Below, piece by piece: positions 1 through 56,802 of a DNA stretch of 56,802 nucleotides. The stretch is from a virus. Positions within the stretch are counted from its first letter, which is position 1, and each line of letters starts with the position of its first letter. The translations under genes and the position numbers were made by a program. Where the stretch lies: positions 1 to 56,802 of IMG/VR virus record IMGVR_UViG_3300042446_001034, one strand, 5' to 3'. The notes beneath the pieces were generated by a model. The model searched no databases and was not told the DNA's origin. It was given only the letters and a program-made list of their open reading frames with translations.

Positions 1-451
1 TTTTCTTTTCCATGTCATGATCATCCATGTCATGGTCACCGTCGTCATCTTGATCTAGAGTTTTGATCAAGGGTTTTTCATCTGCGTGATCTTTTTCGTG
101 TGCATCAAGATCTCCGCTGTTATCATAGTCGCTGTCCATGTCTGGCAGCATTTTCAATGGAGGTAGTCCGCCCATAGCGCCTCCCATAGGCTTGTCCATA
201 GGTTCGATGCTGATAGAATTCATCGGTGCTGGCTGATTAATCATGTCTGGATTAACTTTGGTCATCAGCTTCATTAGTTCTTCGATGTTGTCCATGCCTT
301 GTGCATTGAGATTTAAACTCATGCTTGGTGGCGGTGTGTCTGGTTTCTCTGGCATCGATGGCATGCTCATTGGCATAGGTGAGTCACCACAGGCTTCTGT
401 GGCGGGCCTGTCTAATTCCTGCATTTTTGCCATTAGTTCTTGAAAGTTCAT
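1..451 (-). CDS. Uncharacterised acidic, Met/Pro-rich protein (C-terminus beyond left edge)
   Basis: The frame opens at an ATG at 451 and stays open to the window edge, so at least 150 residues are present and the C-terminus is missing. It follows the upstream gene by 2 nt and has an AAAGGAAA Shine-Dalgarno sequence. The N-terminus (MNFQELMAKMQELDRP) looks helical. The middle is rich in Met and Pro, and the visible end is a run of Asp/His/Glu/Lys typical of a disordered acidic tail. I see no enzymatic motif. The place downstream of small-terminase-like and head-completion genes suggests a structural or head-assembly role, which is an inference only. Confidence 0.7.
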   Translation of the reverse strand, partial: MNFQELMAKMQELDRPATEACGDSPMPMSMPSMPEKPDTPPPSMSLNLNAQGMDNIEELMKLMTKVNPDMINQPAPMNSISIEPMDKPMGGAMGGLPPLKMLPDMDSDYDNSGDLDAHEKDHADEKPLIKTLDQDDDGDHDMDDHDMEKK

Positions 452-453
452 AG

Positions 454-1050
454 TTAATTTCCTTTGCGTGGATCTTGTTTGCCAGCGTTTGACATTGGAC
501 TCATAGATCCAGCTTTGTCTGTTTTTTGCTTGGGTATTTTATATTCAGCAGCAAATCCATCTTTGGTTCTCTGCTTGGCTGTTTTGCTTAAATCTTTAAG
601 AAACCCTTTGTTAAAATCATCACCAAAATAATCTTTGTGTTTGATTTTTCCTGTGCCTTTGTCTAAATCTTGTTCATCCAACATGGCTTCACCGCTGGGT
701 TCATCGTCCAGCAATACCTGATCTGCTTCTGTAGGCTCGCCACTGTTTCTAACACGGAAACAATCTTCATCAATGCCCATGGCTTTGACATGAGTAGCAA
801 TTTCAGGCGGTGTTGTAGGATATTCGCAGATCACTTCATATATAGTAACCTGCATGTTTTCTTTGCCTGGAAAATCTAAGGGCAATTTTTGTATAGGTGT
901 TGTTGACAGCTTTTCAAAGGTCATAACCTTGCAACTGTCCAGGCGTGACTTTAGTGCTTCTTGGAATTTTTCAGGAACATCGCCCGCAACTTTGATCTTA
1001 AAGCTGTAAATTTTTTTGTTTTCGACGAGATATTCTTTAAAAGTTTTCAT
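454..1050 (-). CDS. Uncharacterised structural-type protein with KTFKEYLVEN start
   Basis: This 198-residue protein begins MKTFKEYLVEN, an N-terminal style I associate with head- or core-associated proteins of T4-like phages. Residues 10-105 look like a compact alpha/beta domain. The C-terminal third is charged and ends with a GSMSPM motif and a basic Gly/Lys tail. The start has no Shine-Dalgarno sequence; an ATAAATA box ends exactly 5 nt before the ATG. It lies in a collinear minus-strand run, directly after the gp16-like gene. Function is not recognised. Confidence 0.75.
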   Translation of the reverse strand: MKTFKEYLVENKKIYSFKIKVAGDVPEKFQEALKSRLDSCKVMTFEKLSTTPIQKLPLDFPGKENMQVTIYEVICEYPTTPPEIATHVKAMGIDEDCFRVRNSGEPTEADQVLLDDEPSGEAMLDEQDLDKGTGKIKHKDYFGDDFNKGFLKDLSKTAKQRTKDGFAAEYKIPKQKTDKAGSMSPMSNAGKQDPRKGN

Positions 1051-1055
1051 ATGAG

Positions 1056-1062
1056 TATTTAT
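1056..1062 (-). promoter_or_regulatory. Late-promoter-like box ATAAATA, 5 nt before ATG at 1050
   Basis: On the minus strand the sequence reads GCATAAATACTCATATG. The box resembles the T4 late consensus TATAAATA. If it occupies about -13 to -6 as in T4, transcription would begin at the A of the ATG. No Shine-Dalgarno sequence fits between box and start. Confidence 0.55.
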
Positions 1063-1529
1063 GCTTTTCCGCTTAATTTTTTCAGCAGTTCGTTACGGTC
1101 TGTGATCACATAACCCTGCCCATTTATTACGTTGTTGGGATCTACCCCAGCATCGTTGTCTATTTTTAGTTTTTTCAGCTGCAGATCCACAGCTTTGAGT
1201 TTCTTTTCTATCTTGTTGCTTTTGGCAGTGATAGCGTTGCCCATCATTGAGCTAGCTACTTCAAATATCCTACCCGAATATCTCACTTCTACATTCATGC
1301 CTAGATCCATGAGATCGTCATAGGCCTGTTCTGCTTTTTTGGCAAGATTATCTAGTTCTTGCTCATCAAGATTTTCTAGTTCTTGTATATGTGGCAGTGT
1401 TTGCACGATCTTTTGCACTGCTTGATACTGATCATCGAGACTGTTGATTTCTTCATGCACAGGCGGTGGTGGTGCTGCCGGTTCAGCTTGAGATTCTAAA
1501 TCAAATAGTTCTTCTAATTTTTTCGTCAT
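1059..1529 (-). CDS. 16: Terminase small subunit, gp16-like
   Basis: A 156-residue, mostly helical protein. In T4-like phages gp16 recognises concatemeric DNA and stimulates the gp17 packaging motor. The layout fits: an acidic Pro-rich N-terminus (about 1-30), a short helical region, then a long central helix pair (about 70-125). The central region runs from YDDLMDLGMNVE through ITAKSNKIEKKLKAVDLQ, a pattern like the coiled-coil oligomerisation core of gp16 proteins. Length is close to T4 gp16 (164 aa). It starts with an ATGA overlap on the methyltransferase gene. The partner gp17 is not in the window. Assignment rests on pattern and neighbourhood, so it could be another helical head protein. 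Confidence 0.6.
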   Translation of the reverse strand: MTKKLEELFDLESQAEPAAPPPPVHEEINSLDDQYQAVQKIVQTLPHIQELENLDEQELDNLAKKAEQAYDDLMDLGMNVEVRYSGRIFEVASSMMGNAITAKSNKIEKKLKAVDLQLKKLKIDNDAGVDPNNVINGQGYVITDRNELLKKLSGKA

Positions 1530-2104
1530 ATCATACTTATCTGTGTTTTAACCCAGTCTCTATATTCTACAGTTTTAAATTCTATATCTTTATTCACATA
1601 CCAGGTTTCAAAATGACATTCACCTGTCCAAGATTTTCTTCTTCTAGTAGCAAATACGTTATTTACTGCAACTCTGTAGCCTTTACTATCTAAATATTCT
1701 TTTGCAGAATTACATGTTTCCAAAAATCCTTTTTCTTCTCGCCAATAATCGTCATGTTCAAAAGTAATACAGTCAAAAACAATACCCTGATCGATTACAT
1801 TTTTGAGCACCTGCAATGTTAATTCTGGAGGATTAATGTCACAACTCAAATATCCCATTCGATCTTTTAAATTATACTTATAATTAACTGCGTCTGTATA
1901 ATAGCAAGAATTACTTCTGATATTGTTCCAATCTTCTTTAAAATCTGTATTAAGTTCTAAACTAATACCAGTCCAACCCTGTTTTTCTAACAAAAAAGTA
2001 TTATTCATTTTTATAGGATCTGCTGCACCAATCTCTACATATGATTTGTGATTACATATTTGAAGCGCAAAGATATCTTGACCAACCTGTGAATAATGCA
2101 TCAT
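1526..2104 (-). CDS. FkbM-type SAM-dependent methyltransferase
   Basis: This 192-residue protein opens YSQVGQDIFAL and continues YVEIGAADP (SAM-binding motif I, about residues 22-30), then NNTFLLEKQGWTGISLE. This order is characteristic of the FkbM/Methyltransf_21 family, which typically O-methylates sugars or small molecules. A later FDCITFEHDDYW segment (about 110-122) replaces the family's usual acidic motif. It is linked by ATGA overlaps on both sides, to gp4 upstream and the gp16-like gene downstream, so it should be translationally coupled to head genes. The substrate is unknown; a virion or host glycan is possible given the sugar genes elsewhere in the window. Confidence 0.75.
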   Translation of the reverse strand: MMHYSQVGQDIFALQICNHKSYVEIGAADPIKMNNTFLLEKQGWTGISLELNTDFKEDWNNIRSNSCYYTDAVNYKYNLKDRMGYLSCDINPPELTLQVLKNVIDQGIVFDCITFEHDDYWREEKGFLETCNSAKEYLDSKGYRVAVNNVFATRRRKSWTGECHFETWYVNKDIEFKTVEYRDWVKTQISMI

Positions 2105-2541
2105 TTTCTTTTTGATCCTTGATGGAAAATATCACCTTCGTTGACTACCCTAAATCTTAGTCCCTGCTGCTTGCACCAAGCTGTAGCAGCCTCCCATTTG
2201 GCCATATTTTTGATATACTGTTCTTGATTGTATCTGCTTTTTCCTACCGATTCTCTTAGGGTTTGACTCTGCGGTTTCACCTCAACGACTTCTGCATGCT
2301 TCTTGCCAGTTTTGTCTTTGTAGACCACAAAGAAATCAGGCACATATATTGTGTATTTGCCAGTCAAGGGATCTCTATACGGTATCTGTATGCTTTCGCT
2401 GGCCCAATTTTCTACACCTTGATGCTCATCCAACATGCGCATGAACACAAATTCCCATGAACTACGAGCCAATGGTGTTTTCTTGCCAACATACTTGGCA
2501 GGGTTTTTCATTTCAAATCGTCCCTGTGCGAATTTAGACAT
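2101..2541 (-). CDS. 4: Head completion protein gp4 (gp50/gp4-like), PD-(D/E)XK nuclease fold
   Basis: The protein is 146 residues, close to T4 gp4 (150 aa), which completes DNA-filled heads before tail attachment. The family pattern is clear: MKNPAKYVG near residue 11, SSWEFVFM around 27-34, NWASESIQIPY around 45-55, and a nuclease-like core with PD (68-69) and an EVK triad (87-89). E30, D69, E87 and K89 match a PD-(D/E)XK active-site layout. Its start overlaps the preceding stop as TAATG, and its stop overlaps the methyltransferase start as ATGA. Confidence 0.85.
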   Translation of the reverse strand: MSKFAQGRFEMKNPAKYVGKKTPLARSSWEFVFMRMLDEHQGVENWASESIQIPYRDPLTGKYTIYVPDFFVVYKDKTGKKHAEVVEVKPQSQTLRESVGKSRYNQEQYIKNMAKWEAATAWCKQQGLRFRVVNEGDIFHQGSKRK

Positions 2542-2906
2542 TAGGCAGCGATATTTCTAGTCTTATTGGTATTGACGTTTTGAGTTCTATATCCCAATAT
2601 AGATGTAGGCACGCGATTGTTGTTGAGTATTTCTGCAACTATCTGGCTCAGTGAAACTCCTGGAAAATTCTTTAGTGTATCTAAGATTTGAAAAATAGGT
2701 GTGTTGTCGAGCTTGGCCTGTCTTAGTACCACTGCTGCAGAAGTTGAGGCAGCATCGAGATCAAATCCAGCCTGTTGGAAAAAGCTCACAGCAGCGGCGA
2801 CATCGTTGGAGGGAAACTCTAGAGCAGATTCGCCATAGTTTTCAAAATATAGTTTGGTCGCTGCTGCGCTGTCTTCAATAGGTTGTGCTGGTAAATTAGT
2901 AGCCAT
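2541..2906 (-). CDS. Conserved virion structural protein of T4-like phages
   Basis: A 121-residue protein beginning MATNLPAQPIEDSAAAT, with FENYGESALEFPSNDV at about 26-41 and a C-terminal IVAEILNNNRVPTS motif. Small proteins of this pattern recur next to tail-tube genes in aquatic T4-like phages as structural proteins of unknown role; this is from memory rather than a search. It sits 2 nt after the tube-like gene and overlaps the gp4 gene as TAATG, so all three should be co-expressed. Confidence 0.65.
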   Translation of the reverse strand: MATNLPAQPIEDSAAATKLYFENYGESALEFPSNDVAAAVSFFQQAGFDLDAASTSAAVVLRQAKLDNTPIFQILDTLKNFPGVSLSQIVAEILNNNRVPTSILGYRTQNVNTNKTRNIAA

Positions 2907-2908
2907 GA

Positions 2909-3997
2909 TTAATTACCTGTGATATTGCGTTGTCTAGCGTTGGTTGTGGATTCTGTAGTAGCACTTTTAGGAAACACTGTTCCGACAACTCCGCTGACTT
3001 TATCAATTGCTGTTGAAATATTTCCTGGGTTACTTAATATGTTAATGGCTTCGCTGGCTAATTGCTCTTTGCTGAGACTTTTGAAATTTTTGTAGGTGTT
3101 AAAAGTCTTGGCCAAGGTGCCTATAAAACCTCCGGGTGTATCAAACGCTGCTCCGTTACCAATACTGCCAAAAATCTGATCAAGGCCATCTAGTACACCA
3201 CCCTCTCCTGTGAGTGTAGAAACACCACCTCCTGCCACACTCAGTGGACTTGGAACAGTGTCATAGTGCAAGGTTGCAAATCCTTTAGGTGTTCCCACAG
3301 ATACATTGCCTGTGCTGTATCGCACAGCTTCGTATTCTAGAGTCATTTGACTTTCGTTGAATTCACCAGCTGAATAATCCATGCCGCCATGGCTCCATGA
3401 TTTAATTCGAGGATTTACTAATGTGTAACCAACAAATCTTCTACGACTCATGGTATAGATAGTTACAGATTTAAAAAAATCCACGCTCTTGTCATTGTCT
3501 AGGCCATATCGAAAATTGTCTTTGTTAGTACCAGTGGGTCTATAATGATTGGATTCGTAGGCAGCGTTGGGATTATGCCTATCGCCGATGTAGTAGCCAT
3601 AATACAAGGCCCACATGGCACTGATAACATTATTGCTGTCATCGTGCATGTTGATGTTTACTGGATCATAGTTTATCTGCTTGTATACGAGTTTTTTACG
3701 ATTGTATTGATTCATTACTACCGAATCAAAATTAAATTTAGGAAGATCAGCACTCTTGACTAATAGGCCTGCTTCGTTCTTGTGTTTGGCACTGAATGGT
3801 GACATGCCTCGCACTGAATTATCCATTTCAAAATACACGTAAAACAGAAATTTGGTCTTTGGACTGAGCCGTAGCCCGTTGTCAACGAACAATCTAGTGG
3901 CGTGACGATAATCACTCATCTGACCTTTAGGTTTGGTCACACCCTCAATCAAGCCAGAACCGAACTCTGATAGGTATCTTGTGAATTTATTTGCCAT
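2909..3997 (-). CDS. Tail-tube-like virion protein (gp19/gp54-type fold suspected)
   Basis: A 362-residue protein. Residues about 45-250 look like an elongated tube-protein domain: LVKSADLPKFNFDSV, then NRKKLVYKQINYDPVNI, then a repeated-strand region ending MTLEYEAVRYSTGNV. This order (domain wall strand, inserted helix, strand with YEAV) is seen in contractile-tail tube and tube-initiator proteins. The C-terminal 110 residues are Gly/Ser-rich with helices. It lies next to gp19, so it may be a tube initiator or cap related to gp54, but identity is inferred. The start has an ATAAATA box 5 nt upstream and no Shine-Dalgarno sequence. Confidence 0.6.
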   Translation of the reverse strand: MANKFTRYLSEFGSGLIEGVTKPKGQMSDYRHATRLFVDNGLRLSPKTKFLFYVYFEMDNSVRGMSPFSAKHKNEAGLLVKSADLPKFNFDSVVMNQYNRKKLVYKQINYDPVNINMHDDSNNVISAMWALYYGYYIGDRHNPNAAYESNHYRPTGTNKDNFRYGLDNDKSVDFFKSVTIYTMSRRRFVGYTLVNPRIKSWSHGGMDYSAGEFNESQMTLEYEAVRYSTGNVSVGTPKGFATLHYDTVPSPLSVAGGGVSTLTGEGGVLDGLDQIFGSIGNGAAFDTPGGFIGTLAKTFNTYKNFKSLSKEQLASEAINILSNPGNISTAIDKVSGVVGTVFPKSATTESTTNARQRNITGN

Positions 3998-4002
3998 ACA
4001 AA

Positions 4003-4009
4003 TATTTAT
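4003..4009 (-). promoter_or_regulatory. Late-promoter-like box ATAAATA, 5 nt before ATG at 3997
   Basis: The minus strand reads GGCATAAATATTTGTATG. It lies immediately downstream of the gp19 terminator, so it would restart transcription for the tube-like gene. The 5-nt gap leaves no ribosome-binding site. Confidence 0.55.
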
Positions 4010-4013
4010 GCCA

Positions 4014-4042
4014 CAAAAAAAGCCCGATTTTTAGTCGGGCTA
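4014..4042 (-). terminator. Rho-independent terminator after tail tube gene
   Basis: On the minus strand, AGCCCGA, a TAAAAA-type loop and TCGGGCT form a 7-bp GC-rich stem followed by a run of T. It lies 16 nt after the gp19 stop codon and just before the next late-promoter-like box, separating gp18-gp19 transcription from the downstream genes. Confidence 0.85.
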
Positions 4043-4057
4043 TTTTGAAGATTATGA

Positions 4058-4708
4058 TTAACCTTGTGCTGTAGAAGCGCCTGTAGTTGCTGCGCCAATA
4101 GTTCTGCCAACTGCTGCGCCAATGCCGCCTATTGGGCTCACTGCTGCTGCACCTGCTGCGAACTGTGATAGGTTGTCATAGACAATAGACAGAGCAACAG
4201 TCATATGCTCATTGGTGCTGTAGTTTGCATCACCATAGTCTGCATTTTGAATGAAGCATCCATATAGTTCAAATGTTTCTAAAGTGCTTGGTACTAGCAA
4301 TCCGTTACCGCCGTCAAGAACTTCTATACGTGTGGTAAATTTGTAGTCAATGCCTGAACGTGCTGACGCCTGTTCCATGAAATCGAACTGCTTCTGGATT
4401 TGTTGCCCTACCATTTTCTGAACTTGACCACTAGCATCATCACGCAGTGTTAGAGTCACTGGTTCTAGACTGTGTCGACCAGCAAGTTTGACCTTGCTGT
4501 TGTATACGTCCAGAGCCATTTCTTCAAATGATACTTTTGGTCTTGTAACGTCCTGCACCTGTTTAGTAAGTTCAGTGGCTGCGGTAACTCCAAATCCCAA
4601 CAGTGTAACTCTAAAGCGATATTTTAATTTTGGCATCAACAGCACTTGAGTGCTGCCAGCTGCGTTGGTAGTTGGAATACCAATGTTGTTAAGCGATGTA
4701 ATTGCCAT
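4058..4708 (-). CDS. 19: Tail tube protein gp19
   Basis: A 216-residue protein; T4 gp19 is 163 aa. It has the family order: N-terminal strand region with PKLKYRFRVTLLGFG (about 26-40), VTRPKVSFEEM (about 54-64), LEPVTLTLRDD (about 81-91), and a C-terminal NADYGDANYSTNEHMTVALS strand pair (about 155-175). The extra C-terminal Ala/Gly-rich tail (about 185-216) is longer than in T4. gp19 polymerises into the inner tube of the contractile tail. It lies 2 nt after the sheath gene, has an AGGAGAAA ribosome-binding site and is followed by a strong terminator. Confidence 0.9.
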   Translation of the reverse strand: MAITSLNNIGIPTTNAAGSTQVLLMPKLKYRFRVTLLGFGVTAATELTKQVQDVTRPKVSFEEMALDVYNSKVKLAGRHSLEPVTLTLRDDASGQVQKMVGQQIQKQFDFMEQASARSGIDYKFTTRIEVLDGGNGLLVPSTLETFELYGCFIQNADYGDANYSTNEHMTVALSIVYDNLSQFAAGAAAVSPIGGIGAAVGRTIGAATTGASTAQG

Positions 4709-4710
4709 TT

Positions 4711-7700
4711 TTAAATTTCTCCTGTGTTCTTGATACGCAATGGAATGTAAATGAACTCAATGGCTTTCACTGGCTCTATAGCGATATCAACATAAAGTTC
4801 GTTGCGATCGATACGAGACGGAGTGTTGTTGCTTTCATCACACACAACCGCAAAGTCGTAGATTGCTCTCAAGCCTACCAATTCCAACAATAGGCTTTCT
4901 GCCGCTTGTTTGATTTCATCTCTGGTAATCTTGTCGTTGGGTTCAAACAAATATGGACGAGCCAATTTGTTCAACTGGCTACGTAGATATACTACCAAAC
5001 GTGCTACGTTGATACGATCTAGTGCTGATGCATTTCTTGCACGAGTCTTTTGACCGTAGGCTACAAGTCCCACTCCGTTGAAGAATGGAATTGGATTAAC
5101 CTTTAGTTCATATAGTGTATCACGTTGACCTTCGTTGAGTGCTACAGTTTGGAACTCGCCTGTGGCTGCATCAATATAGCCCACTGCTGTGGCATTAGTA
5201 ATACCACCACGACGTGTGCCTGCTGGTGCAAACCATGGGAAACTGACATTATCGCTGAGTGCGATAGTTTTCAGCATCATATGACTTGCTGGAACCACTG
5301 CATTAGAACCACTTAGGTCAGTGGTAAATCCATTTGGATAGTATGTAGCCAAATATTCATCATAGGTCACAATACCGTCATCGCCGTTGTCTGTGACCAA
5401 TTCTGCATTAGTTCCCCAGTTGTTTAATGATGTAGCATCTGCAGGTAATCTCAATGGAGTATCACCTATGACAAATGCAGTGATACCTCTATCAATGTTG
5501 AGATTAACTAGATTGCTCATTGTTTCTGGATAACCTGGGCAAGCTATGATGTTGAAGTTTCTTCTTTCTTCATCACGGATTTCTTGGCTTGTATCAATCA
5601 CTGACTTCAAAGCCTGTGTAACTACCTTGCGTTGTGCTTTGCGACCAAAACTGCCTGACCCGTCTTCGTTGTTGCCTGAAGCGGTGACCCAACGATCTGG
5701 GAAGTATCCGTCCATGCTTAGACCTGCACCGCTGACAAATGCATTACCTGCCAGTGTAGCTGTGCTGGTTCTTGGGTTGTCGCCAGCTGTGTCAATGTAG
5801 TTGTTGCTGTATTTCTTGACATTACCACCACTGCGTCTTAGATTCCACAGCAGCATGCCTTTGGGATATAGTGCTGGATCTGGAGCATCTGGGTCCAAGA
5901 AATTATGTGTTACTAAATCTTCTATAGTTGCTTGTGCTGAGCTTGTACCGGTAGTGTTCCAACGAGCATCTGCAAACAACACACCTTCTTCTGTGGTTTG
6001 ATCTGTCTTGTCCACTAATTCCCAACGCAGAGTTACATCGCCGATGTCGCTTAAATTGCTGTTGTATCTATAAATTGTTGGGAAGTTTTCCAAATCTGCT
6101 GTGCTGATCCATAAGTCGCCTGATACAGTTACTCCAGCCACATATGGATTGCTGGCAGCTACTATTGGTAGGTAACCAGTTCTTAAAGTAGTGGTAGCAG
6201 CTTCATAGTAGGGTGATGTTGCGTGTCTGTAGCCCACAAAAGTATTACCGTTGTGAACCATGATGTCAACATCAGCAAAGTTTGGATTATACCACAGTTG
6301 TTGATCTCCAGGTTCGTTCAATGGAGCATCTGGGGTGGCTGCGAATCTTGGATCTGATGCAGCCAATGGTTGATAACCTGAAGCTAGATAGTCTTGTGCA
6401 GCACCTGCAGCAAGATCTTCTGCTCCCACTGCTCCACTTCCCAATGAGATATTGTAGAAGTTTTCTGTGCCTGATCTAGTCTTGAGATTGTAGGCTGTGA
6501 ACAGAGTTGACAAAGGAGTACCTGTGCCGTCGGTGAGTCTAAAATCACCGCCATCGTTGTGTGTAATAACCAGTCTGCTCTGTGTTGGTGTAACAGCTAC
6601 TACAGATGCTTCAATGTTTGTGAATCCAGCTGCATTAATAGCAGCGGCAAACTTGTCTGCATCGCTGTTGTCGCCTGTAGGCGCATTTGCTGGAACATTT
6701 GTTGATGCTAGAGAAATAGTCTTAGCAGTATCTAGAGCCAACTGACCTACTATGCTTTCGGCAAGTGTAAACTCTGTTGTAGCACCGGCAGTAAATGTAC
6801 CGCTCTTGATAATATTGCTGGTTACACTAGTGCCCTGACCGATACCAATGTGTCTATACCATACACGGAATTCAGCTGTGTTTGGTGTAGTGTCAAATCC
6901 ACTGTTTTCCTGTGCATTGCTCTGCACAAACAATGTGTCTGCTGAAATATTGGCGCCGCCGCCGCTGCGATCTAGATAAAATAGTGCTGCGTTTGTGGAA
7001 GCATAAATTGGTGCCTCTGATGCCACCCATGACTGTGTAGCAGAACTCCATTGCTTGGCTCTCCAACGAGCGCCACGATTTGGTTCTGTGGTTTTAATCC
7101 ACACAGATCCAGTAGCAACGCCTTCCACTGTAGTTACGTTGTCAGTGCGTTTGAAAGCAGGAATATCTGTGTGAGGTGTTTGTTGCAGTCTTGGACTGAT
7201 GTATTCACCTGTAGTAATACCGATAGCAGCCCATGATGCTGTGCCGTTGTCTAGCTTGATGTTACCATCTGGGCCAGTAGAATCGCCTGTTCCGCTGCCT
7301 ATTGATCTACCATCTGAATAAATGTAGAGTCTGTTAGATAATACTTTTGCAGTTACACCTGTGATAGCTGCCGAATTAATATTATCTCTAATTGTGTTTA
7401 ATGATCCTGCAGCAATTGAAGTGCTGTTTACAAACAAGGTTCCGCTGAGTGCAGCACCAGTGTATGTATTACTTACTGCTAATGGCCAGCTGGCTTTCCA
7501 CTCATTAGACCCTACCAATACCCATTCGCCAGCATCAACTGCTGTGCCACCACCTGCTACGCCACCGTTGCCTGATGACTTGTAATAGATTCTTGCTAGA
7601 TCTTCTGCTGTGCCGTAGGCACCGTCACCTTCTACTGTTTGAAATACCACTGCGTAGTCGCCGATTTGACCCACTGCAGCCTTAGGAGCATTGTTTTCAA

Positions 7701-8235
7701 TCTTGGCCGGAAAATCTGCATCTGTTAGCACCAACGGTACTTTGTTGGTAAATTTCTGTCCGCCTGCCGTTGATCCTGCGGCACTGTTCCACTCTTGGAT
7801 ACCCCAAGTTGTGGCCTGGGTGTCAATCCACCATTTGCCGTTTACAGGGTTCGCTCCCGGGGCATCTACTTCTGCTGCGAGTTGGTCTAGATCTACATCA
7901 GCTCGAACAATAAATGCCGCGTTGCTTACACCTAATAAACTGTAGGCTGCTAATAGTCCATATTCGTTGCGCTCTGAACCATGGATAGGAGTTGAACTCG
8001 CTGTCTGTTCAAAGAACGGAATTCCAAACAGATCTGTGAGATCTCGTTGACTCGTAATTTTAAATGCTTTGCCAGCATTTGCTTTGGTTGTTGCTGAAGC
8101 TGTGTTTGTACCAGCTCCGTTTGTTTTATCTTGGGCTGTAGCTACGACAATAAGAGGGACCGTACCAGGTTCTGCTGGTGTATAAAAACTCTCGTCGATT
8201 ACCGTAACTTGTACGCCTGGTGATGTTAGTGCCAT
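4711..8235 (-). CDS. 18: Tail sheath protein gp18 with large internal insertion
   Basis: The contractile sheath protein, 1174 residues against 659 in T4. The N-terminus (SPGVQVTVIDESFY, about 5-18; SAAY-type segment LLAAYSLLGVSNAAFIVRAD near 93-112) and the C-terminal third (from FNIIACPGYPETMSNLVNL near residue 897 through RPYLFEPND and FIYIPLRIKNTGEI at the end) match sheath cores. Residues about 125-800 hold Gly/Thr/Ser-rich beta domains with repeated Gly-x-Leu-Trp-Ile/Tyr motifs, probably surface domains on the sheath. A CAGGAGAA ribosome-binding site precedes the ATG, with a CTAAATA box 34 nt upstream. Confidence 0.92.
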   Translation of the reverse strand: MALTSPGVQVTVIDESFYTPAEPGTVPLIVVATAQDKTNGAGTNTASATTKANAGKAFKITSQRDLTDLFGIPFFEQTASSTPIHGSERNEYGLLAAYSLLGVSNAAFIVRADVDLDQLAAEVDAPGANPVNGKWWIDTQATTWGIQEWNSAAGSTAGGQKFTNKVPLVLTDADFPAKIENNAPKAAVGQIGDYAVVFQTVEGDGAYGTAEDLARIYYKSSGNGGVAGGGTAVDAGEWVLVGSNEWKASWPLAVSNTYTGAALSGTLFVNSTSIAAGSLNTIRDNINSAAITGVTAKVLSNRLYIYSDGRSIGSGTGDSTGPDGNIKLDNGTASWAAIGITTGEYISPRLQQTPHTDIPAFKRTDNVTTVEGVATGSVWIKTTEPNRGARWRAKQWSSATQSWVASEAPIYASTNAALFYLDRSGGGANISADTLFVQSNAQENSGFDTTPNTAEFRVWYRHIGIGQGTSVTSNIIKSGTFTAGATTEFTLAESIVGQLALDTAKTISLASTNVPANAPTGDNSDADKFAAAINAAGFTNIEASVVAVTPTQSRLVITHNDGGDFRLTDGTGTPLSTLFTAYNLKTRSGTENFYNISLGSGAVGAEDLAAGAAQDYLASGYQPLAASDPRFAATPDAPLNEPGDQQLWYNPNFADVDIMVHNGNTFVGYRHATSPYYEAATTTLRTGYLPIVAASNPYVAGVTVSGDLWISTADLENFPTIYRYNSNLSDIGDVTLRWELVDKTDQTTEEGVLFADARWNTTGTSSAQATIEDLVTHNFLDPDAPDPALYPKGMLLWNLRRSGGNVKKYSNNYIDTAGDNPRTSTATLAGNAFVSGAGLSMDGYFPDRWVTASGNNEDGSGSFGRKAQRKVVTQALKSVIDTSQEIRDEERRNFNIIACPGYPETMSNLVNLNIDRGITAFVIGDTPLRLPADATSLNNWGTNAELVTDNGDDGIVTYDEYLATYYPNGFTTDLSGSNAVVPASHMMLKTIALSDNVSFPWFAPAGTRRGGITNATAVGYIDAATGEFQTVALNEGQRDTLYELKVNPIPFFNGVGLVAYGQKTRARNASALDRINVARLVVYLRSQLNKLARPYLFEPNDKITRDEIKQAAESLLLELVGLRAIYDFAVVCDESNNTPSRIDRNELYVDIAIEPVKAIEFIYIPLRIKNTGEI

Positions 8236-8268
8236 ATCGCCTATTCTCCTGGTAATAGTTGCTCATAA

Positions 8269-8275
8269 TATTTAG
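8269..8275 (-). promoter_or_regulatory. 18: Late-promoter-like box CTAAATA upstream of tail sheath gene
   Basis: The minus strand reads GCTAAATATTATGAGC. It would give a leader of roughly 28 nt containing the CAGGAGAA ribosome-binding site of gp18, so this promoter is arranged conventionally, unlike the boxes that abut start codons. Confidence 0.55.
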
Positions 8276-8328
8276 CATTCTATTCCAAAAACAGCAAGTT
8301 AGGCGCCGAACAAAAGGGGTCTAAAAGG

Positions 8329-8335
8329 GTAAATA
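8329..8335 (+). promoter_or_regulatory. Late-promoter-like box GTAAATA, 4 nt before ATG at 8340
   Basis: The plus strand reads AAAAGGGTAAATATCAAATG. The box ends 4 nt before the ATG. An AGGG is present, but it lies about 10 nt upstream of the ATG and overlaps the box, so it would not be in an mRNA started from this box. Confidence 0.4.
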
Positions 8336-8339
8336 TCAA

Positions 8340-8678
8340 ATGCGACCACTATGCAAGGCCTGCGCACAGCGACCTAGAGCCATTAATTACTACAAAGACA
8401 CTCGTGCCTATTACAGAACACTGTGTGAAATCTGTCTAGCACACGGTGCAGGTGAGCATGTTCCTCGTTGGCAACGTGCCGGATACAAACCCAAGTCCGT
8501 TTGTGAAAAATGTGGGTGTCGATCTCAACACCCCGAGGTATTTCGAGTGTTCCATGTAGATGAAAATCTCAACAACTGCAGACCCTCAAATCTCAAAACT
8601 GTGTGCTTGAACTGTGCTGCTATCTTAGGCAAAGAGGGTATAACTTGGAGGCAAGGCGATCTTATTGCTGACTACTAG
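8340..8678 (+). CDS. Small zinc-binding HNH-like protein
   Basis: A 112-residue protein with three Cys pairs: CKACAQRP (about 5-12), CEICLAH (about 29-35), CEKCGCRS (about 55-62), then an HNH-like run FHVDENLNNCRPSNL followed by VCLNC. The H-V-D, N-N and C-x2-C spacing resembles the HNH nuclease signature, but the His normally after the last CxxC is absent (CAAI instead), so catalysis is doubtful and it may only bind nucleic acid. It is on the strand opposite to its neighbours, divergent from gp18, and its last 54 nt overlap the 3' end of the dNMP kinase gene. Confidence 0.7.
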   Translation: MRPLCKACAQRPRAINYYKDTRAYYRTLCEICLAHGAGEHVPRWQRAGYKPKSVCEKCGCRSQHPEVFRVFHVDENLNNCRPSNLKTVCLNCAAILGKEGITWRQGDLIADY

Positions 8679-9281
8679 GTTTGCACTCTGTTGATACAGG
8701 TCATCGATAGTGCCATTGTTGTCGATTATCTTGTCAAAATCGTTGCCCAACCATGCCCATTCTGATGCATGTATTTTACGCATCTTCATAGCGTTTAGAC
8801 CTACATTGTTGCCTTGATTGGCGCTGATAGCATCCTCATACCAGTCGGGCAACTCACCACGCTGCACCCAAACAATTTGGCCACCTGCATCTTTGATTGA
8901 TTTAATTTCATTGGGGAAACGACAGTCCGAAATTACAATGTGATCTTTGCTGAGACGCAGTTTATTTTCTAGGCTGGCAATCCAAATATCATCATGGAAT
9001 GCTTTACGGCATACTTCCGTGCCCCAGTATTGTAGAACCCATCTAGGAGTTAATGTAGGCATGTCTAAGCGTTCTGCCCACCAAGGATCTACTTGTTCCC
9101 GCCACTCGCGAGCCTGTGCTGTGCGACCTTCCAGCATGGTTCGATCCCATCCAAACACACTGGCCACAGCATCTTTGAGTGTCGACGCAAAACTTTCTCT
9201 GCGAAATTCGTGAAAATTAACTAGATAATCGGCTACCGTATCTTTGCCCGAGCCTATAAAACCGCATACACCTATAATCAT
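8625..9281 (-). CDS. 1: Deoxynucleoside monophosphate kinase (T4 gp1-like)
   Basis: A 218-residue P-loop kinase; T4 gp1 is 241 aa. GFIGSGKDT (residues 7-15) is the Walker A loop. The family regions FASTLKDAVASVFGWDR (about 31-47), LEGRTAQAREWREQVD (about 50-65), TPRWVLQYWGTEVCRK (about 78-93) and VISDCRFPNE (about 115-124) follow in order. The enzyme phosphorylates dNMPs to dNDPs for phage DNA synthesis. Unlike the surrounding structural genes it has a sigma70-type promoter and an AAAGGGGA ribosome-binding site, consistent with expression before late genes. Confidence 0.9.
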   Translation of the reverse strand: MIIGVCGFIGSGKDTVADYLVNFHEFRRESFASTLKDAVASVFGWDRTMLEGRTAQAREWREQVDPWWAERLDMPTLTPRWVLQYWGTEVCRKAFHDDIWIASLENKLRLSKDHIVISDCRFPNEIKSIKDAGGQIVWVQRGELPDWYEDAISANQGNNVGLNAMKMRKIHASEWAWLGNDFDKIIDNNGTIDDLYQQSANLVVSNKIALPPSYTLFA

Positions 9282-9301
9282 AAATTGTCCCCTTTAGAAC
9301 A

Positions 9302-9330
9302 ATTATAATATAGATTAGTTATAAGGTCAA
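9302..9330 (-). promoter_or_regulatory. Sigma70-type promoter for dNMP kinase
   Basis: On the minus strand, TTGACC (9330-9325) and TATAAT (9307-9302) are separated by exactly 17 nt. The -35 hexamer contains the TGA stop codon of gp13. Predicted start is near 9295, giving a short leader with AAAGGGGA before the ATG at 9281. This is the clearest host-type promoter in the window. Confidence 0.75.
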
Positions 9331-10085
9331 CCAGTTATCCAGGTATAGCCGCTGCCGCCGGGAACCAATTTCATCAAGTCGTCGGTGAGTTTTTCCATCT
9401 CGGCCTGTGCTTCGGTGATCAGTGCTGTGCCATTGAGCTGTGTGCCACCCTGTGGTCCAGCAATCTGTCCAAACTTTGATCGAGCCTGTCCAAGCATCAT
9501 TTTGCAGTTGGCCAATGAATAATCCTTGATCCACTGTCCGGAATACACATCATCGATGATTACAAAGTCGGGTCGGCTGTTGTATACCTGTAGCATCACA
9601 GATTCATCTCCGCGAGGACGTTGATGTATGATCAGCTTGTGACTCTGTGGATGCCATGTAAAGTTAATAAATGAACCAAACATCTTACCTACCAGCTCCT
9701 GGTACTGACTAAACAGTTCATAGGTTAACAAGCCACCCATGTTAGTGCTGCTTAATAAGTAGGTATTGGCATAGGCCAAGTTGAACGGCTCAAACACAGT
9801 TCCACCTGTGCCGTTGCCAGTTCTTGATCCCACTGATCTACGGAATATTTGACGTACCTGCTGTATTTCTTTAGGTAGTATATATTCGTTAGTGCTCTCA
9901 GTAAGGGTTAAAAACGCATAACTTTCTTCTACAGCGTTATCGCTTCGCTGACGGAAAACTGCTAGAGCACGATTAAGTGCTGTATCGTAGTGGATAGGGT
10001 CTAGTTCTACGTCTACCATACCATCGCCTAGCATGGCTTTGCAGTAGTTGTAAACAGAATTTTTGGCTTGGTCTGATGTGCTCAT
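9327..10085 (-). CDS. 13: Neck protein gp13
   Basis: A 252-residue protein; T4 gp13 is 309 aa. The N-terminal helix pair with MVDVELDPIHYDTALNRAL (about 23-41) followed by ESYAFLTL (about 53-60) is the head-completion/adaptor pattern of gp13 proteins. The C-terminal part contains FINFTWHPQSHKLIIHQRP (about 141-159) and IKDYSLANCKMMLGQARSKF (about 190-209), typical of the family. gp13 joins the completed head to the tail with gp14. Translation starts 5 nt after an ATAAATA box without a Shine-Dalgarno sequence; gp14 is divergently arranged 27 bp away. Confidence 0.88.
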   Translation of the reverse strand: MSTSDQAKNSVYNYCKAMLGDGMVDVELDPIHYDTALNRALAVFRQRSDNAVEESYAFLTLTESTNEYILPKEIQQVRQIFRRSVGSRTGNGTGGTVFEPFNLAYANTYLLSSTNMGGLLTYELFSQYQELVGKMFGSFINFTWHPQSHKLIIHQRPRGDESVMLQVYNSRPDFVIIDDVYSGQWIKDYSLANCKMMLGQARSKFGQIAGPQGGTQLNGTALITEAQAEMEKLTDDLMKLVPGGSGYTWITG

Positions 10086-10112
10086 ACGAGTATTTATCGT
10101 AGCGGTAAATAT
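10086..10112. promoter_or_regulatory. Bidirectional late promoter between gp13 and gp14
   Basis: The 27-bp gap holds two back-to-back boxes: ATAAATA on the minus strand (10091-10097), 5 nt from the gp13 ATG, and GGTAAATA on the plus strand (10104-10111), 1 nt from the first and 7 nt from the second gp14 ATG. The core TATTTATCG-TAG-CGGTAAATA is a near-perfect palindrome, so one site could fire both ways. Confidence 0.55.
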
Positions 10113-11519
10113 ATGACTATGCCAAGACTCAGTTTATACCGACCCGAAAAGGGCAACGATTTCCGCTTTATAGATAGATCCGCCTGGGAAATGTTCCAAG
10201 TCGGCGGAACAGATGTGCTGGTACACAGATACATCGGGCCCGGTGCATCCATACAGGGCGATACTCCCAGCACTCCTACCTACGCCACTGATAACGTAGC
10301 AAACATACAAGATCTGTTATTTTTAGAAAACAGAGATCGCAAATATGATCCCGATGTTTACGTCATGCGCGGTGTATACAATATATCTGATATCGATTTT
10401 AACCTTAGTCAGTTTGGACTGTTCCTGCAGAATGACACTATTTTTATCACATTCCACATCACAGATACTGTAGAAAAACTAGGTCGTAAAATCATAGCAG
10501 GAGATGTGATAGAACTGCCGCATCTCAAAGACGAATATGCTTTGAATGATTTAACTTTTGCACTAAAACGTTTCTTTGTCATAGAAGAAGTTAGTAGAGC
10601 AGCGGAAGGATTTTCAGCCACATGGTATCCACATCTATATCGTGCCAAGTGCAAGCCGTTAGTGGATAGCCAAGAATTCAAACAGATACTAGATGATATT
10701 GCAGACAGAGAATTCTACAAAGGCACTTATAACTCAACCATAACTTATTATCCCGGCGATGTTGTATTAGCTGACAATGGCAAAAAATATCAAGTCATCC
10801 GAGAAGTCACCGGAATAGAACCGCCCGGACCGGTAAACAATCCTTACTATGCACTAGCAGACACCCTACGAGATGTAATCAGTACCTACGAAAAAGAAAT
10901 GCAGATCACTGCTGCGGTATTAGATCAAGCAGAAGCAGATGCACCACGCAGCGGCTACGACACCAGCAAGTATTATACACTACAGCGAACCGACGACGGT
11001 ACCGCAGAATTAGCCAGCGTGGATGCATCGTTGGTGACAGTGGATGCACAAACACAGGCCACTGATGAAAATGGAGTTCCCCAATTTGACTCGGCTGGTA
11101 ATGCAATATATGTTGGTCAGACTGCCAGCAGTGTAATTTTACCTGCTGACGGGGATGGCTATGAAGGTTATCTAACCAAAGACGGTTTACCTCCCAACGG
11201 TGCTCCATTTACCGCTGGTATTTCATTCCCCAACAATCCTGTTAATGGACAATTTGCACTGCGAACAGATTATCTTCCTAACAGACTGTTTAGATTTGAC
11301 GGAGTAAGATGGCGCAAGTTTGAAGACAATGTGAGAACGACTATGAGCAATCTCGGAGCCAGCGATGTAGCAGCTGATAAACCGTTTGCAGGCAAGGATA
11401 TGCGTCAGACACAAAAATCTACATTCATTAATAACCCCACTGTGAACACCATAGACGGACACACAGTCAAAGAAAAACAGAGTCTCAGCAAGGCTCTAAG
11501 ACCTGAGGCAGACCTATAA
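10113..11519 (+). CDS. 14: Neck protein, gp14-like, with extra modules
   Basis: A 468-residue protein; T4 gp14 is 256 aa. Residues about 1-190 fit the gp14 neck family: LYRPEKGNDFRFIDR, a DRKYDPDVYVMRGVYN segment, then KIIAGDVIELPHL and FFVIEEVSRAAEGFSATWYPHLY, the Gly-Asp-hydrophobic-Pro and strand pattern of gp14. An inserted module (about 203-235, GTYNSTITYYPGDVVL) resembles the CBM-like repeats in the giant fibres. The C-terminal part carries FPNNPVNGQF and FDGVRWRKFED, as in fibre-type beta modules. The second ATG at 10119 fits the promoter box better than the first. It overlaps gp15 as TAATG. Identity rests on position and pattern. Confidence 0.7.
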   Translation: MTMPRLSLYRPEKGNDFRFIDRSAWEMFQVGGTDVLVHRYIGPGASIQGDTPSTPTYATDNVANIQDLLFLENRDRKYDPDVYVMRGVYNISDIDFNLSQFGLFLQNDTIFITFHITDTVEKLGRKIIAGDVIELPHLKDEYALNDLTFALKRFFVIEEVSRAAEGFSATWYPHLYRAKCKPLVDSQEFKQILDDIADREFYKGTYNSTITYYPGDVVLADNGKKYQVIREVTGIEPPGPVNNPYYALADTLRDVISTYEKEMQITAAVLDQAEADAPRSGYDTSKYYTLQRTDDGTAELASVDASLVTVDAQTQATDENGVPQFDSAGNAIYVGQTASSVILPADGDGYEGYLTKDGLPPNGAPFTAGISFPNNPVNGQFALRTDYLPNRLFRFDGVRWRKFEDNVRTTMSNLGASDVAADKPFAGKDMRQTQKSTFINNPTVNTIDGHTVKEKQSLSKALRPEADL

Positions 11520-13096
11520 TGGATTTTTACTACGACGGACAGATACGACGATATGTCACACAGTTCATGCGTGTGTTCATTGGATTCAAGTATCAAGCAG
11601 GAGACGGTGAGCAAAAACAGATACCGGTGATGTATGGCGATTTGACCAGACAGGTAGCCAGCATCATCAAAGACAATTCTGAAAACAAAATGCCTACTGT
11701 GCCGAGAATAGCGTGTTATATCACAGGCATTGAGATGGATACCAACAGACTCAGTGATCCTACATTTGTGTCTAAGATACACGTGAGAGAACGCAGATTC
11801 ACAGACGCCAACGGCACAAGAGAATATTCGGGCGCACAAGGCGGCAGCTATACTGTTGAAAGACTCATGCCTACTCCATTCAAGCTGACCATGAAAGCTG
11901 ATATATGGACAACAAACACTGATCAAAAATTACAGTTGTTAGAACAGATACTGGTGCTGTTTAATCCCAGTTTGGAACTGCAAACCACAGACAACTACAT
12001 CGACTGGACCAGTCTCAGCGCCATGTATCTAACCGGCACTAATTTTTCCAGTAGGACAATACCGCAGGGCGCAGAATCAGACATAGACATATGCAGTCTT
12101 GATTTTGAAATGCCTGTGTTCATATCACCACCGGCCAAGGTCAAAAAGCTAGGCATAGTTCAAAGCATTGTGGCCAACGTGTTTACAGATCAAGGTGATG
12201 TGATAGATCTTTCAGATCTAATATACAATACTTCACAATCCAGTATGACCCTAGTTACCAAAACTTATGGTAATTACAGAGTGTTGCTGTTCAAATCCAA
12301 CACAGGCACAGTCAACGATAACCAATATGATCTCACACTAGTGAATCCATTAGATGCTGTGCAGTCGCTAGGGCTAAGTCAGAAAGAATTTAAAAATGGC
12401 GAACCAGTGGAATGGTCAAAGATTCTAGAGATACAAGGCGGCTATGTGCCGGGCAGTGAAATATGGTTTCAAAAGGCCAGTGGCTATGAGATAGTAGGCA
12501 CATTTGTGATCAATCCCTTGGACCAGACCGTGCTCACCGTGACCTTAGATGCAGACACATATCCTGCCAATGACGACATTGCCAGTGGCATTCCCGGCAT
12601 AGCTGCTAGAGGCACGGTAGATGCTATCATAGATCCTTACAAGTATAATCCTTTAGAGGTCTATGGATCACATGCACAGATACCACTGGGCTTGAGATTC
12701 TTGATGTTAGACGATGTCAACAACAGCGAGAACCGTGGAGGTTATATTAATCTTCCTTCTAATCCTGCAGACAGCACAAACATACCATATAGAGGTCCGC
12801 AGGCCTGGCGTGATCCTAGCAACAACGATTCATCATGGGAAAATCAAGATGGTACCGATCCTGTGATCACAGCCAATTCCATTGTAGAGTGGACTGGTCA
12901 GACCTGGGCCACAATTTGGGATCCTCAAGACCACACGCTGGAAGATGCAGCTATTGCAGGTGAAGATTTCTCACCTACCCATATTCAAAATATCCGCACA
13001 GGCATCAAATACAAATGGGATGGTAATCAATGGCTCAAAGCATTCGAAGGTGAGTATCTGCCAGGAGAGTGGAACTTCAAGACTATAGGCGGATAA
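11519..13096 (+). CDS. 15: Tail sheath stabiliser/tail terminator gp15-like with C-terminal extension
   Basis: A 525-residue protein; T4 gp15 is 272 aa. The first 230 residues show the gp15 pattern: FYYDGQIRRYVTQFMRVF (about 2-19), IPVMYGDLTRQ (about 34-44), MPTVPRIACYITGIEMD (about 59-75), LMPTPFKLTMKADIWTTN (about 117-134) and LLEQILVLFNP (about 141-151). gp15 caps the finished tail and binds the neck. Residues about 230-525 are an extension with beta-rich segments, ending in a TGIKYKWDGNQWLKAF module like those in fibres. It lies immediately after gp14 in the only plus-strand structural operon here. Confidence 0.85.
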   Translation: MDFYYDGQIRRYVTQFMRVFIGFKYQAGDGEQKQIPVMYGDLTRQVASIIKDNSENKMPTVPRIACYITGIEMDTNRLSDPTFVSKIHVRERRFTDANGTREYSGAQGGSYTVERLMPTPFKLTMKADIWTTNTDQKLQLLEQILVLFNPSLELQTTDNYIDWTSLSAMYLTGTNFSSRTIPQGAESDIDICSLDFEMPVFISPPAKVKKLGIVQSIVANVFTDQGDVIDLSDLIYNTSQSSMTLVTKTYGNYRVLLFKSNTGTVNDNQYDLTLVNPLDAVQSLGLSQKEFKNGEPVEWSKILEIQGGYVPGSEIWFQKASGYEIVGTFVINPLDQTVLTVTLDADTYPANDDIASGIPGIAARGTVDAIIDPYKYNPLEVYGSHAQIPLGLRFLMLDDVNNSENRGGYINLPSNPADSTNIPYRGPQAWRDPSNNDSSWENQDGTDPVITANSIVEWTGQTWATIWDPQDHTLEDAAIAGEDFSPTHIQNIRTGIKYKWDGNQWLKAFEGEYLPGEWNFKTIGG

Positions 13097-13104
13097 GTAT
13101 CTGC

Positions 13105-13500
13105 ATGCAACAGCGTGCCGGATTATTATTTTTAGCTAAAACCACAGGTCGCATCCTGCTGATCCTAGATGATGAGCGATGGACCGTGCCTACCTTTCAA
13201 CGTAATAACAGCCTTCTAGAAGATGCAGATGCATTGTTAACGCAATATGCTCAAGGCCGTATAGTTCCTATTGAACTGTATCTGTCTGAAGATCGTGGTT
13301 TTGAGTATGGCACATATGTGTGCGTGGTCGATCAAGAGTTTTTAACTCTGGCATCAAAAACCATATGCTGGGCTGATTTAGATTGCCTTCCCAAACAATT
13401 ACACTCGGGACTGCGAACCACATTAAATAATCAGGTAATACGTGTGAAAATAGAAACCATATTGGAGTTAGAAAATGTCAAATCTGTTACAAAAATCTAG
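13105..13500 (+). CDS. Degenerate Nudix-like protein
   Basis: Start chosen at the ATG at 13105 (131 aa), 8 nt after the gp15 stop, with a GGCGGATAAG leader. The N-terminus AGLLFLAKTTGRILLIL (about 4-20) and the C-terminus WADLDCLPKQLHSGLRTTL (about 91-109) match the first strands and the C-terminal helix region of Nudix hydrolases. The catalytic Nudix box should follow the WTVP segment (about 25-28), but the Gly-Gly and the REUXEE helix are not there; the stretch reads TFQRNNSLLEDADALL. The fold is probably kept and hydrolysis lost. It overlaps the next gene by 26 nt. Confidence 0.65.
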   Translation: MQQRAGLLFLAKTTGRILLILDDERWTVPTFQRNNSLLEDADALLTQYAQGRIVPIELYLSEDRGFEYGTYVCVVDQEFLTLASKTICWADLDCLPKQLHSGLRTTLNNQVIRVKIETILELENVKSVTKI

Positions 13501-13753
13501 TAGATTCCAGGAAGATTATGAGCGATATAGCACAGCCATCGACACCATGCCTGATGGCGCAGTCAAACAGGAATCTCAACAACTGCTGAACAAACTTGTT
13601 GCAGAAATAAAAAAATTAGATAGCATGCACATGGAAATGATCTACAGTCGTCAGCTGCCTACCATGGGCAGTGAAATGAAGCAGGATATCACAGCTATAA
13701 GAAAAAAATTAGAAACTAGAATCAGAGACTGGGCACAGGCGCAGCAAAATTAA
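13475..13753 (+). CDS. Small coiled-coil protein
   Basis: A 92-residue, almost wholly helical protein with heptad-like spacing (QQLLNKLVAEIKKLDSMHMEM, split over residues about 33-54; DITAIRKKLETRIRDW, about 72-87). A TTGGAG ribosome-binding site lies inside the end of the preceding gene. It is the last gene of the plus-strand neck operon and converges on the fibre gene with a 4-nt overlap. No function is recognised; a structural accessory or chaperone is possible. Confidence 0.7.
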   Translation: MSNLLQKSSRFQEDYERYSTAIDTMPDGAVKQESQQLLNKLVAEIKKLDSMHMEMIYSRQLPTMGSEMKQDITAIRKKLETRIRDWAQAQQN

Positions 13754-15312
13754 ATACTAGAGAAGTTTTTAATTACAATTGTGCCTACCATAGCAGCATG
13801 GGCACTACACTGATATCTATAGTTTCCGCTGATACTATCTGGAATCTTCCAATACAACGTTCCCGAATCTTTGCCCTGTGCAGATGATCCTGTAGTCACT
13901 GTGCCTCCTGTGGTAACGTGAACCAGCCCAATGTCATAATTAACGCCCGCATTATTCTGTATCAAGAACGGGTGGCCGGTGGCCTGTAAATTAAATGCTA
14001 TAGTAGTTCCGTTTATGGCATATATTGTAGGATCGTCTGTGGTCCCATACTGATCAAATCTATATGCAGATGCGCCGTTATTAGTCACATTAAGTCTTGT
14101 TATAGCCTGTAGATAAAACTGATCTATAGTAAGATCTGCACGATCGCTTAGTCCGGTAAACGCTGTAGCACCTGCTGATACGGTACTAGTGATTGTCACA
14201 GTGTCTGTGCCAGCATTGGTGGCTAGTGAAATACCAGTGCCTGCTACCAATGTTATTGTATCTCCTGGAGATTCTGCTTCAACACTCGACTGCCCTGCTA
14301 CAGCCAATATACCAAAAGCATTTTGACTTGAGCCCGAGTTAGTAATAGTAATGGTGTCGGTGCTAGCATCGGTTGTAAGTGTTATACCTGTGCCAGCCGC
14401 CAATGTCAATGTATCTGTAGACGAATCCGCTACCACTGAACTCTGCCCCGCTACTGCAATTGTAGCAAAACTATCTGACGCTGTGCCACCGCCTCCAGCT
14501 ACTGTGGCCCACGAGTTATCGCCTCTCAAATAAGTACTGGCACTAGGTGTGCCTGCGGCTCCTATACGACCTATGGGCACTGTGCCTGTGGTCAACTGTG
14601 TGGCGTTGAGTGCAGTGAGATTTGAACCACTACTGATTGGCAGTATAGCAGGAAATCTTGCATCGGGTATAGTACCGGTGGTCAATTGCGTAGCATTCAA
14701 TGCGGTAATACTAGCCCCACCACCGCTGAAGTTGGTAGCAGTGAGTAGCCCAGCATCGCTAATGCTGGCTGAGCTGTTTTTAATAGTTGTGCCACTGGTG
14801 CCACTGTATCTAACTATGGCGTTATCGACATAGCTACCTAACACAGAATTGACATTACCTGAACCAGTACCACTTGAGCCAGGTGGACCTGCTGGCCCAG
14901 CAGGTCCTTGCACTGTGGCTGTGGTTTGAACAGTGTTATCTGGAAATCTCAAAGTTCCCCCTAACACCAGGTTAGGAGTTATGGTTATGGGGTTTGCATT
15001 AGTAACACTAAGGGTAGTATCTACAATTGTGATATTTCCAGTAGAGGCCACAGAAGTCAAAGTCACAGTGTCAGTAGATGCATTGGTTGTGATAGCAATA
15101 CCAGAACCTGCTACTAGTGTTAAGGTATCTGTGGCGGTATCTGCTACCACAGTTGACTGTCCTGCAACAACTAAATTAGTGAAACTAGGCGAAGTTGAAA
15201 GATCGTATCCGCTGCTGATCACATTCCAAGCAGTGCCGTTGTATCGCCACGATTTTTGATCAACAGTATAGACTTCGTTGAGTGCTGGGCTATTAGGAAA
15301 ATTTATAGGCAT
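13750..15312 (-). CDS. Tail fibre protein with collagen-like stretch and C-terminal cupredoxin-like domain
   Basis: A 520-residue fibre. Residues 1-35 (INFPNSPALNEVYTVD, then WRYNGTAWNVI) are a common fibre attachment module. Three copies of a roughly 43-residue repeat (AVAGQS..V.A...DTLTL.AG.GI..TT.A.TDT) follow, with two ALNATQLTTGT repeats and a short collagen-like GPAGPAGPPG segment between them. The last 75 residues look like a cupredoxin: H447 in TGHPF and C502-x2-H505-x2-M508 in YQCSAHAAMVG, the ligand set of a type-1 copper site with the loop spacing of amicyanin. A receptor-tip or metal-stabilised head domain is inferred. Confidence 0.8.
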   Translation of the reverse strand: MPINFPNSPALNEVYTVDQKSWRYNGTAWNVISSGYDLSTSPSFTNLVVAGQSTVVADTATDTLTLVAGSGIAITTNASTDTVTLTSVASTGNITIVDTTLSVTNANPITITPNLVLGGTLRFPDNTVQTTATVQGPAGPAGPPGSSGTGSGNVNSVLGSYVDNAIVRYSGTSGTTIKNSSASISDAGLLTATNFSGGGASITALNATQLTTGTIPDARFPAILPISSGSNLTALNATQLTTGTVPIGRIGAAGTPSASTYLRGDNSWATVAGGGGTASDSFATIAVAGQSSVVADSSTDTLTLAAGTGITLTTDASTDTITITNSGSSQNAFGILAVAGQSSVEAESPGDTITLVAGTGISLATNAGTDTVTITSTVSAGATAFTGLSDRADLTIDQFYLQAITRLNVTNNGASAYRFDQYGTTDDPTIYAINGTTIAFNLQATGHPFLIQNNAGVNYDIGLVHVTTGGTVTTGSSAQGKDSGTLYWKIPDSISGNYRYQCSAHAAMVGTIVIKNFSSI

Positions 15313-15330
15313 TTTTTAATCTCTATGGAA

Positions 15331-15337
15331 TATTTAT
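15331..15337 (-). promoter_or_regulatory. Late-promoter-like box ATAAATA upstream of cupredoxin fibre
   Basis: The minus strand reads GTTGATAAATATTCCATAG. The box ends 18 nt before the ATG at 15312 and overlaps the stop codon of the upstream protease gene. An AGAGATT lies between, a possible weak ribosome-binding site. Confidence 0.5.
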
Positions 15338-17367
15338 CAACGATTCAGCCGCAATCGCAAACCGCTGTTGATTCTAAGATTGGACAAGATTTTTCTTGAA
15401 CCCGATCTAAATCTAGCATCAATCTGCCCTTGATAAATCACTCGAGCATCGCCTCCTTCGAGACTTTCATAATCCAGCCAATTGGCTGTGTTAGTAGTGG
15501 TTGATTCTGTGCCGAAGTAAAAATCGGCAGCGTCTTGTGTTTCTAGAGATTGCAGCCATGCTTTGACTTCCACCCAGGTCCAGTCTCTATTCCATTCCAA
15601 CACTGTGGCTATAAATCCTGTGGCCACAGGACAGGCAGCACTGGTTCCGCTAAAGGCAGCGTCGGTGGTATTTCCGGAATTGTAACTTAGAGCAGCATAG
15701 GTATCAGGTCTCGGCCAGTTTGTGCCATAGCCTCTATTAGCTGCCAAGGTGCCATCTGCTGGAGCATAAACATCTATGCTGTTCCCCCTATCGCTGTAAC
15801 CAACTTTGGCTTCTTTTGAGGTCTTATAATCGTCATCAAGTGCTCCGATATTGATCACCGGATAAATTACGGCACCAGTGGCATCGGTATATTTGCCGCC
15901 TTGTTGAGGGAATCCTCGGCGATTCGTTGTGCCATATACTGCAACTCCAAACTCACTGAACGTGGAGTTGGCTAAACTTCCGCCGTTGGTGGCGGTAATA
16001 AAATTGTTATAGTCCGGATGACTGCTGTTCACCTGTTTTTGATTGCTGTTACCGGAAGCCGCAACAAAAATCACTCCGGCAGCAATCAATTCATCTTGCG
16101 CTGTGGTCAGTGAATTTGTTTTCATTTCACTTTTCCAACGACCGCCATCTCCCTGTGTGCCCATGTGGCTTAGCCAGTTTATTCCTGTTTCGGTGGTATA
16201 AGCAGTGTTGCTGGTTGACCTATGAGTGTAATAATATGTTGATCCGCCGGGAGCTTTGTCGGATCGATAGCCCCAGCTATTGCTGGTTATTGTGGGATTT
16301 CTAGTGCCAAAGAGAGGATTCACTGGTTTCACGGTATGAAATATTTTCATTATATCAAAGCCCGTTTCTATGCCTGCACCGTAGATGCCGTAAAGATCTA
16401 ATACCCATTTATTGGCATTATAGGCCCAACCTTGTGTTCTTCCGTAGGTTAGTGCAGCACAACAGGTACCGTGATCACCTTCGGTAGATAATGCAGCGTT
16501 GGAGCCATTGCAGTTTGCTCTAGTATAAGCAATAGAAACACCCACTGTGCCTGCATTCGCAAACTGTGCGCTGCGCAGAGCGTTGTTTGACCACCATGAT
16601 CTTGCTACTGACTCTACAGGAACTACGGTGCCGTCCCACCTAGTGATTAATCTCGTGGCAGGATCAGCATTGAACCAATCAGGATCTAGATAATATGGTG
16701 AATCTAGCACCAGATCTAATAGATCACAGGTGCCGTTACCTGGTAGAACATTGCCTCCAACGTATCCACTGGGTTTTGGCACAGCTGCAAACGGACTGGA
16801 ATCAGACAGAGAATTGTTTTGAAATTCTGGATGGCCAATCCAGGTGCCGTCATCTGCAACTATGACATCTATGTGCTTGCCTGTGCCGTATTGTGGAATA
16901 TTGGTATTGACCACTGCATTGTCTGCCAGCGCAGCATCTACCCAAGGATCTAATTTCTGTGTGCATCTATAGAGCTGATACCCAGTTCTGTTGACGTCTG
17001 AGGTATCGGGTGTCACTGCTAGTGTGTTGGAAGCAGCAAATTCTCTATAATTTTTCACCGCAGCAGCATATCTGTTTACTAAATCTGGTCTTACTGAGTG
17101 CAATTCGTCAGGTGGTGGTGTGAATTCAGCATAGCGTTTGTAATCTATGTTGATGAATTTTATTCTTGGATCATTTTTTAACTGCTCTGCTTCGGTGTCA
17201 GTGAGTAGATACGTTCCTCGAGTAGGGCTATGTAATTGATCATCTACACATTCTATTTCTCGAATAGGAACAGATTGATTGACATGTCCTGCCGCAGTTA
17301 GTTCAGCATTTAATTCATCCCACTCTGCTTCAGTATGAGTCGCCAATTGATAATATTTTTTTTCCAT
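15337..17367 (-). CDS. Subtilisin-like serine protease in the fibre locus
   Basis: A 676-residue S8 family protease with its catalytic set visible: Asp in VADDGTWIGHPEF (about residue 171), His in EGDHGTCCAAL (about 298), oxyanion Asn in AASGNSNQ (about 439) and Ser in FSGTSAACPVATG (about 574). Residues 1-110 could be a propeptide-like or attachment domain (EKKYYQLATHTEAEWDELN). The C-terminal 60 residues after the catalytic domain are basic and end with alternating Leu/Arg. No signal peptide is seen, so it is probably carried on or processed within the virion rather than secreted. It lies between two fibre genes, 3 nt from the upstream gene. Roles could be fibre maturation or digestion of a host surface protein. 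Confidence 0.85.
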   Translation of the reverse strand: MEKKYYQLATHTEAEWDELNAELTAAGHVNQSVPIREIECVDDQLHSPTRGTYLLTDTEAEQLKNDPRIKFINIDYKRYAEFTPPPDELHSVRPDLVNRYAAAVKNYREFAASNTLAVTPDTSDVNRTGYQLYRCTQKLDPWVDAALADNAVVNTNIPQYGTGKHIDVIVADDGTWIGHPEFQNNSLSDSSPFAAVPKPSGYVGGNVLPGNGTCDLLDLVLDSPYYLDPDWFNADPATRLITRWDGTVVPVESVARSWWSNNALRSAQFANAGTVGVSIAYTRANCNGSNAALSTEGDHGTCCAALTYGRTQGWAYNANKWVLDLYGIYGAGIETGFDIMKIFHTVKPVNPLFGTRNPTITSNSWGYRSDKAPGGSTYYYTHRSTSNTAYTTETGINWLSHMGTQGDGGRWKSEMKTNSLTTAQDELIAAGVIFVAASGNSNQKQVNSSHPDYNNFITATNGGSLANSTFSEFGVAVYGTTNRRGFPQQGGKYTDATGAVIYPVINIGALDDDYKTSKEAKVGYSDRGNSIDVYAPADGTLAANRGYGTNWPRPDTYAALSYNSGNTTDAAFSGTSAACPVATGFIATVLEWNRDWTWVEVKAWLQSLETQDAADFYFGTESTTTNTANWLDYESLEGGDARVIYQGQIDARFRSGSRKILSNLRINSGLRLRLNR

Positions 17368-17370
17368 GGC

Positions 17371-18480
17371 TTAATGTAGATCTACCCAGGCGCCTCCGGC
17401 ACGTCCTTGAAACTTATTTGTTGTGGTGTTATAGATCATATCGCCGTTGACCGCTGTTAGCAGATCTCTTGCTGCACTTGTAAAAGATGCCATTTTCAAA
17501 GGACTTGCTGTTATCTCTACACGAGTACCAGCCGTTAGTTGTATTTCACTATCTGACAACAGTTCAGGTATTCCTGATCCTTGACTTGAAAAATTGCCAG
17601 TTAACACAATGTCTTTCACTGTCAATTGATTGTTCACTGACAAATTCAATGCAACTTCGACACTGTTATCTATCACAAGATTATTTTGAACTGTGACATC
17701 GGAATCAAAAATTACTGCGGGTGTAAATCTTATTGCAGAAGAATCCGATGAGTCTATAGTGGTCACAGCAAAGGTAATGTTACCTGTGGTGCCGCCGCCC
17801 GTGATCGTGATGTTACCTGAGCTATCAGAGGCTGTGGTGATACCGCCGGCTCCAGTGAATCGAATTGGGCTTCCCGATGTAACTGATCGTAATGTGGAAT
17901 CGTCTGCTTCTACATTTAATACAAATGTCGCGGCCGATACAGCTGAATTGACAAATGCTGTAGAGGCTAATCCAGCCACTGCTGAATTGACAAACCCTGT
18001 AGTGGCGTATCCTGCCACTGCTGTGTTTACATAGGATGTAGAGGCTAATCCAGTCACTGCTGAATTAACATATGATACTGTGGCTAAATTTGTAGTATCG
18101 GGATACGGAGCCACTGGTTGAATCCATTGACTGCTTGACCCGTCGTTGAAATAAACATACAGTATACCGGTATTGGTATCTAACCACAAGTTTCCACTAG
18201 ATGGGGCCACAGGTACACTACTACTTACTGAAACTGTGGTATTTCCGCCACCCCCGCTCACTCCTGCTAAATTAGCCTTGGAAAGAAAGTCTGAGTTGGA
18301 AACGTTGGTTAAATCTGCTTTTGCTAAACTTACACCGCCGACTGTTGATCCGTTGTAAATTCTAAGAGTATTAGCTGTTTGATCGTAAAAAACTTCGCCC
18401 CTTGATCCTGAATTTCTATTTAAAAATCCAGAATCTCTAGGAATTATTCTTACTGCATCGAATACGGGTATTTTGGCCAT
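17371..18480 (-). CDS. Repeat-containing tail fibre protein
   Basis: A 369-residue fibre. Residues 1-45 (VFDAVRIIPRDSGFLNRNSG then GEVFYDQTANTLRIYNG) form an N-terminal attachment module common in aquatic T4-like fibres. Residues about 130-185 hold four to five tandem 14-residue repeats of the type (A/T)GLAST.(Y/F)VN(S/T)AV, a trimeric shaft-like repeat encoded by about 42-nt DNA repeats (17935-18080). The rest is beta-rich, with a C-terminal DMIYNTTTNKFQGRAGGAWV module. The start follows an ATAAATA box by exactly 5 nt and lacks a Shine-Dalgarno sequence. Confidence 0.8.
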   Translation of the reverse strand: MAKIPVFDAVRIIPRDSGFLNRNSGSRGEVFYDQTANTLRIYNGSTVGGVSLAKADLTNVSNSDFLSKANLAGVSGGGGNTTVSVSSSVPVAPSSGNLWLDTNTGILYVYFNDGSSSQWIQPVAPYPDTTNLATVSYVNSAVTGLASTSYVNTAVAGYATTGFVNSAVAGLASTAFVNSAVSAATFVLNVEADDSTLRSVTSGSPIRFTGAGGITTASDSSGNITITGGGTTGNITFAVTTIDSSDSSAIRFTPAVIFDSDVTVQNNLVIDNSVEVALNLSVNNQLTVKDIVLTGNFSSQGSGIPELLSDSEIQLTAGTRVEITASPLKMASFTSAARDLLTAVNGDMIYNTTTNKFQGRAGGAWVDLH

Positions 18481-18485
18481 ACTAT

Positions 18486-18492
18486 TATTTAT
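18486..18492 (-). promoter_or_regulatory. Late-promoter-like box ATAAATA, 5 nt before ATG at 18480
   Basis: The minus strand reads TTAAATAAATAATAGTATG. It lies at the border between the sugar module and the fibre genes, overlapping the last bases after the epimerase coding region, and would restart late transcription into the fibre and protease genes. Confidence 0.55.
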
Positions 18493-19362
18493 TTAAATAT
18501 AACGAATGTTTGATAGATAATTTATGTATTTTTCAACGCCCGTGTTGATTTGAATAAAATTCTCAACGGTTACTCCCGAACTGATCAGCGATTTGGTATC
18601 AGCAAGGGTGTTAATTTGATATTGATTTTTAAGATCAGTTGGCATATCTATGAATTTTTTTGTTCCTGCGCCTGTATGATCTATGATTGTATCCGCAATA
18701 GTTTCAAAATCTACTCTATTACCAGTGCCTAGATCGTAAATTCCGGGTTGATAATTTTTATACATAAAATGGTATATGGTTTTTGCCACGTCTTCTACCC
18801 ATATAAAATCTCTGAAATAATTCTTACTGTTTTCAAATATTTTTATTTCTCCAGTCTTGCTGAGTTGATCAACCCAGTGCAGAATTGAAGAGGCCATTCT
18901 GCCCTTGTGATATTCATTGGGTCCATAAACATTAAACAGTCGAAGAATAACTCCGTCTATTTCATTCTCGCTGAGTAGTTTGCTAAACGCATATTGATTC
19001 ATTGGGCCTTGACCATTGCCGTATACTGCTGCACTTGAAGTAAAAATAAAAGGTATACTGCGTTCTTTACAAAATGTATTCCACTTTCTTGTTGATTGGA
19101 TATTTGAAGCATAAATCGAACTCCAATTTTTTTCTAGAGTATTTGAATTAGCACCGATATGTATCACTCCAGTGATATTTTCATTAGTTAAGTCAACATC
19201 ATCTATTGATAATAGTCTTTTATACTGTTTACCGATCAAGTTTTTATATTGATTTTCATAGGGCAAATCGTCAACTATGAGAATATCAGTTATTTGTTGA
19301 GAATTTAAATACCCTAATACCACACTGCCAATAAATCCACCAGCACCTGTTAATACTATCAT
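18493..19362 (-). CDS. hldD: ADP-glyceromanno-heptose 6-epimerase, HldD-like
   Basis: A 289-residue extended short-chain dehydrogenase; bacterial HldD is about 310 aa. TGAGGFIGS (residues 5-13) is the NAD(P) Rossmann loop. SSAAVYGNG (about 109-117) and YAFSK (about 124-128) supply the Ser/Tyr/Lys active site. RLFNVYGPNEYHKGRMAS (about 141-158) is close to the HldD signature containing HKG-MAS. HldD converts ADP-D-glycero- to ADP-L-glycero-manno-heptose. It overlaps the kinase gene by 4 nt and ends the heptose operon. A related sugar-nucleotide epimerase is the alternative. Confidence 0.85.
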   Translation of the reverse strand: MIVLTGAGGFIGSVVLGYLNSQQITDILIVDDLPYENQYKNLIGKQYKRLLSIDDVDLTNENITGVIHIGANSNTLEKNWSSIYASNIQSTRKWNTFCKERSIPFIFTSSAAVYGNGQGPMNQYAFSKLLSENEIDGVILRLFNVYGPNEYHKGRMASSILHWVDQLSKTGEIKIFENSKNYFRDFIWVEDVAKTIYHFMYKNYQPGIYDLGTGNRVDFETIADTIIDHTGAGTKKFIDMPTDLKNQYQINTLADTKSLISSGVTVENFIQINTGVEKYINYLSNIRYI

Positions 19363-20114
19363 AAAATTTCTTCCAATGACGGAGCATAAACTCCTAGACG
19401 CTGTACGGTCACTGCACTAGCCCGGACCGCAAACTTAATAGCTTGTTCCATGTCTCGAGAATGGATATACCAATAGGCCAGTGCTGCTAAGAATGTATCA
19501 CCGGCACCGCAGACATCGCTGACCTCAACTACAGGTGCTGGAAATATTTTGTTATTCCAGTCTGCACCCTCTGGGCCTAGTGTCACTATCAGGTTACTGC
19601 ATCTGGTTTTAATTTGACTAAATTCAAAACTGTTTATTTTAACTATACATCCTTCTAGTCTGGCTAGGTCTGTTTTCTTTGTATCAACAAAGATAGGTCC
19701 ATCGAATGTGTTACGTAGGTTTTCAATTAGCTCGTAGGTAACAGTGCCTTTGTTATAGTCACTGATCACCACGGCATTATATCCAGTAAGACTGTAAGGA
19801 ATACTAGGAGGTGTTGATACCACATCGTTGTCGATGCGAACAATCTGTTGTTTACTTCTGATATCAATTAATCTAGTCTTTGTGCTATTTTCTCCGTAGA
19901 CAGAATAAACATTACATCCTAATGCTGCTAGATTATTACAGACATTGCCAGCCATGCCGGGTCTGCTTTCTTCGTGACTGAATTTAAATACAGGAACTGG
20001 GGCTTCGGGACTAATGCGATCAACAGTACCGTATTGATATACGTCTGTGCAATTATCCCCTATGAGTAATATCTTGTATTGCTTTGGTTGTTGAGTATGG
20101 TTCAACTCTGTCAT
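19359..20114 (-). CDS. hldE: D-glycero-manno-heptose 7-phosphate kinase domain (HldE N-domain-like), PfkB family
   Basis: A 251-residue PfkB kinase, shorter than the roughly 310-residue kinase half of bacterial HldE. Seen are GDNCTDVYQYG (about 18-28), the substrate motif RPGMAGNVCNNLAALG (about 51-66), and the catalytic CGAGDTFLAAL (about 203-213) with its Asp base. HldE kinase makes heptose 1,7-bisphosphate. The start at 20114 overlaps the nucleotidyltransferase gene by 62 nt in another frame, so the two halves of HldE are separate polypeptides in reverse order. An internal start further down would delete the first strand, so the overlap is probably real. Confidence 0.82.
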   Translation of the reverse strand: MTELNHTQQPKQYKILLIGDNCTDVYQYGTVDRISPEAPVPVFKFSHEESRPGMAGNVCNNLAALGCNVYSVYGENSTKTRLIDIRSKQQIVRIDNDVVSTPPSIPYSLTGYNAVVISDYNKGTVTYELIENLRNTFDGPIFVDTKKTDLARLEGCIVKINSFEFSQIKTRCSNLIVTLGPEGADWNNKIFPAPVVEVSDVCGAGDTFLAALAYWYIHSRDMEQAIKFAVRASAVTVQRLGVYAPSLEEIL

Positions 20115-20457
20115 AAAATTTTATCTCTTTACAGTATTCTGCACCTATTATAGGTCTGTCCCGATAGTCACTGCCTTTGACCATTACATCAGGTTTAAAA
20201 CCTTTGATCAGGTCTATGAGTTCTTGATCCGTGTCAAATGTTTCCACTCGATCAACATACTTTAGAGCAAACAACATACTGCATCGTTCGTATTCGGTAT
20301 TAACAGGACGAGCTGGACCCTTTAACTCACGTATTCTGCGATCACTGTCAGTTAACACCAATACATAACTGTCGGGGAAACTTCTTGCATACTGCAATAA
20401 TTTTAAATGCCCTAGATGTATAATGTCAAACGTTCCATTGATCACCACTCGTGTCAT
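20053..20457 (-). CDS. hldE: Heptose 1-phosphate adenylyltransferase domain (HldE C-domain-like)
   Basis: A 134-residue cytidylyltransferase-fold enzyme. GTFDIIHLGHLKLLQYA (about 8-24) includes the HxGH nucleotide-binding motif, MVKGSDYRDR (about 91-100) is the KG-substrate loop, and YSTTKAIQDI (about 120-129) corresponds to the STTK signature of this family. It would transfer AMP to heptose 1-phosphate to give ADP-heptose. It overlaps the cupin gene by 4 nt (ATGA) and the kinase gene by 62 nt. A glycerol-phosphate cytidylyltransferase is less likely given its neighbours. Confidence 0.85.
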   Translation of the reverse strand: MTRVVINGTFDIIHLGHLKLLQYARSFPDSYVLVLTDSDRRIRELKGPARPVNTEYERCSMLFALKYVDRVETFDTDQELIDLIKGFKPDVMVKGSDYRDRPIIGAEYCKEIKFYDRVEPYSTTKAIQDITHRG

Positions 20458-20816
20458 GCTTGACTATTTCCTGGGAAGATTCTAAAATTATCTTCTACCG
20501 AATCAGCTGTGCTTACTTCTACAATGATAGAATTATCCTCTAAGGCTTCAAGCTGATGCGGTAACCCGGGAGGATTGTGCCAGTTATCACCTACATTTAA
20601 TATTTTTTCTTGAAGTTTAGCAGTTGCAGTATCTATATACCTCAAAATAAAACTTCCTTGATTAACGTTCCAACTTTCATCCTTGACTAGATGATAATGC
20701 ATGGAGCATTTTGCTTTGGCTTTTTCAAATACCAAGTATTTTCCGCAGTATTTTTCTGTTGTTGAAAAGATAATTTCATATCCCCACCCCTTTTGTACTC
20801 TTCCATCTAGTCTCAT
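20454..20816 (-). CDS. Cupin-fold sugar-phosphate isomerase-like protein
   Basis: A 120-residue single-domain cupin. The opening GWGYEIIF (about 11-18), CSMHYHLVKDESW (about 37-49, with metal-binding His and Glu) and PPGLPHQLEAL (about 82-92) match mannose-6-phosphate isomerase-type cupins. It lies in the heptose operon, 4-nt ATGA overlap with the adenylyltransferase. A role as the missing sedoheptulose 7-phosphate isomerase is conceivable but unproven, since GmhA is a different (SIS) fold. The 86-nt gap upstream shows a GGGATA ribosome-binding site. Confidence 0.7.
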   Translation of the reverse strand: MRLDGRVQKGWGYEIIFSTTEKYCGKYLVFEKAKAKCSMHYHLVKDESWNVNQGSFILRYIDTATAKLQEKILNVGDNWHNPPGLPHQLEALEDNSIIVEVSTADSVEDNFRIFPGNSQA

Positions 20817-20902
20817 TTTATTTTATCCCAACATATTTGCATCGTGATTACCAACTCTTAAATAAATGTACACTGTTTTTTACCGGTTATCAATAGAATT
20901 TT

Positions 20903-21529
20903 TTACGCTAATGTGCTGGCAAATTCTGCCAAATTATTGTATATCAGTGTTTTTCTTTTGATCTCTCTATAGGTATACTTTTTTAATTCTTTTTCAGTTT
21001 CTGCACCATAGCCTGTTCTTACTAAAATTGGCCTAGCTCCGATTTTAATTGCTGCTTTGAGATCTTTGATTTTATCACCAACATAATATCCACCTTTGAA
21101 TTTTATAGTCGGATGTTCAGTTTCGCATCTTGTAAACATCCCTGTATTGGGTTTGGCATAGTAGTCTTCTTTGCGACTAGAAGTAGAATAATATATTGCA
21201 TCAATGCTAGGACAGCCTGCTTTGCCCAACAGTTGCAACATATGTTTGTGTGTGGTGTCTACATCATCACTGGTGTATATGCCTTTTTCTATACCACCTT
21301 GATCTGTAATGATCACAATCTTGTATCCTTTGTTTCTCAAAAAAGCCACAGCTTCTAGACTTCCTCCAATTGGATCAAAATCTTCTGGGCGAAAACAATA
21401 TGTTCCAAGGTCTTGATTTATTACACCGTCTCGATCTAATCCAATCACACAACGGTTGGATTCTAACGAAGAGTTAAATGTATTTGCACCAGGATTGATT
21501 GATGCATAATCGATTAAGGATTTACTCAT
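20903..21529 (-). CDS. gmhB: HAD phosphatase, GmhB-like (heptose 1,7-bisphosphate 7-phosphatase)
   Basis: The likely start is the ATG at 21529 (208 aa); a longer frame adds 14 residues from 21571 but would begin inside the divergent promoter. HAD motifs are present: LDRDGVIN (motif I, both Asp), TDQGG (motif II), KPNTGM (motif III Lys) and GDKIKDL (motif IV). The order and KP.TGM context are typical of GmhB, which removes the C7 phosphate of heptose bisphosphate. The Cys/His zinc loop of typical GmhB is replaced by a Cys-free stretch (YYSTSSRKEDYYA). It lies upstream of the other heptose genes. Confidence 0.8.
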   Translation of the reverse strand: MSKSLIDYASINPGANTFNSSLESNRCVIGLDRDGVINQDLGTYCFRPEDFDPIGGSLEAVAFLRNKGYKIVIITDQGGIEKGIYTSDDVDTTHKHMLQLLGKAGCPSIDAIYYSTSSRKEDYYAKPNTGMFTRCETEHPTIKFKGGYYVGDKIKDLKAAIKIGARPILVRTGYGAETEKELKKYTYREIKRKTLIYNNLAEFASTLA

Positions 21530-21570
21530 TTTTTGTGATCTATAAAAATTTATTACGAAATTTAAACACA

Positions 21571-21577
21571 ATAAATA
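21571..21577 (+). promoter_or_regulatory. Late-promoter-like box ATAAATA upstream of SGNH-like gene
   Basis: The plus strand reads CACAATAAATAGTGTC, 43 nt before the ATG at 21621. It lies in the gap between the divergent GmhB-like and SGNH-like genes. No clear Shine-Dalgarno sequence precedes the ATG. Confidence 0.45.
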
Positions 21578-21620
21578 GTGTCATATTACTTATATCTAGA
21601 ACAACATTTAAAAAAAACTT

Positions 21621-22322
21621 ATGAAAAATTTATGGGTATTTGGAGACAGTTATGCTATTCCTTATCAAAATGATTTAGAATCTCGTGTACATTGGCAATT
21701 TTCATTAATGAAAAATCTAAATTGTGATGGTGTAAAAACTTTTGCGCAGTTTGGGGCACCCAACGAATGGATCTATAATCAATTTACAGAACAATTGCAT
21801 GAAATCACACCAAATGATTTTGTGATTTTTGTTTCCACACAGATAAACAGGAGATGGTTTTTTCCAGATAACGTTGGCTCCTCTAACTTTGCCGTCAGTC
21901 ACAGTGATCTGGCTGATTTATCTAGTGAGCAAAAAACTGCACTGAAATACTACATGACCTATCTTGATAATCCTATCATGTCATTTATAAATTTTGAATG
22001 TCTTTGTAATTCTATACACCGTGTTTCAGAAAAAAATAAAATAAATTTATTAATTCTACCAGGATTTGAACAAAAAGGCTATCCAATCAGCGGGAGATAT
22101 CAAGTCAGCGGATCATTGTTTGACATCTGTGTTAATGAAGTCAAAGGAAAAGATCTAGATTCGTGGTCAAATTTTATTTCTAACATCCACAAGGGGCGTG
22201 ATCCTAGAGTAGGACATCTAAGTCAGGATAACCACGAAATACTAGCAGACAAGTTATCTGCTACTTTTTTAAAAAACAAAATTTTAAATTTAGAGCAAGG
22301 GTTTCGAGAAGAATTTCTCTAG
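21621..22322 (+). CDS. SGNH/GDSL-like hydrolase or acyltransferase-type protein
   Basis: A 233-residue protein starting MKNLWVFGDSYAIPY, where GDSY (residues 8-11) supplies the block I nucleophile Ser of SGNH enzymes. QFGAPNEWI (about 43-51) could be the Gly-Asn region (block II/III), and GHLSQDNHEILAD (about 198-210) carries a D-x-x-H-like pair near the C-terminus, as expected for block V. SGNH enzymes remove or add acyl groups, often on glycans. It is the only plus-strand gene inside the sugar module and is AT-rich. The exact reaction cannot be told. Confidence 0.65.
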   Translation: MKNLWVFGDSYAIPYQNDLESRVHWQFSLMKNLNCDGVKTFAQFGAPNEWIYNQFTEQLHEITPNDFVIFVSTQINRRWFFPDNVGSSNFAVSHSDLADLSSEQKTALKYYMTYLDNPIMSFINFECLCNSIHRVSEKNKINLLILPGFEQKGYPISGRYQVSGSLFDICVNEVKGKDLDSWSNFISNIHKGRDPRVGHLSQDNHEILADKLSATFLKNKILNLEQGFREEFL

Positions 22323-22330
22323 ACCCTTGC
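22295..22330. terminator. Hairpin between convergent SGNH-like and carbamoyltransferase genes
   Basis: GCAAGGGT (22295-22302) pairs with ACCCTTGC (22323-22330), with inner GAGAA/TTCTC pairing. It overlaps the plus-strand stop codon. On the minus strand the stem is followed by TCTAAATTTAAAATTTT, moderately T-rich, so it could terminate the carbamoyltransferase transcript and possibly both strands. Confidence 0.6.
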
Positions 22331-22335
22331 ATATA

Positions 22336-24144
22336 TTAGTTAATAATCGAAATTAACTTTTGGTATTCTGGAAGATACAAGTATTCTATCTTACTTTGTT
22401 GCAAAGTCCAGAATGCATCTTCCAAGGTTTCAACTAGTGGTTCGCCACCTAGATTAAAACTGGTATTGAAAACTATTGGAAATCCTGTTTCTTCTTTGAA
22501 CTTTTTTATAAGTCTGTAATACAATGGATTTTGTTCTTCATTGACTGTTTGAATACGGCAAGATCCATCAACATGGATAATGCTTGGAATTTTGTCAGCT
22601 ACACCAGGCTTGCAAGAAACTGCATACATCATATGTGGTGAATCATCCATGCCTCGCAGATCAAACCATTCATGTGTATCTTCTTCTAAGATCGAACCTG
22701 CAAATGGACGGAAATATTCTCTACGCTTGACACCGTTGACAAAATCTTTGCCGTCTTTAAATCTAGGATCAAATAACAAACTTCTATTGCCCAGTGCTCT
22801 CGGACCGCTTTCCGATCTACCCTGAAATATAGCAACAATATTTTTTGATGTCAACAGATCAACAATTTCTGCATCATCACATTGTTTAATTTCTGCACCA
22901 TATTTTTCAGCCAACGAACTGATTTGATCTTCAGTGTATGTGTATTTTGGACCGAGATATAGATCGCTGTTGTGTTTTTTATTAGATTCTTCTTGGGTAT
23001 GATAATGCAACAGGGCAACTCCGATAGCAGTGCCACCGTCGTTGGATATTGGTTCAACATACAGTTCAATGTCAAGCTCACGCAGAGTATTTAGGTAGTG
23101 ATAATTTGCCACACAGTTTAACCCGTATCCTCCGCTGAGCACTACATTTTTTTTACCTGTTGCTGTTGCCGCTTTAATAATTAGGTTCAACACCTGTTCT
23201 TGTGTTTCAGTCTGCACCGCATATGCGAGATCTCTGCGATTTTGAAGATAGGTTAGATCGCCATCTGCAAATTCTGAAAGTTCTGTCACAGCTACAACAT
23301 TTACAAACGCTGAGTTTGGATAAGTTGGTATTATGACGTTTCTGTCTGCTAGGTTAAATTCACTAGTATTGTTTAGATTAGTAAACAGTGGTGGAATTTT
23401 TTCATTCTTTTTACCATAGGGAAATAATCCCATGGTCTTTCCTGCTTCGATTGCAGGAAATCCACAATATTCAGTTACAGCTTCGTAGGTTTTTACAATA
23501 CCTGCCCTATCCGACAGCACTGCGGAAAATGTACCTTCTTCTTGTAGAACTTCCCCAGCCTGTTCTACCATATTTACAGGTATGCCATCACGACATCCTA
23601 GATGTTTATAAATTGTTTTAAACTTTGCAGGATATGCGCAATCTATAACCGATTCAACTTCCCACAACAATATTGGTTCACCTCTGAGATTGGCAGGAGT
23701 TGACGAGCCAGCACCATCTACAATAACTGCAACAGCTTCGTCAAATCCGCTGCGATAAAAAGCGCAGGCTGCATGAATTTTATGATGTTGGTGGCTGTAA
23801 TCTATTACCTGCGGGTGATTGTAAATATCCGCTTTTCTATCAATCAATCCAATTTTTCTAGCCAGACCCACATAAATATTATCCCCTGTAAAATCCACTT
23901 TTTGTCCGGTGTGTTCTAGACTCTGTGTATGAGAAATGACCATGTAATCTATTTTATCAGTGTATTCTTTGACTTTTATGATACCTGCATAAGGACCACC
24001 ATCGTATTTGTGCCTGCTTAATCTTTCTTCTTCTAAAGCAAACACTATTTCGCCATCTTTAAGCAAACATACGCCAGCATTATGTCCGCGACTTATGCCA
24101 AGAATATATCCAGTTTTTTCAAGTGTGTTATTTTTTTCGTTCAT
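22336..24144 (-). CDS. O-carbamoyltransferase, NodU/CmcH/TobZ family
   Basis: A 602-residue protein from the ATG at 24144 (a TTG 18 nt upstream is open but less likely). The N-terminal Kae1-like domain starts GYILGISRGHNAGVCLL and has EEERLSRHKYDGG. A SHQHHKIHAACAFY motif (about 124-137) supplies metal-binding His, and IVDGAGSS follows. The C-terminal domain includes the hallmark GRSESGPRALGNRS (about 442-455) and FNTSFNLGGEPLVE. The family transfers a carbamoyl group from carbamoyl phosphate via carbamoyl-AMP to sugar hydroxyls. It follows the GT9-like gene with 1 nt spacing, suggesting the sugar that is transferred is also carbamoylated. Confidence 0.9.
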   Translation of the reverse strand: MNEKNNTLEKTGYILGISRGHNAGVCLLKDGEIVFALEEERLSRHKYDGGPYAGIIKVKEYTDKIDYMVISHTQSLEHTGQKVDFTGDNIYVGLARKIGLIDRKADIYNHPQVIDYSHQHHKIHAACAFYRSGFDEAVAVIVDGAGSSTPANLRGEPILLWEVESVIDCAYPAKFKTIYKHLGCRDGIPVNMVEQAGEVLQEEGTFSAVLSDRAGIVKTYEAVTEYCGFPAIEAGKTMGLFPYGKKNEKIPPLFTNLNNTSEFNLADRNVIIPTYPNSAFVNVVAVTELSEFADGDLTYLQNRRDLAYAVQTETQEQVLNLIIKAATATGKKNVVLSGGYGLNCVANYHYLNTLRELDIELYVEPISNDGGTAIGVALLHYHTQEESNKKHNSDLYLGPKYTYTEDQISSLAEKYGAEIKQCDDAEIVDLLTSKNIVAIFQGRSESGPRALGNRSLLFDPRFKDGKDFVNGVKRREYFRPFAGSILEEDTHEWFDLRGMDDSPHMMYAVSCKPGVADKIPSIIHVDGSCRIQTVNEEQNPLYYRLIKKFKEETGFPIVFNTSFNLGGEPLVETLEDAFWTLQQSKIEYLYLPEYQKLISIIN

Positions 24145-24145
24145 A

Positions 24146-25198
24146 TTAGTTTGTTTTTTCAAAAATATTTTTTAAAGTTGCATCTAATGGTGTCTTTGGC
24201 AATTCAACTTGAGGAATTCCGCACGTTGTCTGATTTGACAACATAGGTGTACTAGCAGATTCGTTGAATTTTTTTGTCGACTTGCCTAATTTTTTTACTA
24301 TGCCGTCTACTATTTTGTCGAATTCAGAATCTTCAAGGATCATCAAATCTTCATTGTTTCGATCCACTGTGAAATCAGTGGTTATCCTTAGAGGTGAGTA
24401 GGTACGCTTGTCTTTGCCGTTGTCGATGATGGTAAAATCTTTGTTGTTAGGATAACTGATGTTTTGAGGAAAGGTAGAGCCAATGACCACTGTGGCTGGC
24501 TTTTTCAGTGCATGAGCAAAATGCTGTCCAACACTGTCGCAGCCAAGAAAATAGTCTGCTGCATTAATAACGCCCATCCATTGAAGCAGATTAAATTTTT
24601 CTGGAACTATGGCAGGCATGGGCCGCACAGACGGTATGTTAAATGTAGACATCATGACAATACCGTAGTTTTTGCTCAGTTCATCTACAAGTCTGTAGAT
24701 ATCTTTTAGTTCAAAACTTCTACCAGATTCGTCTATGATAAAATTACCTTCTTGTCTAGCACCTGATCCAAACGGTTGAAATACTATGACTTTTTCTTTC
24801 TTGAATTGTTCACGAACATTGTTGATTAAATTATAACCCAGCGCCTGATCAGCTTTGCCTATGGACAAATTGATGTTTTTGGTGTCTGGAACTTCTGATA
24901 AATCGTTTATCAGCATGTCGAATGCTTGAATTAAATTGGCTTTTTGATTGAAATAAGCGTTTAATCGATATGGTTCAGGAGTGACGATTTCTTTGTCTTT
25001 TAATTTATCTCTAAACAGATCTTTCTGCATAATGGAATATACGTTGTTTCTTAGTATATCGCTGGACAAAAACAACTCTAACCATGCTTCGGCTACTATT
25101 ACCACATCACTATCAACTGTTTTCAAATAGTGTTCGAGTGCTGGAATTGCACACAGTACACGTCCGGCTCCTCCATTTACAAAAAATGCTTTTTTCAT
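24146..25198 (-). CDS. GT9-like (heptosyltransferase-type) glycosyltransferase
   Basis: A 350-residue protein with a GT-B layout. The N-terminus KAFFVNGGAGRVLCAIPALE (about 3-22) matches the GGxGD/R-x-Leu-x2-x-Pro-Ala-Leu entry of ADP-heptose:LPS heptosyltransferases. The C-terminal domain contains FQPFGSGARQEG (about 139-150), YFLGCDSVGQHFAHALKKP (about 216-234) and VIGSTFPQNIS, the donor-binding region of GT9 proteins (D-S-x-G-x-H-x-A-A). It has a GTGGAG ribosome-binding site. With ADP-heptose genes next to it, heptose transfer is the natural inference; the acceptor is unknown. Confidence 0.75.
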   Translation of the reverse strand: MKKAFFVNGGAGRVLCAIPALEHYLKTVDSDVVIVAEAWLELFLSSDILRNNVYSIMQKDLFRDKLKDKEIVTPEPYRLNAYFNQKANLIQAFDMLINDLSEVPDTKNINLSIGKADQALGYNLINNVREQFKKEKVIVFQPFGSGARQEGNFIIDESGRSFELKDIYRLVDELSKNYGIVMMSTFNIPSVRPMPAIVPEKFNLLQWMGVINAADYFLGCDSVGQHFAHALKKPATVVIGSTFPQNISYPNNKDFTIIDNGKDKRTYSPLRITTDFTVDRNNEDLMILEDSEFDKIVDGIVKKLGKSTKKFNESASTPMLSNQTTCGIPQVELPKTPLDATLKNIFEKTN

Positions 25199-25222
25199 CG
25201 ATTACTCCACTGTTATTTTTTA

Positions 25223-25260
25223 GATACTGAAATATATCTAATATTATATATCAGAGTATC
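25223..25260. repeat. Imperfect inverted repeat in gap upstream of GT9-like gene
   Basis: GATACTGAAATATAT (25223-25237) and ATATATCAGAGTATC (25246-25260) pair at 12 of 15 positions. It lies in the 100-nt gap between the fibre assembly-like gene and the GT9-like gene, upstream of the latter. The same stretch contains a TATAAT-like run. It could be a weak terminator, an operator or part of an early promoter; nothing decides. Confidence 0.45.
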
Positions 25261-25298
25261 ACGGAAGTGAGGGGTAATCTTGGATCGCCGGACGACTG

Positions 25299-25673
25299 TT
25301 AATTTTTAGGAAATTGATCTTTGACTGCTTTTACAGAAGCTATATAGGCATCCCCTTCTGCACCAAGAGAAATCCCTGCTGTTTTTAATGCCAATAAACT
25401 TTTAAAGATGCCGTCTAATTGTTCGTTCGGATCGGGATATACTCGTGCCCGAGTATGTGGCATCACATATTCCACTCCCATTATTGCAGCGGCGTCTGGG
25501 CTCAATCGAACAAATTCATCTAGTTCAATTTCAGTTTCTAAAAACTCCAGCCATTGTTCTTCAGTGGTAATGTATTTGGCTTTGAATTGAACGTTGGGAT
25601 ATCCATCTTCTAGCAGACACTGTCCTGGTAGTCGAGTGCTATACCAAATTTTATAAAATTCAGATTTTGTCAT
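25299..25673 (-). CDS. Tail fibre assembly-type protein
   Basis: A 124-residue protein. The first half (TKSEFYKIWYSTRLPG, then QFKAKYITTEEQWLEFLETE) and a helical second half (DGIFKSLLALKTAGISLG, about 84-101) look like small phage fibre-accessory or chaperone proteins found next to fibre genes. I recognise no catalytic motif. It has an AAAAGGAA ribosome-binding site and is the last gene of the fibre operon before the sugar module. Confidence 0.5.
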   Translation of the reverse strand: MTKSEFYKIWYSTRLPGQCLLEDGYPNVQFKAKYITTEEQWLEFLETEIELDEFVRLSPDAAAIMGVEYVMPHTRARVYPDPNEQLDGIFKSLLALKTAGISLGAEGDAYIASVKAVKDQFPKN

Positions 25674-25684
25674 GTTTTTTCCTT

Positions 25685-26401
25685 TTATGGAGTAATCCTA
25701 CCGTGTCCTAATATCATCACACTGGTTACGCAGGCAAACGGCTGAGTGCCGCTGGGGGTAGTAAAACACACCGATTTCAAACAAGCAGGGTGACCGCCAC
25801 AGCAGCTATAGCCTTGTCCAGAATTTCTATTACCAATACAGCACCAACCGTCACCGTTATTAGACATTGTGAAACAATAATGAAAACCTCTTTGACTGCC
25901 GTTGCAGACATTGTCTGGCACCATACTCACATGAAAGTTGAAGCCTTGAATAGTGCAGGCTGTGTCACAGCCCGAACTACAGCCAAACGGCCAAGCAATT
26001 GCCCCGGCGCATTGCCAGTTTTCTGAACCGTTCATACACTTTCTGTCTCCGACCCAACCGCAGGCACAATGAGCGCAGCAGTATTGATCAAAATTATCAC
26101 TGCAGGCTCCACCGCAGGCTCCGGCAAATCCAAACGTGGCCTGAGAACAGTAATACTGCCAGTAGCTGGTATGCCCTACAATTTCATATCTGCTAAAAAC
26201 TCCTCGAGAAGAAGATGGTATCACAGCCGACCCATTCCAACATCCATTGCAATTATACAATATGGTTGGGGTGTTAGCGGCCGTAGGGCCGCTAGCACCT
26301 CCACTTGGAAATTGCACATCAAACAATTTGGTGTCAATATACTCTTTTAAAATCCGTTGATTTTCAACGATTGCATTGTAGACTAAAATATCATTACTCA
26401 T
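25685..26401 (-). CDS. Cysteine-rich fibre-like protein, smaller (23 Cys in 238 aa)
   Basis: The N-terminus (SNDILVYNAIVENQRILKE) is a helical attachment-type segment similar to the first residues of the neighbouring gene (ADILVHNAI). From residue about 50 onward the protein has 23 Cys by my count, as single residues and as CC pairs (CCAHCAC, CCIGN, CCGGH), with many Gly, Ser, Asn and Trp. There is no signal peptide, which is unusual for such cysteine content because the host cytoplasm is reducing. Dense metal binding or disulfide formation after lysis would explain it. It has an AGGGAAA ribosome-binding site. Function unknown; adhesin or receptor-binding tip inferred from position. Confidence 0.75.
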   Translation of the reverse strand: MSNDILVYNAIVENQRILKEYIDTKLFDVQFPSGGASGPTAANTPTILYNCNGCWNGSAVIPSSSRGVFSRYEIVGHTSYWQYYCSQATFGFAGACGGACSDNFDQYCCAHCACGWVGDRKCMNGSENWQCAGAIAWPFGCSSGCDTACTIQGFNFHVSMVPDNVCNGSQRGFHYCFTMSNNGDGWCCIGNRNSGQGYSCCGGHPACLKSVCFTTPSGTQPFACVTSVMILGHGRITP

Positions 26402-26420
26402 ATTATTTCCCTAGAAAAAA

Positions 26421-27428
26421 TTAACACCAACTGACCTTGACCATGCCTGTGCGTCCCCAGTCGCCGTAGCCAATGTTGCCGCCCATCACGTGATTATAGT
26501 TTCCGCCTTGGCCTGGTTGACATCTGTTTCCAGTGCAGGCGCCACCAAAAGCTGCGCCGCAGCAGGTGCCCGAAGTGTATGAGACACAGCATATGGTCGA
26601 TACAGTGTTTGCACAGTTGCCTGGCAACATGGTAGGCTGTGAGCACATGCATCCGTAAAAATTGGTGTCAAACCAATCTGCAGCATACATGCTGGGGATT
26701 ATGATCGGAGTACCCCAGATTGAATTGCCGCAGCCGCCTGTAAAGTAACTGAACTGTCTTGTGATACAAGGATATGCTGAACAGCAACTGATCGAGCAGG
26801 AATTTGAGAAGCAAAAATATGTAGCAGTGCTTGTACAACAGATACAAGCACCTGCTGATTGAGAACATCTAGCCATATATCTACAACAGTTCCAGGCTGG
26901 ATCTCGCTGAGTGGCACGAATCATTTCGTGTAAATTACTGCAGCCGCCATTGGCGCAGAAGTTGCTGAGGCCAGCACCAGTGACAAAACTTTGACATCCC
27001 GAAACATCTCTATCGCAGTGGCAATACGATTGATTGGAATTAGCGGCGCCTGCACACAGCGTGTATACACAGCCTATTTTGGCACTGACAATCAATGAAG
27101 CATATGCTCCTGTGGCACCAAAAGGACTGCCGCTGCAACACATGCCTGGCGAGGTTCCTGCACCAGCACCCCACAGTTCAAATCTCACCTGACTGGCGCC
27201 AGCGGGCACAGTCCAGGCACAACAGGCTCCGTCTCTAAAATATCCACTACCTGAATCATATATGCACAAGGCGTTGGTTGTCTGTAATGATGGTATACAG
27301 CTGGGCCAGTTTGCATACTGTGTAGGGTCTGTCGAAACACTGCCTTGACTGGCAACACCGGATGCCAAGGCAGTTCTTAAATTGTAACTGCCTACTGCTA
27401 TTGCGTTGTGAACTAAAATATCTGCCAT
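26421..27428 (-). CDS. Cysteine-rich, glycine-rich fibre-like protein, larger (35 Cys in 335 aa)
   Basis: Residues 1-45 resemble the attachment segment of the next gene (ADILVHNAIAVGSYNLR). Residues about 70-130 look like a phage glycine-rich fibre domain (CAWTVPAGASQVRFELWGAGAG, split here; then a Cys-Gly-rich strand region ending VYTLCAGAA), a fold common in fibre tips. I count 35 Cys, including many CC pairs (CICC, SISCCS, TICC, GTCCG). The final residues GYGDWGRTGMVKVSWC close a Gly-rich domain. Ribosome-binding site AAGGAAA. No secretion signal. This is a paralogue in style of the downstream gene, but the sequence is not simply duplicated. Confidence 0.78.
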   Translation of the reverse strand: MADILVHNAIAVGSYNLRTALASGVASQGSVSTDPTQYANWPSCIPSLQTTNALCIYDSGSGYFRDGACCAWTVPAGASQVRFELWGAGAGTSPGMCCSGSPFGATGAYASLIVSAKIGCVYTLCAGAANSNQSYCHCDRDVSGCQSFVTGAGLSNFCANGGCSNLHEMIRATQRDPAWNCCRYMARCSQSAGACICCTSTATYFCFSNSCSISCCSAYPCITRQFSYFTGGCGNSIWGTPIIIPSMYAADWFDTNFYGCMCSQPTMLPGNCANTVSTICCVSYTSGTCCGAAFGGACTGNRCQPGQGGNYNHVMGGNIGYGDWGRTGMVKVSWC

Positions 27429-27437
27429 TTTTTTTCC

Positions 27438-28040
27438 TTAAGTAACGGTGAATGCATTTATTGAGCCGTTGGCCAAATAAGTGATTGCAACCGAACGTGC
27501 CGCGATGCCGCTTCCAGAAGTAGTGGCTGTGAATCCAGTGAGTTTCTGTTCGCCTCCAACTGATGTATATGTAATACTACTGTAGGTTGTGTTTCCTTCT
27601 GTGAATGCTGTGATAGTTTGGCCGGTTTGTGTAACACTGGTAGGCGCAACTAAATCAATTACACCACCTGAAACTAACAATGCCCCTGGTACAACAAGAT
27701 TGCCCACGATGGTTCCGTTGTTTACCCAAGCCAATGTGCCCGAGCTGTTGGTTGAAAGCACTTGGCCGGTGGTGCCATCTGCAGCAGGCAATGTCCAAGT
27801 TACATTTGATGAAACTGTGGCCGGCGCTTGGAATGCCACCCAATTAGAGGAGTCTGCATCTGCCCATCTTAGATCTCCTTGAGCCTGTATCTGCGCATCA
27901 CCGGCAATTAAAAATCTACCAGTTCCACTAGGATCTATGGTAATATCTAGATTGTCTGCAGCAGTTATTGTGGTGTTATCAAAGTTAACTCCACCAACTC
28001 CTGAACCACCTGCAACCCCTGCTGTTTGTCTTCTACCCAT
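27438..28040 (-). CDS. Tail fibre shaft protein
   Basis: A 200-residue fibre protein. Residues about 20-110 carry the common module FDNTTITAADNLDITIDPSG, then LRWADADSSNWVAFQAP and WTLPAADGTTGQVLSTNSSG, which recurs in phage fibres ahead of a variable tip. The C-terminal half is Thr/Ser-rich beta sequence ending in NGSINAFTVT. The AGGAGAA ribosome-binding site is strong. Together with the following Cys-rich genes it probably forms part of the same fibre. Confidence 0.75.
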   Translation of the reverse strand: MGRRQTAGVAGGSGVGGVNFDNTTITAADNLDITIDPSGTGRFLIAGDAQIQAQGDLRWADADSSNWVAFQAPATVSSNVTWTLPAADGTTGQVLSTNSSGTLAWVNNGTIVGNLVVPGALLVSGGVIDLVAPTSVTQTGQTITAFTEGNTTYSSITYTSVGGEQKLTGFTATTSGSGIAARSVAITYLANGSINAFTVT

Positions 28041-28053
28041 GATGTTCTCCTAG

Positions 28054-28374
28054 TTACGCTGTTGCGGTTTCGATGCCATAGACCACAACATTTACACCAA
28101 CAGCACTGGAACGCACTACTAGTAATTTTCCTGCGTCCATGACAATTCCTGTACGTTCTAGCACACCTTTAGCAGATAGACTCACGTCATACTCCAGCCA
28201 TTCTGCGTCAGTGGGGGTTGCAGAACTTGCTAATGCTATTCGTATCGTGGCAGCTGTAGCACCACGATTTACCACGTTGACAGTTGCCACTGTGAATGTT
28301 GTAGCAGGCACAGTATACACTGTTGCCAGTGTTGCTGCTGATAGATCTGCTGTTCCTAATCTTCCTGTTGCCAT
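28054..28374 (-). CDS. Small beta-sandwich virion protein
   Basis: A 106-residue protein predicted to be almost all beta: VYTVPATTFTVATVNVVNRG, WLEYDVSLSAKGVLER and a final VVVYGIETATA. The order of strands resembles two other small proteins in the window (41872-42204 and 45292-45693), suggesting a shared minor fibre or decoration fold. A CTAAATA box and an ACGGAG ribosome-binding site lie upstream. Confidence 0.65.
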   Translation of the reverse strand: MATGRLGTADLSAATLATVYTVPATTFTVATVNVVNRGATAATIRIALASSATPTDAEWLEYDVSLSAKGVLERTGIVMDAGKLLVVRSSAVGVNVVVYGIETATA

Positions 28375-28391
28375 AATTTATTTCTCCGTTA

Positions 28392-28398
28392 TATTTAG
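28392..28398 (-). promoter_or_regulatory. Late-promoter-like box CTAAATA upstream of small beta protein
   Basis: The minus strand reads GAACTAAATATAACGGAG. It overlaps the stop codon of the giant fibre gene and would give a short leader containing ACGGAG before the ATG at 28374. Confidence 0.5.
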
Positions 28399-31300
28399 TT
28401 CAAAAAGTAATTGAATGCCAAAGGTATCCCTGTGACTCCGCCTCTGAATTCAAAGTTGGCATTCATTTTAATTGGTGCTAGTGTAGTAGTAGTTATAATG
28501 TTAGAGCTAATAAAAATACTACCTGCTGTGATTGAGTTGACATTCAAACTTGCACCTCCACCACCAATTTGTCCCGCAATATAAGCCTTGATGGCTCGCT
28601 GTGTAGGCACTATGTTGTCTGAATCTGCTGTAAAGAATGGATCTGTGGAGAATTCAGTGATTGTTGCTGATCCACCGCCCAATGTCACGTTGCCCAAATT
28701 AAGTTCTTGCAGTCCTGAAATATTAAATGCATCTGCATTCAGAGTAGCAATACCTGTGCTTTGCTCAATGGCAAACAGATCTCCCACTCGGAAGTTGCCG
28801 TCTTGGTCCGTTGATGTAAAGAACACCCTACCGCCTCCACTATCCACTGCTTCGTTGGCAGCAATAACGGGCTGGGTGCTTAGTCCTGGATAATTGGTTT
28901 CTGCAAAATTGCCTGTGCCTATGTCCAAGAAATCGTGTCCAGTCAATCTAACCTGACTGTATCTAATTCTAGTTTCAACGCTGACTCCGTCTGTCGGAGC
29001 TTCTGATCTAGTCAACTGTGGACTGAGTTGGAAGAATGCTGTGTAAGCACCGTCATTGGTGCCCAAGAATGTGACCACGTTGACCAACTTGAAAGTTCTA
29101 TCAGGTAAATGACTGAACACCACGTTGGCTCCTGGCACTGGTTGAGCACTAATTCTTCTCATGGCCACAAACGAACCTGGTTGGAATAGATTGGAATAAC
29201 CGTCACCGATATCTACCTCACCACTTCCTGTAACATAACCCGATCCCCTGTTAACAAAACTAGGATTGGCCAACACACCACTGCCAGTTCTCACAGTTAC
29301 GGGAGATTCAAATGTGTTGTTGGGATCAGTGAATGTAATAGTTGGTGCTGTGGCATAGCCCGATCCAGGTTCTGTGATATTAACTTGGAACAGTTTTTCA
29401 GCAGCCACTTTGGCACGACCTCTAGCGGTGGCTCCAGTTCTAATATAAGTGGCTACTTGTCCTGTACCATCACCAACTCCTACGAACTGGCCATATCTGT
29501 TTCTATTACCAAATGTGATAGCTGAGAACCCAAGAGCTGCTGCACTGGTGGCTCTTAGAGTCCAGGTAACGCCATCTGGCGATGTTGCTGCTGCTGTGGT
29601 TGTGCTCACAGCAAGAAACACGCCCTGACCGTAAGTCACGCTAGTCCATGATGCTGTGGCTGGTAGTGTGCTGGCTGTCCATGTAATACCATCCAAGCTG
29701 TAAGCAGCTATGGTTCCGCTAGTGTTGGATACAGCAACAAATCTGTTGTTACCGTAGGCAATGCTTCTCCAGTTTGAGCTAGAAGGCAATGTACCTGCAG
29801 TCCATGTGCCTGTGACTGTAGTCGATGTGGCATAATTAGTTACATTAGTGCCGCTCTTAATTGCAACAAATCTATTTTTACCGTAGGCAATAGCTGTGAA
29901 TCCAGTGGTAGTTAGTGTACCAGTTTGATCCCAATTTTCGCCGTCATTGCTGATTCTCACTGTGGTTACATCGCTGCTGACTGCTACAAATTTTTGTGCA
30001 CCAAACGCTACGTCAACCCATGTAGCAGAAGTTCCCATGCTGGTTGCTGTCCAAGTAATACCATCTGAGCTGTATGCACCTGTGGTGTTGGCACTGGTGC
30101 CTGCCACTGCCACAAATTTGCTGACCTTGCCTACAGAAGAGTTATCGTCAAATAGACCCGCAGCCATTGCATCCCAGTTTGCAGCACTAGGCATCAAGCT
30201 GGCTCTTGTATCCCAAGCGATTCCATCTTCTGAAGTTGCACCTACTGTGCTTCCGCTTCTTAGAGCCACATATCTGCCACCTATGCCGTAACCGCTGTGG
30301 TCAAAATCTAAAATAGCACCTGTAGTGGAATTCACTGCGGTGATTGTGATCACTAGATCATTGGCAGTTGTGGTGCCGCCTAGGCTGGTACCTAGTATGG
30401 TTATGGTTTGTAATCTAGCATAACCTGTTCCGGCACCCTGAATAGATGGTATATATTTCCATCCATTACGTATCACTGTAAATGTGGCACCTATTCCTGA
30501 TCCAGCATAAGTGCCTGTAACTGTGGTGTATACCGCAGCAGTTTCACCATATTTTACAGCTCTCCAATCGCCGTTAGTTGGCAGCGTAGCGGCTGTGCTA
30601 GTGTATCCAGGTGCTGCAAATGTTACTCTTGGTTCAATAACATATGTTGAAGAAGCATCTGGTGCTATAATTGCAGTGCCTGCTATCAAATGATCAAATC
30701 CTGCTGTTCCGTCTGATTCTTTAACCAGTCCAGCTACTTTTGTGCCTGAATTATAAGTGGTAATTATTCCAAATTGTCCTACTCCAGCGCCACCTGTAAG
30801 CACAATTTTCATGCCTATGTAGGCAGTGCTGGATTCGCCGTCTGTGGCAGCTATGGTTATACTAGTCAATGTTCCGCCCTGAGCAGTGCTGGCAGCAGTC
30901 TTATAACCAAATCCACCAAGATTTCCTTCGGCCTCAGGAGCATTGGTGCTGTCTTCTATAAGGTCCAACATGCGAACTTCAAACACAGCATCATCACGGA
31001 ATTCATCGGTTTGAACTATAGCTCCTGTGCCGCCGCCAGTGAGCGTATAAGTGACTTCTGTATAGTCAATACCTGCGTTGGTGAATTCCAATTGTATCAG
31101 TGCTGATCCGTCGGTGATAACACGATCAATTTGTGCGTCAAATTGCAGGCGGTTGTCAACTACGGCTGTGCCGGCAGTTTCAGTTGCGTCGAAACCTTCT
31201 GCCACAGAACCAAAATCTCCGTATGAGTTGTTGCCGTTTGTGGCTCGTATTCTTCCACCGTTTTCCGCTAGATATGCAATGTGTGCGTAATAGCTAAACA

Positions 31301-34300
31301 CAGACACTAATTCAGCACGACCGTTGTTGGTGATCCATGCACCAATACCGTCTGATATTACTTGTGTAAAATCGTTGGAAACAATTGAATCATTACCACC
31401 ATTGTGCAGTGCGCCATCGATTTTTTGACCTATAGCCGCTGTTCCCAATGTGGTCAAGCCTTGCACATATGGTGAACGTGTTATAATCCAAGTGCGATAA
31501 TCTTCTGGACCCCAACCTGGATCCAAGGATGCATATGCTCCTGCACTTACTCTAGAAGTACCGTATTCATTTTCTGCTAGTAGATCACCGGTGAGTCCTT
31601 CAAGGGTTTGATCTCTTAGACCTGTGGCATCTCTGAGATAATACATGTCCTCTTCTAAACTGCCTGTTACACTATTTGCATAGTATCTGGCTGCGTATCT
31701 AGACTTGTAGTTGCCTGGATATTTCAAATCATACTTGAGTGCATTGATGTATGTATTGACATCTCTGAGGCAGGCTGTGCTGCTGTAGAATAGACTCACA
31801 GTCATTGAACCACTGCCGCTGCTGGCAATATTAAATGCAGTATTTGAATCTCTTGTAGTAGCAATCTTAAATCTGGTTGCACTAATCACATTCTGCACAT
31901 AGTAGGTAGTAGTAGTATTCACTCCGCCAAACACAGTACCTGTGAATCTTATAGCTGCGTTTCTTGTCATCCATGCTGTAGATGTGCAATCGAATTCATT
32001 TATGCCTGCAAAAGTGTTTGTGACTGCGGTAACATAAGTTGAATCAATGTAGGCATCGATTTCTGCTACAATATAGTCTCTGTTGCGCTCTAATTGTAGC
32101 ACAGCATAATCAACCATTCTGTTGCTTGAAGCACAGCGACTACCTTCGTTGGTAGCACCGTAGACTATATCATCTAGTGTAGTCATCAATGTTTCAATAC
32201 GAGCCTGTGCTGTGGCATTGCCACCCACGTTGGCTTTGGCTTGATCTTTTACATAGGTAAATGCTGCACGAGTAGCTGCTTTCTGATTCAGTGAATACAC
32301 ATCGCTGGCGCTGGCTCGTAGATATGAATAAGCAGCTTCTCTAGTCTTGAAGTTGCTGTTGAACATGAAGTCAAACATCACTGCTTCAAGAATCAATCTC
32401 ACATCACGTTCGCACTTAGCTGAGTTATAAACTAATGCAGGAAAGTTAGCAGTAATATAAGCGGTAGACGCAGTTACTATGGTTTCTTGTGCAGCATCTA
32501 AGGTCACAGCCGCAGCTATCAATGCTGTGGTTGATGTTACACCATTGGTTGCCGTAGGGTAATCGATGGTCTCTAAATCAATGTCGAGTCCAGCGCCGTT
32601 GGTGAATGATGCTAATACTGCTCCGCCATATGTGGCTGCAAGTTGGAATGTGTTAGTGTTTACTGTGCCTACTACCCAATATTTTGTACCGTTAACTAAC
32701 CCGTTAGCAGTGATTCTTGGAACTACAGCATCACCAACTGATAGCCCGTGATTGTTAGATGTAAATGTATTAAGAGTTGCAATCTGTGTAACATTGATCT
32801 GCGGAGTGTTTCCTTCTGTGCTATCACCTTGTATAATATTGGTAATAATGTCTACTAAAGCACCTACAGTGACATTAGCAGCTGCGCCGCCTACCAAGTT
32901 TGTGGAATCTGTCCATTGGGTGGCGGTATTGCCTGTGGATTTTGTTACTGTGGTGTTGGCAATTATCTGTTGTACTACTGTTTTCAATCTGCCATAGGCA
33001 GCTACCGTGGCAGCAATTTCTGTGCTATCAATCTGTAGTTGTGTGCTGTTATCGCCATCAAAATATGCTGTGCCAGCCACTAGTGTAGCCCAGGTTCCGC
33101 CATAGGTCAAATCATAGCTCATAGCATCAACAATAAATGCCACATCACGTTTGCATTTGGTTCTACTGAATTTTAATGTGCTGTAATTTGTATTTAAGAA
33201 AGCTGTAATTTCTTCTTTGATAAATTCTTTGTTTTCAATCAGTAGTTTTCTTGCGTCGCCAAATCCTGTTAAGAATGATGTGTTATAGCCTGTAGGGTTT
33301 GCAGAACTTTCCATGAACGTAGAACTGATCTTAAAATCAATCTGATGCTGCATGACTCTGACCAACTGTGCAGCATCAGCTGCTTCGTCTGTACTAGCAT
33401 ATGGGAATGCTATGCTCTGAACAGTAGTGTTGCCAGAGCTTTCTGTAACGTTTGCACCTCTTACGATCTGATCGACTACTGTTTGCAATCTAGTTAATGC
33501 ACCTATGCTGTAACCGGCATCTGATCGATTAGTTAAACTGCCTGCAGGTCCTGCGTTGGTTGAGCGTAATTCGTCGCCTTGTATACAGGTCTGTTCTGGC
33601 ACAATAATAGGTAATGTTTCTCTATACTGACCTGTGGCCACTTGGATCAAATTACTAGGACTACGTCTTGCCGGCACACTAGCTATGGCGGCTGCTATCT
33701 GAGGTGCTGTAACCGCTGCTGCTCTAGCTGTGATAGCATTTGTGATCAGTGTAACACTTGCTGTCACATTAGCCAATGCTCCAGATTCTGCTGTGAGATC
33801 GCTGTTGAAATATTGAGCTACTGTGGCAGTAGAGTTGTCGCCGTTCAGTGTCTGATAATTTATTGTTGGAGCTGTCTGTGCTAAAACATTTCCAACAACT
33901 GTGAGCATGTAGTTGTAGGCAGCAACGGATTCGTCTGATTCAATTGCTAAGCCTGGATATGCTTCTGTTTCGCCTTCGCTGAGTCCGCCGATTAGAGAAT
34001 TAGCAACTCCGCGTGATTTAATATTACCACCATGGCATAGATCATAGGTTACCGCATCTAGTGTAAATCCTACATCTCGTTCGCATTTGAAATCATCGTA
34101 GACAAATCCGGAAGTAAATGGTGCAATGTTGTTAGTAATTTGATTCTGAATAAATTCTGTGACTTCGCGTTGAATGAACACACGATTTAATTCCAACAAA
34201 TATCGTGCATCGGGATTGCGAGGACCACGTTCTACCTGTTCGCAAGCATAGCGAATAGTTTTCCAAGGTTTGTCCCAGGTTCTACCGTGTATTGGTGATG

Positions 34301-35924
34301 GTAGATCAGTGCCTGTTGGCGCTACAAAATAAGTATGATCAACTTCGCCGAGAGCAATCCATTCTGGATCTACGCCGTTTGATCTTAATACTGTGCCTTC
34401 GCGACCGATCGGTAATCTCTGGGGTCCAGCGCCACCATAATAAACTAGGTCGCCTCGCACTGATAACACGCCGGTTTCTGTACCAACATTCAGTAGATTC
34501 CAATATGTTCCTGTGCTATCCTGATCAGGTTTGCTGTTGGCTTGTCCACCACCTGCTACTCCTACAGTAGAACCGTCGTCACCTTCTGATCTATGGGCCA
34601 ATACGCAGATAAATGCATTGGCGCCAAATCTTACTGCGTCGCCTAATAGATATTCTCTGTCATCTGTCCACTCACCTTGCCAGTTGATACCGGCATTGAG
34701 TCTCGACCAATATGCGGTGTTTGGCGGTTCGGCTGACACAGTGGCAGTCATAGAACCTGATTCATTTGCACTGACATTAAATGTTGTGCCACCGGGCGTT
34801 GTTGATATAGTAATATTGCCTGCGGATACAGTTTTTACATAGTATCTAGCTGTGGTAAACACTCCGCCAAATGTTGTACCGGTAAATCTCACTGCCATTC
34901 CCACCACTATGCCTGCTGTTGATGCTATAGTAAATTCATCAGTAGATGCTACCGCAGCAGTAACAGTGTATGTAGTTGAAGGCGAATCCTGGGCAGCCAA
35001 ATAGGTATAGCCGCCTATGGATACTACTTCACCTATTTTGTATGATGTGGTGTTAGCCCAAGCAGATTGAAATTTAAATCCTTCTGTATATAGATCCCAT
35101 CTTGATGCCTGAGTAGGTGGTGTTTCTGTAATAGCTACGGCGGTATGCACAGTTTTGGCTATGTATTGATTTCCACCATATCTCACAATGTCGCCAGATT
35201 GATACAGGGTTAGGTAGTTCCAATTATCTTCAAATTCTGTGCCTTCGGTAAATTGGCTCCAATTGCCCGCGGAAAAATCAGTGTTAAATAGAGCAGCTGC
35301 GGTGTGGTCGTCTGCACAGATCCAAAGTCCTGCACCATATTTTACCACATCATTTAACTTATATCGTGTGCCAGTAACCCAGGTATTTTTGTATTCTATA
35401 CCAGGATTAAATGTATCCCACTTGGACTGGTCTGCTTCTAATCCAAGTGCTGTATTAGCAGCTGACGTATGATATGTGTTACACACATAGGTATAACCAC
35501 CATACTTGACTAGATCATTTACCTTGTAACGAGTTAGTGCTAACCAATCGCCTTTCCAATCAAGTCCCTCTGCATATAAAGTCCATTTGGCTTGATCAGC
35601 TTCTAGCCCTAACAGCGTAGTTGCTGCCGAAGTGTGACTATCGTTACAAATGTAGAGAAGACCACCGTACTTGACTACATCATTAAGTTTGTAGAAAGTG
35701 CCGATATTCCAGTCGCCGGTCCAACTTTGACCGTCGCTCATTTGATTCCATCTTGTTGGATAATTTTCTAAATCTGTGTTGAAATCAGAGGCAGAAGTGT
35801 GTCCCGCCGCACAGATATAAGTGCGGGCGCCGTACCTAACCACATCGTCTATATAGTAGACGGTGGAAGGAGTCCACGTGTTTTTCCAAACAAATCTAAT
35901 TCTACCTAGTTTAAATTCTGCCAT
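28395..35924 (-). CDS. Giant tail fibre protein, 2509 aa
   Basis: The largest gene here. Residues 1 to about 420 hold six or more CBM5/12-like repeats with consensus W..(T)YK.(G/N)D(V/L)V.YGG..Y.C...HTS. A beta-helix-like part starts at WKTIRYACEQVERG (about 555-568). Four copies of a (K/A)C.RDV....(D/N)A..YDL...GN unit follow near residues 613, 925, 1171 and 1386. DPGWGPEDYRTW lies near 1465 and GQKIDGALHNGGN near 1500. Beta-propeller-like repeats with W.(S/A)(I/V).(Y/F)G...FVAV and YS.DG.TWT occupy about 1888-2145. GNFRVGDLFAIEQSTG lies near 2380, and the C-terminus is a short fibre base. Paralogous to the 1842-aa gene. It has an ACGGAG ribosome-binding site. Confidence 0.85.
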   Translation of the reverse strand: MAEFKLGRIRFVWKNTWTPSTVYYIDDVVRYGARTYICAAGHTSASDFNTDLENYPTRWNQMSDGQSWTGDWNIGTFYKLNDVVKYGGLLYICNDSHTSAATTLLGLEADQAKWTLYAEGLDWKGDWLALTRYKVNDLVKYGGYTYVCNTYHTSAANTALGLEADQSKWDTFNPGIEYKNTWVTGTRYKLNDVVKYGAGLWICADDHTAAALFNTDFSAGNWSQFTEGTEFEDNWNYLTLYQSGDIVRYGGNQYIAKTVHTAVAITETPPTQASRWDLYTEGFKFQSAWANTTSYKIGEVVSIGGYTYLAAQDSPSTTYTVTAAVASTDEFTIASTAGIVVGMAVRFTGTTFGGVFTTARYYVKTVSAGNITISTTPGGTTFNVSANESGSMTATVSAEPPNTAYWSRLNAGINWQGEWTDDREYLLGDAVRFGANAFICVLAHRSEGDDGSTVGVAGGGQANSKPDQDSTGTYWNLLNVGTETGVLSVRGDLVYYGGAGPQRLPIGREGTVLRSNGVDPEWIALGEVDHTYFVAPTGTDLPSPIHGRTWDKPWKTIRYACEQVERGPRNPDARYLLELNRVFIQREVTEFIQNQITNNIAPFTSGFVYDDFKCERDVGFTLDAVTYDLCHGGNIKSRGVANSLIGGLSEGETEAYPGLAIESDESVAAYNYMLTVVGNVLAQTAPTINYQTLNGDNSTATVAQYFNSDLTAESGALANVTASVTLITNAITARAAAVTAPQIAAAIASVPARRSPSNLIQVATGQYRETLPIIVPEQTCIQGDELRSTNAGPAGSLTNRSDAGYSIGALTRLQTVVDQIVRGANVTESSGNTTVQSIAFPYASTDEAADAAQLVRVMQHQIDFKISSTFMESSANPTGYNTSFLTGFGDARKLLIENKEFIKEEITAFLNTNYSTLKFSRTKCKRDVAFIVDAMSYDLTYGGTWATLVAGTAYFDGDNSTQLQIDSTEIAATVAAYGRLKTVVQQIIANTTVTKSTGNTATQWTDSTNLVGGAAANVTVGALVDIITNIIQGDSTEGNTPQINVTQIATLNTFTSNNHGLSVGDAVVPRITANGLVNGTKYWVVGTVNTNTFQLAATYGGAVLASFTNGAGLDIDLETIDYPTATNGVTSTTALIAAAVTLDAAQETIVTASTAYITANFPALVYNSAKCERDVRLILEAVMFDFMFNSNFKTREAAYSYLRASASDVYSLNQKAATRAAFTYVKDQAKANVGGNATAQARIETLMTTLDDIVYGATNEGSRCASSNRMVDYAVLQLERNRDYIVAEIDAYIDSTYVTAVTNTFAGINEFDCTSTAWMTRNAAIRFTGTVFGGVNTTTTYYVQNVISATRFKIATTRDSNTAFNIASSGSGSMTVSLFYSSTACLRDVNTYINALKYDLKYPGNYKSRYAARYYANSVTGSLEEDMYYLRDATGLRDQTLEGLTGDLLAENEYGTSRVSAGAYASLDPGWGPEDYRTWIITRSPYVQGLTTLGTAAIGQKIDGALHNGGNDSIVSNDFTQVISDGIGAWITNNGRAELVSVFSYYAHIAYLAENGGRIRATNGNNSYGDFGSVAEGFDATETAGTAVVDNRLQFDAQIDRVITDGSALIQLEFTNAGIDYTEVTYTLTGGGTGAIVQTDEFRDDAVFEVRMLDLIEDSTNAPEAEGNLGGFGYKTAASTAQGGTLTSITIAATDGESSTAYIGMKIVLTGGAGVGQFGIITTYNSGTKVAGLVKESDGTAGFDHLIAGTAIIAPDASSTYVIEPRVTFAAPGYTSTAATLPTNGDWRAVKYGETAAVYTTVTGTYAGSGIGATFTVIRNGWKYIPSIQGAGTGYARLQTITILGTSLGGTTTANDLVITITAVNSTTGAILDFDHSGYGIGGRYVALRSGSTVGATSEDGIAWDTRASLMPSAANWDAMAAGLFDDNSSVGKVSKFVAVAGTSANTTGAYSSDGITWTATSMGTSATWVDVAFGAQKFVAVSSDVTTVRISNDGENWDQTGTLTTTGFTAIAYGKNRFVAIKSGTNVTNYATSTTVTGTWTAGTLPSSSNWRSIAYGNNRFVAVSNTSGTIAAYSLDGITWTASTLPATASWTSVTYGQGVFLAVSTTTAAATSPDGVTWTLRATSAAALGFSAITFGNRNRYGQFVGVGDGTGQVATYIRTGATARGRAKVAAEKLFQVNITEPGSGYATAPTITFTDPNNTFESPVTVRTGSGVLANPSFVNRGSGYVTGSGEVDIGDGYSNLFQPGSFVAMRRISAQPVPGANVVFSHLPDRTFKLVNVVTFLGTNDGAYTAFFQLSPQLTRSEAPTDGVSVETRIRYSQVRLTGHDFLDIGTGNFAETNYPGLSTQPVIAANEAVDSGGGRVFFTSTDQDGNFRVGDLFAIEQSTGIATLNADAFNISGLQELNLGNVTLGGGSATITEFSTDPFFTADSDNIVPTQRAIKAYIAGQIGGGGASLNVNSITAGSIFISSNIITTTTLAPIKMNANFEFRGGVTGIPLAFNYFLN

Positions 35925-35942
35925 TTTCTACTCCGTATTCTA

Positions 35943-35949
35943 TATTTAG
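35943..35949 (-). promoter_or_regulatory. Late-promoter-like box CTAAATA upstream of giant fibre
   Basis: The minus strand reads CAGACTAAATATAGAATACG, followed by ACGGAGTAG and the ATG at 35924. Box-to-ATG distance is 18 nt, leaving a short leader with a ribosome-binding site. Confidence 0.5.
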
Positions 35950-35954
35950 TCTGA

Positions 35955-38900
35955 TCATTGTTTGAACGATCTGTAAAACATTGTCTGGGCTAACATGCTA
36001 CCGCTTACTCCAGAATTTGCCATATCAAATTCTGCTCTCAGCGGTATAATTATTGTTAAACCGGCTGTGTTGTTAATCCTATCTGGACCAACTAGTATAG
36101 TTCCTGCTATAAAACTGCCTACTGCAATTTCTGATCCACCTACACTAAGTCTGTTTGCCAAGTAAGCAGCTATAGCTCGTTGGGTCGGAACAATGTTATT
36201 AGAATCTGCTATAAACAACGGATCTGTTGAAAATTCTCTAACAACTGCTCCAGTGCCTCCAATTCTAATACCGCCAAGTCGTAGTTCAGTAAGTCCAGAA
36301 AGATCAAAAAAGTCTGAACTAATTGTTACAGTTCCAGTGGCTTGCTCGACCGCAAACAATTCGCCTGCTCTAAAGTTACCGCTTTGATCTGTTGAAGTAT
36401 AAAATACACGGCCTCTATTTTCTTCTACAATTTCATTAAAGGGTTGTGGATCATAAAAACCGCTGTATAGTTCAGGATAATTAGTTTCTTCAAAGTTTCC
36501 TGTGCCTACATCTAAGAAATCATGACCTGTGATTCTACATTGAGCAAACTTTGTTCTTATAGCTATTTCGGTGAGATGCTGAAGATTATCACGAACTTTA
36601 ATTTCTGGACTGATACGTATTCTTGCTGCTAGCCCTCTGTCTGTGAGACCTAATTCTTCAATGGTAACCAAGGTATAATCACCAGGCAAACTTCCTATGG
36701 TTAGATTAGAACCAACTTTGGGATATATTGCAAGATCGTTGATAACAATAAATTTACCGCTGGGAATTACATCTGCATATCCGTCACCAGATATCGTTAC
36801 TCTGGTAGATATTGTTCTGTATCCTAGACCTCGATTTAACCAAGTTGGCTGTGCTAATACTCTGTCACCGGTACGGCATTCGATTCTTGCATCTCTGTTA
36901 TTGTTAGGGTCAACAAATGTGCAGGTAGGGCCTTCAGTATAACCAGATCCTGGATCCCATAATTTCACACTGCTAATAACCCCACTGGTTATTGTTACTC
37001 TGCCTAGCGCTCTTGCACCAGTCTGTATCTTGTTGAATTTATTTGTAGTATCGATGGCGATCCATGTAGGTGTGTTGTCTCCCACAGTGGAATCTCTAGC
37101 ATCTACATATGGAGTACCAAATGCCACCGACTGCCAATTAACTATGCTGGCCAACGTTCTTGTGGTCCATACAACCCCGTCAAAACTGGTTGCTGCAAAA
37201 TTAGTTGCTCCGACGGAAATATCTCCTCCTACAAGTCGACTTCCTGTGTCTCCTACAGCAAAGAATACACCTTGTGCATATTTAATTTTCTTCCAATTGT
37301 GAGCAGTACTGCCGTCCTGTGATGGCATAACAGCAGGCAACCAATCTAGGCCATCGAAACTGTAGGCCACATCACCTGTGCTGGATATGGCAACAAATCT
37401 ACCGTTGCCATAGGCTATGCTGACCCAATCTTTGGCGCTGGAGTCTGCAACCACGTCCATGATATGACCAGCCCATGACCATGTGTTTAAGGTAGCATTG
37501 TATGTACCTGTTGCTACAGTGTTTCCACTGTTGGCCAGTACCACGTATGTTTGTCTGCCATAGGCAATGTCTACCCATTGGTTTAAAGTAGAGTCCCCAA
37601 ATGAAGGCAAAGCCAACGAACTCCAAGTAGTGCCATTGAGACTGTAGGCTGCTGTGTTAGAGTTTGTGGCCACAGCAATGAATAAACCTCCACCGTAAAT
37701 ACAGGAATTCCATTGCAGAGAAACTGGCATGCTTCTTGCAATCCAATTTATACCATCTGTAGAACTAGCTGCCGCAGCACTTCCTTGGCGTATGGCCACA
37801 AACATGTGATTGCCTAGTGAGGGATATGTAACTCTGCCTGCTGCTAGGCATTTCCAATCACCCGATGTGGGCATATTAAAGGTAGTCCAATCGCTGCCAT
37901 TAGCACTATACATAGCAGCACTACCGGCGGTTGATACCACTACAAACCTGCCACTAGCAGCTAGATTGTCTTCACCTGTACCGTAGGTCTTTTGTTGTGC
38001 AGCTAAAATAGAATTTGTGCTGTCATCGCTGACATCAGTAACTAAAATTAACAAATCGTTGATTGGAGTGGCTCCGCCTATAAGATCTCCGTCTATGGTC
38101 AACAGCTGTCCAACCTCATATCCTGCTCCACCGTTGTTGATAGTCAATGTATAATTTCTACCTTGTTTCACTATGTTAAATGTAGCCAACGCAGCAACAA
38201 CGTCTATAGTAGTACCTGTGCCTGATTCGTTAACTGGCACATCGGTGTAAGTTTCAGTGGTATCACCAAAAACAATTTCTGACCAAGTGGTAATAGTAGG
38301 GGTTGTAATTTCTGTCGCTGAATATACAGGCTCAGAGAATATCACTCTGGGTTCAATTCTATATGTAGTATTAGTCAACAACGGCACAGTGGGCGGTTTG
38401 CCTGGAACTACGTGATCCCAACCAGGTTGGTCATCAGATTCTCTATATACAGTAACTACCTTGGTCACATTGTCGTAGGCAGTGATATACCCATACTGTC
38501 CTGTGCCAGCGCCACTGGTAATGATTATTCGCATGCCAAGATATTGAGTAATAGAATTTGCATCATTGGTAGCTATGGTTATAGTCAACGCATCGCCGCC
38601 TTGTGCATTGTTCTGCACCACCACATAACCACTGCCGCCTATTTCTTGTGCTATTTGAACAGTGCCTGCATTAGCATCAAGTCTTCTTGCTTCAAACACA
38701 GCATCATCTCTAAACTCTTCAAAAATCACACTGGCGTTAACACCGGCACCAGCAAACGTTGCGTTAGCCGAGGTATAATCCTGACCCATATTTGCCCATT
38801 CTAAAATCTGTATTTCGTCAACAAAATCTCCAGCAAAAGCTGCTGCCACAATGGCCTGTTGAGCTCTGGTATAGTTCCTTGCTATAACCGGAGTTTCTGA

Positions 38901-41483
38901 AGCATTGACACCATCCGCTATGGCGCCGTAGGTACCGTAGGAGCAGTTTCCGTTTGTGGCTCGTATGATACCGCCATCTTCGGCAAAATACCCAATATGA
39001 CAATAGTATGTGAATACTGAAACCAATTCTGCTCGACCATTGTTACGCACCCAAGCTCCAATTCCATCACTGAGAACTTGTGTAAAGTCATTTGATACTA
39101 TGGATCTATTTCCACCGTTGTGTAAAGCACCGTCAATCTTTTGCCCGACACATCCTGTGCCAATGGTTGTAACACCTTGAATGTAAGGTGATCGTGTAGT
39201 GATCCAAGTGGTAGAGTCTGCGGGGCCCCATCCTGGATCTAGTGACACATAGGCTCCGCCCACTGGCAGTTGATATAGATCAAACGCTACGGGAGGACTC
39301 AGCACAGAGTCCAATCCTTTCAAAGTACAATTACGTATTCCGGTAGCGTTTCTCACATAGAACATGTCTTCACTGGCAGTGCAGCCTAGTATTTGATTTC
39401 TATAGTATCTTGCTCTCAGCAATGATTTGTAATTGCCTGTGTAGATTATATCATATTTCCAAGCATCTACATATCCAAACATACTAGATCTCAATAAATC
39501 CTCATTAAAAACATATGAGGGATACGTGGCTTGCAAGAAGGCCACAGCTTCAGCAATGATAAAATTCTTATTGGCTTCTAGCTGCAACACAGTATTGGTA
39601 TATTCAGCGGACGTTATCGCTGTGTTAGTTCCTGTAACTATAGGATTTGACCCAGAACTGTTGATGTAAAAATTAATGTAAGAAATTATATTTGCAATCT
39701 TGCTTTGTATTGCTGTGGCAGCATCTTCGCTGGTAGGTATACCTAAAAACACTTGGCTAACAGAATTTCCCACAGATCTAGCTGCCACGTTGCCAGCTAC
39801 TACTGCTTGAATAATTCCAGAAATTCTAGTTAATGCAGCTATATGATATAGACGATCGGCAGCAAGAATAACAGAACCTTGAGCTATTACTGAAGTGCTT
39901 CTTAGTTCAGCTCCTAGCACCACTGTTCTAGGTGGCACAATGATTGGAGTTAATTCTACATATTCTCCTACTGCTACTTTAATAGTTGTATGTCCGCTGA
40001 ATCCATCATTGACCTGTTCGCAGGCAAATCTAATAGTTCTCCAAGGCAAAAATTGACTAGTGCCTCTCTCTGGATTCGTGTAGTCATCAACTCCATTAAT
40101 ATCCACAAATCTTACTCTTGTTAGATCGCCCCAATAGGCATAATCAACACTGCCTTCTTGATTTGCAATAACAATTTGGCTTTCTTCTCCTACTGGAACA
40201 CTGGTTGCTCCAAAAGTACTGCCGTCACCTACGTTTGTTCTTGAAGGACCAAATGTAAGTAGATCTCCGCGTTGCGACATTCCTACTTCTGAGCCTGCCT
40301 GCAATATTAGATCCCAATAAACAAATCCAGACCCATTATCTCCTGGAAAATTATCATCAGAAGCAACGTGTTCAAAATTAGCTTTATAGGTATTACCTAA
40401 AAATACTATTACATCATTAAGGCTGTATGATTGGCCTGCTGTCCAATTACCTCGCCATGACTGACTTGTATTAATTAATTCCCAATTGCTGGTGTCAAGA
40501 TAATCTAATGAACTGCCATCATTGCCTGTATCAGATACAGCTAGATATAGATTGCCGCCGCGGCGAACTACGTCTCCTACTTTGTAATCTACAGTTGCAT
40601 TCCATGTACCTGTGAAATTCACAGCCTTGGATATTATTTTCCAATTTGTAATATCTTCTGTTGGATTGCCAGTGGCATAGTTGTTGGCTAATGCTACGTA
40701 TAGATATCCGCCATGTCTAACAATATCACCAATTGCATAGTAGACAGTGTTATCCCATGTCTGATAAAATTGTTGTCCAGGAAATTCTGTAACAAAATTC
40801 TCATTGGTAATGTTTGCCAATGCAACATGACCTGTTACACAGCGTAAAATGCTGCCACCGTATTTTACAAGATCGTTGAGTCTGTATCTTGTAGTAGCAG
40901 TCCATGTTCCTTTGTATTCAATACCTTCGTAGTATACTTGCCATAATTCACCTACACTGTCGTCTTGGGTATCGTTGTTTCCTATTTCTAAACCCAAGGC
41001 GGTGGTAGATGAAGTGTGTCCCACAATACATCTGTATACAATACCGTTGTATCTAACAAGATCACCAATACCGTATCTTGTAGCAGGAGTCCATTCTTGC
41101 TGCCATTTGTCTGCTGATAGATACACAGCCCAATTGTCTAGACTGGCATCAAATGTTGACTGAGATGTATGACTGGTTACGCATAGATATATTACGCCAC
41201 CGTATAGTGCAATATCACCAGGATTATATAAAGTTGAAGAGGTCCATGCAGCTTTCCACTCATACCCGTCGGTCATTTTCAACCAGGCTGGAGTTGGCTG
41301 TGTGTCATTTTGGTTAGCAATATAGGTTTGGTCGGCTTCAAAAGTTGATGCAGTATGTTGTCGTAGGCATATCCAAGTACTGCCTCCGTATCTTACTACG
41401 TCATCTTTATTATAGGTGGTTGAATCGGGTGCCCATTCGTCCTTCCATGTATATCTAATTCTACTGATTCTAAATTCTGCCAT
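35955..41483 (-). CDS. Giant tail fibre protein, 1842 aa (paralogue)
   Basis: Same architecture as the 2509-aa neighbour but without the expansion. The N-terminus MAEFRISRIRYTWKDEW matches MAEFKLGRIRFVWKNTW. Seven or so CBM5/12-like repeats fill about 1-410. TIRFACEQVNDGF and TVVLGAELRSTS mark the beta-helix-like part, with only one degenerate YVDAWKYDIIYTGN unit against four in the paralogue. DPGWGPADSTTW is near 751 and GQKIDGALHNGGN follows. Beta-propeller-like repeats with YSFDGLDW and MAYG-type strands lie at about 1174-1468. The C-terminus (FSTDPLFIADSNNIVPTQRA) is shared. Ribosome-binding site ACGGAA. Confidence 0.85.
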   Translation of the reverse strand: MAEFRISRIRYTWKDEWAPDSTTYNKDDVVRYGGSTWICLRQHTASTFEADQTYIANQNDTQPTPAWLKMTDGYEWKAAWTSSTLYNPGDIALYGGVIYLCVTSHTSQSTFDASLDNWAVYLSADKWQQEWTPATRYGIGDLVRYNGIVYRCIVGHTSSTTALGLEIGNNDTQDDSVGELWQVYYEGIEYKGTWTATTRYRLNDLVKYGGSILRCVTGHVALANITNENFVTEFPGQQFYQTWDNTVYYAIGDIVRHGGYLYVALANNYATGNPTEDITNWKIISKAVNFTGTWNATVDYKVGDVVRRGGNLYLAVSDTGNDGSSLDYLDTSNWELINTSQSWRGNWTAGQSYSLNDVIVFLGNTYKANFEHVASDDNFPGDNGSGFVYWDLILQAGSEVGMSQRGDLLTFGPSRTNVGDGSTFGATSVPVGEESQIVIANQEGSVDYAYWGDLTRVRFVDINGVDDYTNPERGTSQFLPWRTIRFACEQVNDGFSGHTTIKVAVGEYVELTPIIVPPRTVVLGAELRSTSVIAQGSVILAADRLYHIAALTRISGIIQAVVAGNVAARSVGNSVSQVFLGIPTSEDAATAIQSKIANIISYINFYINSSGSNPIVTGTNTAITSAEYTNTVLQLEANKNFIIAEAVAFLQATYPSYVFNEDLLRSSMFGYVDAWKYDIIYTGNYKSLLRARYYRNQILGCTASEDMFYVRNATGIRNCTLKGLDSVLSPPVAFDLYQLPVGGAYVSLDPGWGPADSTTWITTRSPYIQGVTTIGTGCVGQKIDGALHNGGNRSIVSNDFTQVLSDGIGAWVRNNGRAELVSVFTYYCHIGYFAEDGGIIRATNGNCSYGTYGAIADGVNASETPVIARNYTRAQQAIVAAAFAGDFVDEIQILEWANMGQDYTSANATFAGAGVNASVIFEEFRDDAVFEARRLDANAGTVQIAQEIGGSGYVVVQNNAQGGDALTITIATNDANSITQYLGMRIIITSGAGTGQYGYITAYDNVTKVVTVYRESDDQPGWDHVVPGKPPTVPLLTNTTYRIEPRVIFSEPVYSATEITTPTITTWSEIVFGDTTETYTDVPVNESGTGTTIDVVAALATFNIVKQGRNYTLTINNGGAGYEVGQLLTIDGDLIGGATPINDLLILVTDVSDDSTNSILAAQQKTYGTGEDNLAASGRFVVVSTAGSAAMYSANGSDWTTFNMPTSGDWKCLAAGRVTYPSLGNHMFVAIRQGSAAAASSTDGINWIARSMPVSLQWNSCIYGGGLFIAVATNSNTAAYSLNGTTWSSLALPSFGDSTLNQWVDIAYGRQTYVVLANSGNTVATGTYNATLNTWSWAGHIMDVVADSSAKDWVSIAYGNGRFVAISSTGDVAYSFDGLDWLPAVMPSQDGSTAHNWKKIKYAQGVFFAVGDTGSRLVGGDISVGATNFAATSFDGVVWTTRTLASIVNWQSVAFGTPYVDARDSTVGDNTPTWIAIDTTNKFNKIQTGARALGRVTITSGVISSVKLWDPGSGYTEGPTCTFVDPNNNRDARIECRTGDRVLAQPTWLNRGLGYRTISTRVTISGDGYADVIPSGKFIVINDLAIYPKVGSNLTIGSLPGDYTLVTIEELGLTDRGLAARIRISPEIKVRDNLQHLTEIAIRTKFAQCRITGHDFLDVGTGNFEETNYPELYSGFYDPQPFNEIVEENRGRVFYTSTDQSGNFRAGELFAVEQATGTVTISSDFFDLSGLTELRLGGIRIGGTGAVVREFSTDPLFIADSNNIVPTQRAIAAYLANRLSVGGSEIAVGSFIAGTILVGPDRINNTAGLTIIIPLRAEFDMANSGVSGSMLAQTMFYRSFKQ

Positions 41484-41496
41484 GATTTATTCCGTG

Positions 41497-41862
41497 TTAA
41501 CTTGAATGACCTGTAGGATAAGTGTATCCCTGATTTATTCTTTGTGTTAATCTTCCCTGATTATCAACATAGTACAACATATTCCTGTTGTCCCAACGAT
41601 ATTGTGTCCATACTAAATTGTCATATTCTACTTCGTGATCTTGTGCGATGCCATCAAAATAGTCTATACCTGGTTCGAAGTCTTCAAAATTTTCTTCAGG
41701 TGATCCGGGTAAATTTAATTCAATACTATCTTTGTCTTTGAGTTGATCACTCCTATACAAAAATAGTTCGCCATCAGAGTTTCTACGCAGAGCATACCAA
41801 TAGCGAGGACTATCTCCTAGTGCCTCATCTGGGCTTTGACCTAAATAATAATTACTTGGCAT
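41497..41862 (-). CDS. Small acidic virion protein
   Basis: A 121-residue acidic protein starting MPSNYYLGQSPDEALGDSPRYWYALRR, with the acidic stretch GSPEENFEDFEPGIDYFDG (about 53-71) and aromatic strands near the end (WTQYRWDNRNMLYYVDNQGRL, split over residues 85-105). It lies between a giant fibre and other small structural genes in one operon, with a TTAAGGAA ribosome-binding site. I do not recognise its function. Confidence 0.6.
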   Translation of the reverse strand: MPSNYYLGQSPDEALGDSPRYWYALRRNSDGELFLYRSDQLKDKDSIELNLPGSPEENFEDFEPGIDYFDGIAQDHEVEYDNLVWTQYRWDNRNMLYYVDNQGRLTQRINQGYTYPTGHSS

Positions 41863-41871
41863 GATTTTTCC

Positions 41872-42204
41872 TTAAGAGATTTCTACATAACTAATGACAG
41901 AATCTATGCTGTCTTCGGTGTCGCTGACTATTCTTATGCCTGCAGTTTCTGGCAATATCAGTTTTTCACCTTGGGTGATAATCTTAGCTGTGCTGTTGGG
42001 AGATATTGATAAGCCACGCACATAATGTGCCTGAGTAGAGTTTTCATCTATAACATATATGTTAACTACCACTGTGTCATAGTCTGTGACATTGGCGATA
42101 TTCATGCCAATAACTGTGGCTCGCACCCCCGGTGGTATCTGTAATACATCAACAGGAGTAGTTCCTATATCAGTATTAACAGAATGTCTAAATAAGGTTG
42201 GCAT
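41872..42204 (-). CDS. Small beta-sandwich virion protein
   Basis: A 110-residue all-beta protein: TTPVDVLQIPPGVRATVIGM, then VVVNIYVIDENSTQAHYV, and a final DSIDSVISYVEIS. Strand order resembles the 106-aa protein at 28054 and the 133-aa protein at 45292, in which a tri- or dimeric decoration role is plausible. It starts 3 nt after the stop of the upstream gene and lies inside a closely packed structural operon. Confidence 0.6.
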   Translation of the reverse strand: MPTLFRHSVNTDIGTTPVDVLQIPPGVRATVIGMNIANVTDYDTVVVNIYVIDENSTQAHYVRGLSISPNSTAKIITQGEKLILPETAGIRIVSDTEDSIDSVISYVEIS

Positions 42205-42207
42205 ATT

Positions 42208-43260
42208 TTATCCTAGTGTGAGTGCTATCTGCACTGCAATATCGTTGGCTTGGGTAATACTCACAGCTCCTGATGATCCAGCTGGTGATGCCCACGCGGC
42301 ACCGTCCCATATTTCTAATGCTTTAGCATTGGTGTTAAATCTAGTCATTCCCAAAACTGCATAAGCTGTAGGTCGTTCACCGTCATCTCCCCTAGGAGGA
42401 ACAAATCCATTGGTGCCCTGTATCTTAAAATATCCTGTGCCAGACTGTGCTATTTGTGTAATTGCATTTGTAGACACGTTTGTGATAACGTTGTCAACAA
42501 TTCTAAAATTACCTAATCGAACACCACCTGCACCATTACCATCAATGTATAGATCTTGTCCAGTTGTAGTGGTAATTTCATTGTCACGGAACATCAAGTT
42601 TCCAACGTCTAGAGCTGGAACATTTATAGCATCGGTATAAAAATCATTAACATAGATAGCCCTCCAGCGAAATGTGGGAGATCCTAGATCATAAAGATTA
42701 TCAGTTTGTGGCACAAGGTCACTTTTGATACTGGCATTGATTACAATGTTATCTGTGAGTGCATCACCAATGGTTATATTACCACCAATAACTATGTTTC
42801 CAGTGGCATTGACATCGCCGGTGACCGCAAGATTACCTGTGATGTTGGTATTGGCTATGATGTTAACTGTGCCAGAGCCGTTGGGATTTATTTCTATTGC
42901 GCTGTCGCTGACAGTGGTTGATATGATGTTGCCCTGCAGTTGCAGATCATCTATCTGCAGTCTTGCGTGATAAACAGTGGCTTCACCTACAGCCGCTGCA
43001 AAATTTATGGTGTTGGAATCACTGGTTATGGTATTACCAGTAAAGTGTAGATTTCCGATGTTTAATTGATTGTCTACTGTGACATTCGTAGAACGGGTGT
43101 GTCCGTTGACATCAAGGTCAACAGTTGGAGTTGCTGTGCGTATCCCGATTCGAGAGTTCACAACATCTAGATAGAGTAGGTCTGTCTCGAATGCCAAATT
43201 TTCGCCTGCGCGAAGAAGATTTGACTTCAAGAGCTGACCGGAAATGCGACCGATAGCCAT
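42208..43260 (-). CDS. Fibre/baseplate-type structural protein, paralogue A
   Basis: A 350-residue beta-repeat protein. The first 35 residues (GRISGQLLKSNLLRAGENLA, then FETDLLYLDV) match the upstream paralogue at 43392. A middle region of strand repeats (EINPNGSGTVNIIANTNITGN) is likewise shared. DLGSPTFRWRAIYVNDFYT (about 190-208) is a triple-helix-like fibre motif. The end IQGTNGFVPPRGDDGERP precedes a small RFNTNAKALEIWDGAAW module. A TTGGAGAG ribosome-binding site precedes the ATG, and its leader (43261-43380) looks structured. Confidence 0.72.
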   Translation of the reverse strand: MAIGRISGQLLKSNLLRAGENLAFETDLLYLDVVNSRIGIRTATPTVDLDVNGHTRSTNVTVDNQLNIGNLHFTGNTITSDSNTINFAAAVGEATVYHARLQIDDLQLQGNIISTTVSDSAIEINPNGSGTVNIIANTNITGNLAVTGDVNATGNIVIGGNITIGDALTDNIVINASIKSDLVPQTDNLYDLGSPTFRWRAIYVNDFYTDAINVPALDVGNLMFRDNEITTTTGQDLYIDGNGAGGVRLGNFRIVDNVITNVSTNAITQIAQSGTGYFKIQGTNGFVPPRGDDGERPTAYAVLGMTRFNTNAKALEIWDGAAWASPAGSSGAVSITQANDIAVQIALTLG

Positions 43261-43380
43261 TAGCTCTCCAATTTACCCGGTGTTACACCGTTAACCAGAT
43301 TCTCAGCTCACGCTCTTTGCCGGTTTACCGCAGTCGAATCCTGCAAAAATGGTCGTTTCTGCAATTAAAAGTATTTATCA
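43261..43380 (-). promoter_or_regulatory. Late-promoter-like box and possibly structured leader of the 350-aa gene
   Basis: An ATAAATA box (43372-43378) gives a leader of about 105 nt, long for this genome. It can form several hairpins: GGATTC with GAATCT enclosing a CGG-TAAA-CCG stem-loop, and CGGTG-TAA-CACCG just before the TTGGAGAG ribosome-binding site. The stretch is GC-richer than its surroundings and contains no ORF starting with ATG. It could be a translation-control leader or just the remains of a gene end. Confidence 0.45.
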
Positions 43381-43391
43381 ATTTTGAAAAA

Positions 43392-44567
43392 TTACCCCAA
43401 CATCAGGGTATAGACATGGCCGAGATCTTCCATGATTGGCACATCAACTTCAATACCGCCACCTGTGCTCACTGACCACACCGTGCCGTCGTAGCATTCT
43501 AGATATCCTTCATCGGTGTTCCAGCGAGTTTCACCTACTTCTGGACTGACTCTTCTTTGAGAATTATCTCCTGAGGGAATCACAAACCCATTAGTATCCA
43601 TGAATCTCAAATACCCAATGCCTGCTGTGCTAGAAAAAGTCAAGGGTGTATTTAAAAGGTTGGTTATGTCATTGTTCTGCCACTGTATAGATTCTATACG
43701 TGTGATGCCTGTGAACGGTAGTAATCGCACATCGTCATTGCTCTGCGTGGCTGATATTTTATTAATAGTTCCGTCTAATCTAAGTTGTTCACTGACTATC
43801 ACTGACTGCGATCTTAATCCACTGCCAGGCCATGCTCCAGTCGTTATATTAGTCCAGTCCGGTGCGTGTATTTGGCTCCAACGTCTTACACTGCTGTCAC
43901 CTGCGTCTGCTCCCATGGCATAGATCAAGTCATCTCCGGGAATGATACTTTGTGTGAAATCAGTGTTTATGATCACAGTGTCAAATGTTTGATTATCACC
44001 AAAGGTCAGGGTGCCTTGACTTGAAAGATTGCCGCTGATACCGATATTGCCGCTGACTGCAAGATTTCCTGTGATATTGGTATTGGCTATTAACTCCACT
44101 GTTCCTGAGCCGTTAGGGTCTAGGACTATGTTACTGTTAGATACACTGGATATAAGATTGCCATCTAGGATAAGATTGTCTGTGCCAAGTCTATCATGAA
44201 ATATTTCACCACCACCGTTGATATAAACATCAATACCACCCACGCTGGTAGAAATAGTGTTGGGTGCATTAAAACGCAAGTTGCCCGGAGCAAGTTGTGT
44301 AACCACTGTGAAATCATTGGTGTAGATGTTGTTGTTAACATCAAAATCGTAGATAGGCACATCGGTATTAATACCTATAGCAGTAAACGGTGTAGATGTG
44401 CTACCAGCTTTTCCAAAATTAGGATCAGAATCTTCGTTTAGGGAAACTCCTGTTGTTACAGGTGATACTTTAAGGTATAATAGATCAGTTTCAAACGCAA
44501 GGTCAACACCGGCACGTAACAGGTTGTCTGTTAATACTTGACCACCTATGCGCCCCAATTGACTCAT
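43392..44567 (-). CDS. Fibre/baseplate-type structural protein, paralogue B
   Basis: A 391-residue protein whose opening LGRIGGQVLTDNLLRAGVDLAF (split) and ETDLLYLKV matches the 350-aa downstream paralogue. Shared NPNGSGTVELIANTNITGNLAV repeats, an IGINTDVPIYDFDVNN segment (about 64-80) and a C-terminal FMDTNGFVIPSGDNSQRRV followed by an ETRWNTDEGYLECYDGTVW module complete the match. It begins 2 nt after the stop of its upstream gene. A tandem gene duplication is the simplest explanation. Confidence 0.72.
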   Translation of the reverse strand: MSQLGRIGGQVLTDNLLRAGVDLAFETDLLYLKVSPVTTGVSLNEDSDPNFGKAGSTSTPFTAIGINTDVPIYDFDVNNNIYTNDFTVVTQLAPGNLRFNAPNTISTSVGGIDVYINGGGEIFHDRLGTDNLILDGNLISSVSNSNIVLDPNGSGTVELIANTNITGNLAVSGNIGISGNLSSQGTLTFGDNQTFDTVIINTDFTQSIIPGDDLIYAMGADAGDSSVRRWSQIHAPDWTNITTGAWPGSGLRSQSVIVSEQLRLDGTINKISATQSNDDVRLLPFTGITRIESIQWQNNDITNLLNTPLTFSSTAGIGYLRFMDTNGFVIPSGDNSQRRVSPEVGETRWNTDEGYLECYDGTVWSVSTGGGIEVDVPIMEDLGHVYTLMLG

Positions 44568-44569
44568 GC

Positions 44570-45295
44570 TTAGTTGGCGTATCCGTAGTATACAGTTACG
44601 TAGACTGGATTGCCGCCTCCTCCTGTGTTTGGTATTGCTGATGTAAATCCGAGATAATATCCAGCAACTCGCACTTTACCTGTGCCTGTGGGGGTTCCGC
44701 CAGATTTGGTGAATACTGTACCTACTGTGTTTGCTGCGGCACCAAATGATGTAAATGTTGTAGATCCCACTGAAGTAATTATATAACTAGTACCGTTATT
44801 ACCACTGTTCAATGCTGTAGCATTAATTTCTGCACCTGTTCCTGTGCTTGTGGGATTTTGATTTATTGTAAAGTTGGTAGAAGAAATCTGCATGACGTTT
44901 TCTACCAACACTATTACATTGTCTGCACTGGCAGCGTATGATGGCGCAAAAATGCTGTTCAACGGTCCAAAAATAGTAGAAACACCGTCTCCTGGACCTA
45001 GTGTTTGTTTAGTAATAGCAGCAGCAAATGGACTAGCCACTATGACCCAGGCACCACCTACATAAGCTTCTAGTGCTGGAATCGTTGTGTTGTAACGAAT
45101 AGTGCCGTTGGCATCTGTAGGTTGACGCACACTACTTAGTTGCGGGCGTTGTGCCGTTGTGCCTTTAGGTAACATCATGCCTCCATTAGCATTGACCACT
45201 ACTCTGTTACCAGGCCCGTTGCCGGCAGGATAATAAATCAACGCACGATCGTTGATGCTAAACTGCGAAATATTTTTGGTCTTTAAGAATTTCAT
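44570..45295 (-). CDS. Fibre-type structural protein, 241 aa
   Basis: The start is taken at the ATG at 45295, which overlaps the upstream stop as ATGA (a longer frame upstream is embedded in the neighbour). Residues 1-40 (KFLKTKNISQFSINDRALIY) are an attachment-type segment; GMMLPKGTTAQRP and NGTIRYNTTIPALEAYVGGAW form the conserved fibre module. The C-terminal half is Thr/Gly-rich, with an IITSVGSTTFTSFGAAAN repeat of the type common to phage fibre modules. No other function is recognised. Confidence 0.7.
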   Translation of the reverse strand: MKFLKTKNISQFSINDRALIYYPAGNGPGNRVVVNANGGMMLPKGTTAQRPQLSSVRQPTDANGTIRYNTTIPALEAYVGGAWVIVASPFAAAITKQTLGPGDGVSTIFGPLNSIFAPSYAASADNVIVLVENVMQISSTNFTINQNPTSTGTGAEINATALNSGNNGTSYIITSVGSTTFTSFGAAANTVGTVFTKSGGTPTGTGKVRVAGYYLGFTSAIPNTGGGGNPVYVTVYYGYAN

Positions 45296-45693
45296 ACAGC
45301 TAATACACTCACGGTTACAGATAGTCTTGCAGCCGCTGAGGTGCCGATCCATATTTGATCACCGCTGGCCAACACTATACGTTCTTCAGAAAAGAACACA
45401 GTCTCGCCAGCTGGCACAACAAGATTGCTGACTACGAGATTTCCAGCTGCATAACTTAGTCCGCTTCGAACTACATGAATATTTACTGTGACGTTGTTAG
45501 TAGTTTCGTCTGCAGGATCGGGCGCTGCTGTGTTGCACAATGCTATAGTAGTAACTGCATTTTCTCTACCAATTACTCCTCCTGCGATAGGGCCGCCTGT
45601 GGTTGAGCTGGTAAACACTTTGACTGGTATTGTAACGTTGGTGGAATCTATCAGTGATAGTGTACCTTCTGGATTTTCATAGTTTCTTATCAT
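45292..45693 (-). CDS. Small beta-sandwich virion protein, 133 aa
   Basis: A beta-rich protein with VTIPVKVFTSSTTGGPIAGG, TNNVTVNIHVVRSGLSY and ERIVLASGDQIWIGTSAAARL, strand order like the proteins at 28054 and 41872. A single Cys is seen. AAGAGACA provides a weak ribosome-binding site, and the stop overlaps the next start by ATGA. A minor virion or fibre-decoration protein is inferred. Confidence 0.6.
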   Translation of the reverse strand: MIRNYENPEGTLSLIDSTNVTIPVKVFTSSTTGGPIAGGVIGRENAVTTIALCNTAAPDPADETTNNVTVNIHVVRSGLSYAAGNLVVSNLVVPAGETVFFSEERIVLASGDQIWIGTSAAARLSVTVSVLAV

Positions 45694-45702
45694 ATGTGTC
45701 TC

Positions 45703-46755
45703 TTAAAATAGCATGCTGAATACCAGTGCTTTGTTTTTACTTATTAACTCACCGTTTTGTTTTGCAGTTTCTGCGCTGTCGTTGACAAAATATACTCCTG
45801 TAGTGCCTGTGCCAGGCACAGCTGCATACAACAACACGTTGTCGGACACATAACTAGGAACAGTGTTAATTTTCTCAAACTGCATGGCATAGTTGGTTTG
45901 AAGTTTGCCTGTGCCTTGTGTCCGAACATAGATGTTTTCATTGGTTATACCGGCACGACTTGAAATTTCATTGCGATCCAAGCCGCCACCGATTTCTAAA
46001 TCTCCAACTTCAAATCTATTTGTATAAAACTGTCCGACTAGAGCACCGTCTACTATTATCGAAACTGCACTTTCACCGAAGGTATTATAACTAGTGGTAG
46101 CTGTAAAATAGGCCAGCGATCCAGCTGTGCCTGCGATATCAGGAGAGATATTTTTGTCAGCAATAATAACTCTAGTATCTTGAAGTTGAGGAGCAACAAT
46201 TTGAAAAGTAGGATTGTTAAGAATTGAATCATCAACATATTTTTTATTAGGAAGATCGTCGTCATGTGTGACTTGATCTTCATAATTTATAGTACCTATA
46301 ACTTTAGCTACTCCGGTGCCTGTGCCTATCAGTGTGAGGTCACCTGAATCAGTAGTGCTGTTTGTTAGTATCTGTTTGAGTCTTAGACTACTGGCATCAA
46401 AGTTAAACGGTCCTGGCGCAGAACCATGTGCTAGTATCCATGAGTCAGTGCTTTCGTCGTAGAGGAAGCTGGCATTGTTCTGTGGGGTCACTGAGGTAGT
46501 GTTACCACGTTCGATTTCAATACCTGAATATATCAAAGATACGCCTGGTCCAACTTCTCCAGTGTTCAAAGATATAATGTTATCTTCAATGGTTAAATTA
46601 GTGGTGCTGATATTAAACGTATCACCTTCGACTACTAGATTACCAGTAACTCTTACCGAACCACCACTCACAGCAGGGCCAGTGTCAAGTGTTATCTTGG
46701 CACCATCGCCTGCTCGAATGTTGTAGTCACCGTTGACTCTGAGAAACTGTCCCAT
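45703..46755 (-). CDS. Fibre/baseplate-type structural protein, 350 aa
   Basis: A beta-rich protein beginning MGQFLRVNGDYNIRAGDGAKI, with VTGNLVVEGDTFNISTTNLTIEDNII (split) as an intertwined beta-helix shaft. FLYDESTDSWILAHGSAPG (about 101-119) is a widespread phage fibre motif, and DDDLPNKKYVDDSILNN (about 165-181) is another. The C-terminus contains EISSRAGITNENIYVRTQGTGKL. This pattern is common in structural proteins of aquatic T4-like phages. It sits 13 nt downstream of the 130-aa gene. Confidence 0.72.
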   Translation of the reverse strand: MGQFLRVNGDYNIRAGDGAKITLDTGPAVSGGSVRVTGNLVVEGDTFNISTTNLTIEDNIISLNTGEVGPGVSLIYSGIEIERGNTTSVTPQNNASFLYDESTDSWILAHGSAPGPFNFDASSLRLKQILTNSTTDSGDLTLIGTGTGVAKVIGTINYEDQVTHDDDLPNKKYVDDSILNNPTFQIVAPQLQDTRVIIADKNISPDIAGTAGSLAYFTATTSYNTFGESAVSIIVDGALVGQFYTNRFEVGDLEIGGGLDRNEISSRAGITNENIYVRTQGTGKLQTNYAMQFEKINTVPSYVSDNVLLYAAVPGTGTTGVYFVNDSAETAKQNGELISKNKALVFSMLF

Positions 46756-46768
46756 TTACAATCCTAGA

Positions 46769-47161
46769 TTATAGTGCAACTAATAAGATATCGTCAGATC
46801 CAGAATCGTCTGCCATATACCATTTATAGCGAACACCGCTAAAATCAGTAGCAATACGCTTGGTTAACTTTCTAATTCTACGACCGTTGGTAGCTTGATT
46901 ATTATCAGCAGCTACACGACCTGTCATTAACATTTCGCCTGTTGATAGTTTGTCGCTGTCTTTGTCGGCCAATCTACATAGTCCTGTTGCACTGTCTGAT
47001 ACATCAAATACAGTATAGGCTCTTGTACCTTTTTGTTTAAGAATATACACATCATCTCTGATTGTACCGCCGATATTAGCAACGACTCTAATACCTGTAT
47101 TGCTTGCATATGTGCCAAAAACTTCAACACCGTTTACATCTCTTTTTACTGGACGTCCCAT
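46769..47161 (-). CDS. Conserved small structural protein, 130 aa
   Basis: Starts MGRPVKRDVNGVEVFGTYA, a recognisable beginning of a small protein frequent in aquatic T4-like phages next to capsid or fibre genes (from memory, no search). The remainder is beta-rich with a basic NGRRIRKLTKRIA stretch (about 91-103) and an aromatic FSGVRYKWYMADD near the end. The ribosome-binding site GGAGAAT is strong, and a late-promoter-like box lies 69 nt upstream. Confidence 0.65.
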   Translation of the reverse strand: MGRPVKRDVNGVEVFGTYASNTGIRVVANIGGTIRDDVYILKQKGTRAYTVFDVSDSATGLCRLADKDSDKLSTGEMLMTGRVAADNNQATNGRRIRKLTKRIATDFSGVRYKWYMADDSGSDDILLVAL

Positions 47162-47229
47162 TTGATTCTCCTTATGTTTGACGTTCTAGGTCTACGCGGC
47201 GGGTACCGCATAATAAATTCTAGATACTT

Positions 47230-47236
47230 TATTTAT
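47230..47236 (-). promoter_or_regulatory. Late-promoter-like box ATAAATA upstream of 130-aa structural gene
   Basis: The minus strand reads GCGGATAAATAAAGTATC. Its predicted leader of about 60 nt contains a GCGGTACCCGC hairpin and ends in AAGGAGAATCAA before the ATG. The box overlaps the last codons of the preceding 89-aa gene. Confidence 0.5.
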
Positions 47237-47502
47237 CCGCGGCTTAGTAGACTCATCAGTTCCATTTTTTCTACAGTGTTTAATATTGTATTGATGGCAT
47301 CAATTTCTTGTTGTGCTTTTTCTAAATATCCGCGATGTTTGGTTTGCCTATACAAGACCATTATTTTACTGTGCGCAGTAATGTGTTGATTTATTATTTT
47401 TTCAATGCGTTGCACATCATGTGTAAACATAGGAAAGCGATGTCGCCATGCCGTAAACTGTTCACGTAGTTGTTTGAAGTCTTGTTCCGATTCCACTTTC
47501 AT
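47233..47502 (-). CDS. Small helical protein, 89 aa
   Basis: The ATG at 47502 is chosen: it lies 5 nt after a TTAAATA box, with TTGGG between. An upstream TTG would extend it into the terminator stem, which is unlikely. The protein is helical (KVESEQDFKQLREQFTAWRHR, then VQRIEKIINQHITAHS) with two helix pairs and a KAQQEIDAINTILNTVEKME coiled-coil-like segment. It is the first gene after the major capsid terminator; no function is recognised. Confidence 0.6.
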   Translation of the reverse strand: MKVESEQDFKQLREQFTAWRHRFPMFTHDVQRIEKIINQHITAHSKIMVLYRQTKHRGYLEKAQQEIDAINTILNTVEKMELMSLLSRG

Positions 47503-47507
47503 CCCAA

Positions 47508-47514
47508 TATTTAA
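47508..47514 (-). promoter_or_regulatory. Late-promoter-like box TTAAATA, 5 nt before ATG at 47502
   Basis: The minus strand reads GACTTAAATATTGGGATG. It follows the capsid terminator directly. Box-to-ATG gap is again exactly 5 nt. Confidence 0.5.
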
Positions 47515-47521
47515 GTCAAAC

Positions 47522-47545
47522 AAAAAGCACCCGAAGGTGCTTTTT
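47522..47545 (-). terminator. 23: Rho-independent terminator after major capsid gene
   Basis: AAAAAGCACC and GGTGCTTTTT form a 10-bp stem with a TTCG tetraloop on the minus strand, 25 nt after the gp23 stop codon. The A/T tracts on both sides would let it act in either direction. Confidence 0.88.
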
Positions 47546-47570
47546 GAAGTTGCGTTATACGTGTTACAGA

Positions 47571-48740
47571 TTAAGCAAAACGTAGGTTAGCGGATGTTAC
47601 AGCAACAGTCGCCAAGTAATCAGCTGCATTACCTAGAGAAGAAGCTGTGTTTGTCAACTCAACATAACCATAACGTGTCATGAATGACACGACTGGTTCG
47701 AAAGTTGCTGGGTCAAGAACAACACCACTGCTCATCAATGGAATGTATGGGCAATAGAATGCTGCTGCGTCAGATTCGCTAGAACCTTTGTAACCAACTA
47801 GAACGTTGTCGTTCTCTGCATATGTGTTAACATACACTTTCATTGCTGAATTCAATGTGCCAACAAACTTGGTGTTTGTAGGAGCTTCGAATGTGCCTTC
47901 TGTTGTGCGAGCAAAAGCAGAAGTAGTAGCACTTTGCAACAATGTTAATGTTGTTGGTGATACAACTGCCCAGTTACCTGCACCACGACGTGTACGCTGA
48001 GCGATCAAGTTAGCAGCACGGTTGATTTGAACTGCCAATGCGGCATGCTCGTCACCAACGAATGTTGCTGTACCAGATACAGCAGCTTGGTCATATGTTA
48101 ATACTGTTGAAGACAATGTAGCCAAGCTACGTAGAACTTCTTGATCGATCTCAGCTGTGATCTCTTGTGCAAGAGCAGCCATGATTTCTGCTTCGATGTC
48201 AATGCCTTGTTGGGCTTGTGCATCTTGAGCAGCTTCAAAAGTCCAGCGAGCTGACAACTTACGTGTCTTAGCTTCAACTGTTTGTTTCAAGATTTGAATA
48301 CTTAGCTTGTTACCAGCTACACCTTCTAGTGCTGCTGTTGACGCTGGTTTACCAGTTGTGGCTCCAGAATAACCTTCAGCAATCTTGAATGGGCTTAGTG
48401 CCTCTTCGCCAGGTGTTGTAGAACCACCAGCACTCGCACTAAATGTATCGCTGTAGCGAACACGTAGAGTGTGGATTTGTCCAACTGGACCTGTCATTGG
48501 TTGTACACCAACTAGTTCATTAGCAATGACTGTTGGCATTACACGTCTGATCACTGGAAGGATCACACGATTTAGTGTTGCTACGTTACCGGCGGATGTT
48601 GCTCCAGCGGTGGCACTCTCTGCCAAATACTTGCGGGTATTTTCTAGAGTTGTTGCCATTACTGAACGCTTGTTACCTTGAAGACCTTCTAAAAGGGCGT
48701 CTTTGGTTTCCGACCAGCGTGACTCGAGTAATTGTGACAT
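47571..48740 (-). CDS. 23: Major capsid protein gp23
   Basis: A 389-residue protein; T4 gp23 is 521 aa. The N-terminus (SQLLESRWSETKDALLEGLQG) and KYLAESATAGATSAGNV (about 38-54) are followed by ATLNRVILPVIRRVMPTVIANELVGVQPMTGPVGQI, split here, which is the conserved gp23 core near residues 54-89. LAE-S at about 40-42 fits the (L/I)-x-E cleavage preference of the T4 prohead protease, so the N-terminal roughly 42 residues are probably removed. The C-terminus carries YIPLMSSGVVLDPATFEPVVSFMTRYGY. GGAGAACT ribosome-binding site; hairpin terminator downstream. Confidence 0.95.
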   Translation of the reverse strand: MSQLLESRWSETKDALLEGLQGNKRSVMATTLENTRKYLAESATAGATSAGNVATLNRVILPVIRRVMPTVIANELVGVQPMTGPVGQIHTLRVRYSDTFSASAGGSTTPGEEALSPFKIAEGYSGATTGKPASTAALEGVAGNKLSIQILKQTVEAKTRKLSARWTFEAAQDAQAQQGIDIEAEIMAALAQEITAEIDQEVLRSLATLSSTVLTYDQAAVSGTATFVGDEHAALAVQINRAANLIAQRTRRGAGNWAVVSPTTLTLLQSATTSAFARTTEGTFEAPTNTKFVGTLNSAMKVYVNTYAENDNVLVGYKGSSESDAAAFYCPYIPLMSSGVVLDPATFEPVVSFMTRYGYVELTNTASSLGNAADYLATVAVTSANLRFA

Positions 48741-48751
48741 TATAGTTCTCC

Positions 48752-49846
48752 TTAAACTTTTAGTCCCGCAAGCCTGCGGATGTCAAATATCTCAGCGGTT
48801 TTTTCTTCTTTACCGCTGGATTGAGGTGCCTGTTTATCGCCTGTAATTTCTTTGCCTTCTGATAGTACTTTCTTCGCCGGTGCTCCACCATTCATTACTG
48901 CTGGTAGGTATTTGTCGAAAGCTGTACGTAGCTTTTCTGTTTGTGTTGATTCAAGCAGACTTTTCATGACTTCACGTTTGTCACCAGCCAAAGGATTTAG
49001 CAATTCGCTCATAACTTCCTTGCGTTGATTACTTTCTTTGATGACATGTAGTTCACGTTCTTTCTGTGCTACTTGTTGCTGTGCTTCTGCAACCATTTTT
49101 GCTGCTTGTTCCAATTCAGATTCTCTTGTCATCATAACTTTGAGAAGTTTTGCTGTTTCAGATTTCTCATTTAGATGACTTGCAGCATATTCGCTGGCAA
49201 ATGATTCAAAAATTCTGCGACCAAAGTCATTTCTTCTAGCTGATTCAATGTCTTCCTTGAGCTGAGTCATTTCAGAACGTAGACCGTTCTGCACTGTTTC
49301 TGCTACTTTTACGGAAGCTGCTGTGATAAATTCTTTCTTGAGATTGTCAAACTTGGCTCTGCTTTCGCGTACTAATTTTACTTTAGTTTCGGCCAAATCT
49401 TTCTTATCTGTGTGGAATTCTGCGATTTCTTTCGCCAGGGCATCCACGATAAAAGATTCTAATTTTGCAACATTGTTTGCAACTGTCTTGCGATCTTCGT
49501 GTAGTTCTGCCAATTCTTTGTTAAGATTATTAAAGATAAATGATTCCATTGCTTTGGAATCGTCTTTCATTTTCTTAGTATACTTGGCGCGGGCTTCGAT
49601 AAGTCCTTGGCGATCTTCTGCCAATTCACCTAACTCTGCCTGCAAGCGATCTGTTAGCATAGCTTCTACAGCTTCTACCATTGCGCCTTTGTCATGCTCA
49701 TACTTCTGAGCAAATTCTTCACGTAGTTCAGCGGTTACTTGATCACGGCTTTCTTGAATTCTGCTTTCCCAAGCTGATTCAATTTCCGATTTGATTTCTT
49801 CGGAAATCACATTGTTTTCAAACAATTGTTTTACGATGTCTAGCAT
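48752..49846 (-). CDS. 22: Prohead core scaffold protein gp22
   Basis: A 364-residue, almost wholly helical coiled-coil protein; T4 gp22 is 269 aa. It begins LDIVKQLFENNVISEEIKSEIE, has repeated E-A-K-rich heptads through residues about 25-270, and ends in KREVMKSLLESTQTEKLRTAFDKYLPAVMNG, split here, resembling scaffold C-termini. gp22 forms the temporary core of the prohead and is degraded by gp21. It lies between gp21 and gp23 in T4 order. AGGAGAAT ribosome-binding site. Confidence 0.88.
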   Translation of the reverse strand: MLDIVKQLFENNVISEEIKSEIESAWESRIQESRDQVTAELREEFAQKYEHDKGAMVEAVEAMLTDRLQAELGELAEDRQGLIEARAKYTKKMKDDSKAMESFIFNNLNKELAELHEDRKTVANNVAKLESFIVDALAKEIAEFHTDKKDLAETKVKLVRESRAKFDNLKKEFITAASVKVAETVQNGLRSEMTQLKEDIESARRNDFGRRIFESFASEYAASHLNEKSETAKLLKVMMTRESELEQAAKMVAEAQQQVAQKERELHVIKESNQRKEVMSELLNPLAGDKREVMKSLLESTQTEKLRTAFDKYLPAVMNGGAPAKKVLSEGKEITGDKQAPQSSGKEEKTAEIFDIRRLAGLKV

Positions 49847-49861
49847 GTGATTCTCCTACTG

Positions 49862-50500
49862 TTATTTGAGTCCAGAGATTATTCTCTTGAGACTTTCTGC
49901 TAAGTATTTTTGAGCCTTGGGGTCGCCTTGAACTTCTTGTGCTATTTGATATGCCTTGTAACCGCCTGTGTTATTGATTAAATGTTCGTATACTGGTGTG
50001 GGATAAGCTCCCGGGGCGCTGGGCTGTGCTACCACATCTACTGTGATTATTTCAAAACCCTGCACTTTGCCACTACTGTCTACTTCGCCGGATCCTCTGG
50101 AACTAACACCCAGTTTAACTCCTGCTTCCAACATGGACTGAATCAACTGCCCCATTGGAGTTGGGAGTATTTTTAGTTTTCCGTAGCCGTTAGGACCATC
50201 CATCCACATCTTGGTAATCATATGACTAACACGATCTAGATTAATTTTTAAATCCTGAGGATGATCAACTTCTCCAAGAACGGAGTAGCCACCAGCGATC
50301 TGTTCATTGAGCGTTTTGACAGCCCTGCCAATTTCTTCAGAAGAGTAAACACGCTGATTTGCATTCCGGATGTCTCCTTGAATGCAAATGCCGTTTAGAT
50401 GCAGCGACTTTTTACCGTCGCTGCCTTCGTCGCGCTCCAAGACAATCTTAGCCTGGTCAAAACTCAAATGTTCTGATAGAGTAGTTTTCACCTTTGTCAA
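49862..50500 (-). CDS. 21: Prohead core protease gp21
   Basis: A 212-residue protein of T4 gp21 length (212 aa). Features: LHLNGICIQGDIRNANQRVY (about 34-52), GEVDHPQ with the catalytic His80 candidate, GVSSRGSG (131-138) with the Ser133/134 nucleophile candidate, and IITVDVVAQPSAPGAYP (151-167). These are the conserved blocks of T4-type prohead proteases. It cleaves the scaffold and capsid N-termini. The initiation codon appears to be TTG (50500) or GTG (50491); no ATG lies between the upstream stop and the conserved region, which would lower its translation. Confidence 0.93.
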   Translation of the reverse strand: MTKVKTTLSEHLSFDQAKIVLERDEGSDGKKSLHLNGICIQGDIRNANQRVYSSEEIGRAVKTLNEQIAGGYSVLGEVDHPQDLKINLDRVSHMITKMWMDGPNGYGKLKILPTPMGQLIQSMLEAGVKLGVSSRGSGEVDSSGKVQGFEIITVDVVAQPSAPGAYPTPVYEHLINNTGGYKAYQIAQEVQGDPKAQKYLAESLKRIISGLK

Positions 50501-50506
50501 GTCCTA

Positions 50507-51343
50507 TTATCTACGACCACGGAAAAGGCTTTGCTTGTTGTCTGGTGATTCTTTTGCACCAGCTTTTTCAGCACCATGTCCGGGCTCTTTCTTAGAAAAC
50601 GCATTACCGTTCTTAGCACCTGGGACATTGATGTTGCCAGCATTATCTTCGGTCGGCTTGCCTTTCAGCAATCCTGAACCTTTTAATTCACCTGTTTCTG
50701 AACCAGGGGCACCGTTCTTGCCGCTTAGAATGTTGGCAGTTGTACCGCCCATGTCATTCTTGCCAGCTACGATAGACTTGTTGTTAACACCGTTATCGCC
50801 CATTTTAGCTGGTGCAACTTTCTCAACGTATTCACGAACAGTGGCTAGATCAAAATTGTCTTTCATTTTTTCATCGCCCATGTCGCCCATGTCATCATCG
50901 CCCATGTCGCCCATGTCGTCACCGCCTTTGAGTTCATCAAATTTGGCCTGTAATTCATCTACAATACTGTCAAGATCTTGGAACAACTCTTCTTCAGACT
51001 TGTCACCCATGTCTTCGTCATCCATTTCTGCATCGATGTCGCCTTCTAGATCGTCAGTTGGATCTCCGCCCATTGGGCTCATATCGTCATCGCCTTCAAT
51101 GGCAATGTCTTCAAATTCTTCGTCGACTTTGTCTTCTTCTGCATCATCATCTTTAGCAGCTTCGTCCATGTCTTCGTCGTCTTCATCTTTTTCTTCTTCT
51201 TCAGCAATTTCGCTGTCGATCAAAGATTCATAGATTTCACGAGATTTTGTTACCACATATTCGTGGAACAATTCTTCTGCTTTAGCTTGGTCATCGTTTA
51301 CTAGATTCTCAAGCATCTGTTGTAATAATTTATTGTCGGCCAT
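50507..51343 (-). CDS. Acidic prohead core protein (gp67/gp68-type)
   Basis: A 278-residue protein from the ATG at 51343, which has the TTTGAGGAG ribosome-binding site (the longer frame to 51385 lacks one). Residues 1-45 are helical (ADNKLLQQMLENLVNDDQAK); about 50-180 are extremely acidic, with D/E runs and repeated GDDMGDM-type motifs; the C-terminal 90 residues are Gly/Asn/Lys-rich and end in a basic RGRR. Position between portal and gp21 matches the small core proteins gp67/gp68 of T4, although it is longer (T4 gp67 is 80 aa). It probably fills the core and is cleaved. Confidence 0.75.
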   Translation of the reverse strand: MADNKLLQQMLENLVNDDQAKAEELFHEYVVTKSREIYESLIDSEIAEEEEKDEDDEDMDEAAKDDDAEEDKVDEEFEDIAIEGDDDMSPMGGDPTDDLEGDIDAEMDDEDMGDKSEEELFQDLDSIVDELQAKFDELKGGDDMGDMGDDDMGDMGDEKMKDNFDLATVREYVEKVAPAKMGDNGVNNKSIVAGKNDMGGTTANILSGKNGAPGSETGELKGSGLLKGKPTEDNAGNINVPGAKNGNAFSKKEPGHGAEKAGAKESPDNKQSLFRGRR

Positions 51344-51375
51344 GGTATTCTCCTCAAATGGTATGGGCTGTTGTT

Positions 51376-51382
51376 TATTTAA
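51376..51382 (-). promoter_or_regulatory. Late-promoter-like box TTAAATA upstream of acidic core gene
   Basis: The minus strand reads GTGTTAAATAAACAACAG, 32 nt before the ATG at 51343. It would drive core protein, gp21, gp22 and gp23 with a leader containing GAGGAG. Confidence 0.45.
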
Positions 51383-51403
51383 CACGAAGATTACAAACAG
51401 GTG

Positions 51404-52060
51404 TTAAATGGTAGTTTTTTGATTGATTTGATCTGAATATATAGTATCAGGAAAACTTCTACTAAATTCATCGTAGGTGATATGACTGAGATTAGTCAGG
51501 GCAGGTCCTAGTTTGTCCGGGATAAATGCTCCAGGTTCTATGACTCTAAAAAAATGTGTGTGACGGAATTCTTTAATTACTTTTTCAGTTTGACTTAACC
51601 AGTTTCCGTGATAAGTGGCAGCATCTGTTGATTTTTTATAGTTAAATGTATCTGCGTATATGTTATTAAATTTGCCGTTCAATCCTTGATAGTCAAAGCC
51701 AAAAATATAGATACTTTTATGTTCTTGAGTAGCTGCAAACCATAGTGCTGTGGGCCCTGAACTCCATCCCTTGTGCGGGCTAAAGAAGTTTATACTATGT
51801 TTGGTTTGTATGCCTTTGTTGGGATTTGTCCAGACTTGATGCTTTTTGTTATAGCCAGACTCAATGATTTCGTTGACCATTTTCACATCTACAGCTATTA
51901 GATAGTGGGGTTCAAACTCACGATACTGTGCATTACAGCCGTAGGTTACACCGTTAGTCATTAGAGATCGTAGATTCAAGCACTGTCGACTAGTGCCGTT
52001 GCCTATAACAAACGCGGGGTTATTATGCAGGTGCTGCTTCTTCGCCAACTGGAGTTCCAT
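51404..52060 (-). CDS. Uncharacterised GNG-SR protein between portal and core genes (DUF115-like)
   Basis: A 218-residue protein. The N-terminus AFVIGNGTSRQCLNL (about 16-30), GVTYGCNAQYREFEPHYLIAVD (split, about 37-58) and PTALWFAATQEHKSIYIFGFDYQG (split, about 104-128) resemble the Rossmann-like core of DUF115/Maf-type proteins that bind nucleotides or sugars. The fold class is inferred from the GNG.SR loop and the acidic VD motif. It overlaps the preceding gene by 38 nt. Within the capsid operon this is unexpected; a virion or glycan-modifying role is possible. Confidence 0.6.
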   Translation of the reverse strand: MELQLAKKQHLHNNPAFVIGNGTSRQCLNLRSLMTNGVTYGCNAQYREFEPHYLIAVDVKMVNEIIESGYNKKHQVWTNPNKGIQTKHSINFFSPHKGWSSGPTALWFAATQEHKSIYIFGFDYQGLNGKFNNIYADTFNYKKSTDAATYHGNWLSQTEKVIKEFRHTHFFRVIEPGAFIPDKLGPALTNLSHITYDEFSRSFPDTIYSDQINQKTTI

Positions 52061-52271
52061 ACATTTGTCTTATAAAATCCAGTTCAGATTGAGATTCTAA
52101 TTGATGTGCTTCGCTTTGAAGCCTCAGTTGATTGATTTGTCGCAGCGTAAGACGTATCTTTCTTGTGTCTTTTTTGCCAATGATGCTGCGATCTCTGCTG
52201 GATTCATATCTACGATCTTGAGCAAAGTCGTTGTTTTTTTCGTTGAAGTAAAAGAATTCGTTAAGAAGCAT
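52023..52271 (-). CDS. Small helical protein after portal gene, 82 aa
   Basis: The ATG at 52271 is chosen. It lies 4 nt after an ATAAATA box, with no ribosome-binding site, and 10 nt after the portal stop. MLLNEFFYFNEKNNDFAQDRRY opens the protein (split), followed by a basic region TRKIRLTLRQINQLRL and an acidic C-terminal helix. It could be a portal accessory or core component; nothing is recognised. Confidence 0.6.
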   Translation of the reverse strand: MLLNEFFYFNEKNNDFAQDRRYESSRDRSIIGKKDTRKIRLTLRQINQLRLQSEAHQLESQSELDFIRQMYGTPVGEEAAPA

Positions 52272-52275
52272 AATG

Positions 52276-52282
52276 TATTTAT
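52276..52282 (-). promoter_or_regulatory. Late-promoter-like box ATAAATA, 4 nt before ATG at 52271
   Basis: The minus strand reads TTCAATAATAAATACATTATG. It overlaps the portal gene stop codon. The box-to-ATG gap is 4 nt. Confidence 0.5.
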
Positions 52283-53991
52283 TATTGAACTGGTGCTTCT
52301 GGTGCTGCTTCTGCTCCGGCATCTGCTCCAGGTTCTGCAGCAGCAGCCATGTCTAAAGGTGCTTCTGCTTCTTGAGCGCCAGCATCTGCAGCCATGCCTC
52401 CTGGTGTTACACCTATGCCTCTCAACTGACTCTGCGCATCGGCAGGTGCTTTAATATTAGCACCGTTTTCCTCACGCCATAATCTTTCGTTTTCTTTGAT
52501 CTCATCTTCGGTCATGCCTAAGAATCGTTTCATAGCAAAACGCTTGCTGAGATGCGGAATCTGTACCACCTGTGAAAACGTTGCTGCTCTAGCTGTGTCT
52601 AATTCACTTTGACGATAAGCAGCAAAATTCTGCGGCTGATTAAATTTAAGTTCAAACAAGCCATTGTCAATGTTTACACCTTGGTCATTAAGCCACAGCT
52701 TGAATTCAAGATCAAATGTTTCTACTATGATGCTCTGTAGACGTTTGCAGTATTCGTTAAAGCGCAGTTCTTGTATGTAAGCAGTGCCTACTTTGCCATC
52801 AGACACAGTGTTGGCTTGTTCATCAATAGATGTAGGTAGGTATGAAGCAGGTATGCGCAAAGCACGGAACAGTTTGTTAGTAAAATAACGTAGGTCTGTG
52901 ATTTCACCTAGGTTAGTACCGCCTGGCAGTGTTTCAACTTTTGATCCACGACCTTCTGCAGTCTGTGGAAAGAAATAGTCTTCGTTTACACTTAGAGGAT
53001 TATAACTGGCGTCTATGACGTTGGCTCCACCACCTGTTGAGCTAGGAATACGTCTTTGTTGGATTTCGTTTTTAACACGTTCAACAAAGCTCATGGCCAT
53101 GTGTGCCGGCATATTTCCAACGTCCACATAGAAAATACGTCTTTCTGGAGCACGTTGTATACGATAGATAATGATAGCATCTTCAAGCAATTCTTTCTGC
53201 TTGTAGACTTTGAATACTGATTCTAGTAGACTGTTGCCAAAAGGATAGTTGTTGTCCAGGCCTTCTGACAATGAAAGATGGATAACATGCTTGGCATCTA
53301 CCGTGATTTCGTTGGTCTGATTACTGAATCTTGTTCCTACTGAACGTGCTGCATCACCTGCAAATCCTCTACCACCTCCACCACCTCCAGTTGTATATGA
53401 ACTAGTACCGCTAGGGGCTGTGTTTGTAGTATTATGTGGTGTTGTAGCTATGAATTCTTTGAAGTTGAAGTTAAGATCACGGATCACATACTGTTCAGGA
53501 ATCTTGCCTTCTGATTCATTGACGATGATCTTTGTGACTTTAGAAGCATCTACAAACAACCATTTTTTGGTTTCTGGATCGCGAATAAAAAAGCAGTCAC
53601 CGTATTTGAATGCGTTGCGTAGTATGCGAAAGATTCTAGTTTCAAAACTATTCTGCTTGCACCATTTCTGTAGGCTGTCTTTGAGTATTTTAACTTCAGT
53701 AGCCGTGGGCTCACCGCGGAAAAATGTGTGGAATGGTGTGGCGTTTTCTTTGTCTTTTTGAGTGCAGAATTCTGTGAGTATGTCCAAAGCAGCATTGACT
53801 TCTGAGTCCATGTCCATGGTATCATACTGCATGTATCGTTCAATGCGATTCGGTGAACCTGCGTAAACATCTGGTAGATAGCTGGAGTAATTGGCGCGAG
53901 CAGGACCCGGACGACCGCGACCACTTATTGGGCTCATGCTGCCGCCGGTGTTGTCTATGTTAACAGGGGTGAAGTATTTTTTCCAGCTCAT
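52282..53991 (-). CDS. 20: Portal vertex protein gp20
   Basis: A 569-residue protein; T4 gp20 is 524 aa. YSSYLPDVYAGSPNRIERYMQYDTMDMDSEVNAALDI (split, about 36-72) is the conserved N-terminal gp20 block, then TEFCTQKDKEN, a stem region and KVYKQKELLEDAIIIYRIQRAPERRIFYVDVGNMP (split, about 263-297), which is diagnostic. It forms the dodecameric portal that nucleates heads and channels DNA. The C-terminal tail is Ala/Pro/Glu-rich and unstructured. It starts with an ATGA overlap on the tape-measure-like gene. Confidence 0.95.
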   Translation of the reverse strand: MSWKKYFTPVNIDNTGGSMSPISGRGRPGPARANYSSYLPDVYAGSPNRIERYMQYDTMDMDSEVNAALDILTEFCTQKDKENATPFHTFFRGEPTATEVKILKDSLQKWCKQNSFETRIFRILRNAFKYGDCFFIRDPETKKWLFVDASKVTKIIVNESEGKIPEQYVIRDLNFNFKEFIATTPHNTTNTAPSGTSSYTTGGGGGGRGFAGDAARSVGTRFSNQTNEITVDAKHVIHLSLSEGLDNNYPFGNSLLESVFKVYKQKELLEDAIIIYRIQRAPERRIFYVDVGNMPAHMAMSFVERVKNEIQQRRIPSSTGGGANVIDASYNPLSVNEDYFFPQTAEGRGSKVETLPGGTNLGEITDLRYFTNKLFRALRIPASYLPTSIDEQANTVSDGKVGTAYIQELRFNEYCKRLQSIIVETFDLEFKLWLNDQGVNIDNGLFELKFNQPQNFAAYRQSELDTARAATFSQVVQIPHLSKRFAMKRFLGMTEDEIKENERLWREENGANIKAPADAQSQLRGIGVTPGGMAADAGAQEAEAPLDMAAAAEPGADAGAEAAPEAPVQ

Positions 53992-56802
53992 GCTTTGTAT
54001 AGATTCTTATTAAGACCTTTGGTTGCCAGAACACCTTCATAGGTATTTGTAGTGGTCTGCGCCTGCAGTTTTATCATTTGTGCCATCTTAGTATTTAACT
54101 CCGCAAGCAATACTGATGGAGATTCTTGAGACTTTTTATCTTGTTCTTGTTTTTCTTTGGCTACTGCATCTTCTTTGGCTTTGGCTTCTGCATCTGCTTT
54201 GGCTTTGGCTTCTGCTTCCTGTTTTTTCTTTTCTGCATCTGCTTCAAGAGCTTTTTTGCCTGCGTCAGTTTGTGTGGTAGGTTGAGGTTTAGCTGATGCT
54301 GGGACCGCTGGTTTATCTGTAGGAGCTGTGGTAGGTTGAGGTTTAGCTGGTGCTGGGACTGCCGCTTTTTCTTTAGCTTCTGCATCGGCTTTTTCGTTGC
54401 CAGACTTTTCAAAATCTTTAATTATTTGTTGTTTTTCTGCTTCTTTTTGAGCCTTTTCTGCTTTAGTAAGTGCTTCTAATTTCTTTTCGGCTGCTTCAAC
54501 TTTTTCAATAGCTGCTTTCTTTTCAGCTGTGGTTTTGGCTTCTGTTAGTTCTTTGTTAGCAGCATCTTTTTCTTTGCCAATTTCCTGTTTTTTAATTCCA
54601 ATTTCTACAGAGCCGCCTTGCTTACCGCTGAACTGTTTCAACAGTTCTTCTGGTCCTGCACTGTAGTCTAATAATTTTTCTTGAGCCTTTACCGCAGCTT
54701 CTTTGGCTTCTGCTTCTTTTTTTGCTCCAGTTGTGAGTCTATCATGGGTAAGTTTCTTTTCTTTAAATTGAGCTTCGTCTTTTTTCAAACCGGTTATCTG
54801 TGCTTTAGTCAGTTCGTCATTGTTGGTTTTACGCAATGCTCTTTCTTCAGCTCGATCTTTTTTACGCTGATCGGATTGTTCTTTACGTTCGGCATATTCT
54901 TTTTCACTGATACCTGCTAGGCCTTTAGTTAATTTTCCTATAGCAAATAAAATTTGATCCATTAAATCATCAAAGAATGATCCCACATCTTGAATAATAT
55001 CCATAAATTTTGCCAAGCCATTAATCACGTCCTTGACAACCGTCCACATACCACCAAGTATAGCTACCACTGCTTTGATAATTGGAGTGAACATAAAATC
55101 GAACACTTTAATTAGCACTCCTACAGCCGTACCTAGCACTTGGAACGCTTCTCCTACAAATGCACCTACTTTAATTAATATCTCACCGAACCCTCCTGCG
55201 CTTTCTGAAACTCCAAATATGTTGCTCATTAATTCTTTCAAAGGTTGAATGATCTGCATCACGCCATTATACAACCCGTCAAAGGCCAATATAGCTCCTC
55301 TAACCAAGCCACCTAGAACCGGAAACACAGCATTCATAATACCGTCAATGAATTCGACTGTACCGCCTAACCCCGAAGCACCAAATTTTTCACTGAGGTA
55401 ATCTATCACAGGAGCCAACAATAGACTCATGCCTTCCCATATCTTCATGGCCACCGACACTACAAGGTTAAAAGCAGGTACCAAATATTTTTCTGCGAGA
55501 TTGGCCACTGTGCCAAACGCACTGATTAGGTAGTCTAATATGCCACTGTTAGCCAACAGCATCTTGAATTTGTTACCTACTTCTGCGATTGCAGCTTGGA
55601 ACTGCTGCATCTTTTGATTCATCTTGTCTGTTTCAGCAGCTGCTTTTTTCTGTTCTTCTGTGGCTTCTTTTATACCATTAGTGTTTATCTGTTGAGTAGC
55701 TGCTAATGCGTTAACAGTGCCACCTAGCTCGGCACTGGCAGCTCCTGCGTATTTTATGTTTTGTAATTGTTTACCACCTTCCTGTTTCATTAAATTGTTT
55801 AAAGCGTTGCGTTCTTCTAAAGTTACCGCTTCGCCTCGTTGCATTTTTTGATTCATTCTCTGCAGCATGGCCGCGCTCTGAGGCATCATTGCCATGAGCT
55901 TTTGATTTTCTTCTGTTGTGGCGGTTCCAGTAGACATAATGTCTTTGGCAAATGTTTCAAGACCTTTAGGAAGACCACCGGTCACTGCCAAGAAACTGTT
56001 TCTTACTCCTTCACCTAGCCCTGACATGGATGCTTGGAACTGTGCATCTTTGGCCATTGCTGCCATTGATTCTTCTACTTGTGATCTTGATTGACCTGTG
56101 GCTTTTGCCAACGCATCCATTTCTTTTAAATAGGACTTGGCACCCTGTGCTAATTCTGCATTGGATTTTTTACCTTGCAGTCCTTGAGACTTCATCAATG
56201 CACCGTAACTGGCTAATCCTTGATTGATATCTTGTGTGCTAAATCCTAATGCATATAATTCACTGCTGGTACTACGCAGTTGTTTTGATACTCGAGCAAA
56301 ATTACTTGCACCACCTTCTGTGGTGGTTCCAAACGCAGTCATAGCATTGCCGTTCTTCTGAATCATAGATCCAAACTCTGCCATAGACATGCCTGCTTGA
56401 GAAGCAGCTGTGGCAAAATTACTGATACTACCTCCAAATGTGGCACCGGTCTGTGACACAGCAACAAACGATTTAGTAACGTCATCGGCTGCACCTGCCA
56501 CTGCTGTAAACAACTTACCAAATATAGGAATACCGCTAAACATTTGGGCAGCACCGGTAGCACTTCCATCCAATCTCGACAATGATTCAACTGCGCCTGT
56601 CACTGTATCGCTAAACTTTACATATGCTCCAGCTGCCTGTATAGCTGTATCTTTAAGTTTGCCGATGCCGGCTACAGCTATGCCGGCCATGAATCCTACA
56701 CCTTTAAAAGATTTACTAACCGCAGCAGAAGCAAGTCCTAACGCACCACCGCCTCCTGCTCCGCCACCACCTCCGCCACCACCGCCACCAGGACCACCAC
56801 CG
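53988..56802 (-). CDS. Tail tape measure-like protein (N-terminus beyond right edge)
   Basis: Open to the window edge, at least 938 residues; the N-terminus is missing. The first visible residues are a Gly-rich run, then a helical region from about residue 40 with phage tape measure hallmarks: FVAVSQTGATFGGSISNFATAASQAG (split) and repeated long helices with hydrophobic membrane-like segments in the middle (LVRGAILAFDGLYNGVMQI, FMFTPIIKAVVAILGGMW). The last third is Lys/Glu/Ala-rich coiled coil and Pro repeats (PAPAKPQPTT). Tape measures set tail length and are ejected. Its position beside the portal differs from T4 gp29. Confidence 0.8.
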   Translation of the reverse strand, partial: GGGPGGGGGGGGGGAGGGGALGLASAAVSKSFKGVGFMAGIAVAGIGKLKDTAIQAAGAYVKFSDTVTGAVESLSRLDGSATGAAQMFSGIPIFGKLFTAVAGAADDVTKSFVAVSQTGATFGGSISNFATAASQAGMSMAEFGSMIQKNGNAMTAFGTTTEGGASNFARVSKQLRSTSSELYALGFSTQDINQGLASYGALMKSQGLQGKKSNAELAQGAKSYLKEMDALAKATGQSRSQVEESMAAMAKDAQFQASMSGLGEGVRNSFLAVTGGLPKGLETFAKDIMSTGTATTEENQKLMAMMPQSAAMLQRMNQKMQRGEAVTLEERNALNNLMKQEGGKQLQNIKYAGAASAELGGTVNALAATQQINTNGIKEATEEQKKAAAETDKMNQKMQQFQAAIAEVGNKFKMLLANSGILDYLISAFGTVANLAEKYLVPAFNLVVSVAMKIWEGMSLLLAPVIDYLSEKFGASGLGGTVEFIDGIMNAVFPVLGGLVRGAILAFDGLYNGVMQIIQPLKELMSNIFGVSESAGGFGEILIKVGAFVGEAFQVLGTAVGVLIKVFDFMFTPIIKAVVAILGGMWTVVKDVINGLAKFMDIIQDVGSFFDDLMDQILFAIGKLTKGLAGISEKEYAERKEQSDQRKKDRAEERALRKTNNDELTKAQITGLKKDEAQFKEKKLTHDRLTTGAKKEAEAKEAAVKAQEKLLDYSAGPEELLKQFSGKQGGSVEIGIKKQEIGKEKDAANKELTEAKTTAEKKAAIEKVEAAEKKLEALTKAEKAQKEAEKQQIIKDFEKSGNEKADAEAKEKAAVPAPAKPQPTTAPTDKPAVPASAKPQPTTQTDAGKKALEADAEKKKQEAEAKAKADAEAKAKEDAVAKEKQEQDKKSQESPSVLLAELNTKMAQMIKLQAQTTTNTYEGVLATKGLNKNLYKA

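Follow-up and report, generated by a model that had tools for sequence, protein, structure and literature searches.

An eight-gene module located among the tail-fibre genes of a viral DNA stretch very probably encodes the synthesis of ADP-heptose, as predicted from its sequence. The module itself is known from cyanophages, and what is new here concerns its missing isomerase, GmhA, in whose place a small cupin most likely acts. The stretch analysed (IMG/VR record IMGVR_UViG_3300042446_001034, 56,802 nucleotides; hereafter the window) carries the module at positions 18493–25198. Its products are HldD-, HldA-, HldC- and GmhB-like enzymes, the cupin, an SGNH-like protein, a NodU/CmcH-type carbamoyltransferase and a GT9-fold transferase. 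The first-pass annotation had described a heptose module inside a fibre gene cluster, and this is confirmed: all eight ORFs are in place and fibre genes border the module on both sides (13750–15312, 17371–18480, 28054–28374 and 28395–35924). The nearest of these, at 17371–18480 on the minus strand, matches phrog_9729 (3e-7). Also adjoining the module is a minus-strand gene for a Cys-rich adhesin-like protein (26421–27428), a homologue of which usually lies ahead of the GT9 gene in 25 viral loci; this protein is a candidate acceptor for the heptose. The SGNH-like gene is the only module gene on the opposite strand, and in the divergent gap (21548–21621) each strand bears a motif resembling T4-type late promoters: ATAAATA at 21571–21577 on the plus strand, ahead of the SGNH gene, and TATAAGTA on the minus strand, 23 nt upstream of the HAD phosphatase ORF. 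Across the whole window, ATAAATA is no more frequent than expected by chance; it is the positions of the motif that exceed chance.

The enzyme families are established by sequence and fold. The HldD-like ADP-heptose 6-epimerase (289 aa; 18493–19362, minus strand) scores 227 bits against the NCBIfam model TIGR02197, short of its cut-off of 274.6, and in the alignment retains the catalytic Tyr140 and Lys178 of Escherichia coli HldD. The HldA-like heptose-7-phosphate kinase (251 aa; 19359–20114, minus strand; TIGR02198, 146 bits; phrog_8133, 9.5e-89) is shortened and retains the motifs GAGD and RISPEAPVP, while the HldC-like heptose-1-phosphate adenylyltransferase (134 aa; 20053–20457, minus strand; TIGR02199, 105 bits) retains HxGH. 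HldE had been predicted to occur as two halves, and the kinase and the adenylyltransferase are indeed encoded by separate, overlapping genes. The HAD phosphatase (up to 222 aa, with an uncertain TTG start codon; 20903–21571, minus strand) is GmhB-like by profile (PRK08942, 129.5 bits) and possesses the DRDG and GDKxxD motifs, albeit not the zinc-binding Cys/His loop. All four synthesis enzymes fall below the curated NCBIfam equivalog cut-offs and are therefore divergent members of their families. HldD, GmhB and the two halves of HldE from the E. coli ADP-L,D-heptose pathway are all recognisable with their key residues kept; the differences are the split HldE, the shortened kinase, the lost zinc loop of GmhB and the presence of a cupin instead of GmhA. 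The alignment of catalytic residues with E. coli HldD, HldE and GmhB, the dN/dS values of 0.04–0.22 across the synthesis genes, which indicate purifying selection, and the conservation of the gene set across phages lend good support to the earlier claim of ADP-heptose synthesis.

The first-pass annotation had also noted that GmhA is missing and had assigned its step to either the host or the cupin. The absence was borne out, since GmhA (the SIS-fold isomerase; TIGR00441) had no match in the window or in 37 other phage records (0/38). Eight of the 38 records are larger than 320 kb, and all eight carry the cupin and no GmhA. Similarly, the cupin is present in 31 of 31 annotated phage or marine-virus records having this kinase. 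As to who performs the step, comparative evidence strongly favours the cupin over a host GmhA. The protein (120 aa; 20454–20816, minus strand) displays an invariant metal-site pattern, HxH...E...H, and matches Pfam Cupin_1 weakly, but its structure model is confident (pLDDT 93.7). Its relatives by profile and fold include D-lyxose, L-ribose and mannose-6-phosphate isomerases, and its best fold matches also take in the non-isomerases oxalate decarboxylase and quercetinase. With the cupin sugar isomerases (type II phosphomannose isomerase, D-lyxose isomerase and archaeal cupin glucose-6-phosphate isomerase) it shares the fold, the metal-ligand pattern and, for some of them, weak profile similarity, and it would catalyse the same kind of aldose-ketose reaction; however, its proposed substrate, sedoheptulose-7-phosphate, is unlike theirs. 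Among the papers searched, none described a cupin for sedoheptulose-7-phosphate isomerisation in heptose synthesis. The proteins labelled 'phosphoheptose isomerase' in cyanophages P-SSM2, S-SSM7 and S-CAM1 were rejected as phage GmhA, being small HAD phosphatases (107–114 aa) of the EcbF/BcbF type. Some phages, Caulobacter phage Cr30 among them, do have a GmhA like that of E. coli; Cr30 appears in neither the kinase nor the cupin matches and is thus a separate case.

The same cupin family occupies the slot of GmhA in heptose operons of archaea (DPANN) and CPR bacteria. Of 57 genomes with the kinase, 17 carry the cupin beside its gene, and in no genome do the cupin and GmhA occur there together. 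In archaea, one of the two genes is found at the kinase in 37 genomes, GmhA in 25 and the cupin in 12, none having both (p = 6.6e-7 at the genome level), and in CPR the ratio of GmhA to cupin is 10 to 5 (p = 3.3e-4), both p values ignoring relatedness and MAGs being incomplete. Kinase-cupin fusions were found in eight genomes and kinase-GmhA fusions in others. The cupin-bearing archaeal and CPR operons contain true HldA and HldC; in a well-scoring archaeal ADP-heptose operon five functions are identical to the phage set. These DPANN and CPR operons (CUP-HldD-HldA-GmhB-HldC; L154–L165) thus match the phage module in five functions and the cupin family, without GmhA, but have a full-length kinase, a zinc-type GmhB and another gene order, and neither fibre genes nor a phage-type GT9-carbamoyltransferase pair was found in them. 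Two further loci titled Neomarinimicrobiota (L141 and L142) carry a fibre-like gene of 2125 aa; as apparent phage contigs within a MAG, they were left out of the cellular evidence. In the light of this strong comparative pattern, the cupin is probably a sedoheptulose-7-phosphate isomerase that replaces GmhA, in which case the phage would need from its host sedoheptulose-7-phosphate alone.

The module is not unique to the window, since it lies beside fibre genes and is already annotated in cyanophages P-SSM2, S-SSM7 and S-CAM1. The cyanophage cluster T4-GC 302–308 (PSSM2_307–313 in P-SSM2) shares with the window the genes for the GT9-like protein, carbamoyltransferase, adenylyltransferase, kinase, HAD phosphatase, cupin and epimerase, but its HAD protein is small and EcbF-like rather than GmhB-like, its epimerase gene is on the opposite strand and the window has the SGNH gene in addition. 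A cyanophage genome comparison of 2010 termed such genes LPS genes and left undecided whether they work or are 'stuffer DNA' (PMC3037559). Matches to the kinase were found in 198 viral-contig stretches, and the gene order recurs in many other phages and so is not due to chance. In unrelated phages, too, the module lies in the fibre cluster; in many others the synthesis genes lie away from fibre genes and this GT9 is not nearby, so that the acceptor may vary or be of another kind altogether. The source of the window is a large water-borne phage. A cyanophage host is unsupported for it, as its capsid and portal proteins are closest to those of jumbo myoviruses of Sinorhizobium, Vibrio, Pseudomonas and Cronobacter; a 900-aa ORF at 53988–56690 had no match.

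Three genes of the module would serve transfer and decoration. The product of the first (350 aa; 24146–25198, minus strand; phrog_8954) is a marginal GT9 member by sequence (PF01075, 21.8 bits; cut-off 22), and a profile search against PDB sequences returned nothing, so that a fold search was needed. The top PDB matches of its AlphaFold model are heptosyltransferases, including WaaC, WaaF and the protein heptosyltransferase TibC, with which it has the GT-B fold in common at about 10–14% identity; no sign of a TibC-like assembly was seen. The C-terminal D-S/T-G-x-x-H motif is retained, but the residue aligned with the catalytic Asp13 of E. coli WaaC is Arg in 14 of 14 homologues. The fold therefore supports the earlier assignment as a probable heptosyltransferase, whereas ordinary LPS heptosyltransfer cannot be assumed and the protein was not filed as a WaaC-type enzyme. 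The O-carbamoyltransferase (608 aa; 22336–24162, minus strand) has both domains (Pfam Carbam_trans_C, 1.9e-58, and Carbam_trans_N) and matches phrog_1601, 'Nol-like carbamoyltransferase' (1.6e-166); the adjacency of its gene makes carbamoylation of the heptose plausible. The SGNH-hydrolase-like protein (233 aa; 21621–22322, plus strand) matches no family in Pfam, NCBIfam or PHROG and owes its assignment to a GDS motif and a C-terminal His motif that forms a partial block V; weakly related proteins are encoded in this island in other phages. It may be a sugar esterase or acyltransferase.

Taken in the order of the known pathway, the cupin would convert host sedoheptulose-7-phosphate to manno-heptose-7-phosphate (the reaction of GmhA), the kinase would form the 1,7-bisphosphate, the HAD enzyme would remove phosphate 7, and the adenylyltransferase and epimerase would yield ADP-D,D-heptose and then ADP-L,D-heptose. 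Transfer of the heptose by the GT9-like enzyme would most likely take place late in infection, with a fibre or adhesin protein from the neighbouring genes as the most likely acceptor, and the carbamoyltransferase and SGNH protein (in relatives, sulfotransferases and 2OG oxygenases) would decorate it. Such a phage-borne, self-sufficient pathway with transfer and decoration is rather probable as a whole; that the acceptor is a fibre or another virion component has about an even chance.

The pathway could instead modify the host's LPS, or a different glycan of its envelope, with heptose that may be carbamoylated, and thereby block adsorption of other phages or alter the receptor. Carbamoylated heptose is known from the Pseudomonas LPS core, and the window's capsid and portal proteins have some relatives in phages that infect Pseudomonas. 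The GT9-like protein has WaaC and WaaF among its best fold matches, and the cyanophage authors' naming is to the same effect (PMC3037559). However, a position in the fibre cluster with late-type promoters would be late for superinfection exclusion, and Asp13 of WaaC is not retained. Moreover, the LPS of WH8102, which is the host of three module-bearing phages, contains neither heptose nor Kdo, an argument that concerns relatives of the window phage only. LPS modification is therefore rather unlikely, and fibres or another new acceptor are favoured by the fibre-cluster synteny, the late-type promoters and the lack of heptose and Kdo from the LPS of hosts of the cyanophage relatives.

It is improbable that the enzymes, named correctly only at the family level, make another ADP-sugar or D,D-heptose, with the cupin as a generic sugar isomerase or epimerase. 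The sub-cut-off scores, the shortened kinase and the EcbF-like HAD of marine cyanophages would fit such a product, but four independent heptose-pathway families co-occur, the HldD catalytic pair is retained and the archaeal operon scores well with five matching functions. Equally doubtful is that the GmhA product comes from the host while the cupin modifies a sugar intermediate further along or has a regulatory role in the pathway. Cupins catalyse many reactions, and cupin-fold sugar-nucleotide epimerases are known in heptose modification (PMC7949155); against this stand the mutual exclusion of GmhA and cupin in the same operon slot in two groups, the occurrence of kinases fused to the one or to the other and the similarity to phosphomannose isomerase. 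Non-functional stuffer DNA for headful packaging, a possibility raised in PMC3037559, is rejected as highly improbable on the dN/dS values, the active sites being intact and the module recurring in many phage groups.

We tentatively propose a new cupin-fold family of sedoheptulose-7-phosphate isomerases in phages, DPANN and CPR that makes ADP-heptose formation independent of the host enzymes, with the phage placing carbamoylated heptose on its own fibre adhesins and not on LPS. Should the cupin prove to be the missing isomerase, a function would be assigned to a family that is unassigned or misnamed ('cysteine dioxygenase', 'nucleotidyltransferase') in many aquatic phages, DPANN and CPR, and a further instance, after glucose-6-phosphate isomerase, of a cupin displacing an isomerase of another fold would be added. 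The finding also bears on the question of 2010 whether cyanophage 'LPS genes' function: the co-occurring T4-GC 304, 305, 307 and 308 correspond to the adenylyltransferase, kinase, cupin and epimerase, respectively, of a pathway leading to ADP-heptose. Their presence in phages of a host with heptose-free LPS points to a new acceptor, and heptosylation of tail-fibre proteins becomes directly testable in cultured P-SSM2, S-SSM7 and S-CAM1.

All eight genes that the first-pass annotation had assigned to a heptose module (18493–25198) were confirmed as ORFs of the window, and the flanking fibre genes were likewise found, with tail-fibre PHROG families on both sides. NCBIfam profiles give an HldD-like epimerase (227 bits), an HldA-like kinase (146 bits), an HldC-like nucleotidyltransferase (105 bits) and a GmhB-like phosphatase (129.5 bits); all four score below the curated equivalog cut-offs and are therefore divergent members of their families. 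Alignment to the proteins of Escherichia coli MG1655 showed retention of HldD Tyr140 and Lys178 in the epimerase, GAGD in the kinase, HxGH in the adenylyltransferase, and DRDG and GDKxxD in the phosphatase, although the kinase is shorter than its E. coli counterpart and the zinc loop of GmhB is gone. Since the pathway families match and the key motifs are retained, it is very likely that the module enzymes make ADP-heptose, as had been proposed. The carbamoyltransferase gene has clear domains, GT9 is a borderline call at the sequence level (21.8 bits against a cut-off of 22) and the SGNH-like protein gave no match in family searches.

The best PDB matches to the AlphaFold model of the GT9-like protein (pLDDT 81) were a GT9 enzyme, WaaF, WaaC and the protein heptosyltransferase TibC. 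The fold thus agrees with the suggested transferase role, but the position of the catalytic Asp13 of WaaC is occupied by Arg in 14/14 GT9-like homologues, so that the chemistry or the acceptor probably differs from that of the LPS enzymes. Heptosyl transfer by the module is likely, and carbamoylation of that heptose plausible. The GT9 and carbamoyltransferase genes are neighbours in almost all of 25 viral loci, usually preceded by a Cys/Gly-rich adhesin-like gene; two very Cys-rich, Gly-rich adhesin-like proteins are encoded on the minus strand of the window (25685–26401 and 26421–27428), and in most GT9 loci a relative of the second immediately precedes GT9. Seven of 18 GT9 records are without the kinase, all seven being fragments of ≤56 kb. 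In jumbo phages with synthesis genes GT9 is detectable in some, not all, and the transferase may therefore vary. Island variants carry 2OG-Fe(II) oxygenases and sulfotransferases between carbamoyltransferase and cupin (viral loci L006–L010) or a tryptophan halogenase (S-SSM7), inserts as expected of a decoration island. One sulfotransferase (L008, 2758–4017) is fused to an aspartyl/asparaginyl hydroxylase-like domain, and a further sulfotransferase is found in the L006–L010 islands.

Fibres are favoured as the putative heptose acceptor and, more generally, position in the fibre cluster, late-promoter motifs and the LPS of hosts of cyanophage relatives favour the virion or another new acceptor over the classical LPS core. 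The module is present in phages Sf-CH5, Sf-CH8 and Sf-FS3, whose recorded host is Synechococcus WH8102; cyanobacterial LPS, including that of WH8102, is without heptose and Kdo, with exceptions in other cyanobacteria (PMC4515613). This argument against host LPS is not directly applicable to the window phage, because its capsid and portal (47571–48740 and 52282–53991) group with jumbo myoviruses of other hosts (nearest Sinorhizobium phage Phosso, Vibrio 2.275.O, PA5oct and GAP32). The 57-kb window is thus probably part of a jumbo phage genome whose fibre cassette is a relative of the one in P-SSM2. The T4-type late-promoter core ATAAATA occurs 10 times in the whole window, six times ≤60 nt upstream of a same-strand ORF start; such motifs cluster in front of ORFs, also on either side of the HAD–SGNH gap. 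In several cases the motif stands 13 nt ahead of the called start, which may accordingly be set too far upstream. Within the fibre cluster, a 676-aa subtilase (15337–17367, minus strand; Pfam Peptidase_S8, 3e-20), 89% identical in L006–L009, is possibly a fibre-processing or virion protease. The tail sheath (4711–8235, minus strand; 1174 aa) is longer than its PHROG profile of 915 positions and probably contains an insertion.

A kinase scan of viral contigs yielded 198 matching stretches. Of 84 kinase loci inspected, made up of the window, three cyanophages and 80 loci of the scan, 80 also have the adenylyltransferase, 70 an epimerase, 64 the cupin and 23 a GmhB-type HAD; small HADs occur in others. 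In P-SSM2, S-SSM7 and S-CAM1, genes for the GT9-like protein, carbamoyltransferase, adenylyltransferase, kinase, small HAD, cupin and epimerase adjoin fibre genes. T4-GC 304, 305, 307 and 308 belong to seven co-occurring cyanophage 'LPS genes' of a 2010 genome comparison, which left undecided whether these are functional or stuffer DNA (PMC3037559). Rough dN/dS ratios of 0.04–0.22 for epimerase, kinase, adenylyltransferase and cupin (dS being high in several pairs) and 0.154 for a single GT9 pair indicate purifying selection on these genes. Many aquatic phages (L015, L033, L035, L045, L057, L062 and similar) have a ClpP-like gene on one side of the heptose genes and an oppositely oriented 5-aminolevulinate synthase-type aminotransferase-like gene on the other.

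GmhA, as had been noted, is missing: TIGR00441 was found in none of 38 phage records tested, among which were three complete cyanophage genomes and eight records of >320 kb. The RefSeq cyanophage 'phosphoheptose isomerase' (L082, 12716–13060; L083, 20702–21037; L084, 10731–11054) was rejected as GmhA, being a small EcbF/BcbF-like HAD protein; this label, and 'cysteine dioxygenase' for the cupin, are likely misannotations. The cupin is present in 8/8 phage records >320 kb and in 31/31 annotated phage or marine-virus records bearing the kinase. HxH...E...H, KGWGxE, K45 and ExST...D..R are kept in 35/35 homologues. The cupin has a confident AlphaFold model (pLDDT 93.7); among its fold and profile matches are D-lyxose isomerase, L-ribose isomerase and a mannose-6-phosphate isomerase, and also oxalate decarboxylase and quercetinase.

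Cupin-first operons (CUP-HldD-HldA-GmhB-HldC) were found in a genome collection in Woesearchaeota, other nanoarchaea and a Nomurabacteria MAG. Their cupins are 44–50% identical to that of P-SSM2 and 35–37% to that of the window. In one such operon (L162) HldA (381 against 345) and HldC (182.1 against 181.5) both exceed the curated cut-offs, and the cupin matches the phosphomannose isomerase portion of TIGR01479. One cupin-operon genome belongs to an archaeal phylum in which 62/279 genomes have the kinase; among the best 42 of these, GmhA is present in 28 and the cupin in 14 (GmhA only 26, cupin only 12, both 2, neither 2; Fisher p = 6.6e-7, not strict as the genomes are related). At the kinase gene itself, 25 of the same 42 genomes have GmhA, 12 have the cupin, five have neither and none has both. 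The order GmhA-EPI-KIN-HAD-NTT (epimerase, kinase, phosphatase, nucleotidyltransferase; genomes G290, G167, G234, G133, G174) has its counterpart in CUP-EPI-KIN-HAD-NTT (G261, G081, G070), and the kinase is fused to the cupin in five archaeal genomes (G333, G076, G087, G315, G195) and to GmhA in three (G124, G145, G277). In a CPR phylum 15/287 genomes have the kinase and 10 of the 15 GmhA; the five others (G051, G361, G517, G539, G569) coincide exactly with the set of genomes in which a cupin adjoins the kinase or is fused with it (p = 3.3e-4, again not strict, the genomes being related). Three of these five are kinase–cupin fusions, with the domain order reversed in two, and the fusion therefore probably arose more than once. 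Two further limits on both exclusion tests are that genomes were picked partly via relatives with the cupin and that MAGs are incomplete.

Even so, the data are best read as non-orthologous replacement of GmhA by the cupin, given that the two share an operon slot and a fusion partner and nearly exclude each other in two groups. The first-pass annotation had left the GmhA step to the host or the cupin; operon slot, kinase fusions and near-exclusion of GmhA bear out the cupin, which is very likely the isomerase. A search limited to openly accessible literature found no description of a cupin for this step. The phage module is already known as annotated sequence; what is new is the replacement of GmhA by a cupin and the connection of that replacement with operons of archaea and CPR bacteria.
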